In this document: piece by piece, positions 1-64,000 of the stretch
Position numbering within the stretch: the stretch's first letter is position 1
How the letters are laid out: each line of letters opens with the position of its first letter
DNA from: Bolinopsis microptera
Taxonomy: Eukaryota > Ctenophora > Tentaculata > Lobata > Bolinopsidae
Direction of reading: 5' to 3'
NCBI RefSeq assembly: GCF_026151205.1
Contig: NC_087084.1
Span: forward strand, 9,358,894 to 9,422,893
DNA length: 64,000 nt
The notes under the pieces: generated by a model
What the model saw: only the letters and a program-made list of their open reading frames with translations
Databases searched by the model: none
What the model was told of the DNA's origin: nothing
Translations under genes and position numbers: made by a program

Positions 1-580
1 AACATGTTAAACTTATGAAGACTGTAAACAGCATCATACCCTGGCTTTCCATTTATGTAACAGTCGATCCTGATTTTACCTTTAATTTAAGAATTTTGAA
101 TCGTTATCCTTTTTAATAACCACGATATTAATGATGATCTTTTTCGAATTCAACATATTATGATAATTCGATTGTATCATCAATTTTAGCATCGAAAATT
201 TAACTTCTATATCTCTATATTTACGGTAAAGTTAGTCAGAAAAAATTTTTGATCTAGTCCCAAATTGAAGGTGGATCACGGTAAATGTCAGCGACTGGGT
301 ACTCAAGATTGGAGTTAGTGGGATTTGAAGCAATTTTGACATATTTTATTATGATTATTTCCCGAAACCATAATATGTAACGTGGCCGCTTGCATATCTC
401 TTCCCCGATGATATAGAATACCCGAATAAAGTATACAGCGTGTGTCAAATATTTTCTTATTTGCCATATTTTCAATATTTCCAATTTACAATTTATACCG
501 TTGTTATAGCGTGTAAACAGTAAAATGAAGAAATTTAAAACGTAACTCCAACAAGTATTTTCTTAGTAGATGAATACTTA
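1..580. other. AT-rich flank without a supported gene
   Basis: Short ORFs occur on the minus strand but none has paired splice sites or a recognisable domain. A stretch near 254-310 reads as plausible coding sequence on the minus strand, but no splice acceptor or partner exon could be assigned. It may hold the 3' UTR of the small gene to its right. Confidence 0.4.
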
Positions 581-1150
581 TCAAGATTTATGGAGGACCC
601 CACGCATGAAATCAACAGAAATAGATTGAGTGACTGTACGAGAGTCGAGACGTCGATGAGATTCGGCGGAATGATAGACTGAGCGCCGCCCAGTAAGAAT
701 GAAGAATGACTCTGAAGGTCTGCATTTTCCAAACATTTTGCCATACTTCAGAATATCACTATCAGACAACTATGTTACAAATTTGCGTGTGGGTGACTTC
801 ACAAACCTGTCTTCTGACGGCTGTAATATCGTCATCATCACCGCCTGCGCTTTCCAATTCTATATTGTCTCCAACCGGCTCGTAACCCTGAATTTTACAT
901 TTTATTTATCAGCAATTTGTGAATCGTTATACCTTTATACTATCAAGACATCGATATTTAACATTTGAGCGAATTCAAGTTTTTCGAAATCAACGATAGT
1001 AATACTAATAGTAATAGTATATCAATATCATCGTAGCTGTAAATAAAATTATTATTACTACTACTTCAGCCAGGGTTCTTTACGGTTAAAGACGTAGAAT
1101 GAATATCTTACAGTTTTTAGGTCGCCAGAATCTTCTGAAGTGGTAGTCAT
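581..1150 (-). CDS. putative small three-exon gene, 102 aa, function unknown
   Basis: Three minus-strand exons fit in phase 0. Exon 1 is 1150-1112, with an ATG, 13 codons and donor GTAAGA. Exon 2 is 887-807, with acceptor TTCAG and donor GTTTGT. Exon 3 is 769-581, with acceptor ACATAG and a TGA stop. The middle exon is acidic (GGDDDD) and the last is basic and Ser/Arg-rich. No domain, signal peptide or membrane helix was recognised. The second intron would be only 37 nt. If it is retained, the reading frame closes soon after exon 2 and gives a roughly 53-residue product. What is seen is the splice signals and matching phases; that it is a gene is inference. It could also be the 5' part of a longer gene. 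Confidence 0.4.
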
Positions 1151-1281
1151 TGCTGGTGAATGTTACAGCGAGTGCTACCGTCCACACCGCTATATGCAGA
1201 CAAGGTACTTATCAGATTGTAAATAAATAAAGAAATTTTAACATTTATTACATTTATTACATTATTATCGATGATTAATTT
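1151..1281. other. short upstream region of the small gene
   Basis: Non-coding sequence between the putative start codon at 1150 and the MITE arm beginning at about 1282. It would hold the 5' UTR or promoter if the small gene is real. No clear core promoter motif was recognised. Confidence 0.3.
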
Positions 1282-1475
1282 GACCAAAACCCATAATCAT
1301 GGGTAAAGTGGACCGCTGCCAGTGTCTCTCTTTCCCACACAAAAGGAAATGATATTAATTTGAATAACCGTCCGCAAATGCAAAATGATACCGAGAATAA
1401 AATCGGTCGCTCGCTTTTCCCATTCATTCAGTTTCACAGCTTACGAATTTTAATAAGTTTCGATTTATAGTTTAA
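1282..1475 (+). mobile_element. single-arm copy of fold-back MITE (same family as 61389-61709)
   Basis: The stretch starting GACCAAAACCCATAATCATG and running through AAATCGGTCGCTCGC to the TTACGAATT motif matches the left arm and loop of the fold-back element near 61.4-61.7 kb, with scattered substitutions. No right arm follows here, so this is a half element or a deleted copy. The relationship is seen directly by comparing the two loci; classification as a MITE is inference. Confidence 0.75.
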
Positions 1476-1977
1476 ACACAAGGAAAAATGATAGCATAAA
1501 TGTTAAATCGATAAATCTCCAAACGGAGATTTCTTTGAGGGTGAGAGAATCTCTACTATAATTCAAAGAATTATTTATGTTGTACGACCGCCCACGTGCA
1601 AATCAGACGAGAAATAGGAAGTTGCATAGTGACCATGGTAACGAGGATTGTTACACGCACGTGCACGTGCAATGATTGTTTTAACGTCATTTTGATCGGT
1701 TTTGTTGGTATTACGCTGTGTTTAGTACAAGCAACATTTAACTCGGCTGTATCTTTGGTTGTGACGGATATTTTTTGACGCGATAAAAACTGACTGCCAA
1801 AGAAATAGAAAACTACTAGATTCATCCCTGTTACCACGGGCTTCCTAGTCTTTAATAAGACCGACTGATTAAATGAGGCTCCAAAAGAAATCAAGTTTTG
1901 AAACTTATTGCCGGATCAATTTAATTTTATTAAAACCGTAAAAATTACCGGAATTTAAAAGGTCTGAACGATTTAAG

Positions 1978-2133
1978 GGTTTGCCCACACTACGCCTCTG
2001 TTCCCCGAAGGTCTGCTCACACTACGCGCCTCGTTGTGTGAATCCTGTTTTTTGACCCACGCCATGTGGCCCGTCACCACATGGCGTAGTGTGGGCAAAC
2101 CTTCGGGGAATAGAGGCGTAGTGTGGGCAGACC
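1978..2133. repeat. inverted repeat with about 51-bp arms
   Basis: The left arm (about 1978-2028) and right arm (about 2083-2133) are near-perfect reverse complements, and each contains CACACTACGC twice. The spacer of about 54 bp is itself partly self-complementary around the CATGTGG/CCACATGG words. The structure could extrude as a long hairpin. It may be a small fold-back element; no target-site duplication was identified. Confidence 0.8.
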
Positions 2134-2522
2134 CTAAGGTTCGAAATTTAAGAAACCGGAATATGGAATATAAGAGCCGGAATATGTCCACATTCCACAA
2201 CTTATTATAATAATGAAACGATTCCGTGTGCCGTGACAACCTTAGCTTTAGACTAGTTTCGTTTAGCAAAACACGTAAAATAGAAAAATTTATAACATAA
2301 TGTAATAAATGTGGCAACTGAATTACTCCTAAAGTTTGATCGCGATCACTCAACAGATTTGAATTGAGTCACTTTAGTCACGATTAGATACTATAGTATG
2401 TGATTTGCAGACTCTCCCAATCTACATTATAAGAAATCCCATGTGTGTAAATCTAGAACTACAGATCTGGAATTGTCAGGAAAATCAGTGTAAGAAATTA
2501 ACCTCGTACATCCTTTGTTGTC

Positions 2523-2525
<3 letters not shown>

Positions 2526-2553
<28 letters not shown>

Positions 2554-2790
2554 GAGTGGGCGATGGGTATTTTTTGTGAAACTTGATTTTGAGATAGGAT
2601 CGGTGATCGAACCAGGACCGGTAATCGAACTCTTGAGGGGGTCCCGGACCAACCGCCCTCCCTCCCTCCCTCCCGATCCCTCCCTCCCTCCCTCCCTCCC
2701 TCCCTCCCTCCCTCCCTCCCTCCCTCCCTCCCTCCCTCCCTCCCTCCCTCCCTCCCTCCCTCCCTCCCTCCCTCCCTCCCTCCCTCCCTC
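2526..2790. repeat. G29 homopolymer and (CCCT)n microsatellite
   Basis: A run of 29 G occupies 2526-2554, and an almost pure CCCT array of about 34 units occupies 2655-2790. Long Pro/Ser or Gly/Arg/Glu ORFs across it in several frames are composition artefacts. Confidence 0.95.
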
Positions 2791-2791
2791 C

Positions 2792-3031
2792 AAAGAAACT
2801 GGTAAAATACAAGCAAACAGGTTAACCTTAAGGGCAAATGCGGAGACAGTCAAAGCCTTGTTTTACTGACAGTTGTGGCTGACTAACAATGTATATATAA
2901 GAAACTTTCCCGGGCTTATTCTAGAACTTTCCCGGGGTTATCTTTATCCTTTAATACTGAACTTATCTTCAGCAAAAGAAACTGGTAAAATACAAGCAAA
3001 CAGGTTAACCTTAAGGGCAAATGCGGAGACA
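2792..3031. repeat. 57-bp direct duplication
   Basis: The segment 2792-2848 is repeated identically at 2975-3031 (AAAGAAACTGGTAAAATAC through GCGGAGACA), separated by 126 bp. The first copy directly abuts the CCCT microsatellite. Perfect identity suggests a recent duplication, possibly linked to microsatellite instability or an assembly artefact. Confidence 0.9.
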
Positions 3032-3300
3032 AACTTTGACACTTTTCAAATATAGGGCTGGTGCTCAATTCACAGGAAAATGCACACGAAATAGCACTTA
3101 GTACAGTAAACTCTTTCAACACTTTGACATCGTGTATACAACAGCACTACAGCATACTCTACCACAATTCTATCACGTGGTCCTGTAGAACACATTGAGT
3201 TTGACACTCTACCTGGCGTGACAGGTTCTGCGTTCCTGCCAACATGTTGAGAATGTGCCGGAAACTATAAGTAGGTTAGCTTTGCAGAGACAGCACACGT

Positions 3301-3860
3301 GACATGACACGATATTACGTGATGTGGCACGATATTACGTGATGTGGCACGATATCACGTGATGTGGCACGATATCATGTGATGTGTCACGATATCATGT
3401 GATGTGGCACGATACCACGTGATGTGGCACGATATCATGTGATGTGGCACGATATCATGTGATGTGGCACGATATCATGTGATGTGGCACGATATCATGT
3501 GATGTGGCACGATATCATGTGATGTGACACGATACCACGTGATGTGGCACGATATCACGTGATGTGGCACGATATCACGTGATGTAGCACGATATCATGT
3601 GATGTGGCACGATATCATGTGATGTGGCACGATATCATGTGATGTGGCACGATATCATGTGATGTAGCACGATATCATGTGATGTGGCACGATATCATGT
3701 GATGTGGCACGATATCATGTGATGTGGCACGATATCATGTGATGTGGCACAATATCACGTGATGTGGCACGATATCACGTGATTTGGCACGATATCACGT
3801 GATGTGGCACGATATCATGTGATGTGGCACAATATCATGTGATGTGGTACGATATCACGT
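3301..3860. repeat. 20-bp minisatellite, 28 units
   Basis: Exactly 20-bp units of consensus GATGTGGCACGATATCATGT repeat about 28 times with point variants only and no length variants. Many units create ATATCACGTGAT, so CACGTG hexamers recur at 20-bp spacing. Flanking sequence on both sides also has CACGTGAC-like words, suggesting the seed. Confidence 0.97.
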
Positions 3861-6615
3861 GACATGCAGTGTGTCACGAAGGACTACAACCCAGCTGGAA
3901 CATGAAAGAATTGACATTTTTTCTAACACTAAAAGCAATACTAATATAGTATAAATATGTATCACTATCAGTATAATATATATAATTCTAACTATGAAAA
4001 TAATAAAAATACTACAACAGCTTTTCAATATATATTCTACAAAAATGGCTGGGCGACTAATGGAGCGTGTTTATTAGATTGCAACCTAAGAATCAGAATA
4101 TCACATTGTTAATCATGTTATGTGACGTGAGTCATGACCGACACACACGCTCTATCACAAAGGAAGACCGTCGATTGCCGAACCCCGAGGGTCCAGTAGA
4201 ATACAAACTGAGGTAAACTGTAAACTGAATAGAGGGTTAAAAGTTTAAGTTAAACTTTCAGGTTGCCTGACCAGTAGAGCTCCATTCCAACAAGTCCTAT
4301 TTCTATTTTTACCTTCTCTTGATCAGGTTTAGAATAGCATTTTTATTGAACACAAGTTCAACTCTGCTCTCTGCCAAGTGGAGTGTGTAGTTATGCTGAA
4401 AAATTAAGAACTGTTCTTCTCGGAGAGATAACTGACACACGACAAGCTGGTCGCACCAGCGACGCCCTTATAATTATATACGATTTAGATTTAATCTTAT
4501 GTATGTGATACCAGAGATTGAGAGCCAAAGGTTGGAAATATTCAACATAACAGTTCACTTTCAGATGTGGTGAAAGTAAAGCCCGATATTGGTCGTTCAA
4601 TTCGGATCTTATCATTTTTTATTTATCAACCATTAAATAATATCACGATGACAATCCATAATCATAGATTATAAATTAATTTTAAAAATTTCAGGAATAA
4701 CTTACACAGAAAAAAGAATCTCGTTAGGCCTATGGCCAGTTTATATCGATGCATTTAAATGTTGGATTTTGGGCGTCCAATATCCAAAATGATCATTCGA
4801 CCGATTTTTAACGATCCCTCGATCTCCGACAGTATCCAAGAAGCCCGACCCAGTCATAATTTTCAGTTTTTATCCCAATAATTTGTTAACTTGGGGTTTT
4901 ACTGAACAACATAGAAGAACACGAATTTTGGAAAGCAATAAATTAAATAGGAAAATTTCACAATAGACCATATTGTATACATCCCCTCAAATCTCAATAT
5001 ATACTGATACGACTTATAGTTGACAATATCAAAAACCTAAAAGTAAAACAACAGCTACATTGATAATCATCAGATTTAATACGCATCGGGGATATGAAAA
5101 AGACGTACGACCTGAAGATCAGAACACACATCAAGAGTAGCGGTTGAAACGCGCTGCAACCCCTTTCGCGTTTACGATAGAGGTATAAAACGTGTAGAAA
5201 AGTAGCGGGAACAAACAGCACGGCCACAGAAAGCTAACAAAAACCTGCTAGCCGCTTAGCCGCTGTGAAATAGCGGCTTATTATGTATTAAAGGATTTAA
5301 AGCTGCTCGAAATTACAATAGAATTACTCTAAAAACTCCAAATTTGGAAGCCACTCAGGTCCAGAATAACAGGTTAGAGGTATTACATATTACAAAGTTA
5401 CAATTAACAGAGGGCTTGGATCTTTGCCAACTGTGTCGTAGTCAAATCCAGCCGCAATATATTTCAAAACTGAACTAAAAACACAATATAAGTTGTAACA
5501 TGTGCTCTGTACATCGTGTTAAATGTGGATGCATGAACAACAGTTACTGGCCAAAATTAGACGACTGACAACTGCGCTGTACAATCCTGAGGCAGCAGGT
5601 TGTCAAGCAGATCTCGCAACATGATTGCAAGTAGAATACTGGGTGGTCGTAATGTAGTGACCTGTATGTACAGTGTACCTGTGTACACTGTACATCATGT
5701 GTACCACTTCTGCATAGTATTCATGTTTGCGTGCAGGCATGCGAAGGACCGTATCATATGACCGTGGTTGGCCCGTTGATAAGTCACGTGACCACGCCCT
5801 TTGGACAAGAAATGTATTCCTAAAAACATTAATACCTTTACAAGTACCCTAATGGTCGCAAAGAAGCCACATTTCTCCTGCACTAAAGATCAAAGTACAT
5901 TGCATACATCGATTAAGCACTGAACATGCAGACTATTACTAGTTACTACTGTACAAACTACAAATTGTAAGAATTGAGATTATCAGGTACCAGCGGGTAT
6001 AAGTCGGACAGTACGTGAAAAGTGATTCAAAGATATTTTTCTGCGAATATTCGTGTCAAGAATTCTACTACTATACAGTTAAGACTACAGACTGCAAATA
6101 ATCGCGCCTTTACCGGCCGGCCGCGGGGAACCCATTACCTAAATCAAATCAATTAATCATATTACACATAATAACTAATTCTGTAACCGATACAAATGCC
6201 GGAATAAACGTGTAAAATAGACTCAGCACTTCAATCTTATGATGTCATTATTACATTATTTTACAGACTGCAGCTAAATTACGGAGAAGCGAACACACAC
6301 ACTTAGGCTTAGGATAAATTATAAAGGATATGATATATTAACGTCAAAAATCGTGATTTGTCGCGGAGAATGGGAAAAATCGCGAATCCGCACGTGCCGC
6401 GATTTCCTTTTGTCCTTGCCTCCAGCTCCCCCTCCCCTCCAGCTCCCCCTCTCCTCCAGTGCACGGCCATGGGCGGTGACTATTGACTACTGAGTACTAA
6501 CATGTGGCGTGGAACTTTAAACGGAATACTCCGTAAATAATAAATACTTTGTACAATGATTGTAAGTTACGACTCTTATATTACAATCACAATTGGTTGA
6601 ATATAGAGTAATTCC
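3861..6615. other. intergenic DNA, no supported gene
   Basis: AT-rich sequence with only short ORFs lacking domains or splice structure. A perfect 12-bp-arm palindrome (TGTACAGTGTAC / GTACACTGTACA) lies at 5667-5694, and a short repeat of AGCTCCCCCTC words near 6424-6455. Nothing else could be assigned. Confidence 0.5.
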
Positions 6616-6623
6616 AACACAAG

Positions 6624-6715
6624 CAATTATTTGGACACACCAACAAACATCATCCATATGTTTGAAATAAAAGTTACATTTTTAACATAATATTTGTTGG
6701 TATGCCCAAATAATT
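6624..6715. repeat. inverted repeat, MITE-like remnant
   Basis: CAATTATTTGGACACACCAA near 6624 is mirrored by TTGGTATGCCCAAATAATTG ending near 6715, with about 44 bp of AT-rich spacer. Two substitutions separate the arms. The size and arrangement suit an old small fold-back element. Confidence 0.6.
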
Positions 6716-7003
6716 GCCGGGTGAAGACTGAAGACAATGTGATCAGTTTACCCGACGTGAAAATAATTTAAATGTTTAACTAACTTTACAAATAATCAGG
6801 CTTATCATTAACCCGCAGCTTAGTTTCAACAGTAGTTTCGCTCCGTTAAAAAAGTCCGGAGAAACATACTGGCGTATAAGTTCATGTTGCAAACGTTTAA
6901 GACGTATCGTAGTACAATTGACGTCATGATCTTGATGAAATCACTATCTTGATGATGTCATGATCTTGGTCTTGGTGATGTCACTATCTTGATGACGTCA
7001 CCC

Positions 7004-7088
7004 TCAGTAGCCGACCCTCTTAGCATCGTCAAGTGTGCCACGTCGCGTTGCGGCACTAATTTCGTAGTGAGGATCAAACTGCCGAATC
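7004..7088 (-). CDS. possible terminal exon of an unrecognised gene
   Basis: On the minus strand, a strong acceptor (CCTATTTTTCAG) is followed by an open frame of about 28 codons that ends IRQFDPHYEISAA... LDDAKRVGY and a TGA. Codon composition looks protein-coding. No matching upstream exon was identified in 7.1-8.3 kb, so this may be a decayed exon or chance. The family was not recognised. Confidence 0.25.
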
Positions 7089-7099
7089 CTGAAAAATAG

Positions 7100-8640
7100 G
7101 AAGATTAATTATAAATTAAGGGAATGGTAAGTTTGGAAGGTAATTAATTGGATGAGGTTTTATCATTTAGGATTTGTATCTTCCCTTGGCCTTGTAAACA
7201 AAATGTAATTTTGATTTCCTCCGAGAACTCGGTTCATCGTTCTGTTTCTTATATAAGATAATAATATTCGGCATACAGGCCGGAAATAGAGATCTGGAAA
7301 AAAAATCACACCAGGAAAATAATCCGCGCCCGGCCTTTTCTTTTATCCCACTTTAGAATTTAACGGTTTCTGGCCCCGTTAGTGTGATAAAATGGTATTT
7401 CCCTCGGGCTTGCTGATACTTTACTTGGCAGACCAAAAGACGTAAGACACGTTGAATTGGGTGTTCAATAAGTGGTATGTATAAACTGTACAATAGGAAT
7501 ATGAGTAAAAAACATTTCCCATAAAAAAGTAAACACTTCAATAAATGTCCACATATTATATAGATAATGATATATTTAAAGTCACTATTGTGACGGTACA
7601 TTAGAACTATACAGAAACAAAGTGTGAAGGGCCTGAACGGAACCCCTCGGTTTCAGTTCCTTGTTTATATATGTAGTCTCAAGTCTATTGCCATTAGGGC
7701 CTCGCTCCTCGTGATCTCTCAGCTGCGTTAGCTTCCTCTTATCTCCTCTTATCTCTTCGTCATCGTTCCCGGTCCTTTTATTATCCTCATCTCTCCATCG
7801 TCATAAGGTTGACAATACCCAACCAGAGAAGTTGCTGTGTATCAACGGATCTTAACTCCATTATAAGTGTTAAAACTAAACCGATATTTCGTTCTGTAAG
7901 TTAGCTTGGAAATCCTAGATAATTTACTACAATACTGGGCAACTGTTCACAATGAGATCAGGTCCCATAGTCCCACTGTTTATGATGTGGAACTGCAACT
8001 GCCAAAATGACCACACAAAAAGTGGTACTATAGAATACGACTCAAAACAATATTTAGGAGTTAGGCAAGTAACTTGATATTGCTAACCCTTTTTGCTTTA
8101 TCACTGGGACAACGGTTTCAGAATGTTGCTGAGATTATAGGGAACAGATAAAGAAATAAGAGAAATAACCTAGAGGCCGTGAAGCACAATCCAAGTATCA
8201 AATTTCATCAAGTGCATGAATACTGATCTTGAGCAGCTTCAGAGATTCTAACGTTATGTGATAAGTATAACCGCTGAGTCATTTGTCATTTGTTTAGTAA
8301 GGAGGGGGGAAGGGTGCCCATTGGGGATTTTATTTTTAACTGATTATAATAAATTGTCGATTTACCGACAACGAGCTTTTAACCTTCAAAGGATTTTTGA
8401 AATTTTGGAGTTCCACTTTATGGCTGAGCAATTTAATTAGCTAAATATCAGAAAAATATTTGGCTCAAAGTGACCAAATTGCTTAAAACGTGGAGAAACG
8501 TAGTTTTTAGAAAAAATTTTAACGTTTATGTTTAGGGAATAGTAAAATCACAAAATGTATAGTTAAGGGGACATGTACACCAAAACCGTTCATGATTTTA
8601 CCGGTGACATGACGGACCTTTAGTCTTTACCGATTGTTTA
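7100..8640. other. intergenic DNA, no supported gene
   Basis: AT-rich sequence; short ORFs show no domains. The segment 8640-8770 has repeated and partly palindromic words (CGCTAGATGACGCTA, ATGTCGCGGCGACAT) of unknown meaning. Confidence 0.5.
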
Positions 8641-8870
8641 AATTCGACATCTAGCGTGAAATGACGCTAGATGACGCTATATGTCGCGGCGACATCTTAT
8701 AGCGCTAGATAGCGGAGGATGTCGGTTTGCGATAGTTCACGCTAAATGTCTCGGCGCTCGCTATTTGTCACTCATGGCTGTCGTGATATAACGCTTAACG
8801 GTGAAACTCGTAAAATATTTGTTTCAAATAATATTTCAAGACTGCGTTGAAGAGTCCAAATTGTTACTTA

Positions 8871-9240
8871 GGGGTCGTTCACATATTACGTAATCAGCCG
8901 AGGGGGGGTTTTCAAATGCTTACGGTTGATTACGGGGGGGGGGGGGGGGGGGTTTTGGTCGTTGATTACGTAATCAAAATTTTCGTTTTTTAAACCAATT
9001 TTCGTTTAGTAAGTGCTTTGCGATTATTTCATTCATTAATCCGTTGTGATAGCTTTTAATAAATAAATGGCTTAACATGTAATATATATAGGAGGGGGGT
9101 TGGGTCTTGATTACGGGGGGGGGGGGGGGTCAAACCTTGATTACGCAATATAGGGGGGTTCAGTCTTGATTACGGTTGATTACGGAGGGGGGGGGGGTAA
9201 AAATTGCCAAAATATTGATTACGTAATATGTGAACGACCC
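8871..9240. mobile_element. Harbinger/PIF-like MITE with G-run interior
   Basis: The terminal inverted repeat GGGGTCGTTCACATATTACG (about 25 bp) at 8871 is mirrored exactly by the end at 9240, and both sides are flanked by TTA, consistent with a 3-bp target duplication. The interior contains four or more G runs, each directly following GATTAC. A truncated copy of the same terminus lies at 52207 and an interior fragment at about 53335. Non-autonomous; no transposase is present. The TTA target suits the PIF/Harbinger group, but that is inference. Confidence 0.8.
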
Positions 9241-9524
9241 CTTAGCTTGCTAGTTTATTGTTCACTTCACTCAGGAAGCCGCGCGTTTTGGTAGATTATT
9301 AATCTACAATATAACGCACCCTCAAGCACTGAACCATTTAATTGTGTGAATAGTTAGTGCTGATTTAGTATTAATTTTTGAGCCTGCGGCATTTTTGATT
9401 GAACGTTTTGTTTCGATTTTATTTTATCGATTCAACTTCAAGTTGGGCGTTGAAACCAAAATATAATATTTGTCTAAAAAGTAATTTAAAGAAATAATTG
9501 TTTCAAAAGGTACATGCCATTTTA
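9241..9524. promoter_or_regulatory. upstream region of the ankyrin gene
   Basis: AT-rich sequence of about 280 bp between the MITE and the first ATG. TTTTAATGCAG|GAGG at 9520-9534 resembles a splice acceptor, so the true 5' exon could lie upstream or the mRNA could be trans-spliced. No TATA-type element stands out. Confidence 0.3.
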
Positions 9525-12411
9525 ATGCAGGAGGAAATTCCTGAGGGCAGTTGGAAAGCAAAGAAAATTAACAAACCAGAGAACATTGAACAGAGCGTGG
9601 AAACAGAAGCAGCGAATGAACTGTATTTAGCTGTGGACTGCAGCAATCTACAAAAAGTAAATAGGCTATGCAGGATAATTGATAAAACATCGCTCGACAA
9701 GACAATCTCTCAAAGACAAGCGGAATTTTTAACATTTGCCGATGGTTTTAAGAGGACACCCTTAAATTTAGCAGGTCCAGATGGAAAGTGTGGATGTAGT
9801 AAGGGTTATTTGCAGATGCGCCAATTTATTGATAAAGAATAAATATCTAAACAAATCGTTCCTCTGTGCCAAAGACAGCTCGGGAAAAACTGTGCTGCAC
9901 ACGGCTGTGGAAAATCACAATAAGGAAGTTGTATCATATTTGCTCCGTATAGAAGTTGAAAACAAAGAGTTTCTCGAGGCAAAGGATAACCAGTCTGGTC
10001 TCACAGCACTGCATATAGCAGTGAAGGAGAGTTTGTTCGATGTTTTAGAAGTTCTATGCGACCATTATGGTAACCTGAAAGCATTGGACGGTAAAGGGCG
10101 AAGTGCACTCAATTTAGCAACAGAAAATTACAATGATAGTTTGGCTGGCCTTCAGGAGCTTAATGAATCAACTAATGGTGGATTGAGTAGCTTTTCTTCT
10201 TTGCAATCTGCTCTCAAAAGACAATATTATCAAACTGTCGAGCACCTTTCCACTTTACGACAAACTGAAAATATCGATGTTCGGTGTGCGTTTACCATTA
10301 TATACGGTATGTTTGAGGAAGTTACATCCAATCTGAATCTGGGGAAGATACATCGAATCTTACTTGAACTCCCTGATTCATCTGAATTTAAGGAAATTGT
10401 TGGAATATTATTTACAGAGGATCCTGAAATTATAAAAACACTTACATCTCATCGTGACGATGTATCTGTCCATACAGAGGAAAAGACGCTGATAACTATC
10501 ATCATCAACTTTTTGTTAGTTGGTTTGGAAAAGAGCTTTGACGATCCTAAATTTCGTTTCATATTTTTTAAAGGAAACTTATTCAAAAGTATCATACAAC
10601 TTCTTATTGACAATTATCGGACTGAAGGCAAAAACATAAACTCTATTCGTCATGTATACGCTGTTACTTTCTATAAGTGTATACAAAGCAAAGCCAGGTG
10701 CAAGGAAACTGAAAGCACATGTCTCGAGGTCATCCTTGACGATAAAACTGATTTCTATTCCATAGTCGAAAGAATCAACAAGGGAAACTGCAGTACCGTT
10801 TGGCTTAATATAAGCAAAACATACTTCCCTGTCAAAAAGGTCTCGTGGTACACTTCATTGGTGCAAACTTTAGAAAAAGGTGAAAATTCTTTACCGAGAG
10901 TGACCCACTCGTGCAAACTACAGGGTTATCTAGCTACCTTTACTTGCTCTTCAGCGATCTTCATTTACATTTCTGACCTCCTTTCTGATGCTAATGTTGG
11001 ATATGAGGACTATCACAACTTTTCAAAACGTCTTGGGATATTTGAGATTTTCCTTGTGAGCTTCTCGTTCATCCATGAAAACGTTCGCTCAAACTTTTCT
11101 CTGCATGATACTGAGAAGGAGCTCCTGAGAATTCATCTGGGAAAGCCAGAGCTAGCTTTTGCTGACTGGCAAAGTAAACATGCTGTATTGAATAAAAGTG
11201 AACACTGGAAACAAGAACTCTTTTATCGCCTTTTCTGGCCTTTCAGAGTGACAGGCGACAGGTTTAAGAAGATACAAGCTATCCTATTCAATATTATGTC
11301 AGCAATGATGCTTCGTCCTGTTGTTGATCGGCTACGAGTTCTGACACACTCTCCAACGACTCATCGTGTCTTTTACCGACACAAGGCAAATCAAGCTCAT
11401 CTGCAACAGTTCTACGTGATCATGGAACAGGTACCAGAACTGCTGGTTCAGTTCTACACTCTACAAATAGTCATAAACAACATCAGCCCGGACGAGCGAC
11501 CTAAATGTTATTCAGTTGACAGCCAAGCTTTCCAGTATTATCAATTTTACAACTCATCTACCACCAACTGTTCTTCGACCTTTTCCATTATCACAAGTTT
11601 AGGGATGTGTTCAGCATACATTAAGATTTATACTGCAATGTTACCATTAATAAGAGTGTATTCCATCGCCATACCATTCTGCAAGGTTCCGACAAGCGTT
11701 GTTTCACTAGAGAAGATAATGAGAAAGTTGGACCCCACATCTCCAAAAATATCAATAACCAATACCATACTTCTGAACATAGCTTATATGATGATGATCC
11801 CTTCAAGGATTTTCCTATTCTCGGGATTAATGCATTCCTTTACCAACCACCTTTACGTTATTGGATATCTCATACTTTCCTCATTTTTGTGGCTGCTAGT
11901 CAACCTTACTATTTTCAAAGGATTTAAGTTGCTCAAGATACAAAAAAACGATCAAGGCACAGTCAAGAAGATAATGATGACGTGTAAGAATCTGTGGCTG
12001 CTGTATGTGTTTAGTTTCAGGGACATTTTCATAATATCCCTTCGGAATCCGGAGAGCTACATCAAAGAACCGTCTGATGCCTCAAGTGAATCTCTGAGAG
12101 AGAGTTATACTCTTTTGAAATTATCGGTGCCCTTCGTTGTTGAAGGTGTAATTGGGGCGAGTTTACTTGATCAACTTTATCCCTGCGGTATGCAAAGCAC
12201 CTTTTTCAGATACGTGGGCTGGGGTTATTACTTCTTCACGATTCTTTCGGTTTCACTCCTCTATTTTGTATCATATAAAATTTCTCCTTATGGAAAGCGT
12301 CGTCCTCGCTGGACTTTATTTGGTTCTTTGATCGGATTGCAATTGGCAATCGGCGTAGCAGGATTTTTTCTGCTAAGTTTAAATTCGTCCTTGACATGGG
12401 TTGATCTTTGA
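9525..12411 (+). CDS. ankyrin-repeat protein with C-terminal XK-related-like membrane domain (one frameshift)
   Basis: The intronless reading frame would encode about 961 aa if one extra base at or near 9780 is discounted. The frame 9525-9779 and the frame 9781-12411 join inside an ankyrin repeat: TPLNLAGP from the first continues as MESVDVVRVI from the second, giving exact repeat spacing. About three to four ankyrin repeats fill the N-terminal 220 residues. Residues from about 380 of the 876-codon downstream frame are multi-pass hydrophobic. They contain LLSDANVGYEDYHN in a first helix and EQVPELLVQFYTLQ near 549, which resemble the D..SD and 'E..PQL.LQ.Y' signatures of XK-related phospholipid scramblases. 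Function in membrane lipid scrambling is inference. The frameshift could be a sequencing indel, a real mutation, or ribosomal frameshifting. An ATG at 9781 could also give a protein lacking the first repeats. Confidence 0.7.
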
Positions 12412-12854
12412 TTAGCATAATACAATTTGTATTTACTTCTTTCTATTTTGTTTGGTTGTCAGGAGTCATTTTAAATGTTTTATACTTTGACCTGATGATA
12501 AAATGGCTATACCTCCATATTCATCACATTTTGGATTCATACCAAGTTGTAACGATTTCTTAAATTTTTGATTGGAGACAGATTTGTGACGTTTCATGTT
12601 CTAGCATTTCCTTCGTGATTATAATCAGTTTTTATTAAGCAGGATTAGCTATGTAAGTTTACTACGAAGATGTAATCATTCATTTTTGTTTCATTGTGCA
12701 ATCTCAATAATTAAGTATACAATTAATGTAGCTATTTGTTAATCTATTATATTGATGATTTACTTCGTATATATATCCGAAATATTTAACAAAAAGGACA
12801 ACATAAAATACACAATTCCTCAAGTTTCCAACATTAATATACTAAATTTACAGG
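12412..12854. other. intergenic region between the two plus-strand genes
   Basis: AT-rich, with no domain-bearing ORF. The sequence ends TTTACAG|G directly before the receptor ATG at 12855, a good splice acceptor, so the receptor probably has a non-coding 5' exon upstream or is trans-spliced. Confidence 0.45.
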
Positions 12855-14927
12855 ATGAACGGAACATCAACCAATGCACGGGATTTTCACAAGTTCATAC
12901 CTCCAGGAGAAATCTGTTGGTACGGCTTGCTCATATGGACTGTCGTGATTTTTCTAACGGCTTTTTTAGGGAACTTGTTATTTTTGATATCGTCGATAAT
13001 CGATTCAAATCTATTAAAGATGGTTAAAGCAGCGAGAATATATTTATGGAATATGCTTATCGCAAACGTTGGAGTGGCTATTTACATAGGATCCACGATT
13101 GAATCAATCGCAAAGAAGAAATATGCCTACTCCAACAGCTTTTGTATTTTCTCCAAGCTTTGGCTGAAAGTATTCGTTACAGTACAGTTGTGTATGATGA
13201 TGGCCTACGACATAACGGTATTTTTGATAATAAGAAACCCATTCACTGCGCATCGGCATACCAAATCGAATGGATACATTACAGTTTGCATAATATGGTG
13301 TGCAGTTTTGACGTGGAATATTGCTTCCTTTTTTGCCCAAGCTCCTGGAAATAGGAACATATCATTTTACACGACAGTTTATCAGTGTAGCGTTACTTTT
13401 AACGATACTTCAGTTTCAAGAAACATACTCAGGGAAAATAGACAAGTTATAGCACGAATGTTCTCAATCGAATTTATTGTATTAGCTCTTTTCTTGGTTG
13501 CGTATGGCTATGTTATAATGAAAATACGAAGAAGCAATGTAATAGCAAAAACGAAGGCCACCTCCACGAAAAAAACCTGGCGTATTGCGATGAACTTTAG
13601 TATTCTTTTTACTTCTTTTGTTCCTCTTACACTTGTTTATCAGATCATGAGAATGGCACTTAGTGAAAATGCAGTAAATTCTGAAGGATTTGCAATACTG
13701 TATAGGATTTCAAAAAATGTACCTTACCTCTCCAACGCATTTATCCCATTAGCACACTGGATCTATACTAGAGATACCTACAGAGTTAACCATTACAAGT
13801 TACTGCAGAGATGCTTCAGTTTCACAATGCGGTCATTTCATAGACCAAACAATGAAAATACGCACGAGGAACTTGTTCAACTAGATAAAGTAGAATACAA
13901 ACCTGTGTCACAGATGGAAAGGGAGGCTAATGCAGAGGTAGGGTCAGAGGATAAAGCAAGCGCTGTAGCCTTGGCGGAGACTGAAGCAGACGTGAACTTG
14001 CATGCAGAATCAAATGCGAAAGCAGAGGAAAAGACAGATGCAGCTGAGAAGATTGACGAAGCATCTAAAGCAGATACAACGGCAAATGTGGAGAAAACTC
14101 TAGACACAAAAGCTGAGACAGATGTTAGGACAATGGTGAGAGAATGTTTGGAGACAAAGATAAATACAGAAGGAGATGCCAAGAAAGAGAAAAAAGCTAG
14201 GGAAGAAGCGATGATGAGAATTGAGTCAGAGACAGTGATAGAGGCATACAAAAATACTGCAGGGAGAGCTGAGGTGAATGTCAAAGCGACAGTGGAAGCA
14301 AAGGAAAAGATTGAGGCAGAATATGCACAGTGCATATTCTGCCTCCATCTTTTGAATGCGCTGATAGATGCAGAGTCGAAAGCAAAGGAAGACAGTAAGA
14401 CTGAAGAAGATGCAGATGATTTTGAAATGTCAGATGCTATAGCAAAGGCAGAAACAATGGTTGAAGTGAACATGACATTGAACTTCGAAGAATTGTCAAA
14501 GGGGAGATCAGAAGCAGTCGAATATACAAATATGACGGCAGGACAAGGTTCAGAGACAGGAACAGAGGCAAAAGCAGATGCAGCTGAGAAGATTGACACA
14601 GCAGCTAACGCAGATACAACAGCAAATTTGGAGAAAACGCTAGACACAGAAGCTGATACAGATGTTAAGACAATAGTAAGAGAATGTTTGGAAACAAAGA
14701 TAAATACAGAAGGAGATGCCAAGAAAGAGGAAAAAGCTAAGAAAAAAGCGATGATGGGAATTGAGTCAGAGACAGTGATAGAGGTATACAAAAATACTGC
14801 AGGGAGAGCTGAGGTGAATGTCAAAGCGACAGTGGAAGCAAAGGAAAAGATTGAGGCAGAATATGCACAGTGCACATTCTGCCTCCATCAATGTCCACGA
14901 GATATTATTGAAATCGAAGAAACTTAA
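12855..14927 (+). CDS. degenerate class A GPCR with long duplicated charged tail
   Basis: The ORF is 690 aa, intronless, with the start directly after a splice-acceptor-like TTACAGG. The N-terminus has an N-glycosylation site (NGT). TM1 carries GN at 39-40. A Cys at 97 before TM3 and a Cys in loop 2 (VYQCSV) could form the conserved disulfide. The DRY motif is replaced by D119-I-T, TM6 lacks CWxP, and TM7 has NAFIPLAHWIY instead of NPxxY, so it is a divergent orphan receptor. From about residue 330 the tail is almost entirely Ala/Glu/Lys/Thr-rich and contains two copies of a 540-bp unit. The final residues and stop come from an inserted retroposon. The tail frame also gives a 332-codon minus-strand ORF, which is a shadow. 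Ligand and signalling are unknown. Confidence 0.75.
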   Translation: MNGTSTNARDFHKFIPPGEICWYGLLIWTVVIFLTAFLGNLLFLISSIIDSNLLKMVKAARIYLWNMLIANVGVAIYIGSTIESIAKKKYAYSNSFCIFSKLWLKVFVTVQLCMMMAYDITVFLIIRNPFTAHRHTKSNGYITVCIIWCAVLTWNIASFFAQAPGNRNISFYTTVYQCSVTFNDTSVSRNILRENRQVIARMFSIEFIVLALFLVAYGYVIMKIRRSNVIAKTKATSTKKTWRIAMNFSILFTSFVPLTLVYQIMRMALSENAVNSEGFAILYRISKNVPYLSNAFIPLAHWIYTRDTYRVNHYKLLQRCFSFTMRSFHRPNNENTHEELVQLDKVEYKPVSQMEREANAEVGSEDKASAVALAETEADVNLHAESNAKAEEKTDAAEKIDEASKADTTANVEKTLDTKAETDVRTMVRECLETKINTEGDAKKEKKAREEAMMRIESETVIEAYKNTAGRAEVNVKATVEAKEKIEAEYAQCIFCLHLLNALIDAESKAKEDSKTEEDADDFEMSDAIAKAETMVEVNMTLNFEELSKGRSEAVEYTNMTAGQGSETGTEAKADAAEKIDTAANADTTANLEKTLDTEADTDVKTIVRECLETKINTEGDAKKEEKAKKKAMMGIESETVIEVYKNTAGRAEVNVKATVEAKEKIEAEYAQCTFCLHQCPRDIIEIEET
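14040..14885. repeat. 540-bp tandem duplication within the receptor tail
   Basis: About 14040-14345 is repeated at 14580-14885 with few substitutions and no frame change. Between the copies lies a segment (about 14346-14579) that recurs a third time at 15248-15475. Both copies end in the same hairpin-forming sequence (14313-14345 and 14853-14885). The array therefore had at least two and a half units before a retroposon interrupted it. Confidence 0.9.
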
Positions 14928-15247
14928 ACTGAGTCAGAACCACAAAACAGTTTTCATTTCTCCGGATCGGTCACCTGAGCAGCAAACCAAACACCATCTG
15001 CTGGTATTGGAAATGAAACAGAAGGTAAAGGACGATTTGAATAGACGCTATTATATCAGAAGTGGTATTATTTGTTGTGAGGACACGATCCTATACTAAT
15101 TTAAATTATCTACGACATTGTCATATTCATTTTCATGCTAGTCTTTTTCACTCACCCTTTAGAGCCGTTCTGACATGGTTAGTGGCTGGCACTTGTGCCG
15201 GCTGCTAACCATATGAGCGGGATATAAGCACATTATTTCATTTCATT
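14887..15247 (+). mobile_element. 5'-truncated retroposon inserted in the receptor tail
   Basis: The receptor repeat is interrupted after GCCTCCAT and resumes at 15248 with ATCTTTTGAATGC, exactly as in the uninterrupted copy at 14345. The insert encodes an ORF1-like remnant in a second frame (HKTVFISPDRSPEQQTKHH... YYIRSGIICCED, stop at 15099) and ends in an ATTTC-repeat tail, as non-LTR elements do. The short shared CCAT/CATC at the junctions could be a target duplication. The insertion supplied the receptor's last codons and stop (14925-14927). Confidence 0.7.
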
Positions 15248-15475
15248 TCATCTTTTGAATGCACTGATAGATGCAGAGTCGAAAGCAAAGGATGAAAGGA
15301 AGTCAGTAAGACTTAAGAAGATGCAGATGGTTTTGAAATGTCAGATGCTATAGCAAAGGCAGAAAAAATGGTTGAAGTGAACATGACAGTGAACTTCGAA
15401 GAATTGTCAAAGGGGAGATCAGAAGCAGTCGAATATACAAATGTGACGGCAGGACAAGGTTCAGAGACAAATGTG
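15248..15475 (+). pseudogene. stranded third copy of the receptor-tail repeat
   Basis: This segment matches 14346-14560 closely (LIDAESKAK..., MSDAIAKAE, ELSKGRSEAVEYTN) but lies beyond the retroposon and carries a small indel near 15290-15310 that breaks the frame. It is the original continuation of the receptor coding sequence, now outside the ORF. Confidence 0.75.
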
Positions 15476-15652
15476 ATGACTCTTTTGAGTGTACTATTTG
15501 TTTTGAGTGTGTTGATTGAATTTGATTACAACTGTGAAATATAAATTTAATGAAATTACGATTAAATTTTCTTAAAAGAAAGTTTTTTATCTTATCCATC
15601 GATTTTATTTTGCAATACCTAGATTTAACTAAGCTAAAAAACCATCTAGTAA

Positions 15653-16402
15653 CATGGTCTCAGTATTTAAGTTACCTTGTATCCAACATGGCCTCAGTAT
15701 TTAAGTTACCTTGTATCCAACATGGTCTCAGTATTTAAGTTACCTTGTCTCAAGCATGGTCTCAGTATTCAAGTTATCTTGTCTCAAAAATGGTCTAAGT
15801 ATTTGAGTTACCTTGTCTCAAACATGGTCTCAGTATTCAAGTTACCTTGTCTCAAGCATAGTCTCAGTATTAGTTACCTTGTATCCAACATGGTCTCAGT
15901 ATTAAAGTTACCTTGTCTCAAGCATGGTCTCAGTATTTAAGTTACCTTGTCTCAAACATGGTCTAAGTATTAAAGTTACCTTGTCTCAAGCATGGTCTCA
16001 GTATTCAAGTTATCTTGTCTCAAAAATGGTCTAAGTATTTGAGTTACCTTGTCTCAAACATGGTCTCAGTATTCAAGTTATCTTGTCTCAAAAATGGTCT
16101 AAGTATTAAAGTTACCTTGTCTCAAGCATGGTCTCAGTATTCAAGTTATCTTGTCTCCAGCATGGTCTCAGTATTCAAGTTACCTTGTCCCCAGCATGGT
16201 CTCAGTATTCAAGTTACCTTGTCCCCAGCATGGTCTCAGTATTAGTTACCTTGTCTCAAACATGGTCTCAGTATTTAAGTTACACTGTCTCGAGCATGGT
16301 CTCAGTATTAAAGTTACCTTGTCTCCAGTATGGTCTCAGTATTAAAGTTACCTTGTCTCCAAAATAGTCTCAGTATATTAGTTACCTTGTCTCCAGCATG
16401 GT
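15653..16402. repeat. 34-bp minisatellite grown from a terminal exon, about 22 units
   Basis: The unit is CATGGTCTCAGTATT[C/T]AAG followed by TTACCTTGTCTC[A/C]A, with 30- to 34-bp variants. Its minus-strand reading contains CTGGAGACAAGGTAACT, identical to the last codons and stop of the neighbouring six-exon gene, so that exon end (16382-16402) is in effect the first unit. Each unit therefore repeats GACAAG|GTAACT, which resembles a splice donor in the transcribed orientation. Confidence 0.9.
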
Positions 16403-18725
16403 TGAAGTTGTTGCCTCTTCCTTATCATATTCTCTTCGCCCAGTGGTCACTTTGTCCAGAATACTAAACATTGTGTTACTCACTTCACCCAGCTTAACAT
16501 GCTCCAGATCTGAGGTAAAATACCAGTTAGATCCGGTATTTATCAAAGAATTCTGTTAAACAGTTGACACATTTATAAGAATAGACAGTTTACTGGATGG
16601 TGCCAGTTATTCCACCGCATATTCAATCTGTTTATGAACAGAAAAAGCCTAAGGTCCCCAGGTAATGGACAGTAAGATCAAAGAGTTAAAAATATCATCA
16701 GAGTAATTTTCCTAAAACGAACCTTCACGTCCAAGACCAGCCATCTCCATAAGATCCTCTAATTCCTCCATTTCAGTTCTTGCAACTTTTATCAAATCCT
16801 CAACCTCAGTCCTTTCAAAATAAGCGCTCCATTTTTGTACGTTAAACTGAAGATAAGACATAGAGGTCCATTAATCAAAGCCTATATAATATCACAAAGT
16901 AAAAAAAAGCAGAGGATGTCACCTTATCAAGTAATATATAATATGCAGTAAAAACTTAATTTACCGCAAACCCCGGACCCAGCCATTTCCTTCCCCCAAA
17001 TTAGGAATACACAATACACATAACCCACATAAATGTAGATTAACAATCATAACCCCTATTTTCAGAGCCTTTTCCCTTTCCTCCAAAATTCCGCGTTAAA
17101 ACGGGGCTTTACTGTAATAAAACACAACAAAAACTCACAAAGTGTTTAATCCTGTGAAAGAAGTACTCCTCAAGATCAAAATCGTCCCAAGCACTGTATG
17201 TGAGCTCAGGATCAATGAAGATGTGCCACAGTTCGTTTAAACACATGGCCAATGAGTAGATAACAAAACATGTTAGGCCACCGTAAAACCCTGAAAAAAA
17301 GTTATGTTAATGTTAAAGAAGTTTAAGTGTGGATCAAAAGTTAAGACATTAATCGGCTGTTTTGTACACACCAAATTCATCATAAAACAGACTCAACTTT
17401 ATCGTTGATTATGAAAATGAGAGGTGGTTACTTCGAAAAGTCGGACTCACCTAATCTGGTCGAATGATAAGCTATCCAGCCTCTGTGACCCTGCATGAGA
17501 CTGTACTTCAGGCCACTGTAAGCTCCTGTAGCAAGTTGAGCAAACCACTCACGTGACGACAGCTCACGCGTGGGGACGTACACGCACATTGTACTGAAAC
17601 CCAGTCTTTCTCCGTACACAAAACCTGGGTGTTTTTAACTTATTTTGCAATAATGGAGGAGGCAGTCACGGATTGGAGAGAGGTTTCTCCTTCCTCTCCA
17701 TTTGTGAACTCTACGACGAACTTGCTAACTTAAATCGGAGCATAACACGTGTTTCGCTGTTCTTGTCAACCACAGAGTAGGGCGGCTACAAAAATGAGCA
17801 GCTAATGCTCTAAGTTGATTTCCGATTTCAACGACCATGTTTAATGATTTTAAGAGACCCAAGCAACACGTCGTGCTTTAGGTCACAGTGGGCTGCATGG
17901 GCCGGGGGAGCAAGATGGTTTATAACTGCATTCTCTTTGTGCCAGCCTCGCGGTTCTGTTAAACCCTGTCAGGTAAAAGGGGATATAATAGAATTGGAGG
18001 TCCCACTGCCCCGGATCTGTCCCGGCTGGTAACCTTGGTCAATTCCACTTTTCGGTTCATGGTCGGTCGAGCTGAAAATTAAATTTAAAAGTACGCGCGT
18101 GATCGAAAAATTGTCCAATTTTGCGCTACTGTTTTCTACGCCGTTCAATCGCGCCTTACATGCCTTTTCGCGAGAAGACCCTTTTGCATGTTTAATCCAA
18201 TATCAACAGGAAGTTGGTAATTTGAACTCGACTTTGTCGTTACTAAGAGAAAAAAACCATAAGTTACGAAATCCTACCTCTCTGTAACATGACAGCTCGA
18301 GGGAGATTCTTAGCTTTAGCCAATACCATAGCCCCACCACAAGTTACCAACATGTGTCCCCACAACAGAGCTCCACACATCTTGCCATAGTGTTTACTTA
18401 TCCGACCATAGGCCACATGTCGTGGAGAGTCAGTTCTTTTACATAGTTTTCTGCCAGCTACATACGCTGTCACGCAAACCCCTGAGAGAGTTTGTTCCAG
18501 CTGAAGTGTTTACTGTTTTGTGGTTAAAACTAATGAAACACAGATTGTCATGTTTTGTGTTGTGCATCACTGAATCCACTCGTCATTAATAAACCCACTA
18601 ATTAACCTACAATTAACGAATCAAGTTATTCCTTATTATTTACCTGATCCTACGATGAAGCGAGTGAGATGGTACTTTGACAAGTATACAAAAGCTTTAC
18701 TTTGTTGGTATATTGTAATGGACAT
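16382..18725 (-). CDS. six-exon gene for a 287-aa probable membrane protein, unrecognised
   Basis: All exons join in frame with GT/AG borders: 18725-18644, 18481-18278, 17624-17451, 17290-17139, 16846-16723 and 16509-16382 (stop TAA). The start is the ATG in AGAGAATGTCC. The N-terminus is basic, followed by a first hydrophobic segment (LTRFIVGSGVCVTAYVAG) and a second (GALLWGHMLVTCGGAMVLA). A third lies near residue 155 (GGLTCFVIYSLAMC). The C-terminus is acidic and helical (ARTEMEELEDLMEMAG). A basic N-terminal helix plus membrane segments suggests an organelle membrane protein. The layout loosely recalls TMEM177 but I saw no convincing match. It lies 857 bp downstream of the BRCA1 stop on the same strand. 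The 34-bp minisatellite begins at its stop codon. Confidence 0.7.
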
Positions 18726-19496
18726 TCTCTTACAGTACAGTTTCAGCCAGTTTAAGACACTTGCAACATCCAACAACTATAGTGGTTTTAGTATTATTAG
18801 AATCAAATACTTTGCATACATAATTATATGCACACATTTTTCGACTTTTTTAGGCGAAATTTGTAAGGATGGCAGTAATCGTGGAATTGAAGAATTTTAA
18901 CAAATTTTAATTGTTACCAGAAGTTATAGAATAGTGTACACGAAACATTGTTTGTAAGAAATAAATTAAAAATTAGAAATTACAATTTAAAAAGGAATTA
19001 ACAATTTCGATATCTTATTGTTAAAAATCAATTGAGAAACAGATTCACACGTACAAATTAAAAATCTGTAAGTATAATTTTTTTCACCGGAAACGTAAAT
19101 TAAAAACGTTAATTCTAACCATGAATGATCATCGATTTAAACTATGTATATCTAAGCCATGCTATTAAAAATTAAACAATTTCATTAACTTGAACCAGTT
19201 AGATTCTTAGAACAAGAATTTTCCATTTTTGAAGTTTTGGAACACTTAACAGAGGGTCACATTTAATATTTCTGTCAAATTTCTGTTAAATTGTCTGATT
19301 AAAAACAAAATTCAGCTTACAGAGGGTCGCACGAATGGCTGAACCTAACAATATCTATATCAACTTTGAAATAAAATCAGTAGACAAAAGTCTATGGACA
19401 ATCAATGAAATTTCAAAATAACAACACAAATTTCTGGTATGTAAAATATAAATATTTTCACCCCACATTTTAGCACATCGTATCTGTATACCACAG
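18726..19496. other. intergenic region between BRCA1 and the downstream gene
   Basis: AT-rich sequence with no ORF of note; it must hold the BRCA1 polyadenylation region and the promoter of the 287-aa gene. AATAAA/TTTATT-type words are abundant, so no single signal can be chosen. Confidence 0.4.
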
Positions 19497-19567
19497 CAGT
19501 GGCGTAACGAAGGGGCGCTTTTTCAGCGGGGGGGGGGGGGGCGCCAATAGGAACCGTTACGCCACTG
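19497..19567. mobile_element. 71-bp hAT-type MITE in the BRCA1 3' UTR
   Basis: The termini CAGTGGCGTAACG and CGTTACGCCACTG are inverted repeats. They are flanked by a perfect 8-bp duplication TACCACAG (19489-19496 and 19568-19575). The 8-bp duplication and CAG...CTG ends suit the hAT superfamily. The interior has a G run and GGCGC/GCGCC words. A longer relative is at 54915-55205. It lies 14 bp beyond the BRCA1 stop codon. Confidence 0.9.
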
Positions 19568-19581
19568 TACCACAGATAATA

Positions 19582-22500
19582 TCAGACAAGATCCTCAGGC
19601 GGTAGGACTTTGTAGGCAGCAATACACTCAACAATCCACTGTGCAGTTATTGGCGCTAGCCCTGAAACTTCTTTCAACTGAAAAAGTAGAAATACTGATA
19701 TCTGGATATTATCCGGTTGGAAGAGACAAGGACAAGTGAAACAAGGAAGTTAGGAGTAAGGGCAAATTTTCGGCGTCAACGCCATCTTCAGGCTAAAATT
19801 GTTATAAATGTTAGTATATAATAAATGCTTCTATACTAGTTAAAATGCTAAATTAAAATTACACACACTGAATACAGGTTACATCAAATGATACCATTTG
19901 ATGTAACCTGTATTCAGTGTGTGTAATTTCAATTTAGCATTTTAACTAGTATAGAAGCATTTATTATATACTAACATTTATAACAATTTTAGCCTGAAGA
20001 TGGCGTTGACGCCGAAAATTTGCCCTTACTCCTAACTTCCTTGTTTCACTTGTCCTTGTCTCTTCCAACCGGATAATATCCAGATATCAGTATTTCAATC
20101 ATGAGACTAATAAACAGCGAACTACTCCGTTATTTTGAAAAAGTAGAAAATGAGAACTTCTTGTACTTTGATATTCATTTTAGTAAACTTTTCAAACATT
20201 TAGAACACGTGTAAACACTCTGAAACACGTGTTAATCACGTGTTAATCACGTGTTAAATCACGTGTTAATCACGTGTTAAATCACGTGTTAATCACGTGT
20301 TAAATCACGTGTTAATCACGTGTTAAATCACGTGTTAATCACATGTTAATCACGTGTTAATCACATGTTAACGTACTGTGTTGATATCAGTAACATCTGA
20401 GTCTATCAAAGGGGACACTTTAGTCTGTGTCTTGTAGGTCAACTGGGAGATACTCGATCCTGAAACAAGAATTATAATCAAGATATAATGTGAGATGAAA
20501 TGAGCGGTTTAACAATTAAGGGGACATACACCAAAACCTTTTATGCCGGGACCCGGTAGTTAACTTCATATTAAGAAAGTATACATCAAAACAATAAGAT
20601 TTGATACATTAAAAAATCTATTAATAAACGATCTTATGATAGTCGTGTGCAAACATTCTTAAATTCTGAATTTTTTCCCAATTATAATACATGTAATAAT
20701 AATCATCCTTTTACCCGATGGTTTAAATGAATGGTATTTTATGTTCATGAAGCTTTATTTTGTAATGGAATTGTTTAAAACATGTTAAAATAATATGTGT
20801 TACGACAATGCCCCAACAATGCCACAATTATTTATGTTTGGTACAATCCAGAGATTATATATCCTGAAGAATATTATGTAAATAAAAAATATGTAAAGAA
20901 TGATAACCATAACGATATATTTTCCAAGTAATCCGTCTCCTTTTCGTGGAAAATCCGGTCGACTATGACGTTTTCCCTAAAGCTAAAGGGGGATAGGAAA
21001 CTGTAGATGCCCAAAAATAAATGTTAGCAAGAATTCGTTAAATAAAACCGAGCTGTAAAAAACAAACCACTATCAGGGGAGTGAACAATAGTGACCTACC
21101 ACTATCAGGGGAGTGAACAATAGTGACCCCCACTGCCTCCAGTAAAGACGAGAAGTGGTCACGTGGTAAGATTCTGATGTCACCCACGTAGAACACACTT
21201 GTGTTCGCAAATAGGGGCGGGTGCTGGGGAGAGGGGTTATTGTAGCGAGTAATAAATATATTAATAATAGTAATAAATATACTGTTGATAAGCGAGTAGT
21301 AGGATAAAAGATGAAATTTATTGATTTTGGTTAAAAGCTGAACATGGACAAAGTCTAGCTATTTTCCTAAGAGATTATATCTAATAAAACTTAAAAGTAA
21401 CTTTAAAATGGCCGTCGATAATCATATCAAATTAAATATGCAGATTACTGAACACCCTGAAATTGAATAAATAATTCCAACCTTGAGGACTCTAGCTATT
21501 CTTGCTGATCTTGGTGCGCAGGTCCGACCACTTTCAGTATCTCCCTGCATCTCATAAGGAGCCTGGAGGTGATAGTGTGGAATGTGGAGAATAGAACAAA
21601 CAAAGGAACAACGGGTGGAGCCTGGATAAACTTATGAACAAACAAACGAACAATATGAACAGGTAGTCAAAAGTTGATTGGTTAATCGTTGTCACGTGTT
21701 AGAAAACGCACGGTTCACCTCTCCACCAGTATCCAGTTCTACAATCTAATTAGTAGTTACCTCGTGGAGAAGCTCTTTAGACTGATAAGACTGAATTAGC
21801 CACTGATTGGACAGGATCCACTTTCCTCCAGCTATCCCTCTGAAGTATTTAGCTGTCCTGGGGCACGTCATGCTGTCGTCTGAGGAGAGGAGAGGGGGGG
21901 GGTCAGGTATTTAATAATATGGAGGGGGGGAGGTCAGGTAATTAATAACTGTTGAAAATATCTGTTATTGTCAGTTTTCGATTTGACAGTTGGTATCATC
22001 CACATACGAAGGCTCAGTTTTAATACAGGTAGGAAAGAATTCTAAGTGCCGGGCAGCGCGGCGGGGCAGTGCATTCTGTAATCTCCAATTCATTGTAAAG
22101 GGTATGGTAGGAAACTATTCACTGAGTATTTTAAAACACGTACTATGAGGGAAGATGAGATGTGTAACAGCGTCTGTGTACTGAGTCAACACTCTGAATT
22201 TTACGTGACAACTCCCTCTGAAACAGCACAATTTGGTTACTAAGTAACTTGATTGGTAACTAATCAACTTTATTGGTTACTAAGTAATTTCATTGGTTAC
22301 TCTATCAAAATATTTGACAAAAAAGTGCACAAAAGCTGCAAAATAAAAGTTCTCAATAAAAAACTCGAGAGTTGGGCCCTCTCACCCTCTCCAGGCTCTC
22401 ACCTAATAGATTTTCTGAGCTGAAAAGCCTCTTTAGATCCGCTCTTCCCCAACATACCAGAGAGCAGTATGTTTACTATCTTAACCGGGGTAACTGTTAG

Positions 22501-25500
22501 GCTAGGTCGCCTGCTCACTATCACTGGGGATCTCTCCTGGGGTAACCAGCATGAAGGCTTAGGAAACAAATTACTAAATAGTGAGATTGTTCGCAAATGA
22601 AATTTTATTTATTCGGGGGGAAAGGTTTTAAAATGCTGAAATCAAGTTGGGTCATTTTTTATGCTTAATTTATCAATGCGGCATCAATCCTATTTGCAAA
22701 AATTAGAGGAATTGATGACATGCAAACACAAATTAAAGAATTGACGAAATGCAAACACAAAGAAAGTTAAGATTGAGAGTAGAACCTGGGATGGAGGCAC
22801 ATAGTTAGAATCAAGAGAGTCCGAGTTACTAATATCAGGTCTAGGAATGTTAGGAATGTAAAACTGCTTCACAGCTGTCTCTCCTGATCTCCTCTCCACT
22901 TCTGAGATATTATCCTTCAGTGACGGCACTTCTTTAACAATCCCGCTTATAACAGCCTTCTTAGTATTAGACTGTTCAGGATTAAGTAGTTCCACTTTCT
23001 TATTCTCAGGTGTGTGTAGTGATGAGACTTTCAGCTGATCACCACATTCTTCTCTACCACCAGAAACGCCCTCTATCTGTGTTGGAACAGAATCTGTGTT
23101 TGAGATAATATCTGCAGACGTCATCACCTCACTATCCTGGATAATCCCCAGAGACATTACTGGAGGAGGAGGACGAATCTTTGCACCTTCAATAGCAGCC
23201 TCATTCAGTGCTATCAGTTCAGCAGTGTTTATCTCCAATCTACCCCCTCCCCTCTGGGAGAGTGTCTGACTTCTTGGCTCTGCCACATCTCTGCTTTTAC
23301 AGCTTCTCTTCTGTTCTCCACCACAGTAGATGACAGTTTTATCTGAGGTTGAAGTGGGTTCCTCCACCTCGCAGATTGTGATGTCGTTACTAGCGCTGAC
23401 TAGATCTTCAAACAGCTCACACTGGCTGAAGCTCTCTGAGGAAATTTGGGAATGAGTTTTAATTAGAGAAAACAATCGCATTTAAAATGAATTGAGAATT
23501 TTTCTTGTGCCTATTTTTTCCTTTCACATCCAATGAGGTGTAAGTAATCATTGATTTCAATTTACAGCCCTTTAGCACGGAAAATAAAAATAACTCTAAA
23601 TCTTTTAATGTAAATTCAAGAAAAATAAGGTCACACAATTAAATCAGATAATTCTTAAACCTTGTTCGACAATGGTTTCGTTGATTTTCTCGCAACTAGA
23701 TTCAGCAGGCACAGGTTTAACGATAAGTTCCGGTTGTAAGGTATCAGCGACAGCAGCACCTGTTCACAGGATGGGTTACCAAAAATGGAAAACTATCAAA
23801 CCGATCAAAGATGCATAATTTGCAATAAAGCACCTTTTTTTTTCATAACAATAACGTCATGGTAAACGAAACATGACTTTATTGTGATGATAAAAAGGGT
23901 ATTTAGTAGAAAATGATACGTCTTTCTGACAAACGACTCCGATCCCCCAGGCCCCACCCGAATACAACATGTATGTACATGTTACAACATTCCTCTTACA
24001 CCCTCATTTGCTCCAACCTTATCTCTTAAAAACGTACCAATAAAACAGCAACTAACAAACACTCTATCTCACATACCAGCAACAAACACTCTATCTCACA
24101 TACCAGCTTGTTCGATCTCCTGCAATCTAAGAAGTTCAGCTTGATTTTCCTTCAGCTGCTGCCTCATCACCGCAAACTCTTGGCTGGTGTACGACTGACC
24201 ACTACTTGAGATCAGAGTCCGGTTTGGGGTCCTCGGAGACAAGGTGTCCTGGCGGGGTAGAAGTTGAGGTTTAGATTTTAAAATAGATTTAGATAAAACA
24301 TTCAATATTCTTCAGGGACGTTCGTTCACAAATTATAAAAGTTTAATTCAGAAGGTAGTTTTAACTTTAACACGCAAAGAAATGCTGAAACCACCGAGAT
24401 AAAGATAAATGTGACAATATTTTAGCCAAACCTTAGTTTGCTGAGTAGACGAGGAGAGGGGGTGATGTAACTTAGTCTCCAGATCTCCCACTAACTCCCC
24501 AACTGTAGTGCCACCATCTTCCAGAGTTGTCATGTCCTTATATGGTACTGTGTCAAAAACTTGGGCTTCATTCAGCGGATCGTGGGGCTGTGAGCTCTGT
24601 GATGTTTGGGGGGATTCTTTCACAATCTTTGGTTGAGAATCTTGAATCATGCGTTCACGCTGTTGGCTGAGTTGGGATAGCTTCACTTCGTCGCAGACAT
24701 TCGTGTTTTCTTCGAACACCATCACATTGCTATCAGTAGCCAGCGAATATGATTCGTTGAGGATCCCGAATGTTTTCTTGAACTCTTTTTCGTTGAACTG
24801 AGGATTGTTGTAGGTAAATCCCTCCAAACTATCAGGTGCGTTGTCACTATTAGGCTGTATTTGTTGTGCAGGCTGGTTGGGATTATCTGTAGCAGTGGTT
24901 TCCACAGAGTCTCCGAATATGAGAGCTTGATGATCCACTTCAATATAACGTGATTCTGTTGATGCGGACTTGTCTGGCACTGGCACACTGTTCAAAGAAT
25001 TTTGACGATCAGCAGTGAGAGAGTTAATGAGATCTTCACAACTGTTAGGGTCAGAGTGGAGGACATCCTCGTAAATGTGTTTCATTAGTTTGGGGGACAT
25101 GATACCTGGTCCCTCCTGGATGATTGTAAGTTTTGAGGCTGTACCCCCTCCCCCACCAGCACATGTTCCTCCTCCAGTTATGTTTTCAATTGTGTAGTTG
25201 GTCTTGTTGCCATCCTTGTCGATTGTCAGTTTGGGGCTGGTTTTATCTTTGTTGGGGTTTGTGTAAACTTTTCGACAACAGCGTTTTTTCGAGATACAGG
25301 GGTACAGTGGTCATTTCTTTTGGAAATTGGTGTTGTTGAGACTTTGCTGATGAAGTCCTTCATTTTAGATTTATCTCGTTTAGCCTCATTTTGAAGATCC
25401 TTATTGGCCTCTCTTTTATGTTCTGTTAAAGGAGATTTTCGATCATGGTCTTTACCGATATCATGTCTGGCCCTCTTTTCAGCAGAAGTTTGGGTTTATC

Positions 25501-28500
25501 ATTGTCCTTGGGATCATACTCAATACTTCGTTTCTTAGTCTCCTTCGGCTTCATACTTACAACAGGAGTCTCCAACACCATTGCTTCTCTCTTAGGGATC
25601 ATGGGGGTTTCCAATACAGTGTTGCTTGATTTTATGGCTTCACAAAATAAGGGTGTAACTGGGGCTGAGGGTGGCTCTGAGTGTGCTAAAGTTTGGAGGT
25701 TGGGTGTTTCCAAAACCTTTAAATCGTCAGCCTTTCGTCGCGAAAGTGCTGATTTTCTCAGAGACTTGGCCTCGTTTTGCGGTTGAACATTTGAAAGATC
25801 GGGTTTTGGCAATTCTTTAACCATTTTCTTTACTTCTGCTACCTTGAACTGTTCATTTGTGAACGTCATGCTTAACTCTGATTCAAATCCACAAGAAGGA
25901 AGATCATCATCTTGATTCATTTCAGGGGGAGCAGGGAGATTGTCAATCATTTCTACACTTTCTCCAGAAGCATCTAAATCATTTGTAATTTCAGAGATGG
26001 ATTTCACGGCATTTTGTCGAGCATCCTGACCTATCTTTATAACATCGATTTTCTTTGATGGTTTAGATTTTGTTTTAGCGTTACTTATCGAGATCGAATC
26101 TTTAAAAACCTCTGATGGACCCCTTAGACCAAATGAAATCTCCAGAACATCAATAGTGTTGGGTTCAGATTCATCCCTAGGAGGTATCTGAAATGCTATG
26201 CTATCTTCATCATCAATAATGGGAGGTTTTACCACTTTCCTTCTCAGAGACTTCCTTCTCGACTCACTACTATGAGATGAGGTTGTAGGAGAGGAACTCT
26301 CATCTTCCTCCGAAGACAATATCTTGATTTCTGTCTTCTTGTTTTTATTTTTCTTGACCCCTATATCCAGAGAGTCGTCCTCATCTGACTCAACTGCCTT
26401 ACCAGGTTTGCTGGACAGTACTGGTTTGTTGGTGATGGTGATGTCTGGGGAGGGGGTACTCTTGTTGATAGTTTTCACCACGAAAGGGGACACTTTCTTA
26501 CCAACAGAAGAGGTTGGTTTAGGGGATTGGTACGAAGTGGAGTTCAGGGAGGTGTTGGAAACTCTCCCACTCTGCTGAGGACAAATATGAGTTATCAGAC
26601 AAGTTCATTAGCAAAAGTTCATTCTGAGTAAATCCTTAAATAAAATAATAACATAAAGGCCTTTGTAGTGGCACCTTGTAATTTAACTCACTGCTCTAGT
26701 GCTCTAGTATTAAAGGCGACTGATCACTAACCTCTAACCTCTAACCTCTAACCTCTTACCTCTTACCTCTTACCTCTTACCTCTTACCTCTTACCTCTTA
26801 CCTCTACCCTCTAATCGACTGACCTCCTAACCTCCTAACCTCCTAACCTCCTAACCTCCTAACCTCCTAACCTCCAAACCCCCTAACCTCCTACCCTCCT
26901 AACCTCCCAACCTCCAAACCTCCTAACCTCCCAACCTCCTAACCTCCTAACCTCCTAACCTCCTAACCTCCTAACCTCCTAACCTCTAATCGACTAACCT
27001 CTACATTCCTAACATTCTTCATCAGTCTCTGTAGTGCCCTACTCTTTGCAGCAACTGATTCCTCACTGTTCAGAAGTGATTTCTTGTCCGAGGAAGAAGG
27101 AGCTGGTAACTGAAAGGTCAAAAACATGAAACCACGAATTAACGATACCTTATTGATACTGATGCAATGAATTTGATCTCAAATTTGTTGTTCTATAATA
27201 TGGAAAACTGTAAGCAATATTTCAAAATCTTAAAAGAAATCCCCGGCCCCGAAGACCGTAAGTTGTTCTATGAAAATGATTTTTACATTTTTAGGATTAC
27301 TTACGGAAATTTTAACAAGGTTCTCTTTGTTTTTGTCTGTGTTATGTTTAATGGTCGGTGGAGTTGTAGTTGTAGCTTCCTTACTAAGCACATCACCTTC
27401 AGATTCCATTTTCGTTATGTCCACTGCTTTCCGACTACACTTCTTTAACTTACTTTTCTCTCCCAAATTTCCTTTTTCTATAGTTTCAAGTAGCATTCTA
27501 TTCTTCTCTAGTGCTCCTGATATAGTAAGCTTAGATAGTTTTAATCAGTTTTAACTACAGTTTCTCAACTTTTGATCAAGAAATCAATCAGTAATTGTCG
27601 ACAGAGATCAAACAGTTTACCCCCTTTACTCAGGAGTGAATGTGTTGCGAGTTAAAAGCAACAAACCTTTGTGGGACTCCGTCTCAGCAGTTTTCTTTCT
27701 TTTCCTAGAAGAAGAAGAGGAAGTGTCCGCTACATTCCACTTCCGTGCTGGGGTATTAGCAACCATACCAGGTTTACTCCTCACTGCTGGAGTAATAGTG
27801 GAGGATGGTGGCTGATTGCTTGCGGAGTTCACAGATAAAGGTGTTGTTAATAGTGCTTTTTGAAGAACCTTTGCTGTGACTTTTTCTGGGCTTTTACAGG
27901 TTCTGGGGGAGTGGGGTTTTAGAATTTAGATATTGTGAAGTACAGGTCAAACAAATGGCAAAATCGTGATCTGAACACTGATTTAGTAATTTATTAGGTG
28001 CTATCAGGTAATAAAAAGAGAACTTTGATGACAAGAAAATAACCAACGTTAATTCGAATTGGGAGAATGGAATAATAGGTTCCTCTGAACCACTCTCAGC
28101 CCCTTCAGAGTTTATAGTGGTTAATATACTCTCTACTCCTCGTAACACTGATGTCAGCTCACTCGTTTCTCTTAGAGACCTAAATAGGATATTTTAAATT
28201 GGTTGAAATTTCCAAGTTGGCAGCATATCGACAATTACTTATTGGCTAATGGCCATCATAAACCAGTATAAATTAATTATAGATACACATTTAAGCAGAC
28301 TAATTACACTGCTCTTAATTTCGTGATTAGTGAGACATGGTATTACCTTCGTGATATGGGTTTGTTGCAGATAGGGCATTTTGGTTTCTTTCTGATGACA
28401 ATCTGCTGGTCTATGCAGACCTTACAAAACTTGTGCAGACAATCTCCTGGTAGTTCAGATTAATTAATTAAATATAACTACTTTGTAGTAACTGATAAAG

Positions 28501-28913
28501 ATTATTATTAACGATAATTAATTAAATATAACAACCTTGTAGTTACTTATCACACTGAATTGTTGATTAGTGAAAATAACAGCACTGCTACTATCACAAC
28601 TGCAGTTGTATTTAATACTTAACATCGAAAACAGCACAAAATTTGTTACAATCAGCAGACTTACTGCTGGCGGATTTAGTTTAGATTTCAAATAACCATG
28701 TATACAATTTCAACCAGTTGTGTACAACACAGAAAGTTGCACACTATGATTACATGATTACCTAATTACATAATTACCTTATTACATAATTACCTAATTA
28801 CCTAATTAGTACCCACCTGAAGTTGGATTCTTGAGAAGACTTAAACAGATCGGACACTGGAGGTTCTTCTTGAGAGCTTCCCCAAACGCTTGTACAGCTT
28901 CTAAATCAACCAT
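19582..28913 (-). CDS. BRCA1: BRCA1 homologue, 17 coding exons, about 1545 aa
   Basis: BRCA1 is a RING E3 ligase subunit (with BARD1) and phosphopeptide reader in homologous-recombination repair in the nucleus. Exons (minus strand): 28913-28817, 28446-28347, 28179-28048, 27902-27667, 27516-27305, 27109-26999, 26574-24432, 24248-24104, 23759-23661, 23435-22786, 22536-22403, 22217-22144, 21879-21761, 21562-21482, 21223-21100, 20459-20377, 19677-19582. All phases close if two single bases missing in exon 7 are restored. The RING is C20, C23, C35, H37, C40, C43, C56, C59, followed by a SRRSLRET segment. Exon 8 encodes a coiled coil (MRQQLKENQAELLRLQEIEQ) placed like the PALB2-binding helix. SQ/TQ motifs cluster in exon 7. 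BRCT1 keeps LLSG, R1386 and K1389 (CPRTAKYF) and GIAGGKW, the phosphoserine pocket; BRCT2 ends at APITAQWIVE. It is shorter than human BRCA1 (1863 aa). Exon 3's donor was chosen by phase. Confidence 0.93.
19689..20096. mobile_element. 408-bp near-perfect palindrome (fold-back element) in the last BRCA1 intron
   Basis: Two arms of about 202 bp are reverse complements with only isolated mismatches and a 4-nt loop (ATAC at 19891-19894). The outer words are GAAATACTGATATCTGG and CCAGATATCAGTATTTC. It begins 11 bp from the acceptor of the final BRCA1 exon. No coding capacity. A fold-back MITE is the likely origin; no target duplication was found. Confidence 0.9.
20217..20370. repeat. 12- to 13-bp CACGTG minisatellite in the last BRCA1 intron
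   Basis: Units ATCACGTGTTA(A) alternate in 12- and 13-bp lengths for about 12 copies, with a few CACATG variants at the distal end. CACGTG is the E-box core. It is adjacent to the donor of the penultimate BRCA1 exon (20377). Confidence 0.9.
26715..26998. repeat. telomere-like minisatellite in BRCA1 intron 6
   Basis: Runs of CTAACCT, CTTACCT and then CCTCCTAA units fill almost the whole interval. On the transcribed strand they read as TTAGGAGG repeats, rich in GG pairs. They begin immediately after the donor of BRCA1 exon 6 (GAG|GTTAGT at 26999/26998), so the donor itself resembles the repeat unit. Confidence 0.9.
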
Positions 28914-29090
28914 AGTCGCTCATCCTTATCAGTGCTGCATTTTATTATAAGTGATTGTAATTTTTTGATTAATTAAATAAAATGTCAAACTAGAAATTTG
29001 GTTTGTAAGTAAACAGTAAATTTATGAATGTTCAAAATAATTTCAAGATTTTTTCTAATTTTGTTAGTTCTGCTATCATTTTAAAGTGGT
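28914..29090. promoter_or_regulatory. BRCA1 5' region with two short upstream ORFs
   Basis: Reading on the minus strand, ATGCAGCACTGA and ATGAGCGACTATGGTTGA precede or overlap the BRCA1 start; the second overlaps the main ATG in another frame. AAATGCAG upstream could be a splice or spliced-leader acceptor that removes the first uORF. No core promoter was recognised. Confidence 0.4.
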
Positions 29091-29099
29091 AGCTTACAA

Positions 29100-29435
29100 T
29101 ATAAATACAACCGGTCTGTTTTATTAATGCAATAATATAGCAATATTTTTATGTAATAATTTACTAACGACCTACTTTATAAAACCTTTATAAAAATAAT
29201 TTCTATCATTGTTAAAATTTAATTAAAATCTATAATTGATCGTCTATGAATAACTAATAGTTCATGCTAAAAATAATACATCATATAAAAATAAAAACCT
29301 TTAAATAGTATAAAACATTTATTAATTTTTGAATTAAATGTGATTATAGCAATAAAATCAATAGCTACTGGTAATCATTTTTCACATTTCTGATTTGTCT
29401 TCAATGAACTTACAACTGGATTCCTGATTTGTTTT
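29100..29435 (-). pseudogene. decayed duplicate of the sulfatase-like gene's 3' end
   Basis: The minus-strand sequence at about 29365-29435 aligns with the last codons of the neighbouring sulfatase-like gene (shared GACAAATCAGAAATGTG and ATTACCAGTA/ATTATCAGTA). The following 29110-29360 aligns with its 3' flank at 29440-29705 (shared TAATTGATCGTCTAT, TTCATGCTAAAAATAATACA). It is a tandem relic with no open frame. Confidence 0.7.
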
Positions 29436-29439
29436 ATTA

Positions 29440-29865
29440 ATGCAATATATCGATACGATTATCTTATTTTTATTTAATGATTTACTAACGATCCACTTCA
29501 GCTACTTACTTGCATTTTAGAATCTTTGAAATAAAAAATAATTTCTGTAATTGCTAAAATTAAATTAAAAATCTATAATTGATCGTCTATAAATAACTGA
29601 TAGTTCATGCTAAAAATAATACATCATATGAAACATGAAAACCTTAAAATAGTATAAAACGTTTATTAATTTTTAAATTAGATTTGATTTTAACAATAAA
29701 ATCAAGATCTACTTGTCTAACTTTGCAAGTTAGAAGACAGCGACTACGGAATAATTTCCGAGCGACTGTGTTATCACTTATCATGTAACATAATAAATCA
29801 ACATCCTGCAATCCTGCATAGCAGTACCAATCCTGATTTCAAAACTTTATTTGCAATTTTCAAGT
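29440..29865. terminator. 3' flank and probable polyadenylation region of the sulfatase-like gene
   Basis: On the minus strand, AAATAAAG lies about 20 nt beyond the TGA stop, a suitable polyadenylation signal. The rest is AT-rich and partly duplicated at 29110-29360. Confidence 0.45.
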
Positions 29866-31614
29866 TCATTTACTGATAATCTTTCTCCACATTTCTGATT
29901 TGTCCTCTATGGGCTCATAACTAGATTTATTGGTAAAAAAGGCAAGATACGATTTATACATCACAAAAACAACCAAACACATGACCCCCAAACAAATAAA
30001 GACAAGTCCATAAATAGGAACGACTGCGCTATTAACATCTTCATCAACATCATCAGCATCAATCCAATCATTATTGTCGGATTCCAGTTTATTAAACATA
30101 AGGAACCGAAGATCTGCAAGTGAAGCATAAGAACTGCACTCACATCGTGCATTACAGCAAATAACAGCGGACTCGGATTCAGAATAATCAGCTACAGATT
30201 TCAATCCTGGATCTTGTGAAAACATAGCATCTCCTTCTCTCTTGTATTGAAGAAGTGAAGCTGCAAAAGTGCTGTCATATGTCATGTTGTGCAATTCTCC
30301 CTGATCCCATGTCAGATCAAAAACAAGGGGGTACAGATGCTGGATATCGGCCTTGGTAGGATCGTGGGTGCTGTTACACTCTCTGGCACCAGACGTTCTG
30401 AAGTAAACTTTTAACTGGTCTTTCCTGAAAACCATGACTTGATCAGTATCAGATTCTAGAAAACAAAGAATCCGTTGTGTGTTATCATCGGACTTTTCCC
30501 TTCTCCAATCCTGGGCCATGGATATGCCATCAAAGGTTCTATCAGCAAGCAAGTTGAAGCCAATGACTTCAGCCAGTGTTGGTACCAAGTCTACTGCACT
30601 TGTTAACCTAGTGTTTCTGTAAACTGAGGATATCCCATGAGGCCAGCTGATAACAAATGGAACTCTTGTTGCACCCTCCCAATTTGATCCCAATGTAGGT
30701 GCACCATGAGAACTTGATAATCGTTGCCAGTAACCAGCATAGGGACCAACATCACCAGAAAAATCACAGTTTGCATCTCTGGGACCTGTTTTAGATGTGA
30801 AGATGGATATGGTGTCGTGATGTATGCCATAGGAACGGAGCAGTTCTTGAGACATAGCCACAGATTCATCAAGTTGGGTTAAAAGATAATCTTTCTTAGG
30901 AATATTTTCGTTCACACTGAAAACTGGTAGTTTTATTGTAATTAGGGATATTATCAGTAAAAAAGGCTTCTTTTGTTTGCGGGCTTGGTGGACAAATTTC
31001 TTTGCTTTGGCGTAAAACATTACGTCTGACATGTTTCCCATGTTCAAAGGTTGTTCCAAAATCTTATTTCCTTCCATAAGTGGAACACCAATTTTTTCAG
31101 ATGAACATGTCAAGTTGAAATTGCAATTAGAAGGGACATATAATTCGTTCAAATGCACACAGCCATGGCTTGGATCATATGGTGTGCCATAAAAGAAATC
31201 AAACCCTCTGGACAGGGGTAAAAACTGAGGTTGGTGTCCCATATCCCACACACCAATAAATCCTGTAGCATATCCATCACTCTTCAGATAATCAGCAAGA
31301 GTTCTTTCATCACTTGGTAAACCACCTACACTGAGAGGAGTGAAATCTTTCCGGACACCATTCCTCTGTCCATGTCTTCCCGTGGGAAGTGCTGCCACGC
31401 TAGGGCTAGCAGTATTTCCACCGATATGGTAGTCCAAATAACTTATTCCAGTGGAAGCGAGCTTGTTTATCTTTGGGGTAAGGGTGTTGAAAGGGTTATT
31501 TACACCAATGTCTCCCCATCCGACGCCACTGCCAATAGTGATTACAATGTTTGGTTTGACTTTTTGACCAGAACTTATTCCAAGAAGCAAAAGCAGCAGT
31601 ACTACACGACTCAT
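29866..31614 (-). CDS. arylsulfatase-family pseudoenzyme, membrane anchored, 582 aa
   Basis: A single open frame from the ATG at 31614 begins with a signal peptide (MSRVVLLLLLLGISSG), contains the alkaline-phosphatase/sulfatase fold and ends with one membrane helix (about 535-558) and a short cytoplasmic tail. Arylsulfatases of this group (ARSA/ARSB/ARSI-like) hydrolyse sulfate esters with a formylglycine made from Cys in CxPxR. Here that site is A69-S-P-S-V73, followed by a recognisable AALPTGR. The metal-binding DD near the N-terminus is S29-G30 (IGSGVGWGD), and the later SDNG is SKTG. The active-site Lys before WEG is not evident. The fold is kept and the frame is intact, so a non-catalytic binding role is likelier than a dead gene. 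The frame stays open upstream through a 38-bp minisatellite; I chose 31614 because the signal peptide starts there. Confidence 0.85.
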   Translation of the reverse strand: MSRVVLLLLLLGISSGQKVKPNIVITIGSGVGWGDIGVNNPFNTLTPKINKLASTGISYLDYHIGGNTASPSVAALPTGRHGQRNGVRKDFTPLSVGGLPSDERTLADYLKSDGYATGFIGVWDMGHQPQFLPLSRGFDFFYGTPYDPSHGCVHLNELYVPSNCNFNLTCSSEKIGVPLMEGNKILEQPLNMGNMSDVMFYAKAKKFVHQARKQKKPFLLIISLITIKLPVFSVNENIPKKDYLLTQLDESVAMSQELLRSYGIHHDTISIFTSKTGPRDANCDFSGDVGPYAGYWQRLSSSHGAPTLGSNWEGATRVPFVISWPHGISSVYRNTRLTSAVDLVPTLAEVIGFNLLADRTFDGISMAQDWRREKSDDNTQRILCFLESDTDQVMVFRKDQLKVYFRTSGARECNSTHDPTKADIQHLYPLVFDLTWDQGELHNMTYDSTFAASLLQYKREGDAMFSQDPGLKSVADYSESESAVICCNARCECSSYASLADLRFLMFNKLESDNNDWIDADDVDEDVNSAVVPIYGLVFICLGVMCLVVFVMYKSYLAFFTNKSSYEPIEDKSEMWRKIISK

Positions 31615-31700
31615 CAGATCATAATATGTATTTACATTCCTGCTGCAATTACAAATATTAAGAGGAATGATCCTATACACGATTGTAATTTTGACTTTTA

Positions 31701-32092
31701 AAAAGGCCCCCACCAAGGGTGGACCACTGCAAGGTTCGTGCAAAAAATACAGCACTAAGAATACTGTTCGTGCAAATATACTGAACGGCGATATAAGATT
31801 GCTGTTCGCGCAAATATACTGAACGGCGATATAAGATTGCTGTTCGCGCAAATATACTGAACGGTGGTATAAGATTGCTGTTCGCGCAAATATGTACTGT
31901 ACGGCGATATAAGATTGCTGTTCGCGCAAATATACTGAACGGTGGTATAAGATTGCTGTTCGCGCAAATATGTACTGAACGGCGATATAAGATTGCTGTT
32001 CGTGCAAATATACTGAACGGCGACATAAGATTGCTTTTTGCGCAAATATACTGAACGGTGGTATAAGATTGCTGTTCACGCAAATATTACTA
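31701..32092. repeat. left end of composite element: terminal sequence plus 38-bp minisatellite
   Basis: AAGGCCCCCACCAAGGGTGG and CCACTGCAAGGTTCGTGCAA are followed by about 8.5 units of TGTTCGCGCAAATATACTGA plus ACGGCGATATAAGATTGC (38 bp, some 40). The inverted counterpart is at 39831-40109. It is open in frame with the sulfatase gene, which produces a spurious long N-terminal extension. Confidence 0.9.
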
Positions 32093-32099
32093 CATCCAT

Positions 32100-32400
32100 T
32101 GCCTCAAATGAACGATCGTACAGAACTGAACTATTTGTATAAGTTGAACTATAAAGCTACAGTATTATAAGAGGTATTTAGTCGAATTAATATAAGAATA
32201 TAATTTGTGAACTTACAGAATCTCCGAATGTGTGAGATCTTAGCATAGCTAGCAGTAAAGCAGTAATCAGCTGAGGCCATTCCTGTTCAGTACATTATTT
32301 TATCACTTTAAATCAGTAATCAAATCAGTACAATACATGACTTAATATATTATGCAGGTTATTGCATTGTAATTTGGTGACAAGTTCAGTAACATAAAGA
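32100..32400. other. interior of composite element, no supported gene
   Basis: A minus-strand ATG at about 32279 opens 22 codons up to a donor-like GTAAGTTC at about 32215, which could be a 5' exon of the sulfatase-like gene joined at TTGCAG near 31645. That would make it an upstream ORF. This is weak. Confidence 0.25.
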
Positions 32401-32408
32401 CATAATTA

Positions 32409-32500
32409 GGGGGGGGGGGCAACGCCCCAAAAGGCCCCAAAAGGCCCCAAAAGGCCCCAAAAGGCCCCAAAAAGCCCCGATTTCTAGGGCCCTTTTTGGA
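32409..32500. repeat. 10-bp (AAGGCCCCAA)n repeat after a G run
   Basis: A G run is followed by CAACGCCCC and five units of AAAAGGCCCC; a partial inverted copy (TTTTTGGATT... TTTTGGGGCCC) follows at 32491-32535, giving hairpin potential. Confidence 0.85.
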
Positions 32501-32786
32501 TTTTAAATATGTGTAGGACCTTTTGGGGCCCTAGAATTAACTTCAATTTCATCAAGTTTGATATATGCTGAGTGCTTTAATGATATTATCTGACTACTTG
32601 CACAGTACGTTTATGTTTATTTGAGTGTATTTACATGGAGATTATGGTCCACAAACACTATCAAACAGAGAAAAGCAATGATCTAACAGGGTAGAACTAT
32701 CTAATTTAATGTTGTACCATATTGCATATTAGGGGGGGGGGGACTAAAGTTCTGATCTCTACCCGTGCTGTCAGTCTGAACTTCCA

Positions 32787-34535
32787 AGGAGGATGAGGAG
32801 GAGGACTGAGGAGGATGAGGAAGATGAGGATGAGGAGGATGAGGAGGATGAGGAGGAGGACTGACGTGCAGGAGGAAGACTGGGGACTGAGGAGGAGGAC
32901 TGAGGAGGAGGACTGAGGAAGGGGACTGAGGAGGATATGGAGGACTGAGGAGGATGAGGAGGAGGAGGAGGACTGAGGAGGAGGAGGAGGAGAAAGACTG
33001 ACGAGGAGGAGGACTGACGAGGAGGAAGACTTAAGAGTAGGAGAAGGAGGAGGAGAACTGAGGAGGAGACTGAGGAGGAGGAGGACTGATGAGGAAGAGG
33101 ATGAGGATGATGAGGAGAAGGACTGACGAGTAGGAGGAGGACTGGGACTGAGGAAGAGGAGGACTGAGGAGGAGGACTGAAGAGGAGGAGGAGGACTGAT
33201 GAGGAGGAGGAGGACTGATGAGGAGGAGGAGAAGGAGGACTCCAGAGGAGGACTCAGGAGGAAGAGGAGGAAGAGGAGAAGGCTGACGAGTAGAAGAGGA
33301 CTGGGGACTGAGGAGCAAGATGACTGAGGAGGAGGACTGAGGACTCAGGAGGAGGATTAATCAGGAGGAGGACTCACGAGGTGGAGGAGGATGAGGAGGA
33401 AGACTCACGAAGAGGACTGAAGAGGAGAAAGAGGACTGATGAGGAGGAGGACTCCAGAGGAGGAGGAGGACTAAGGACGAGGAGGAGGAGGACGACGACT
33501 TTGAGAAGGACTGAGGATGAGGACTGATGAGGAGGAGAAGGAGGAGGAGGAGGACTTAGGAGTAGGAGAAGGAGGGGAGGACTGAGGAGGAGGAGACTGA
33601 GGAGGAGGAGGAGGACTGTTGAGGAGGAGGACTGAGGAGGAGGACTGATTAGGAGGAGAAGGAAGAGGAGAATGAGGAGGAGGATGAGGATGAGGACTGA
33701 GGACTGAGGAGGAGGAGGAGCTGAGGAGGAGGATTGGGGGAGGAGGACTCAGGAGGAGGATAAGAAGGACTCAGGAGGAGGATGACTCAGAAGGAGGACT
33801 GAGGAGGTGGAAGAGGGTGAGGAGGAGGACTCAGGAGGAGGACTGAAGAGGAGGAGGAGGACTGATGAGGAGGAGGAGGACTGATGAGGAGGAGGAGGAG
33901 GAGGACTCCAGAGGAGGACTCAGGAGGAAGAGGAGGAGGAGGAGAAGGCTGACGAGTAGAAGAGGACTGGGGACTGAGGAGCAAGAGGACTGAGGAGGAG
34001 GACTGAGGACTGAGGAGGAGGAGGAGGACTGAGGAAGACTGGGGAAGACTGAGAAGGACTGAGGAGGAAGACTAAGGAGGACGAGAAAGAGGACTAGGAG
34101 GACGAGGACTAAGGACGAGGACTAGGAGGATGAGGACGAGAACTAAGGACGAGGAGGAGGACTGATGAAGAGGAGGACTAGGGGAGGAGTGAGGAGGACT
34201 GAGGAGGAGGAGGAGGAGAAGGAAGACTGGGGGAGGACTGAGGAGGAGGATCAGGAAGAGGACTGATGAGGAGGATAAGGAGGAGGAAGAACACTGATGA
34301 GGAGGATGACGAGGAGGACTGAGGATGAGGAAGAGGAGAAGGAAGACTGGGGAGGACTGATGAGGAGGAGGAGGAGGAGGACTCCAAAGGAGGACTCAGG
34401 AGGAAGAGGAGGAGGAGGAGGAGGAAGGGGAGGACTAAGGAGGAGGAGGACGAGGACTAAGGACGAGGATCAGGACGAGGACGAGGACGACTATGAGGAG
34501 GACTGAGGATGAGGATTGATGAGGAGGAGAAGGAC
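32787..34535. repeat. 1.75-kb polypurine (GAGGAGGA/CTGA) satellite
   Basis: Almost unbroken purine sequence on the plus strand built from GAGGAGGA and GGACTGAGGAGGA modules. Larger period copies are visible: a block around 33225-33320 is repeated at 33890-33985. Ser/Pro-rich or Glu/Arg-rich ORFs across it are artefacts. Such polypurine-polypyrimidine tracts can form triplex DNA. Confidence 0.95.
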
Positions 34536-34539
34536 AGTG

Positions 34540-35285
34540 CTCCCACTTCAGTGGGGCTGAGGGTGTCAGTCGAAGAACCAGCCATATGAACCGCATCCGA
34601 TCCCCTACCAAGCCTATGGCGAACTTGAGAATGACAGGACCATGTCATTCTCCAGGCAAACCCGTTCAGCAACCAACTGACCCAGCACCACAATGTGAAA
34701 AATGTGGTTCGGATTGGACTTACACCAGGCATTTGTTCTCGGTTGGGCTGGGACGAACCAAGACCCCATCTTTAAACCTGCCTATAATATCGCACTAACT
34801 ATGTGCTCACTTCCAAACTTGAAATCTGGGAATGATTGAATTAAAGTATTAATAAATTATCAGGTCAATACTTCAATAAATTATCTGGGAATAAAGAAGT
34901 GATTCTGGGCTGTAATTTTAAGAACGAAAACAATATCATAGGAAGTCTAAAAAACGAAAGTCACATTAAAGATATACGATTTACATTTAGCCTTGATAAG
35001 AATGCAATAGTGTAGTACACTCGCAATATCCCTGTACTGCAGTGTAGGTTAAATATCGTATTGTAGGTGCAGTATGAAATTGCTATCTGGCACGTTTGCA
35101 CAATAATAATAAATTGAAGTTTAAGAACACCACTATTAAGATAAACTTATACTCAGCAGTGTTTAATCTAGTCATCCCAGAAACTATCATGATAAAAGTT
35201 AGGACTGCTATCAAATACTTGAAAATATATCGTTCATATGAGTAAAACTTAAAACTAAAGAACTAACACTAAATATAGGCCAAAA
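34540..35285. other. unassigned sequence and LINE 3' UTR
   Basis: From 34540 to about 34800 is a GC-balanced stretch of unknown origin with no convincing ORF. From about 34800 to 35285 is AT-rich sequence downstream of the LINE ORF2 stop, probably its 3' UTR. The 3' terminus was not identified. Confidence 0.4.
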
Positions 35286-35289
35286 TCAG

Positions 35290-38207
35290 TCATTGATATA
35301 GTTTTTCAAGTTCATGCTGAGACAGTTTAAATAAGAAAGTTTTTAGAAATGCTTTAAAAGATTCCAGGGATTCAGCTGATGTGATGGTAGTAGGCAGACG
35401 GTTGTAGATCTTTGGAGCCACGACTGAAAAGCTTCGCTCGCCAAACTTAGAGTTGAACGATGGAACCATAAGTTTCAATGTGTGACCATGATGAGTGTAC
35501 CGAAACATGTCTTGAATATACGTTGGAGCGAGCCATAATAATGATTTGTGAGACAACAGTAATATTTTGAACACAATCCTTTTCTTTACATCCAGCCAGT
35601 GAAGATTAGTCAGGTCGTCTTCCAGGTGGTCATGCTTATATTTACCAGTAACGGCTTTTGCAGCAGCATTTTGTAGTAACTGAAGCTGATGTAAAAGCTT
35701 CTCGCCAATACCAAAATATAAACCGTTACAATAATCTAGACATGATACCACTAGACTGTTGACGATGACTTTAATCTGTTTGAGATTCAAAAGGAAGCGG
35801 ATTTTCCTGATATTGCGCAAGGTATGAAAGCATTTCTTCTTGAGATTTATAATTTGTTTATCAAAAACTAGTTGATTGTCCATAACCAACCCTAGATTCT
35901 TAACGGTGGGGACAAACATAACTAATGTGTTAGGAGCAATTTCAACCCCATGAAGTTCAATCTCATTTAGTACCTTTCTAGGTCCAAAGACTATAAGCTG
36001 AGTTTTAGAGTCATTTAATTGCAGATAATATTGAGACATCCAATTCTTTATCCTCAAGAAACAATTTCTCAGTTGGTTTGTTAAGGTTTTCACCTGATCT
36101 GAGGGTTTGAAAGATTTCATAATTTGATGATCGTCTGCATAACCAATAATAGAAAACCCAGATTCTTTTACACAGCTGTACAATGATCTAATATAGATGT
36201 TGAAAAGTACAGGGCCTAGCACAGAGCCCTGAGGTACTCCAAAACGTAAAATTATGGTTTCAGAGACTGATTTACCAAGTCTGATACGCTGACAACGTCC
36301 TGTTAGGAAGCTGGTGAACCAACTCAGAGCTGACCCCCTTATTCCTATTTCTTGCCTCAAGATCTTCAGAAGTAAATTATGATCCACAGTATCAAAGGCT
36401 GCACTGAGGTCCAACAGCATAACAACAGTAGCTGTTTTTTCATCTGCAGCAATAAGGACATCATTAACGATTTTTATCAAGAGAGTTTCTGTGCTGTGGT
36501 GTTTCTTGTAGGCAAATTGTTCCTGACAATTCAGATTATTTCGACTAAGGTGCTCGTTAAGTCTTCTCAAAACTACTCTCTCAATTAATTTTCCCAGGAA
36601 TGTAAGGTTGGAGACAGGTCTGTAGTTTTTCAGTATATTCGGATCCTGAGACTCATCTTTCACTAGGGGAATAACGTCAGCCAGTTTAACACCATCCATA
36701 CTGCCGGTGGACAGCGATTGGTTAACAAGATCAACCCAAACATGCAATAGGGAAGTGATATTATCCTTAACAAGATCTTGTGGTAAACAGTCATTAGGTG
36801 AACAATTGATTCCACTTTCCTTGATTATATCTTCAAGTTCTGAGATGCAGGTTGGTTCAAATTCGAAGAGGGGTGTTACAGTAGTATCACTGCAATCTGG
36901 TATAGAGGTAGCAGGTATGTTATCACGAATCTTTTCAACCTTTTCAGAGAAGAACTTGTTGAAGTCAGATGCAAGTAGTTCAATATTATCAGTGTAGTCA
37001 GGTAGAATTCTACTTTGTTTACGATCCATTACCTTATTGACAACTTGATAGAGAGTTCGAGTTTTATTCTCTGACTTATTGATAACAGTTTCCAAGAAAT
37101 CTTTCTTTTTAGTCAAAGCTAGTGTAGTAGCCTCATGACAGAGTTCTTTGTAGTGCAGAAAGTGTCCCTCAGATCTATTTTTCTTTTTCTCGGCTCGACG
37201 ACGAAGTTTTCTCAGATCTCTATATTCCTTATCAAACCATGGAGCTTTATCCACTACTGACACTCTTTTGCTAATTAATGGAGCATAAACATCAAGAAGG
37301 TTCACTATAGAGGCATCAAGACTCACTACAGAAGTCTCAAATGATTCTGAAACATCAAACTGATCAAGAACATCATTAAGGTCACGTGAAAAGGTATCCT
37401 TGTCTACAGCTTTAATATCTCTGAATTCAATTGATTTGAAATATTTCTTTCCTAAAGTGTTGCTTATGTTACAGATTATAGGAAAGTGATCTGAGCCTAG
37501 TGTATCGCTATTGTCAATAAACACATTATTGCAATGAAGATGGTTGTTCAGCGAGAAAGTAAATAACTGATCTAGACATGCACCACCAATGTGTGTTGGA
37601 CGATCATACAGAGCATGGAGACCATATGATCTGAGTATCTTTAGAGTATCAGATGCAACCCTGTTGTTACCATCATTAAGTGTATGTTGAGATCTCCGGC
37701 CAGGACAATATTATCACAGCGAGTAGAAATATCAGAGAGAAGAAGGTCAAGTTCCTGTGTAAAAGCAGAGGTTAAAGGGCCAGTCCTGTACATTACAACA
37801 AAAAGAATCTTATTAGAGCTGGTCTTAACTTTTCCCATTGTGAGTTCGAAATGTTTGAATACTATCCTACTCTTTTCCATAGAGCACGTTAAATATGACC
37901 GAAATATGAGTGCAGTGCCACCACCCCTCTCGTTAAGCCTATAATTATGGTGGAGTGAGTAACCTCGTTCCTTAATAATAGCAGTGGTTACGGATGAGTT
38001 GCTAGTCAGCCACGTCTCACAAACAGCAGCAATATCAATATTTTTGTCCTCCAAAAGGCTCACAAAAAGATCAGCTTTGTTGTTGATTGATCTAGGATTA
38101 AAGAGAAGGAGGTTGAAATCTGACGATTCATTGGATCTGATCATTTGCTTTGATAAAAAGGAATTGTCTTCTTTATTCTTTTCTGATGTTCCACAAATAC
38201 AGAACAT
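35290..38207 (-). CDS. LINE ORF2: AP endonuclease and reverse transcriptase, one frameshift
   Basis: The first part (38207-37641) encodes an APE-type endonuclease N-terminus (NPRSINNKAD, CETWLTS, AGDLNIH). The frame then shifts by one missing base near 37660 and continues as LGSDHFPI (catalytic SDH), a linker and an RT domain with VPQGSVLGPVLFNIYI and the YADD box (IGYADDHQIM). The thumb region holds SCLDYCNGLYFG. The C-terminus has RRLPTTI-like CR1/L2 tail words (RLPTTITSAESLESFKAFLK). It overlaps ORF1 by 67 bp. No RNase H domain. A CR1/L2-type clade is my inference. The frameshift means this copy is probably inactive. Confidence 0.88.
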
Positions 38208-39517
38208 CTGGGGTCTCCAGTGTGATGATTAGTATCATTGTTTTTTGCTCTGACACAGTGACAACACTTGAAAACATGATCATCAGTCTTTTTTAAGCAA
38301 TCTCGTGATTCATGATTTTCAGAGCAAAACCCACAAACTGGATCAGCTTTATTTTTACATTCTTTGCTGTAATGACCATACTCCTGGCAATTGAAACATC
38401 TAAGAACAAAGATACTGTCATAGACTTTACACATAGACTGGTATCCAATAAACACCTTGTTCCCTTGCTGAGCAATTATGGATCTAATAACATTGCTGAC
38501 TTTTACAATAGCCTTAAAGATGTCTTTATTGTTTTTGAGAGGTTTAACAGCCAAGATTTCGATAATTTTATCATCATTAGAAGTAGAAGAACTATCGAGA
38601 AGCTTTGATATCCCAGGATTTTGTTTTTCAAGCATAGATTTTAGTTCCTCCACGGTGTATTCTCTTGATAATCCTACAATGTGGACAGTTGGTACTCTTG
38701 TTGATACTTTTACAACAGAATGCTGCTCATCTTTGAGTTGTTTAGTCAGAACATCAACATCGTGTTGAGAATTGAGAACAATTCCAGTAGTATCAGATTT
38801 CTGCAAGTGGAAGGTACTACTTACTGAGAGGCCGTTCTCAATACAAATCTTTTCTAGTTTTTTTGAACTGATGAGTTTACCTTGACTGTCCTTTTGTACT
38901 GAAACCACTTTTTTCATGTTTTCTGTTCTCTGCTTATCATTCCAAGGATTATATTCGTTGTTAGACTCAGAGATTGATGAAGTTTGATGTGTAGCTGCAC
39001 TCTTGTTTTGGGATATCATGGTTTTTAGCTCTTTTAACTCCAACAATAAAGAATTGTTGACTGCATCAATTTTGTGGTCCAAAAGAGTAAATTTATCTGA
39101 TTTATTAGCAGCTTTTTTCTTTCCTTTGTTAACTTTACAAAAATCACACACAAATGTAAAGTTACCATGCCTTCTAGCAAACACACCATCTTTGTTGGAA
39201 GCCTTAATAAAGCTGTTAAAGAATGAAGATGGGCAGATTATGTCTTTACCATCTTTTTCAGTACCATCTTCCTTCACACAAACAGCATGAAATAATCTAT
39301 CGCATTCCCAGCAAGGTAACGCTTTATCTCCTGCTTTACTATCCAAACACGATGAACACTGACCATTAGAAATGATAGCATAGTTCAACAGATCTGAAGA
39401 AACACTTTCCTGAGGTCGGGTAGTAACAATTTCCTGAGAGGTCTGTGAAGTTTCTGATACAGTCTCTAATTGGACGTCTGACGTTGGTCCCAACAAATGA
39501 TTTTCACCACCTTTCAT
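38141..39517 (-). CDS. LINE ORF1: PHD-like finger and zinc knuckles, 458 aa
   Basis: The N-terminal half has a PHD-type Cys pattern (CSSC ... CWEC ... FHAVC ... FVCDFC). A lysine-rich coiled segment follows (DHKIDAVNNSLLLELKELK), then a central domain. The C-terminus carries zinc knuckles (CFNCQEYGHYSKEC, CGFCSENHESRDC and a longer CCHC... PRC). This is typical of CR1-like ORF1 RNA-binding proteins. The ORF is intact and its stop overlaps the start of ORF2. The 5' UTR probably extends to about 39700. Confidence 0.85.
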   Translation of the reverse strand: MKGGENHLLGPTSDVQLETVSETSQTSQEIVTTRPQESVSSDLLNYAIISNGQCSSCLDSKAGDKALPCWECDRLFHAVCVKEDGTEKDGKDIICPSSFFNSFIKASNKDGVFARRHGNFTFVCDFCKVNKGKKKAANKSDKFTLLDHKIDAVNNSLLLELKELKTMISQNKSAATHQTSSISESNNEYNPWNDKQRTENMKKVVSVQKDSQGKLISSKKLEKICIENGLSVSSTFHLQKSDTTGIVLNSQHDVDVLTKQLKDEQHSVVKVSTRVPTVHIVGLSREYTVEELKSMLEKQNPGISKLLDSSSTSNDDKIIEILAVKPLKNNKDIFKAIVKVSNVIRSIIAQQGNKVFIGYQSMCKVYDSIFVLRCFNCQEYGHYSKECKNKADPVCGFCSENHESRDCLKKTDDHVFKCCHCVRAKNNDTNHHTGDPRCSVFVEHQKRIKKTIPFYQSK

Positions 39518-39722
39518 ATCAGCGGGCTTTTCCAGTGTGTATAAATTGTACTTGTATAGTACTTGTATAGTACCGTTAAAGGCACAGCACCAACAATGTG
39601 CAGTAGCAGGGGCAACTGGCAGTTAAAAATTGCCGATATAACAGAGATAAGGGAGCTCTGTTTTCAACACGTAACAAAACTGCAAATAATAAAACAAAAA
39701 AACCTTATTTATTTATTTATAA

Positions 39723-39781
39723 TATACTGAAAAGCAGTAATAATATACATATATTATATGCTTTTATTACTGCTTTTCAGT
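39723..39781. repeat. short perfect palindrome
   Basis: TACTGAAAAGCAGTAATA and TATTACTGCTTTTCAGTA flank an AT-rich loop. It lies between the LINE 5' end and the right minisatellite of the composite element. Confidence 0.85.
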
Positions 39782-39830
39782 ATTTTTGCCCACAAACCAC
39801 AAACAGCTATCATAAGTTTATAACCCCATT

Positions 39831-40109
39831 CAGTACATATTTGCGCGAACAGCAATCTTATACCACCGTTCAGTATATTTGCGCGAACAGCAATCTTATA
39901 TCGCCGTTCAGTATATTTGCGCGAACAGCAATCTTATACCACCGTTCAGTATATTTGCGCGAACAGCAATCTTATATCGCTGTTCAGTATATTTGCGCGA
40001 ACAGCAACCTTATATCCCCGTTCAGCATATTTGCACAACATAGCACTTAATTCCCCCGTTCAGTATTTGTTGCACGAAATTGCAGTGGTCCACCCTTGGG
40101 GGGGGCTTT
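39831..40109. repeat. right end of composite element: inverted 38-bp minisatellite
   Basis: About six units of the reverse-complement 38-bp repeat (TTTGCGCGAACAGCAATCTTAT...CGTTCAGTA), the distal ones diverged, followed by GCACGAAATTGCAGTGGTCC and a C3TTGG8 end. It mirrors 31701-32092. Confidence 0.9.
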
Positions 40110-40425
40110 AAAAATGCCTGAATCCTGAACATTCTAATACTGGGTTCAGATAAAATTGCTAAAGTTTCTGATATCAGTTTTTCATACATTCAGACGATAA
40201 ATAAAACAATATTATGTCTATGTCTCAAGGTAATGAACTTGATAATGATAATATAAGACAATAAATTAAGCAAAAAAAGATCTAGAAACATTTTTTCCTT
40301 AAAAGAAAATTATCCGAAGATATAGATGAAACATTTATTAAAATATAGATCTACTTGAAATCCCTATGAATGCAAAGTGCAAACTTAATGCATACAGTTA
40401 AAAGAATCAACCAGTATTTTCATTA

Positions 40426-41232
<807 letters not shown>

Positions 41233-41239
41233 CTAGCAG

Positions 41240-41730
41240 ATGAAGAATGCTAAACCTAGAGGAATTAAGTAGGTACAACTGTTGTAAGATTTGCATAATA
41301 CAATATACATGTACAATTACATGTTAAGGTACCATGTTTAGTTGTTGCTCAAAGAGAAGCTCATAGGCATGTGTCACAACATGAGCTCGTTTGGAACTAT
41401 TGTGCCAAAAGATATTTTAACAAATCATATTAATACTATACATCAGAATATAAAAAGAGATTTTTGAAGAGGAGCTTTTTAAAAGTAAAAGTCGTCCCTT
41501 TGACCGAAATATTGCGGTTTTGACTGAAATTTTGAACAGTGACCAATCAGTGAGGTCGGTAAGAGTGATGCAAGTCGCCATCAAATGACTGGAAGCAGTA
41601 TATCCCGATAACTTTGATGCAATGAAAATTTTGAATATGTCCTACCAGTAGGTCATATTCGAATTTCAGCTTTCTGCAACCTACATTTCACTGTTTTGAA
41701 TGAATTTTTCTTGAATGATCATCTTACTTG
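41240..41730. other. intergenic DNA upstream of HINT, nothing recognised
   Basis: AT-rich, with only short ORFs and no repeats of note. It presumably holds the HINT promoter and 5' UTR. Confidence 0.4.
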
Positions 41731-41732
41731 TC

Positions 41733-41832
41733 ATACGTTGTATGACCCGCCGCGCACGAGTGCGTGGCTCCCCCTGTATCGTAGAAACTATAGTAAAACA
41801 ACGATGGGGGGTCACGACGTGATACACATATT
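41733..41832. mobile_element. 100-bp MITE (TTGTATGAC / GTGATACA ends)
   Basis: TTGTATGACCCGCCGCGCAC, GAGTGCGTGGCTCCCCCTGT and an end GGGGTCACGACGTGATACA recur at 50190-50300, in part at 50508-50648, and as a split copy at 51042-51094 plus 59833-59888. The ends are short imperfect inverted repeats (TTGTATSAC). No coding capacity. The superfamily is unknown. Confidence 0.7.
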
Positions 41833-41839
41833 GAGGGTC

Positions 41840-42300
41840 ATTCGCGTTTGCATATTATTACGTTATCACTTTTTGATCAATTTTTAACCGCTCTTCGAAA
41901 TAATGGTGTAATCAGTTTTACATGCATGATTATTGATAAAGTAAAGTAAAGTAAAGTATAAATTATGACATAACATCATCACACATGTCTATAAAGTATC
42001 AAAACCAAAGTATGGAAAAATATAAATATCTTACCACCGAAATCAATAAATTATTAACTACAACTTTATATAAAAAATTTCAAAAAGCATACACAAAAGA
42101 TAACCCTATTCATACTTCCCAGCGGAATTAAGATTTACAAATCGCTTTTTTGCCACAAAAGGGTGGAAATAAAGATAAACATTATGCATCTCTTTATTAC
42201 TAACATTTTTTTCTATATCCTGTCATCACTCCTGGAGTAATGGATATTATATGTTTATTTCAATAAATATAATAATCAATAAATTAGAATAGAAACTTGT
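41840..42300. other. intergenic DNA, no supported gene
   Basis: AT-rich sequence with a (GTAAA)n micro-repeat at about 41940-41958. No ORF or repeat family was recognised. Confidence 0.45.
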
Positions 42301-42312
42301 CTTCTTTTCAGC

Positions 42313-42925
42313 TCACTCTTCTGAAACCTCTTCCTCTACATTCTCAGCCTCATCCTCAACTTCATTATCTTCATCATCAACATCATCACCCCTGTCTTCA
42401 TCGTTGGTGGTGTGTGCAAGATTTAGGTCCAGTTCGTCAACAGGTATTGCTTTCTCATAATACCGTCCTCTGTGTCCTCTCACTGCAATCAATACTGTCT
42501 TAAGTAGCTCAAACCTCAAACGACGTCTTAGATTCGCCATGATGAGGCTTTTGTCCTGGCTGGTCTTGGCTGCCAGAAGTGTTGCTACTCGTTTAAGGAA
42601 CATGGTAGCCTGTGGGCCCATACCTCCGGTGGTCGAGAATACAAGGCCATTGCAGGTTCCTTTTTCAATTTGTACACAGCGGTCTCCATATTTCCTTTCT
42701 TTCTCTCTCTCATGCTTGCTGTACATCTTTGCTGGGGTGTTGTGATTAGCGTTGGATTTGGCTCCGGGGTGTAAAACCCTGATATCAAAAAATGCCATCT
42801 CCATTGGTGACCACAAACCTCTAGCTGCTATGTCGAGCCTTGCCCCATCATCCAGGATGGTACCAGGGCGAAGGCTTTCTCCAGTGCATGGCTGGAGTGT
42901 GGGCTCTACAACAACCTCGTTACAG
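42313..42925 (-). pseudogene. retroelement C-terminal nuclease-like domain with acidic tail, 5' truncated
   Basis: The frame is open from about 42925 to the stop at 42313 (about 203 codons). It contains LDIAARGLWSPMEMAFFDIR, KHEREKERKYGDR, FSTTGGMGPQATMFLKR and a terminal LRRRLRFELLKTVLIAVRG before an Asp/Glu-rich tail. This domain recurs, to my memory, at the C-terminus of reverse-transcriptase polyproteins in cnidarian and other marine invertebrate genomes. The FFDIRV ... E pattern resembles a PD-(D/E)XK nuclease. There is no RT upstream here; another LINE fragment abuts it, so it is an orphan piece. Confidence 0.5.
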
Positions 42926-43430
42926 ATAGTAAGTTAGTTTATTACTAACATAGCTAGGTCCTTCAATTCTCCCTAATACTTCGTTCGGAACATTCCAAAA
43001 ATGTGAATCATTAGAAATATCCTTAGAAATCATATTTTTCTTAAACCCTCCTAATTTAATCTTAAAACTTAAAACAGTCACCAAGTTCTTAACATCTGGA
43101 GGGAGTTTGTTCCAGTAAGGAATAACTCGATCTGGAAGAAATGAACTTTGGAGATTCGTAATCTTTGCCATACTTTTACAACATCTGTTGGATGATACAA
43201 GATTAAGACCAAATTTGCTCACTTTGAACAAATCTGAGCCGTAATCGGTCAAACCATTAATAACCTTAAAAGCTTCAATAAGGTCCCCACGTATTCGCCG
43301 CTCTGCCAGCGTTGTCAAATTGAGAATTTATAGTCTACGACTGTAAGGAAGATTACCCCCTCATCAATAAGACGGGTAAACCACCTCTGGACGCTCTCCA
43401 GCTCCAAAACAATCCTTCAACTTCCATGAG
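42926..43430 (-). pseudogene. 3' fragment of a CR1/L2-like LINE
   Basis: The frame encodes TTLAERRIRGDLIEAFKVI and LPDRVIPYWNKLPPDVKN, and further 5' LESVQRWFTRLI in a shifted frame. These are standard words of the RT C-terminal region of CR1/L2-like elements. The frame is broken near 43320, and the element is truncated at both sides. Confidence 0.7.
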
Positions 43431-43471
43431 CCGCAACTGGATTTCACAATTGATCATTTTGGCATATGTTG

Positions 43472-43506
43472 TAGGATACAAGGATACAAGGATACAAGGA
43501 TACAAA
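43472..43506. repeat. (GATACAAG)n 3' tail of the AlkB LINE
   Basis: On the minus strand this reads as TTGTATCC repeated about four times, about 130 bp downstream of the ORF2 stop of the neighbouring LINE. Short tandem repeats at the 3' terminus are typical of several poly(A)-less non-LTR clades, so this probably marks the element's 3' end. Confidence 0.7.
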
Positions 43507-43633
43507 AGTGATAATTATTTTATTGAATTCACAATAGTTATAATTCTGAAATAATTTAAGGTTACACAATTCTAGTTATTTACAAATGTGTAGGGATAAA
43601 ATAGAAATGTTTCATAATACTATTTTTGAGGTC

Positions 43634-46600
43634 CTATAGCATTATGCATTGGCCAGTATTTGAGTGGAAATCTGGGCTCTTATAGTAGGCTGTAAAATTT
43701 TCGTTCACAGAGAGAATTGAATGGATTGCTCTTGCTGTGGCAGTAAATTTTGTAGGGTCTAGTGTTTTATCGGATAGCAAATCGGCTAGGTCAGCAATAT
43801 TTTTGGGATGGAAGTTAAATTTTTCTCTAACTGAGGAGTAGAGTAAACAGTCAGTTAGAACATGAATTTCGTCCTCAATAGGCTTAAGCCCCTTGCTGAA
43901 AAAGCAAAAAGTGCACCATCGATGTTCTCTTGGTACTAGGGGGGTTTCGTAACGGCCCCTCTCAATGTAAAGATTGTGGCAGCTAATACGAAACCTTGTT
44001 AAGCTTTTCCGAGCATCGGGGATCTTAACCACTCCTAAGTATGTTTCTGGTTCAAAATCATGTTTAATTTGATTTTAGAATTCTAATTTAGGTGAGGATG
44101 CCTTGGCAGATTTCCAGGTATCCACAAATTCTTCCCTCATGTTGTGACTGATTTGGGTAGAGAGCTTGGATTTTGAAGAGGATGAGTGGGGGAAGTTATA
44201 TTTGGTGAGAAGATTAGAGATGTTGGTGTACCAAGGAAGGCCCAGCATAATCTGCTCGTGAAATGCAGCGGAGAGAAGTTCATTTTCAGTGCTTTCAAGA
44301 CGACTATAGAAATCTATTGCAAGTTTGCAGGCTTCAAAGAAGAGGGGGTGGCGCCCACTTTCACCCCAGCAGCCTATATTTGATGCTTTTGAATGGACAG
44401 ACAAGGACCAGTTGATAAACTTAAGGTGGAATCTTTCATAGTGGTCTTGTGAGATGTACCTGAGAGTATGCTGGGGGTTGGCTTTGCTATCTGTTTTGGA
44501 GAGGTATCTCATGGTTTTTGAGTGAGGACATAAGATTTGGCAGCCATAGAGCAGTATCGGTTTTATTAGAGAGTCAAATAGAATGTTTAGGGAACGGTGA
44601 GAGAGGGCATCTTTGACGATATTGCCTTTGAGGCCATAGAGAGCACGGAGAGCCTTGGCCCTCAGTTCAGTATTTGCTGCTGTAAAAGATCCATTTCTGT
44701 GGAATATAATGCCAAGATAGCAGTATTTTTCGGTGTGTTGGATGGGCTGGCCTCCCAAAATGAATGTTTCATAGGATTGTTTTCTTTTAGGAGGGCAGAA
44801 TATGAGAATCTTGGTTTTTTTAATGTTTACTTCAAGGCCCATAGAGTTACAGAAGTCGAATAGGATGTTTATATTGTCTTGCAAGGCCTTGGGACTTAGG
44901 GCAAGTAGGACAAGATCGTCAGCCCAGAGCAGATGTGATATTAGGACGTCAGCTAGAATAGGATAATCACCAACAGATTTCAGGAGAGATGACAAGTCGT
45001 TGATATAGATTTTAAAAAGGTCCGGTGATAGGGGGTGTCCCTGCTCTGTTCCTTTTCCAATGTCAATATTAGGGGACAAGAGTTTGGAGATTTTTATATG
45101 AGCTATTGAGTTTCTATACATATCACTTAGGCAATTGAAGAAGTTTCCAGTTATTCCAAGGCATGTGATTTTGTGCAGAAGGAGGTCCCTACATACAGTG
45201 TCAAAGGCCTTTCTTAGATCAACAAAGCATGCATAGAGGCGAGCTTTCTTAACCTTGGTATATTTGTCAATGACTGTCTTAAGGGTAAAAACGTGGTCAT
45301 TTGTTTGAGCACCCTTCGAGAACCCTAGTTGTTCTTTTGGGTCAGGGCAGTAGAGCTTTTTGAAGTGCAGGAGACGCTCAAGTAAGATGCTAGAAAATAG
45401 TTTACCCATACAGCTACCAACAGCTATTGCTCTGTAGTTGTCCGGGCTGAAAGGGTTGCCAGACTTGTAAATAGGAGTAATGATGCTGGTGTGCCATGGA
45501 TAGTAACCAGAGACCAGTGAGTGGTTGAAGTTTTTGAGGATGGCTTTGAGACAAAGCGGAGTTACGCTCTGAAGCATCTCGTTGGATATCAAGTCGTTTG
45601 AGCAACTTTTACCTTTTTTGAGATTTTTGATGGCAGAGGTCACTTCAGATTCTGACATGAGCTTATTTAGGATATCCAGATCTGGTGGTTCAGGGTAATG
45701 TTTGTGATTGTGGTGAGTGAGATCTGGCTCCTGGTCTGGTTTTTTATAAAGGGATGCAAAGAAGTCATGGAAGCTAGCTAAATCAAATTTGTCAAGTAAG
45801 GGGCTAGTGTCATGTTCTTGTTTAAGCCGTTTAAATTTTTTCCAGTCGAGTATGTGACCTTCTTCTATAGCTTCATTTAACTTCTTAAGGAAAGCTACTT
45901 TCTTACTGTTTACAAAATTGCTATGCTTGTTGCGTTGCTTAAAGTATTCTCGTCTGAGGATACTGTTACAGTGCTTACTACCAAGCCGGTTTGCTAGCCT
46001 ATTTAGGTTTCGCCGCGAGGAGTTGACTTGTGGGTCGAACCATTTCTTACGGGCAGAATTTTTGGGAGGCTTTTTCACTTTTAAGGCTATATCAGCAGCA
46101 CTGTGGAGACATTTTATGACTGCATCGTTCAGTTCGTGATTGCCCTCCAGAGTACTGCTAAATTCATTTGTCACAATGCTTTCCAGATTGTTGATAATTT
46201 CGGGCGAGGTAAGGGCTTTTTTAAATAGTGAATGGGAGGTGTTGCTATCCCACTTATAGCCACAAGGAAAGTTAGAAAAGTCTGGGAGCTGGAAGTTTGC
46301 GACAAATGGTTCAAATGTAGTGAGTTTCAAGACTAATGGACAATGATCAGAGTATGATGTAAACTCTTTTACTTGGAGAGAGTTTACATGATCTCTTGCC
46401 CAGGAGGTGATTACAAAATAGTCAACCACACTGCTTCCATTGTATTTGTGACAGGTCATTTTTCCAGTGGTGTCCCCAAGGGTACGACCATTAAGAATTT
46501 TGAGTTGGTTATTGATAACCATGTCAAGAAAGTGTTGGCAGTGGGGTTCAGATATTGTAAGGTCAGAATTATTTCTTGGTTCTTCTATGTCGTGCTCGAG

Positions 46601-47125
46601 TCCAATGTCGTTATAGATGTCATGGATGGCAGGTGCATTACAGGAAAGGATATAGTCTGGGAGTTTTCCAGTTCTTGCATTTGCATCGCCACACATAATA
46701 ACTTCTCCCTTTTGACGTAGTCTGATACAGATAGAGTCAAGAGCAGAGAAGGTATTAGCAGTATAATCTGGATTCTTCTTGACATAGGACGAGTATGCAG
46801 GGCTAATATAATAACATACCAAAAATAGGTCAAAATCAAGTTTTAAAAAGTTCTTGTCCAGTTTAGCAACAATAATGTCATCAGATTCATTACAAAGCAC
46901 ACTAGAGACACCTTTTCTTAGGCCATTTTCAGCAAGAATGCAGACCCCTCCTGAGCGTGAATTTTTGCGGTTGCTATTAAAAGAGAGGTATCCTTCAATC
47001 TTAACTTGCTTCTTTGTTTCTTGGAGACAAAGAATGTTAGCTTGTTTGAGGATTGACAAAAATTCGCTATTTTCAAATTTGTTAGACCCGTCTCCTGTGC
47101 TGTCCTGGATGTTCCAGGACATCAC
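43634..47125 (-). CDS. LINE ORF2: AP endonuclease, reverse transcriptase and zinc finger, one in-frame stop
   Basis: The frame runs 47125 to 43634 (1164 codons) with a single TAA at 44077-44075 after codon 1016. The N-terminus is an APE endonuclease (SWNIQD, LQETK, CGDANAR, catalytic SDHCPL). The RT has ITPIYKSGNPFSPDNYRAIA, FVDLRKAFDT, GTEQGHPLSPDLFKIYINDL and a WADD box (LLWADDLVLLAL). The part after the stop has a CCHC finger (CTFC ... EDEIHVLTDC) preceded by FRISCHNLYIERGRYETP. A second-strand or target-binding role is the usual view of such fingers. Apart from the stop the frame is undamaged, so the copy is young. It starts 50 bp downstream of the ORF1 stop. Confidence 0.9.
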
Positions 47126-47174
47126 AGCTACTTGATCTCGTGATACTTGTTTTTTCTTGAATTTTAGGGTTAAT

Positions 47175-49335
47175 CTAACGCTCTGTAGGGGGCTGCTTTC
47201 TAGGGGATCTCATACCAAAGGCACGGTATAGGCCAAGTTTAATATTCAAACAAAGTTTTTTCAAACCATACTCTGAGACATGGAGTTGGTCCTCCTTCAA
47301 CGGGTTAGGAGAGTCTTGGGATGACTCAGCAGCAGAGATGGCACGGGAAAAGTTTCCAGTATTGTTTACAGTATATAGGCGGCGGTAAAAGTCACTTAAC
47401 CCTCTTTTAGCTGAGACAAATTGTGTTATTTCTGAGACAAATTGGTTGGTAAGTTCACTGATTAATCCAGGGGTTGGGGTGGGTAGGGAGATGACAACCT
47501 TTGCACTGGAGCTCGAGAGGAGTTTATCGATGACTGATTTTGCATCCTCAATCGCTTTATTAACAGAGCAGGTTCTGTATCTGTAGTCATTGACTCCAAG
47601 CTGGAGAATGTAACAGTCGACCTCTGGCTGTTTAATGACATCTCTCATACAGTGGTCTTTTATCATGTCAGTATAAGAGCCTACTTTCATTTTTTCCACC
47701 TTGAACCCAGAGGAAAATGACTCAGGTAGAAAGTTGTTCATCTGGGAGTCATGTAGGAGTAGAACCTTTTTTGGTTTTCGCGTTTGTCTACTAGGGCTGT
47801 GGGTTGGGTGGTTCTGGTTTTGAGGATGAGGCGATGGCTTTTTTCTTGATGGGTTGGTGCGGTCATTAAGCTGGAGAGACTGTAGGCAGGCCTTAGAGTC
47901 ATCTACTTTGTTCTTAATTGCAGTGACATCTGCTTCGAAGGCTTTAAGGGAGGTGGCAGTTTCATGTTGTTTTTCGTTTATGCTGCTCATTATATCCTCT
48001 AACTTTTCAAGTCTCTTGTCCATAGTGTTGAGTTCATTAGACAGGTTAGGGGGGCTGGCACTAACTTTTTGATTGGAATTACTGTCAGAACATAAGACAA
48101 GTGTTTGGAGGGTGCTATGTTGTAGACTTATTTTGGATTGTAGATCAATAACAGAGTTTTCCAAAGTTTGGAGGGAATGGGTAACGCATTCGGGCTCAGC
48201 TGAGACTACTGGAGGCTCAGCAAGAAGCGTGCTCAGGCGTTTGTGACATGCTTTCGCAACTTTCTTCAGTCTTTTCTTACAATCCAGAGGGGTTCCAGAG
48301 TTTGTGCTGCCATGGCGAGAAAGTTCGCTTTTCACGGTTTTGTCTTTCATTAGATCAATGGCTTCAAGCATGGCATCTATGCTGAGAGGCAATGTATCAC
48401 TATCAGAGACTGATGCTTTGCTGCTGGTTATGGAAGGAGAACTACTGGCCACTGGAGACCCGACTGAGCTGGTGTCAACTTGTGAGAAGCTAGACAGAGA
48501 CAAGGAGGATCTACGTCTGTTGTGCAGAGGTAGCGATGGTGAGCCTGAGACTCCAGGGGTCTTGGGGGCAAGTATAGGAGTGATAGAAATATCTTTCAGG
48601 GGTGTAGATAAGGCACTTCGGTTTCTTAGGAAAGTGGAGCTGCAGGTCCTGTAGGTCACAGAGGTACGTGAATTAGTGATCACATTATCTTTGGGTATTT
48701 GATGCGTATACTTCTTTTGGAAATCAGTACCATGCATTACAAGAACTGAACCCTGGTCGAGTTTGACTGTGATGGCATTTCCAGGGTTCTTAGCCTCTCT
48801 GATGAGCATGCAGCGCTGTTGGCCAAGTGACAGAGTAACGACAGGTTTTGAGAGGTCGACCTCTGGCTCGTTGTCACTGTGCTCACCACAGGAATCACGT
48901 CCAGTTCTATACTGGTTGATCAAAAAGCAGTCAGAGGAGCAATCAATGTTGTTGGGTGTGAAGAGGTTTTCGGCCATGTTCTGATATGCTGCAATAAGGC
49001 GAGGACATTGGGAGACAGAATTAGCTTTCATTACGATTCCTGAGAACGCATAGTCTACGGGTCCAAACCATGACGAGAGTCTTGGAAGTGCAAGTGGCGC
49101 CTGAGACTGCCTGTGGATTGTGTTGTACTGTTTAAGGGTGCCAGTATTTTCGATTTCAGAGGAAAATTGGTCACACAGTTGGCTTGCAAACACATCCTGA
49201 AAGAGACTGATTCTACAACCAGAGTCAGGATTGCTAAGCACATAGCATCCGGGCGTCGTGATGGTGATAGGTTTCGTAAAGTCAATAACATTTCCATCCA
49301 GGGGGAAAAGAAGTTGTTTCTCGATCTCGTTGATC
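47175..49335 (-). CDS. LINE ORF1: AlkB-like dioxygenase, SAP-like motif, coiled coil, SGNH hydrolase
   Basis: The frame is open from about 49335. A 688-codon span from 49241 (GTG) is used for numbering; no in-frame ATG is seen at the 5' end. Residues about 48-200 match AlkB-type Fe(II)/2-oxoglutarate dioxygenases: PRLSSWFGPVDYAFSG, LINQYRTGRDSCGEHSDNE (H121, D123), TLSLGQQRCMLIRE, GSVLVMHGTDFQ, KKYTHQIP (H180) and SRTSVTYR (R192, R198). Residues about 302-327 resemble a SAP DNA-binding motif (KSELSRHGSTNSGTP). A coiled coil follows at about 400-455. Residues 490-675 form an SGNH/GDSL hydrolase: HDSQ (S499), LGVND (N551), DQLH (D651, H654). CR1-type ORF1s are known to carry such esterases; the AlkB fusion is the unusual part. 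AlkB proteins demethylate alkylated nucleic acid, so a role in repairing element RNA or cDNA is possible but inferred. Confidence 0.88.
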
Positions 49336-49339
49336 GAGA

Positions 49340-50185
49340 ATTATCTTCAGTAAGAGTTCTGTCTTGCATGAAGAATAGATGGTAGGGAGCACATAATGAG
49401 ATGGGGGCCAGGGCACCATCAAACCAACCAACAGCCTGAAAATAAGATAATGAGAGTAACACAGTTTTGACAGGGGTGAGTGATATCAGGTAGAGAGGTA
49501 AAGTTAAACAAAATTATTTTCAAAATAAGATAAAAAAGGAACACAAGGTCTAATTACATGAGAGTTTGTGATGTGATTTGGAGAGATGTTGGTGCTTGGT
49601 GGAATAGGGGAGGGAGGGGAAGGGAGCGGGGTGGACTGCTATGGCCCAATGTAGAGATATAGAGGTTATTTAGTAAGTCAATAGCAGGTTGGGTGTGGGA
49701 TTTGAGTACAATTTATAGAGGAAGGGGAGGCGGGGGTAAGGAAAAGTTTGTATAGAAAAGATACAGTATTATATATAGATATAGAATATATTGATATATA
49801 GGATAGAATATATATACATGTACACGGTATAATACCACAACACTACTATATAAAATACCTCTATTCAAGTATGTCCATGCAGTCCAGAGTACCCGCAACA
49901 GGTAAAAGGAGGGAGGGGTAGGGCTAGGCTAGGGTAGGGTAGGGTAGTGAAGGAGAGAGTGTTTGTGTCATTGTGATGGAGATGCAGTGCAGATGTGACA
50001 TGAATCTAAAGAACTCATCTTATTTTCAAGGCTGATAGCCAGTCTTCTGATGCCACTGGCCCCCAGAGCTCACATGCACCCCGTTACCAAGTCGTTTACA
50101 GCTGCATATCTTGTTGCGGGTACTCTAGACTTCCATGGTACATCCTCAAATTATTTGTTATATAGTAGTGTTGAAAGTATTAAAA
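49340..50185. other. LINE 5' region and unassigned sequence
   Basis: A second frame (49462-49055) is open through the ORF1 start region, which may reflect a frameshift at the 5' end of ORF1. GGGTAGGGTAGGGTAG lies at about 49927-49950. Upstream of about 49500 no ORF was recognised; the LINE 5' end may reach near 50000. Confidence 0.4.
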
Positions 50186-50189
50186 CTGT

Positions 50190-50300
50190 TGTATGACCCG
50201 CCGCGCACGAGTGCGTGGCTCCCGTATATCGCGATCGTATAAACTTTACAGGCTATGGGTTGAAACGCGACGACCGTGGGGGTCACGACGTGATACAATG
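50190..50300. mobile_element. MITE copy (TTGTATGAC family)
   Basis: TTGTATGACCCGCCGCGCAC ... GGGGGTCACGACGTGATACA closely matches the 41733-41832 copy at both ends; the middle differs. Confidence 0.7.
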
Positions 50301-50389
50301 ATCATTTGTCATTGTGTTAAAATTACACTAGCATAATTGTTTAAAAAGCCCCTCCTCGCTCTTCCTTTTGATCTAATTACCAGAGCCCT

Positions 50390-50650
50390 CTCGCTTGCAG
50401 TTGACGGATGTTACTCGTCTAAATTTCTTCGAAGTAGCGCGCGCCGCTTTCTTCTCGAAATGTTAACCGACGGCAAGTGCTACGAAGTAGCGCGCGCCGG
50501 GCCGGATTGTATCACGTTGCGACCCCCACGTCGCAAGAAGTGCGCGGCTCCCCCTGTATCGTCAGGACGATAAAGGGGTGCCATCTTCACTGACGTGACC
50601 TTGTAAAATGTTGTATCACGTCATGACCCCCATACCATCGTCGTTTCATA
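50390..50650. mobile_element. nested partial MITE copies
   Basis: TTGTATCACGTTGCGACCCC at about 50508, GTGCGCGGCTCCCCCTGTAT following, and an inverted end TTGTATCACGTCATGACCCC at about 50612 are rearranged pieces of the TTGTATGAC family. A separate word GACGGATGTTACTCGTCTAA...CTTCGAAGTAGCGCGCGCC at 50402-50450 recurs inverted near 53035-53078. Confidence 0.55.
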
Positions 50651-50659
50651 TATTTGATA

Positions 50660-51040
50660 CCTTAGGCTTATCAGACTTAACTTGAACGATGGAGTGTGGA
50701 GGCAATTGCGTTAATTTCATTGTAAGTTTATAACCTACCAGGAAGCGCGCCGAGTTGGACTCGCGTCGACGGTCCTGGAATATTTGATATTAATATTTGG
50801 AACAAATATTTTACGAGTATTACCCGTTATATTAATAATTTTAATGTCGGCCGGTCCACTTAAATAAAGTTTTATGTTTTATAACAAGGTAGCTAAATTA
50901 AACACATGCCTTCGAGCGTTCATTTAAATTATTTATGTCCGAATTTTAAACGTTCAAAATTATGTCCCGTCAAAATACTGGGCGGTGCTCAGCCTGTTAT
51001 TCTGCGGCAGCTTCAATCTGTTTAAATATTAAATTGTCGT
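50660..51040. other. intergenic DNA, nothing recognised
   Basis: AT-rich sequence with isolated GC islands (GGAAGCGCGCCGAG; CGTCGACGG). No gene or repeat family could be assigned. Confidence 0.4.
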
Positions 51041-52206
51041 ACGTTGTATGACCCGCCGCGCACGAGTGCGCGGCTCCCCCTGTATCGTCGAAACGGGGGG
51101 GGGGGGCAATGGCATAAAATGGCATAAAATGGCGACTTTTTCTATGGAGAAAATGGAAAAACCCCATGAGTAATTCTCCATTTTCTCTATTTCATGCCAT
51201 GAATTTTGTCTTCGAAATTTCATCTTTAACACCATTTATTGTAGCGCGATGCACTACTGGGTCGCGCGCGCATCAAATAATGCTTCTCGCAACCACAGAT
51301 CGGCGAGATGCGAAGGATTGACATCGTGAATCAACACCATTTAACACCTAAATTGGACATCCTAACATGTTTATTTACGCTTACTAGGGACGTAACAAGC
51401 TTATGAAAGCTCATAGTAGGCTACTAGATGCTTATACTAGGTTAGTAGAGGCACACTTCAGGCAAACTCATAATTACTCAAGCCTAGTGTAAAGTTATTT
51501 CTACAGGCTACAGCAGGAGTGAGTAATAGGGGAGAGTAATAGGCACTGAGAAGTGAGACCTACATCCTCGGCAGTCGAAACAAGCTCGCACTGCAAAGGG
51601 GAGGCCTGCCTTCCGAGATCGCATTACCAAGTAGGGGGAAGCCTCGAGTCCAAATTTGTTTATCGAGGGGTAGGTGCAGACTTCGATAAACCGAAAAACC
51701 AAAATAAATATTTTCGGCTTATAATGAAGAGGTAGCATGAAACGTGGAGAAAAGTGGTTTTTAGAAAAAACTTTGAAAAATTTTGACTTAGAAAATTTTC
51801 GGCCCGAGTCATTCTCGATACGTACCTCTCGTATCGAGAGCTCCCGATTCCGAGCCCGTGTTGCAAAGGGGAGGCCTACCTTCCGAGATCGCATTACCAG
51901 GGGGAAGCCTCGAGTCCAAAATTGTGTACCGAGGGGTAATTTCTAAGTCAAAATTTTTCAAATTTTTTCTGAAAACCGCTTTTCTCCACGTTTCATGCTA
52001 CCCTGTTCATTATTTGCCGAAAATATTTTTTCGGTTTTTCGAAGTCCACACCTTCCCCTCGATACACAATTTTGGACTCGAGGTAATGCGATCTCGGAAG
52101 GCAGGCCTCCCCTTTGCAACACGAGCTGGGAATCGGGAGCTCTCGATACGGGAGGTACACGTATCGTAAATGACTCGGACCGAACATTTTCTAAGTCAAC
52201 ATTTTC

Positions 52207-52360
52207 TAAGGGGTCGTTCACATATTACGTAATCAATATTTTAGCAATTTTTACCCCCCCCCCTCCCCCCTTCCGTAATCAACCGTAATCAAGACCCAAC
52301 CCCCCCTCCTGACAGCAATATTACGTAATCATGGCCTGGACCCCCCCCCCCCTTGAATTT
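52207..52360. mobile_element. truncated Harbinger-like MITE copy
   Basis: It starts GGGGTCGTTCACATATTACG, identical to the 8871 terminus, followed by inverted-orientation interior with C runs after GTAATC. It is cut near 52360; an interior fragment of the same family (TTTTGATTACGTAATCAACG and a long C run) lies at 53335-53410. Confidence 0.75.
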
Positions 52361-52364
52361 TTTC

Positions 52365-53330
52365 CTAGAAAACACTTTTCTCTACGTTTCGTGCTACCTT
52401 GATTAGGCAGTGCGCCATCGACAATATGACGCGCGCGCTGACCATTGAATGGTTTTTTAGCTCTTATTTCGGCCAGCACATTATTTTGGAAACAATCGAA
52501 AAGTTATAATACTTCTCATATAACAATTTTGTTGAAATTTGATCAGCTTACGTAAACACTTATGTTCTACTGAACCTAATTTAGTTTGAGCAATTTCGAT
52601 GCTCAGAATTTGAGTTATCAACGAATTTATACCTATTTTGTCATTTTTAGACCTCTTAATCAAGGCCAATCTCTCCCAACTAAATTAGGTTCGGTAGTTA
52701 AGTATGATTGGAAGGTTCTGACAAATTTTCAGCATGATTCATGTTCAGGAACCGAAGATATGACAGAATAATACGACAAAAATCAACGAATTTCGTCAAA
52801 TTACGCGACTTTTACACCTAATTTTGCTCCAAAAGCCGCGCACCATCAAATATGGCACCTAGGCGAAACTCACTGATCATTCCAAAAAGGTATGATAAAT
52901 TTGGTACTGTGAAAATTCTCACAGTCTCTAGAAAACGATGGTACAAAATTTTGAAAATCCGAGCAAGTTTATTTTTATCGTGCACCGCCTACCTTGATCT
53001 GTGATTATGTTGACCATTGTTAATGATCTGGCCCGGCGCGCGCTACTTCGAAGAAATTTAGACGAGTAACATCCGTCAATGATCATGCTATCATGATGAG
53101 CCAAAATCATTGTTATGATATCCGTTGACATACGTTGCATGCCACTTTTCGCGCGCGAAGCGCGCGCCGCCGAAGGCCGATATTACGAAATTAAACATGT
53201 ATCAAGATATCCGGCCAAGCACTATTTACTATTATAGCCGTATATTCAATCAATTTCTAAATTTTATCACTATCAGAGTGAAATTGAGTGGAATTTGAAT
53301 TAAAATATTGTCAAATTGTTATTATTCTAG
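52365..53330. other. unassigned AT-rich insert within the composite element
   Basis: Short ORFs only. Copies of the CTTCGAAGAAATTTAGACGA word occur at about 53043, matching the inverted word at 50402-50450. No gene. Confidence 0.4.
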
Positions 53331-53371
53331 AGGGCAAAAAAGAAAATTTTGATTACGTAATCAACGGCCGA

Positions 53372-53411
<40 letters not shown>

Positions 53412-53476
53412 AGTCATTCTCGATACGTACCTCTCGTATCGAGAGCTCCCGATTCCGAGCCCGCGTTGCAAAGGGG

Positions 53477-53720
53477 AGGCCTGCCTTTTTCTTTTTTTTC
53501 CTTTTTTTTTAAAGAGAGGCTGGGCCAAGATAGCCCACGAGAGGATAGCATTGAGATGCTCTGCCTACCTCTGGGGTGTGGCAACCTTGGGGAAGGTTGC
53601 CGGTGAAATCAGAGTGATTGGTGGAGGATGGTGTAAGCTGTTATATGAGTCAAAATTATACGCTTAAATGCCAGCTGGGTTTAGAAAAGTAAAAAGGGAC
53701 GAGACAGCATATGAGATAAT
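53477..53720 (-). mobile_element. retroposon 3' end with poly(A) tract
   Basis: On the minus strand, about 200 bp of moderately GC-rich sequence (CAACCTTCCCCAAGGTTGCC, GTAGGCAGAGCATCTCAATG, GGGCTATCTTGGCCCAGCC) ends in AAAAAAAAAGGAAAAAAAAG, abutting the composite module at 53477. The A-rich end and abrupt boundary suggest an L1-type or SINE insertion, 5' truncated. Confidence 0.5.
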
Positions 53721-54914
53721 ACTTTAAGTCACACTTTTTCTATGGAGAAAATGGAAAAACCCATGAGTAATTCTCCATTTTCTCCATTTTATGCCATGAA
53801 TTTTGTCTTCAAAATTTCATCTTTAACACCATTTAACACCTAAATTGGACATCCTAACATGTTTATTTACGCTTACTAGGGGCGTAACAAGCTTATGAAA
53901 GCTCATAGTAGGCTACTAGATGCTTATACTAGGTTAGTAAAGGCACACTTCAGGCAAACTCATAATTACTCAAGCCTAGTGTAAAGTTATTTCTACAGGC
54001 TACAGCAGGAGTGAGTAATAGGGGAGAGTAATAGGCACTGAGAAGTGAGACCTACATCCTCGGCAGTCGAAACAAGCTCGCACTGCAAAGGGGAGGCCTG
54101 CCTTCCGAGATCGCATTACCAGGTAGGGGGAAGCCTCGATTCCAAATTTGTGTATCGAGGGGTAGGTGCAGACTTCGATAAACCGAAAAACCAAAATAAA
54201 TATTTTCGGCTTATAATGAAGAGGTAGCATGAAACGTGGAGAAAAGTGGTTTTTTGAAAAACTTTGAAAAATTTTGACTTAGAAAATTTTCGGCCCGAGT
54301 CATTCTCGATACGTACCTCTCGTATCGAGAGCTCCCGATTCCGAGCCCGTGTTGCAAAGGGGAGGCCTGCCTTCCGAGATCGCATTACCAGGGGGAAGCC
54401 TCGAGTCCAAAATTGTGTACCGAGGGGTAATTTCTAAGTCAAAATTTTTCAAAGTTTTTTTGAAAAACACTTTTCTCCACGATTCACAATTCATGCTACC
54501 TTGTTCATTTTAAGCCGAAAATATTTTTTCGGTCAAAATTTTTCAAATTTTTTCTGAAAACCGCTTTTCTCCACGTTTCATGCTACTCTGTTCATTATTT
54601 GCCGAAAATATTTTATCGGTTTTTCGAAGTCCACACCTTCCCCTCGATACACAATTTTGGACTCGAGGTAATGCGATCTCGGAAGGCAGGCCTCCCCTTT
54701 GCAACACGAGCTCGGAATCGGGAGCTCTCGATACGGGAGGTACGTATCGAAAATGACTCGGACCGAACATTTTCTAAGTCAGCATTTTTCAAATTTTTTC
54801 TGAAAACCGCTTATCTCCACGTTTCATGCTACCCTGTTCATTATTTGCCGAAAATATTTTTTCGGTTTTTCGAAGTCCACACCTTCCCCTCGATACACAA
54901 TTTTGGACTCGAGG

Positions 54915-55205
54915 CAGTGGCGTAACGAAGGGCCCTGCTGACCCCGCTGTGCAGGGGGGCGCCGTCTTAGGGGGGCGCCAAATCGTCGTTTGAATGTGGG
55001 ACAATTTCGAAAACTTAACTAAAGTACTAGCAAAACTGCGCGTTTTGCTCTAGATACACACTTTTTTAGAGATTTTACCGGCGTATCCTCTAAAATCACC
55101 TAATTTGTTCAATTTTAGGGAGGGGCACCAAAAGGGGAGGGGGCGCCAACAGGGGGGCGCCTTTTCGGCAGGGGGGCGCCATGAACAGGCAACGTTACGC
55201 CACTG
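54915..55205. mobile_element. 291-bp hAT-type MITE
   Basis: Termini CAGTGGCGTAACG / CGTTACGCCACTG, with a perfect 8-bp target duplication ACTCGAGG (54907-54914 and 55206-55213). The interior is rich in GGGGGGCGCC. It shares its ends with the 71-bp element at 19497-19567. It interrupts one copy of the composite module; the equivalent site near 57330 is empty. Confidence 0.92.
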
Positions 55206-55559
55206 ACTCGAGGTAATGCGATCTCGGAAGGCAGGCTTCTCCTTTGCAACACGAGCTCGGAATCGGGAGCTCTCGATACGGGAGGTACGTATCGAAAATG
55301 ACTCGGACCGAAAATTTTCTAAGTCAACATTTTTCAAAGTTTTTTTCTGAAAACCACTTTTCTCCATGTTTCATGATACTCTGTTCATTATTGGCCGAAA
55401 ATATCTTTTTTTTAAATAATTTTTCTCGAAATTCTAAATTTTTCAGGTTTTCAATGGCATAAAATGGCATAAAATGGAGACTATTTCTATGGAGAAAATG
55501 GAAAAACCTATGAGTAATTCTCCATTTTCTCCATTTATGCCATTGGGCCCCCCCCCCCA

Positions 55560-57048
55560 CCCCGGTCTGATCCAACTCTTCCGGCACAATTAAGCGTTTG
55601 GTGCAGTTTGCGAAATTGTGAATTGACAATTGTGGTGATGTGTTGGTTGTCGAATATGTCATTGACAGAGAGGTAGTAGTCCTGGAAATATTGACCTCTA
55701 ATTTGAGCAATAGCCGGACACTGTCCAAGGAAGTGTGAGACAGTTTCCTCTCCGTCGCCGCACATAGGACAAGCACTGGTGTTTGATTTGCAAATGGTGT
55801 GAAGGTGTTTGTTTAAGCCGCAGTGACCCGTGATGAGGTGAACTGCAGTTCTGTAATCTTGTCTGTTTTTGCTGAGTGTAGTGTTGAGGTTTTTGATGAT
55901 TTTGGCATGCTTGTGGCCGAGTGTCAGTTTGGTGTGTCTGGGACCGTCAGTTAACCAAGTTTCCTGATTCAGTCTGTTGACTTTGTTGTCGATTTGACGC
56001 TTGATGTAGGATTGTGGAATTGGACACTTCAAAGTGGTTTCACTGATTGTACCAAGCTTGGCCAGCTCATCTGCTTTTTCGTTCCCCCACAATCCGATGT
56101 GTGCTGCAATCCATCGTATCTCTAGCGTGTTGTTGGATCCGAGTGCATTAAGAGAGTCGTAACAGTCTCTTGTAGTTCTACTCCGCGTTGAAAGCGCAGA
56201 GATAGCTTGTATAGATGAGAGACTGTCAGACCATATGATGATATGTGTGTTGGTATAGGTAGATAGAAATTTGCAAGCTTCAATGATGGCGGTGAGCTCT
56301 GTTTGGTAAACAGTGCAATAATCAGGGAGCTTGAATGATCTTTCTTCAAGGGTGTTGTTATTGTTGTCAGTTGTGATGATATAGCCAGCCCCGCATCCTG
56401 AGTCTGTGAGTGACCCGTCAGTGTAGCAGGTGATCGTTTCACTGGTAATGTTGTCAATGGTGTTTTGAAGTGAATTTCTATATTCAGTGTTATCGGCTCC
56501 AGGAGTTGTGACGGTGAAGTGCCGTCCCAGCATCATGGTTGGTGTTGTTAGGTCCCGCGTTGCTCTAGGTGGAATAATGAGATCTGCCATGAATTGTTTG
56601 TTGATAGTGCCAGTGGTATGATTTTTGATAGTTCCCTTCCTGAAGGCGATAGTTTCAAGAGTGAGGCTGCCATAAGCTTGTAGCCTGGCCGCACCCTTTG
56701 CTGCTTCGCCTTGCAGGAACAGTATGATGTCAGAAGTGTCGGTGAGGTGATTCAATGCGATAAAAGGTGTGCTTGGCATGGCACCAGACATCATTCTGAG
56801 TGCCAATGCCTGAACACGTTTGAGTTTCTTCGCGTTATAGTCCGTTTGAGTGGCCCTGATCCATATACTACAGCAGTAGGATAGGATTGGACGGATGACA
56901 GCAGTGTACATCCATTTGCATGTTTTGGGGCTCATACCCCATGTGGGGCCGACAGCTCTTCGGCATTGCATGAGGGATGCCGTGGCTTTTTTGGTGGTGT
57001 TGATGATATGTTCATTGAAGTTGAGTTTGCTGTCCAAGGTGGGCCTGC
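55560..57048 (-). pseudogene. LINE tail with RNase H and zinc finger, copy 1
   Basis: The open frame encodes an RT thumb remnant (LMQCRRAVGPTWGMS, RPILSYCCSIWIRA), an RNase H domain (CYTDGSLTDSGCGAG, YQTELTAIIEAC, WSDSLSSIQAI, HIGLWGNEKADELAK) and a CCHC finger (CPMCGDGEETVSHFLGQC). All four RNase H acidic positions are recognisable. The RT palm and endonuclease are missing, and the 5' side passes directly into the composite module (GNAISEGRPTLDSK). I/Jockey/R1-type LINEs carry such RNase H tails. A 7-bp insertion (GTGAATT) near 55615 shifts its last codons compared with copy 2. Confidence 0.8.
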
Positions 57049-57704
57049 CTTCCGAGATCGCATTACCAGGGGAAGCCTCGAGTCCAAAATTGTGTACCGA
57101 GGGGTAATTTTCTGAGTCAAAATTTTTAAAAGTTTTTCTGAAAAACACTTTTCTCCACGTTTCATGCTACCTGGTTCATTATAAGCCGAAAATATTTTTT
57201 CGGTCAAAATTTTTCAAATTTTTTCTGAAAACCGCTTTTCTCCACGTTTCATGCTAGTCTGTTCATTATTTGCCGAAAATATTTTTTCGGTTTTTCGAAG
57301 TCCACACCTTCCCCTCGATACACAATTTTGGACTCGAAGTAATGCGATCTCGGAAGGCAGGCTTCTCCTTTGCAACACGAGCTCGGAATCCGGAGCTCTC
57401 GATACGGGAGGTACGTATCGAAAATGACTCGGACCGAAAATTTTCTAAGTCAACATTTTTCAAAGTTTTTTTCTGAAAACCACTTTTCTCCATGTTTCAT
57501 GATACTCTGTTCATTATTGGCCGAAAATATCTTTTTTTTTAATAATTTTTCTCGAAATTCTAAATTTTTCAGGTTTTCAATGGCATAAAATGGCATAAAA
57601 TGGCATAAAATGGCATAAAATGGAGACTATTTCTATGGAGAAAATGGAAAAACCTATGAGTAATTCTCCATTTTCTCCATTTATGCCATTGGCCCCCCCC
57701 CCCA

Positions 57705-59182
57705 CCCCGGTCTGATCCAACTCTTCCGGCACAATTAAGCGTTTGGTGCGGTTTGCGAAATTGACAATTGTGGTGATGTGTTGGTTGTCGAATATGTCAT
57801 TGACAGAGAGGTAGTAGTCCTGGAAATATTCACCTCTAATTTGGGCAATAGCCGGACACTGTCCAAGGAAGTGTGAGACAGTTTCCTCTCCGTCGCCGCA
57901 CATAGGACAAGCACTGGTGTTTGATTTGCAAATGGTGTGAAGGTGTTTGTTTAAGCCGCAGTGACCCGTGATGAGGTGAACTTCAGTTCTGTAATCTTGT
58001 CTGTTTTTGCTGAGTGTAGTGTTGAGGTTTTTGATGATTTTGGCATGCTTGTGGCCGAGTGTCAGTTTGGTGTGTCTGGGACCGTCAGTTAACCAAGTTT
58101 CCTGATTCAGTCTGTTGACTTTGTTGTCGATTTGACGCTTGATGTAGGATTGTGGAATTGGACACTTCAAAGTGGTTTCACTGATTGTACCAAGCTTGGC
58201 CAGCTCATCTGCTTTTTCGTTCCCCCACAATCCGATGTGTGCTGCAATCCATCGTATCTCTAGCGTGTTGTTGGATCCGAGTGCATTAAGAGAGTCGTAA
58301 CAGTCTCTTGTAGTTCTACTCCGCGTTGAAAGCGCAGAGATAGCTTGTATAGATGAGAGACTGTCAGACCATATGATGATATGTGTGTTGGTATAGGTAG
58401 AGAGAAATTTGCAAGCTTCAATGATGGCGGTGAGCTCTGTTTGGTAAACAGTGCAATAATCAGGGAGCTTGAATGATCTTTCTTCAAGGGTGTTGTTATT
58501 GTTGTCAGTTGTGATGATATAGCCAGCCCCGCATCCTGAGTCTGTGAGTGACCCGTCAGTGTAGCAGGTGATCGTTTCACTGGTAATGTTGTCAATGGTG
58601 TTTTGAAGTGAATTTCTATATTCAGTGTTATCGGCTCCAGGAGTTGTGACGGTGAAGTGCCGTCCCAGCATCATGGTTGGTGTTGTTAGGTCCCGCGTTG
58701 CTCTAGGTGGAATAATGAGATCTGCCATGAATTGTTTGTTGATAGTGCCAGTGGTATGATTTTTGATAGTTCCCTTCCTGAGGGCGATAGTTTCAAGAGT
58801 GAGGCTGCCATAAGCTTGTAGCCTGGCCGCACCCTTTGCTGCTTCGCCTTGCAGGAACAGTATGATGTCAGAAGTGTCGGTGAGGTGATTCAATGCGATA
58901 AAAGGTGTGCTTGGCATGGCACCAGACATCATTCTGAGTGCCAATGCCTGAACACGTTTGAGTTTCTTCGCGTTATAGTCCGTTTGAGTGGCCCTGATCC
59001 ATATACTACAGCAGTAGGATAGGATTGGACGGATGACAGCAGTGTACATCCATTTGCATGTTTTGGGGCTCATACCCCATGTGGGGCCGACAGCTCTTCG
59101 GCATTGCATGAGGGATGCCGTGGCTTTTTTGGTGGTGTTGATGATATGTTCATTGAAGTTGAGTTTGCTGTCCAAGGTGGGC
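57705..59182 (-). pseudogene. LINE tail with RNase H and zinc finger, copy 2
   Basis: Near-identical to the copy at 55560-57048 (few substitutions), in the same orientation and with the same junctions, giving a tandem period of about 2.14 kb. It lacks the 7-bp insertion, so its frame continues into NRTKRLIVPEELDQTG before reaching the C/G run. The pair most likely arose by duplication of the whole LINE-tail-plus-module unit. Confidence 0.8.
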
Positions 59183-59889
59183 CTGCCTTCCGAGATCGCA
59201 TTACCAGGGGGAAGCCTCGAGTCCAAAATTGTGTACCGAGGGGTAATTTCTAAGTCAAAATTTTTCAAAGTTTTTCTGAAAAACACTTTTCTCCACGTTT
59301 CATGCTACCTTGTTCATTTTAAGCCGAAAATATTTTTTCGGTCAAAATTTTTCAAATTTTTTCTGAAAACCGCTTTTCTCCACGTTTCATGCTACTCTGT
59401 TCATTATTTGCCGAAAATATTTTATCGGTTTTTCGAAGTCCACACCTTCCCCTCGATACACAATTTTGAACTCGAGGTAATGCGATCTCGGAAGGCAGGC
59501 CTCCCCTTTGCAACACGAGCTGGGAATCGGGAGCTCTCGATACGGGAGGTACGTATCGTAAATGACTCGGACCGAACATTTTCTTAAAGTCAACATTTTT
59601 CAAAGTTTTTCTGAAAACCACTTTTCTCCATGTTTCATGATACTCTGTTCATTATTGGCCGAAAATATCTTTTTTTTAAATAATTTTTCTCGAAATTCTA
59701 AATTTTTCAGGTTTTCAATGGCATAAAATGGCATAAAATGGAGACTATTTCTATGGAGAAAATGGAAAAACCTATGAGTAATTCTCCATTTTCTCAATTT
59801 ATGCCATTGGCAGCCCCCCCCCCCCCCCCCCCGTCGAAACTCTACAGTGATACTATAGTGAAGCGACAGTGGGGGTCACCACGTGATAC

Positions 59890-61380
59890 AAATGGGGGTC
59901 CCCTGCAGGTTGAGGTAATCTGGTATTATCACAATGCTGGCAAGCATTACCGTCGCCCTTATATTCACAACACTATTTACCCCCTATACGATTATATCCC
60001 CTTTATTGTTTTCCAGGCATTAAGACTCATCGAAAGTAGTTCAGCAGGTACATTTAAGTTCAAAACATTCTAATTCAATGTTGAAGATGACAGGAATAAG
60101 AAATAGTTTTATGGAGGTTTTTAAGAAATTTGCGCAAAATACGCGCCAGCATGTTATACGAAATTAGGTAAAAAACCCAAAATCGCCATATTCAGGTGCC
60201 TTAAAAACCATGTTAAAATTGAGTTAGAGATCTGAAACTTTGCAGGGCGTCTAGACCTTGTCCAAATCGACTGTAAAAGAAATGTCATGTTTCAGGAGTA
60301 TCGGGAAGTGGGTTTTCTGGAACCCCTGTTTTACAACAGATTGTCGTGAAGATATATATATACTATATATATATATATATAGACGCTTTTTGCAGTCAAT
60401 TGTAGCCTACATTTAAGTGCCCGTAGATTCAAAAGTATAAACGATACAGTCATCTCGAACCACAGGTTTTAAAGATAATTGTTTAAGCTTTAGTTTACAT
60501 TGTATTGAAAAATAATTTAACGTCATCATCATCACTTGATGACGTCATCAAGTTAAGTGTTTTTAAAACTTGACTTTTGACAAAGTAACAACTTTTTAGA
60601 TCGATTTTACACTATTAAGGAGTAATTTTATTCAAAATCTGAGGACATTTTCACCTTAGATAATTGTTCAAGCATTCCGAAAATCTACCGGAATAGTTTC
60701 CTACCTTGCTCCTTCATAAAGATATTTGCTATTGAAGTTAGTGCTTTTTTGAAGAATAATTTTATAAAAACACAAAAGTTGTGAATTAGTATTCTCTGGT
60801 GTTGGGCCATCCCTTGGGTTGTGGAGCTCAATTTTGCTTCTTAAAGGTGTAAATTGTGTTATAGGCTAGTTTTAAAGTTAAAAATCGAAAAGTTGCACAC
60901 GTGGGGACACGCCCAAATTCATTTAAAATAGCTAAAATCGCTAAAAATTTTGATTTTCACGATTTTTATCAACTTTGGAGTCCCGTTGTGATCCAAGTTC
61001 TTTTTGAAATCTTCTGAAACTTTGCATGCTTATCAAACTATATATTAAATACCATTATGCAAAAATGTACGGTGATTCAATATTGTATGCGCACGCGACG
61101 TCCGCTCAAAGTTTGCACGTGCGAAAGGTGAGAAATTTGCTCATTCGTGATTTCGAATATATTCTGCTTTCCACGATATTTAAATGGCATGATATATGAA
61201 TTTAATGCCAACTTGAATGAGTAAAAAGTGCCATATTCAGTCGGTTATCGACAGAAATACCTAACTAAACACAAGGAAACGTTTTCAAAGGCAGAATTTC
61301 GAAACCGTCGAAATTACCTCCTTGTTAATGAAGTTTCGACTAGCTGTGTAAATTATCCTGACATTATAATCAAAAAGAGA
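59890..61380. other. intergenic DNA, no supported gene
   Basis: AT-rich sequence with an (AT)n stretch at about 60353-60381 and two TGACGTCA-like words near 60538-60550. No ORF with domains and no repeat family recognised. Confidence 0.5.
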
Positions 61381-61388
61381 TGATATTC

Positions 61389-61709
61389 GACCAAAACCCA
61401 TAATCATGGGTAGAGTGTACCGCTGCCAGTGTCTCTCTTTTCCAAACAAAAGGAAATGATATTAATTTGAGGAACAGTCCGCTAATGCAAATTGATACCG
61501 AGAATGAAATCGGTCGCTCGCTTTTTCCATTCGATCACGGCTTACGAATTGTAATAAAGCTTATTGATTTGAAAAAGCGAGCGACCGATTTCATTCTCGG
61601 TATCAATTTGCATTAGCGGACTGTTCCTCAAATTAATATCATTTCCTTTTGTTTGGAAAAGAGAGACACTGGCAGCGGTACACTCTACCCATGATTATGG
61701 GTTTTGGTC
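61389..61709. mobile_element. fold-back MITE, 139-bp arms
   Basis: The arms 61389-61527 and 61571-61709 are almost perfect reverse complements around a 43-nt loop. They start GACCAAAACCCATAATCATG and end at GCTCGCTTTTTC. A divergent single arm plus loop is at 1282-1475. No ORF. Confidence 0.9.
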
Positions 61710-61714
61710 AAATA

Positions 61715-62140
61715 CCATACACTAATTCCGTAAAATAACGGTATATTTAAAGTATATTACTTACATTTTTGGCCAATCTTTAACACCTCCTCTGTAATCA
61801 CTTTTACACCTAGCTACGTCATGGTGATTCACAAATTTGGGTAAGATTTATTTTTTGAATAATTTTGTATCTGTTTGTCTCACAAATTTGTCAGCAGTGG
61901 ATAGTATTTGGCACCGGGACAATTGTATTCAAGCATGGTTTCGTAAATATTTGATTCAAAAGAATAGGAACAAATTAACAATCAAACAGGATTTTACTAC
62001 AAAAAATAATTTATAGTTTCATCTTCAAATTTCATATACAGTGCACACTACGCAAGGTCATTAAATACTTAAAACGTGATAAAAATCAACGTATAAATCT
62101 GCTCTCATAAAGCGCTTGGCTAAAAATAAGTTACAATAAA
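61715..62140. other. 3' flank of the succinyl-CoA ligase gene
   Basis: AT-rich, no ORF. It probably includes the 3' UTR of the minus-strand gene to the right; no single polyadenylation signal could be chosen. Confidence 0.4.
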
Positions 62141-62141
62141 A

Positions 62142-62237
62142 AACAGCCCTCAATTCACAAACTTTACGACTGCCCCAGCAGCGTCATCAAACAGCCCTCA
62201 ATTCACAAACTTTACGACTGCCCCAGCAGCGTCATCA
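62142..62237. repeat. 48-bp tandem duplication at the SUCLG2 stop codon
   Basis: 62142-62189 and 62190-62237 are identical. The right copy contains the last 12-13 codons and the stop (62200-62198); the left copy lies in the 3' UTR. Identity suggests a very recent event or an assembly artefact. Confidence 0.95.
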
Positions 62238-63733
62238 AACTCATCATAAGCTTTCATATCTAGTCCAGATTCACCTAAAAGTTTCCGGGCAGCCTCCATA
62301 TTAGACCCCTTTAATCTTACCACAAGGGGCAATTCCAAACCAGTCTTATTACAAGCATTTATTATACCAGTAGCTATAACTTTGCAGTCCACGATCCCGC
62401 CGAAGATATTAACAAAAATGGCCTTGACAGCTGGGTCCCTGGTTAAAAGATTGAACGCTTTCTCAACCTGGGATTCCTGGACACTACCACCCACATCCAG
62501 GAAGTTAGCAGGCGAACCACCGTGTAGTTGGATGATATCCATGGTGGCCATGGCCAGGCCAGCACCGTTAACCAAACAGGCGATGTTGCCCTCCATGGCT
62601 ATGTAGTTTAGGTCATGTTTAGCTGCTTCCAGCTCTCTCGGGTCCGTCTCACTTGTGTCCTCCATTTCAAATATATCCTTCTGTCGGAACTGGGCATTAT
62701 CGTCGAAGTTCATCTTCGCGTCGAAACATACAACCTCGTTTTCGTCTGTTAGACCGAATGGATTAACTTCAACTTGTGTAGCGTCAACTCCGATGAAAAG
62801 TTCGTACAGCTTCTTGATTTCTCGGGCAGCTTGTGGAATGGCGTCGCCCTCAAATTCAAGTTTATGCGCAAGATCCACAGCAGCTTCATCGCTGATACCC
62901 TCGAAAATATCAACTGGGATCTTGAAAACACGTTCAGGAGTTTTCTCTGCCACCTCCTCAATGTCAACCCCACCATCAGGACTGGCAATAATGACCGGAC
63001 CTCCGTATGCTCGGTCCAACACTATCGCCAGATAGGTCTCCTTAACAATGTTCAGAGCCTTGGCTACCATTACATTACTCACCGGACTGCCCTCAGCGCC
63101 GGTTTGCTTAGTTACTAAATTAAAACCTATCATCTTCTCGGTTAGCTGGCCGATCTCACTCGGTTCCTTGCTTAGTTTCACTCCTCCTTTTAAACCAGAA
63201 CTAAAGGTACCTTTACCTCGCCCTCCAGCTAGAATCTGAGCTTTTAAAACGATCTCATTTGCTCCACGTTCATTTAACATGATGTGAGCTTTCTCTGCAG
63301 CGTCTGGCCCGGATTTAGCGACCAGGAAAGGCTGGATTGTCACTCCGTACTTGTCCATTAGGCCTTTACTCTGGTACTCCTGGAGAAGAAACATGAAAAC
63401 TTACTGGTACTAGCCATGTCTGCTATTTCTTTTAAGACATTAGTTAAATTAAAACCAGGTGCAGAATATCCAGGATATTATAAGGTTACTACTTTGCGAA
63501 TCAAGAAACTAGATTTACGGTACATGAATAACATGGGTAGTTCATTATTGTCTAGCGCACGCGCACTATGACACGTGTCTGTGCGTTATGACACGTGTCT
63601 TCAGTGCAATTTAACACGTATATTGTGTACAATGATCTTATAATTACTTAAACGGCAAACGAACCTGCAAGTTAAGGCACCGTGCTAGGCAAGGTTGGAG
63701 ACATCTAGTTCTCCGGAGTAAGGAGGTCGCCAT
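62198..63733 (-). CDS. SUCLG2: succinyl-CoA ligase beta subunit, GDP-forming type, mitochondrial, 416 aa
   Basis: Two exons, 63733-63665 and 63379-62198, join in phase 0 (LNLQ|EYQSKG). With the alpha subunit this enzyme converts succinyl-CoA, GDP (or ADP) and phosphate to succinate, CoA and GTP in the TCA cycle in the mitochondrial matrix. Exon 1 is an Arg-rich leader (MATSLLRRTRCLQPCLARC). The ATP-grasp domain has KAQILAGGRGKG, ETYLAIVLDR and VEVNPFG. The C-terminal ligase domain has FDAKMNFDDNA, NGAGLAMATMDI and VNIFGGIVDC. The VEVNPFG and SSGLKGGVKL segments read closer to SUCLG2 than to SUCLA2. Length is close to the human protein (432 aa). All motifs intact. Confidence 0.93.
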
Positions 63734-64000
63734 CCTGCTAATATGAAACGTTTATATTACAATTTATCAATTGTTTAATCTATCGGTCAACAACGATCAT
63801 CGATACTTGTGATATTCGATTGAGGTATACACTTTAATTTTCAGACAGGATTAGAATCGACTGTTGAGAAGTATCTGCTTCATTTCATTATTATTTAAAC
63901 AAATATTTAAAGCAATAAAATATGATGTTTTCAAAAAATCAAATTTATATATTAGATATATTCAGATCAAACAATTGAGTTGCTTTCATTGCTTTCAGTC
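63734..64000. promoter_or_regulatory. upstream region of SUCLG2
   Basis: AT-rich 5' flank of the minus-strand gene. No clear promoter motif. Within intron 1, TATGACACGTGTCT is repeated twice near 63567-63600. Confidence 0.35.

Follow-up and report, generated by a model that had tools for sequence, protein, structure and literature searches.

The element in the window

The window is a stretch of 64,000 nucleotides of the Bolinopsis microptera genome and contains, on the minus strand, a whole LINE of family A1 (43474..50186). The element has about 6.7 kb and its ends are common to the sibling copies compared by blastn. The 5' end reads GTTTTAATACTTTC... and the 3' end is formed by (TTGTATCC)n repeats (43474..43505, minus strand). 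The 7-bp target-site duplication (TSD) TACAACA is found in the flanks, at 50187..50193 (5' copy) and 43467..43473 (3' copy). A 5' untranslated region of about 0.8 kb (49370..50186) extends from the element start to the ATG of ORF1 (47175..49369), and ORF2 (44075..47125) adjoins ORF1 downstream, all of them on the minus strand. ORF2 encodes an AP-endonuclease-like domain (EN) and a reverse transcriptase (RT), matched in Pfam by Exo_endo_phos_2 (1.6e-8) and RVT_1 (8.4e-28), respectively. The features of a LINE are present, namely an ORF2 with EN and RT, a TSD and a 3' repeat tail, and the shared ends show no LTR. It is close to certain that the element is an APE-type non-LTR retrotransposon, with an ALKBH2/3-like AlkB dioxygenase and an SGNH-type hydrolase fused in its ORF1.

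In the sibling copies ORF1 begins at the ATG that corresponds to window position 49369 and encodes 730 aa, or 743-745 aa in copies of the second subfamily. In the window copy this ATG is out of frame with the remainder of ORF1, due to a frame change near the start. The 688-aa ORF1 of the first-pass annotation exists as an ORF (47175-49241, minus strand) within a frame that is open from behind a stop at 49343 down to the stop at 47175, but it falls short of the sibling ORF1. The ORF2 of the window copy stops after 1016 aa and its remainder lies in the same frame behind the stop (43634..44032, minus strand), whereas five of the eight copies checked read 1191-1192 aa. Given the ORF1 start out of frame and the early ORF2 stop, this copy is probably dead; intact copies are found among its siblings. 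In a set composed of four other LINE RTs of the genome and R2, with no named CR1/L2 RT, the family A RT is 24-27% identical to the four LINE RTs and 30-31% to R2; those four are 29-40% identical to one another.

The AlkB domain of ORF1

Residues 21-198 of ORF1 (48648..49181, minus strand) match the Pfam family 2OG-FeII_Oxy_2 (PF13532) with an E-value of 6.8e-22, over profile positions 12-194 of 194. Similarity to an AlkB profile had been set beforehand as the test of the proposed dioxygenase, and the score of 79.1 bits lies well above the curated cut-off of 31.2 bits. In fish, LINE ORF2s may carry the Pfam label ALKBH8_N, which denotes something other than the dioxygenase domain. By sequence, the family A ORF1 also matches human ALKBH3 (E 6.8e-14) and ALKBH2 (E 1.1e-6), its nearest solved relatives. 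It has in common with them the HxD...H...RxxxxxR residues and a PRL..W.G...Y..S stretch before the domain core. The human proteins, on the other hand, are products of cellular repair genes, and mobility and the SGNH fusion are particular to the element copies. With an EN-RT ORF2 downstream, the claim of an AlkB-like dioxygenase in a LINE ORF1 is borne out.

The ligand residues are found where the first-pass annotation had placed them. The first two Fe(II) ligands belong to H121-S-D123 (48873..48881), the distal Fe(II)-ligand histidine is H180 (48702..48704) and the 2-oxoglutarate side is formed by R192 and R198 of the RxxxxxR motif (48648..48668), all on the minus strand. No variation of HxD, H and RxxxxxR is seen across 14 aligned ORFs (six of the A family, five of other elements and three of the host), nor across ten element AlkBs with 28-67% identity to the first row. 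All five ligand residues are kept at 13 of the 15 A-family places compared, as expected of a domain retained in siblings and not of a one-off. The exceptions are L021, truncated inside the AlkB domain, and L022, riddled with stops and indels.

A profile of ten other element AlkBs matches ALKBH3 (1.7e-26), ALKBH2 (3.9e-25), ALKBH8 (6.8e-10) and E. coli AlkB (8.5e-9) and, weakly, a DNA N6-methyladenine demethylase (3.5e-5); the 38 sequences at E<=0.01 include none under the name ALKBH5 or FTO. AlkB homologues of similar sequence can differ in substrate. The substrate class suggested here for the element AlkBs is read from sequence similarity.

The SGNH domain and the segment between the domains

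The C-terminal part of ORF1 is an SGNH-like (GDSL-like) hydrolase domain (47178..47777, minus strand) with the motifs HDSQ, GVND and DQLH, which contain the SGNH-like residues S499, G549-x-N551 and H654. The intact hydrolase described previously holds for these residues and for the alignment with sister families (hhalign probability 88%, E 3e-6, in one comparison), but the separate block-II glycine does not align with those families and the window domain stays under the Pfam cut-offs (13.5 bits vs 23.6 and 13.3 vs 32.9; E 0.08-0.12). The SGNH domain alone, from two A-family copies, scores 15-17 bits (E 0.007-0.024), still under the cut-off. The S, GxN and H residues are invariant in seven sister SGNH rows, and the sister-family profile matches PAF-acetylhydrolase-like proteins (best 1.1e-10) and the esterase structure 4c1b of the zebrafish ZfL2-1 ORF1 (E 6.1e-6). 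The SGNH domains of the sister types B, 613, PHD, 551 and 593 and of the Helitron are also under the Pfam cut-off, which other Helitron copies and the 676 type exceed.

Between AlkB and SGNH, several sub-threshold Pfam coiled-coil families give an indication of a probable coiled coil (residues 391-467; 47841..48071, minus strand). A SAP-like motif had also been proposed for ORF1. The 60-residue segment in question (48210-48389) matches no Pfam family at E<=10 and the motif is rejected.

Copies of family A and selection

ORF1 has 67 matches in the same genome, window included, and ten of them cover at least 95% of ORF1 free of stops. These near-full-length copies fall in two subfamilies, A1 and A2. 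A 7-bp TSD is present at three of the six inspected copies with a near-complete 5' end. Between A1 and A2 (L009/L014), the dN/dS asked for on the AlkB segment is 0.05 [0.03-0.10], with a dS of about 1 at AlkB. The other parts give 0.10 [0.03-0.35] for the short N-terminus, 0.13 [0.08-0.21] for SGNH, 0.18 for the coiled-coil part and 0.26 for the linker. No other part of ORF1 is as constrained as AlkB between the two subfamilies. The very young copies L009 and L012 carry too few changes for a selection test, and both of their AlkB changes are non-synonymous. The ORF1 of family A bears a probably active domain of the nucleic-acid-demethylase type, which is fixed in this family of many copies and subject to strong purifying selection.

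Hypermutation or editing was considered for the copy L022 (C32), located on a 55-kb contig, and set aside. The differences between it and the window cover every type of change and include many indels, and they look more like poor sequence than editing.

AlkB and SGNH in other mobile elements

At least 150 loci of the genome score above the AlkB profile cut-off. Host ALKBH2 and ALKBH3-like genes are present in the genome, and at least three of the listed AlkB loci are probably host genes. The sample comprises 11 mobile-element types, one of them a Helitron and the other ten LINE ORF1 types, of which three are assigned to LINEs only by likeness. SGNH motifs occur in the same protein as AlkB in 11/11. 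At least four further LINE types (B, 611/613, 551 and 593) have an AlkB-SGNH ORF1 with an EN or EN-RT ORF downstream, and the pair is also found in the PHD type, which has a weak EN match, and in three types known from ORF1 alone. One LINE ORF1 with AlkB carries a PHD finger below threshold (E 0.0005). One LINE ORF2 lineage is paired with two different AlkB-SGNH ORF1s.

Among the 150 AlkB loci listed, eight have a Helitron_like_N (Rep) domain downstream of AlkB, in six cases in one frame. At L044 and L053, DUF6570, Helitron_like_N and PIF1 are in the same frame as SGNH and AlkB. The Helitron_like_N (3.3e-22) and PIF1 (6.8e-22) matches of L053 give a Rep-type N domain and a PIF1 helicase in one ORF, and its AlkB and Helitron_like_N matches are both assigned to a 3388-aa open frame. 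The Helitron class of these two loci is based on the predicted Rep N domain and PIF1 helicase. The dN/dS of the Helitrons, which covered AlkB, SGNH and linker parts, is 0.18 for AlkB, 0.15 for SGNH, 0.58 for the Pro/Ala linker and 0.96 for the part after AlkB between L044 and L027; between L044 and L052, SGNH (0.38) is less constrained than AlkB (0.20).

The AlkB-SGNH combination had been described as the feature of one LINE, which is correct for family A and too narrow for the genome, since the same pair occurs in other LINE types and in Helitrons. There is hardly any doubt that the window element belongs to a wider set of mobile elements of this genome with AlkB and SGNH in one protein, a set made up of several lineages of LINEs and one of Helitrons. 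Of the 150 best SGNH rows of the genome, a set that favours other families, 138 are without one of the 150 best AlkB loci nearby, as compared by eye, and AlkB is therefore probably dispensable for an esterase-type element. A search for relatives in IMG/VR confirmed none.

Origin of the AlkB domains

In a 20-row tree, family A groups with ALKBH2/3 against the other element AlkBs (support 99/96). The place of A is not settled in the tree with bacterial and phage rows, where a single clade of all element AlkBs has a p-AU of 0.44. A third tree, which left out the long or redundant rows (E. coli AlkB, phage, host L025 and L016), places A with ALKBH2/3 and the cyanobacterial AlkBs at 99/100, and the all-element clade is equally good (p-AU 0.52). 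A certainly separate capture of the A-family AlkB was dropped, as the single element clade is not rejected by either test. The Helitron AlkB is placed among the PHD, 676 and 707 types in the bacterial/phage tree (98/95), the third tree (94/90) and the 20-row tree (84/88, with Helitron and PHD together at 85/79). A LINE-only AlkB clade without the Helitron is not rejected in the third tree (p-AU 0.17). The support of the SGNH tree is too weak for use. The trees are compatible with both one and several AlkB acquisitions.

Cyanobacterial plasmid AlkBs show 30-33% identity to that of the A family across 94% or more of the query, with E-values down to 7e-21. Element AlkBs may have a bacterial source, which is compatible with the trees. 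The cyanobacterial plasmid AlkBs are stand-alone bacterial genes, unlike the SGNH-fused AlkB of the elements.

Comparison with known systems

The esterase-type (type IV) ORF1 of CR1/L2 LINEs, such as zebrafish ZfL2-1, likewise has an SGNH-type hydrolase and a coiled coil, followed by an APE-EN/RT ORF2, in the portions available of PMC3905857 and PMC4120745. Type IV comprises a coiled coil or zinc finger and the esterase, with no further enzyme, and the window ORF1 differs from it by the AlkB added before the esterase. The accessible text of PMC4120745 defines five ORF1 types from 448 elements, none with AlkB; the words AlkB, dioxygenase and oxygenase are absent from its main text.

An orchid Ty3/Gypsy element is likewise a retrotransposon with its own AlkB-family gene, according to the available part of PMC9289625. 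That element is an LTR element with a separate extra ORF for an ALKBH5/ALKBH9B-like m6A demethylase, whereas the elements described here are non-LTR retrotransposons and Helitrons with an SGNH-fused, ALKBH2/3-like domain. Plant RNA viruses are also mobile genomes with a ssRNA stage and an AlkB within a larger replication protein, for which several separate integrations are proposed in the sections at hand of PMC544882; their AlkB sits in the viral replicase, not in an ORF1, and an SGNH fusion is unmentioned in those sections. The esterase itself moves between element classes: fish Helitrons captured an SGNH (texim) gene (PMC4021074) and bdelloid retroelements share GDSL esterase ORFs (PMC5408684), as far as the excerpts of both papers go. 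AlkB and dioxygenase have 0 occurrences in either paper.

No AlkB in LINEs or Helitrons was found in the open-licence PMC literature; among the matches listed, the orchid Gypsy is the only retroelement case, next to the plant viruses. In the excerpts of PMC11294593 and PMC10161547, AlkB stands for host genes. Neither these nor the excerpts of PMC11939994, PMC3750612 (a coral KEGG list of alkB homologues) and PMC12786077 (which cites the orchid case) contain an element-borne AlkB in animals, and PMC6431247 has 0 occurrences of AlkB.

Proposed role of the AlkB-SGNH module

Lesions of the 1-methyladenine and 3-methylcytosine type block reverse transcriptases and polymerases and arise mainly in single strands. 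The domain identity, the catalytic residues, the multi-copy spread, the selection and the presence in LINEs and Helitrons are observed as described above, and what we infer is the activity, the substrate and the step of AlkB action. The AlkB-SGNH module would circulate among LINE lineages and Helitrons in one genome, partly via ORF1 exchange, and would give these selfish elements m1A/m3C repair of their own, or the erasure of host marks, on the single-stranded intermediate. As an enzymatic class of LINE ORF1 it would be new, and in Helitrons it would be the first AlkB in the literature searched. This reading is tentative, with a probability of about 0.45.

The odds are about even that the AlkB domain itself repairs alkylation damage to the bases of the element's single-stranded intermediate, which is RNA in the LINE and DNA in the Helitron. 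The ORF1 protein would assemble on the element RNA and the SGNH part would act as in other esterase-type ORF1 proteins, by membrane or lipid contact. The AlkB part would then oxidatively strip methyl or alkyl groups from the Watson-Crick face (1-methyladenine, 3-methylcytosine) of the intermediate. Because such lesions block polymerases and arise mainly in single strands, their repair would increase the number of copies completed to full length. The ssDNA intermediate of the Helitron would have the same need, and the shared single-stranded intermediate would explain why the same enzyme is kept in two unrelated element classes.

A less probable role, already proposed for AlkB in the orchid Gypsy and the plant RNA viruses, is the erasure of a methyl mark (m6A or m1A) that the host places on the element RNA for regulation or defence. 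The strong selection on AlkB suits this role as it would any enzymatic one, and the orchid protein binds RNA and demethylates m6A in vitro, according to the accessible part of PMC9289625. Conversely, the nearest solved homologues are ALKBH3 and ALKBH2, with no match to an entry named ALKBH5 or FTO, and in a Helitron there is no evident RNA genome that would need protection.

It is unlikely that AlkB acts on DNA, at the target or at the junction of cDNA and host, by ALKBH2-like repair of dsDNA or removal of a 6mA-type mark that opens the site or helps the integration. The place of ALKBH2 among the nearest solved homologues, the weak match of the sister profile to a DNA 6mA demethylase, the occurrence of AlkB in Helitrons and the sub-threshold PHD finger, which could touch chromatin, are consistent with such an action. 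ORF1 proteins are regarded, however, as RNP-forming and RNA-associated in the portion available of PMC3905857. That same portion describes esterase-type ORF1 proteins as without defined RNA-binding domains, a gap that a base-binding fold could fill with no catalysis. A mere binding role would hardly keep five ligand residues invariant over 14 ORFs and ten diverged element AlkBs, and this alternative is rather improbable.

A one-off host-gene capture is ruled out by the 67 matches, the two subfamilies, the dN/dS of 0.05 and the other AlkB loci; that a host ALKBH gene was recently caught by one LINE and is carried without function, for which the ALKBH2/3-like character of the A-family AlkB and the existence of such host genes would speak, is highly improbable in view of the same subfamilies and dN/dS, the dS of about 1 and the AlkB of other LINE ORF1 types and Helitrons.

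Significance

AlkB is a second enzyme added to the repertoire of LINE ORF1. It provides a testable link between base damage, or base methylation, and transposition: one can ask if alkylation of the template RNA restricts retrotransposition and if the elements fight back. In the sampled types AlkB occurs only together with SGNH, which bears on the role of the esterase-type ORF1 proteins. LINEs and rolling-circle Helitrons share little except a single-stranded intermediate, and the presence of the same AlkB and SGNH pair in both, within one genome, points to an exchange between element classes.

ORF1 of the window element

The first-pass annotation had described an ORF1 that fuses an AlkB-like dioxygenase, a SAP-like motif and an SGNH hydrolase. 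This ORF is present on the minus strand at 47175-49241. An AlkB-family dioxygenase makes up its first 200 residues; the Pfam model 2OG-FeII_Oxy_2 matches it with E 6.8e-22 over profile positions 12-194 of 194. The ligand positions were confirmed (H121, D123, H180, R192 and R198). Among solved relatives, human ALKBH3 is the best match (E 6.8e-14), followed by ALKBH2 (E 1.1e-6). The C-terminal 200 residues contain HDSQ, GVND and DQLH, which correspond to the S, GxN and H motifs expected in an SGNH hydrolase; this part of the hydrolase claim stands, and the block II glycine does not align between families. The SGNH scores of the window family in Pfam are sub-threshold only. Compared with sister families, its SGNH profile reaches 88% in hhalign (E 3e-6), and the sister-family profile matches PAF-acetylhydrolase-like proteins and the ORF1 esterase of zebrafish ZfL2-1 (4c1b). 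The SAP-like motif was dropped, its stretch having no Pfam match at E<=10.

Comparison with copies in the same genome sets the limits of the whole LINE at 43474-50186 (minus strand), with a 3' tail of (TTGTATCC)n repeats. The 7-bp target-site duplication TACAACA flanks it on either side. The sibling loci L015 and L017 have 7-bp duplications of their own (TAATGCA and TAATGTA, respectively); inspection by eye of the flanks of L013, L014 and L018 revealed none. L009 and L010 are 5'-truncated. In the siblings, ORF1 begins at an ATG equivalent to window position 49369 and has 730 aa, or 743-745 aa in the second subfamily. Directly behind it lies ORF2, with an AP-endonuclease-like EN and an RT. Among eight copies checked, ORF2 is a 1191-1192-aa frame in L009, L010, L014, L015 and L017 and has 1112 aa in L013, and no ORF2 frame above 600 aa was found in L012 and L018. 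The window copy is probably inactive, because it has a frame change close to the ORF1 start and a stop within ORF2. Intact copies of the family are present elsewhere in the genome.

A second LINE of the window (35290-39517, minus strand) has no AlkB match in Pfam; its ORF1 (458 aa) encodes a PHD-variant finger and a CCHC knuckle, and the element also has an RT ORF. LINE-like element ORFs occupy 55535-59286 (minus strand), where the ORF at 57580-59286 has a confirmed RNase H domain. A peptide-coding unit (..RSRKAGLPFATRARNRELSIREVRIENDS..) recurs in several ORFs on both strands of 51508-54925 and is probably a short repeat family. A purine-rich (AGG/GAGGACT) imperfect tandem array of 1.7 kb with strong GC skew lies at 32787-34535. 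Minus-strand genes encode a sulfatase-like protein (29866-32079) and a succinyl-CoA-ligase-like protein (62198-63394). Each is one open frame, as is the ALKBH2 orthologue at L023, and intronless genes are numerous for an animal-like genome, as this one is judged to be by its ALKBH2/ALKBH3-like genes and its kinds of LINE.

Spread and selection in family A

Querying the same genome with ORF1 of this element (family A) yielded 67 matches, ten of which span at least 95% of ORF1 free of stops: six at 98-100% identity, the window copy included, and four at 81%. AlkB might have been missing from the siblings, as in a one-off capture; its five residues are kept at 13 of the 15 places compared, the exceptions being L021, truncated inside the AlkB domain, and the degenerate L022. 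The latter (G000:C32:26633-35818) is an indel-rich copy on a small contig, with 29 stops in the protein match and 88.7% DNA identity, and its state looks more like unpolished sequence than decay.

Between subfamilies A1, which includes the window copy, and A2 (pair L009/L014), AlkB is the most constrained part of ORF1, with a dN/dS of 0.05 (95% interval 0.03-0.10); as its dS is about 1, absolute values are rough and the ranking counts. SGNH reaches 0.13 (0.08-0.21), the coiled-coil part 0.18 and the linker 0.26; the short N-terminus has 0.10 (0.03-0.35). AlkB again gave 0.05 in the pair L009/L016 and in the within-A2 pair L014/L016. The young pair L009/L012 differs by 8 non-synonymous and 8 synonymous changes overall (2 and 0 in AlkB), too few for a verdict.

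AlkB-SGNH proteins across the genome

With the Pfam AlkB model, at least 151 matches came up in the genome (150 of 587 candidates scored), and all 150 listed exceed the cut-off. Probably at least three are host genes: L023, probably the ALKBH2 orthologue (E 3.9e-60 to human ALKBH2), L024, probably an ALKBH3-like frame (9.8e-40), and L025, less certainly another (1.6e-27). The remainder are mostly of recurrent ORF sizes. Eight types were read over all or almost all of their length (A1, A2, B of 644-646 aa, 611/613, 551, 593, PHD and Helitron) and three over 0.9-1 kb only (593b, 676 and 707). A downstream ORF2 with EN or EN-RT follows A1, A2, B, 611/613, 551 and 593; the PHD type has a weak downstream EN match (17 bits, below cut-off), and likeness of ORF1 suggests that 593b, 676 and 707 are also LINEs. 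At L036:901-2658 (minus strand) one protein combines a sub-threshold PHD finger, AlkB and SGNH, and the ORF behind it matches EN weakly and has another PHD-like finger.

SGNH motifs occur in the same protein as AlkB in all 11 element types sampled. In Pfam, the Helitron, B, 613, 551, 593 and PHD types have E values between 3e-6 and 0.003, and A1 and A2 have 0.007-0.02. Most of these scores are below the curated cut-offs, which type 676 and several copies of the Helitron exceed. In 593b and 707 there is motif likeness in a cut-off stretch where Pfam reports no SGNH, and type 593 has apparently replaced the aspartate of DxxH.

Helitron_like_N lies downstream of AlkB, on the same strand and within 9 kb, in at least 8 of the 150 listed AlkB matches, as counted from 30 of the 41 Helitron_like_N matches. 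The two share one open frame in six (3388, 3366, 3321, 3226, 2459 and 2225 aa); one other pair has differing frames and one is a fragment. The 3388-aa frame (L044 and L053, G000:C10 about 16874382-16884545) is ordered SGNH, Pro/Ala-rich stretch, AlkB, repeats, DUF6570, Helitron_like_N (Rep) and PIF1. The C terminus of this protein (GHGVHWYTVIL...) has the look of a protease or deubiquitinase tail and is named by no Pfam model. In the pair L044/L027, AlkB (dN/dS 0.18) and SGNH (0.15) are constrained, and constraint is much weaker on the Pro/Ala part (0.58) and on the stretch behind AlkB (0.96); the pair L044/L052 gave 0.20 for AlkB and 0.38 for SGNH.

Relations of the elements

Family A has an RT that shares 24-27% identity with four other LINE RTs of the genome (B, 593, the window LINE at 35290-39517 and a neighbour in L010), which share 29-40% with one another; its identity to R2 is 30-31%. 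Long-branch warnings accompany the RT tree. These identities indicate that AlkB-SGNH is carried by two or more LINE lineages that are well separated.

AlkB trees disagree on family A. Its AlkB joins ALKBH2/3 at 99/96 in one tree, and ALKBH2/3 with cyanobacterial AlkBs at 99/100 in another with four rows left out; with E. coli and phage rows in, it takes no resolved position. A single clade of all element AlkBs is compatible with the data (p-AU 0.44 and 0.52). A bacterial source for the family A domain is possible, because AlkBs of cyanobacterial plasmids match it at 30-33% identity, with E down to 7e-21. The Helitron AlkB clusters with the PHD, 676 and 707 types (98/95 in one tree, 94/90 in another), and a LINE-only AlkB clade is not rejected (p-AU 0.17).

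In 20 of the 150 listed AlkB matches, one 998-aa ORF2 (97-100% identity) lies downstream at no more than 2.5 kb, behind 8 ORF1s of type B (including fragments of 441, 460 and 606 aa) and 12 of a 608-614-aa type, most of these types being judged by ORF length. The AlkB upstream of the copy at C3:20036211-20039198 (98%), L057, was read and clusters with L045 of the 613 type; L045 and B share 59% identity across ORF1 as a whole and 68% within AlkB. Differing AlkB-SGNH ORF1s thus accompany a 98%-identical ORF2 at C3:20036211-20040517 and C5:18134565-18139046. Two distinct ORF1s on one ORF2 lineage are the pattern expected of ORF1 swapping between LINE subfamilies.

Possible function and significance

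The data show that the catalytic centre of these AlkB domains is intact and that the domains are under strong selection, spread in many copies and paired with SGNH. A profile built from the other element AlkBs matches ALKBH3 and ALKBH2 at 1e-25 to 1e-26, ALKBH8 and bacterial AlkB falling far behind. A 6mA demethylase comes in at 3.5e-5, and among the entries at E<=0.01 none is named ALKBH5 or FTO. This ranking suggests an ALKBH2/3-type (repair) enzyme that demethylates oxidatively. The lesions m1A and m3C, which form mostly in single strands, block reverse transcription. LINE RNA and the ssDNA intermediate of Helitrons would share a vulnerability to them. The main rival is that AlkB removes a host mark on the element, as suggested for the AlkB of an orchid Gypsy element, which is reported to demethylate m6A in vitro (PMC9289625). 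The esterase half may act as proposed for ZfL2-1, in membrane contact with RNP assembly (PMC3905857).

Published precedents concern SGNH: its reported capture by fish Helitrons (PMC4021074) and its sharing among retroelement classes of rotifers (PMC5408684). A survey of 448 Jockey-superfamily LINEs describes five ORF1 types, with RRM, CCHC, PHD and esterase, and its main text names no oxygenase (PMC4120745); family A, in contrast, adds AlkB to the esterase. Among the open-licence papers listed, only the orchid Gypsy was found as a retroelement with AlkB. The esterase-type LINE ORF1 extended by AlkB, together with its Helitron counterpart, therefore appears, on this literature, to be a novel extension of a known ORF1 type.

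The simplest reading is that AlkB joined esterase-type proteins and moves along with them. SGNH matches adjoin a listed AlkB match in 12 of the best 150 of 424 candidates (8 of Helitron type and 4 of 676 type, counted by eye against the 150 listed AlkB matches), a list that favours other families because the lower-scoring SGNH of A, B, 551 and 593 fall outside it. SGNH ORFs of 478/479, 485, 521/523, 455, 513 and 426 aa recur by the dozens with no listed AlkB match adjoining. They are likely esterase-only ORF1 families and would offer the natural comparison for the added value of AlkB.
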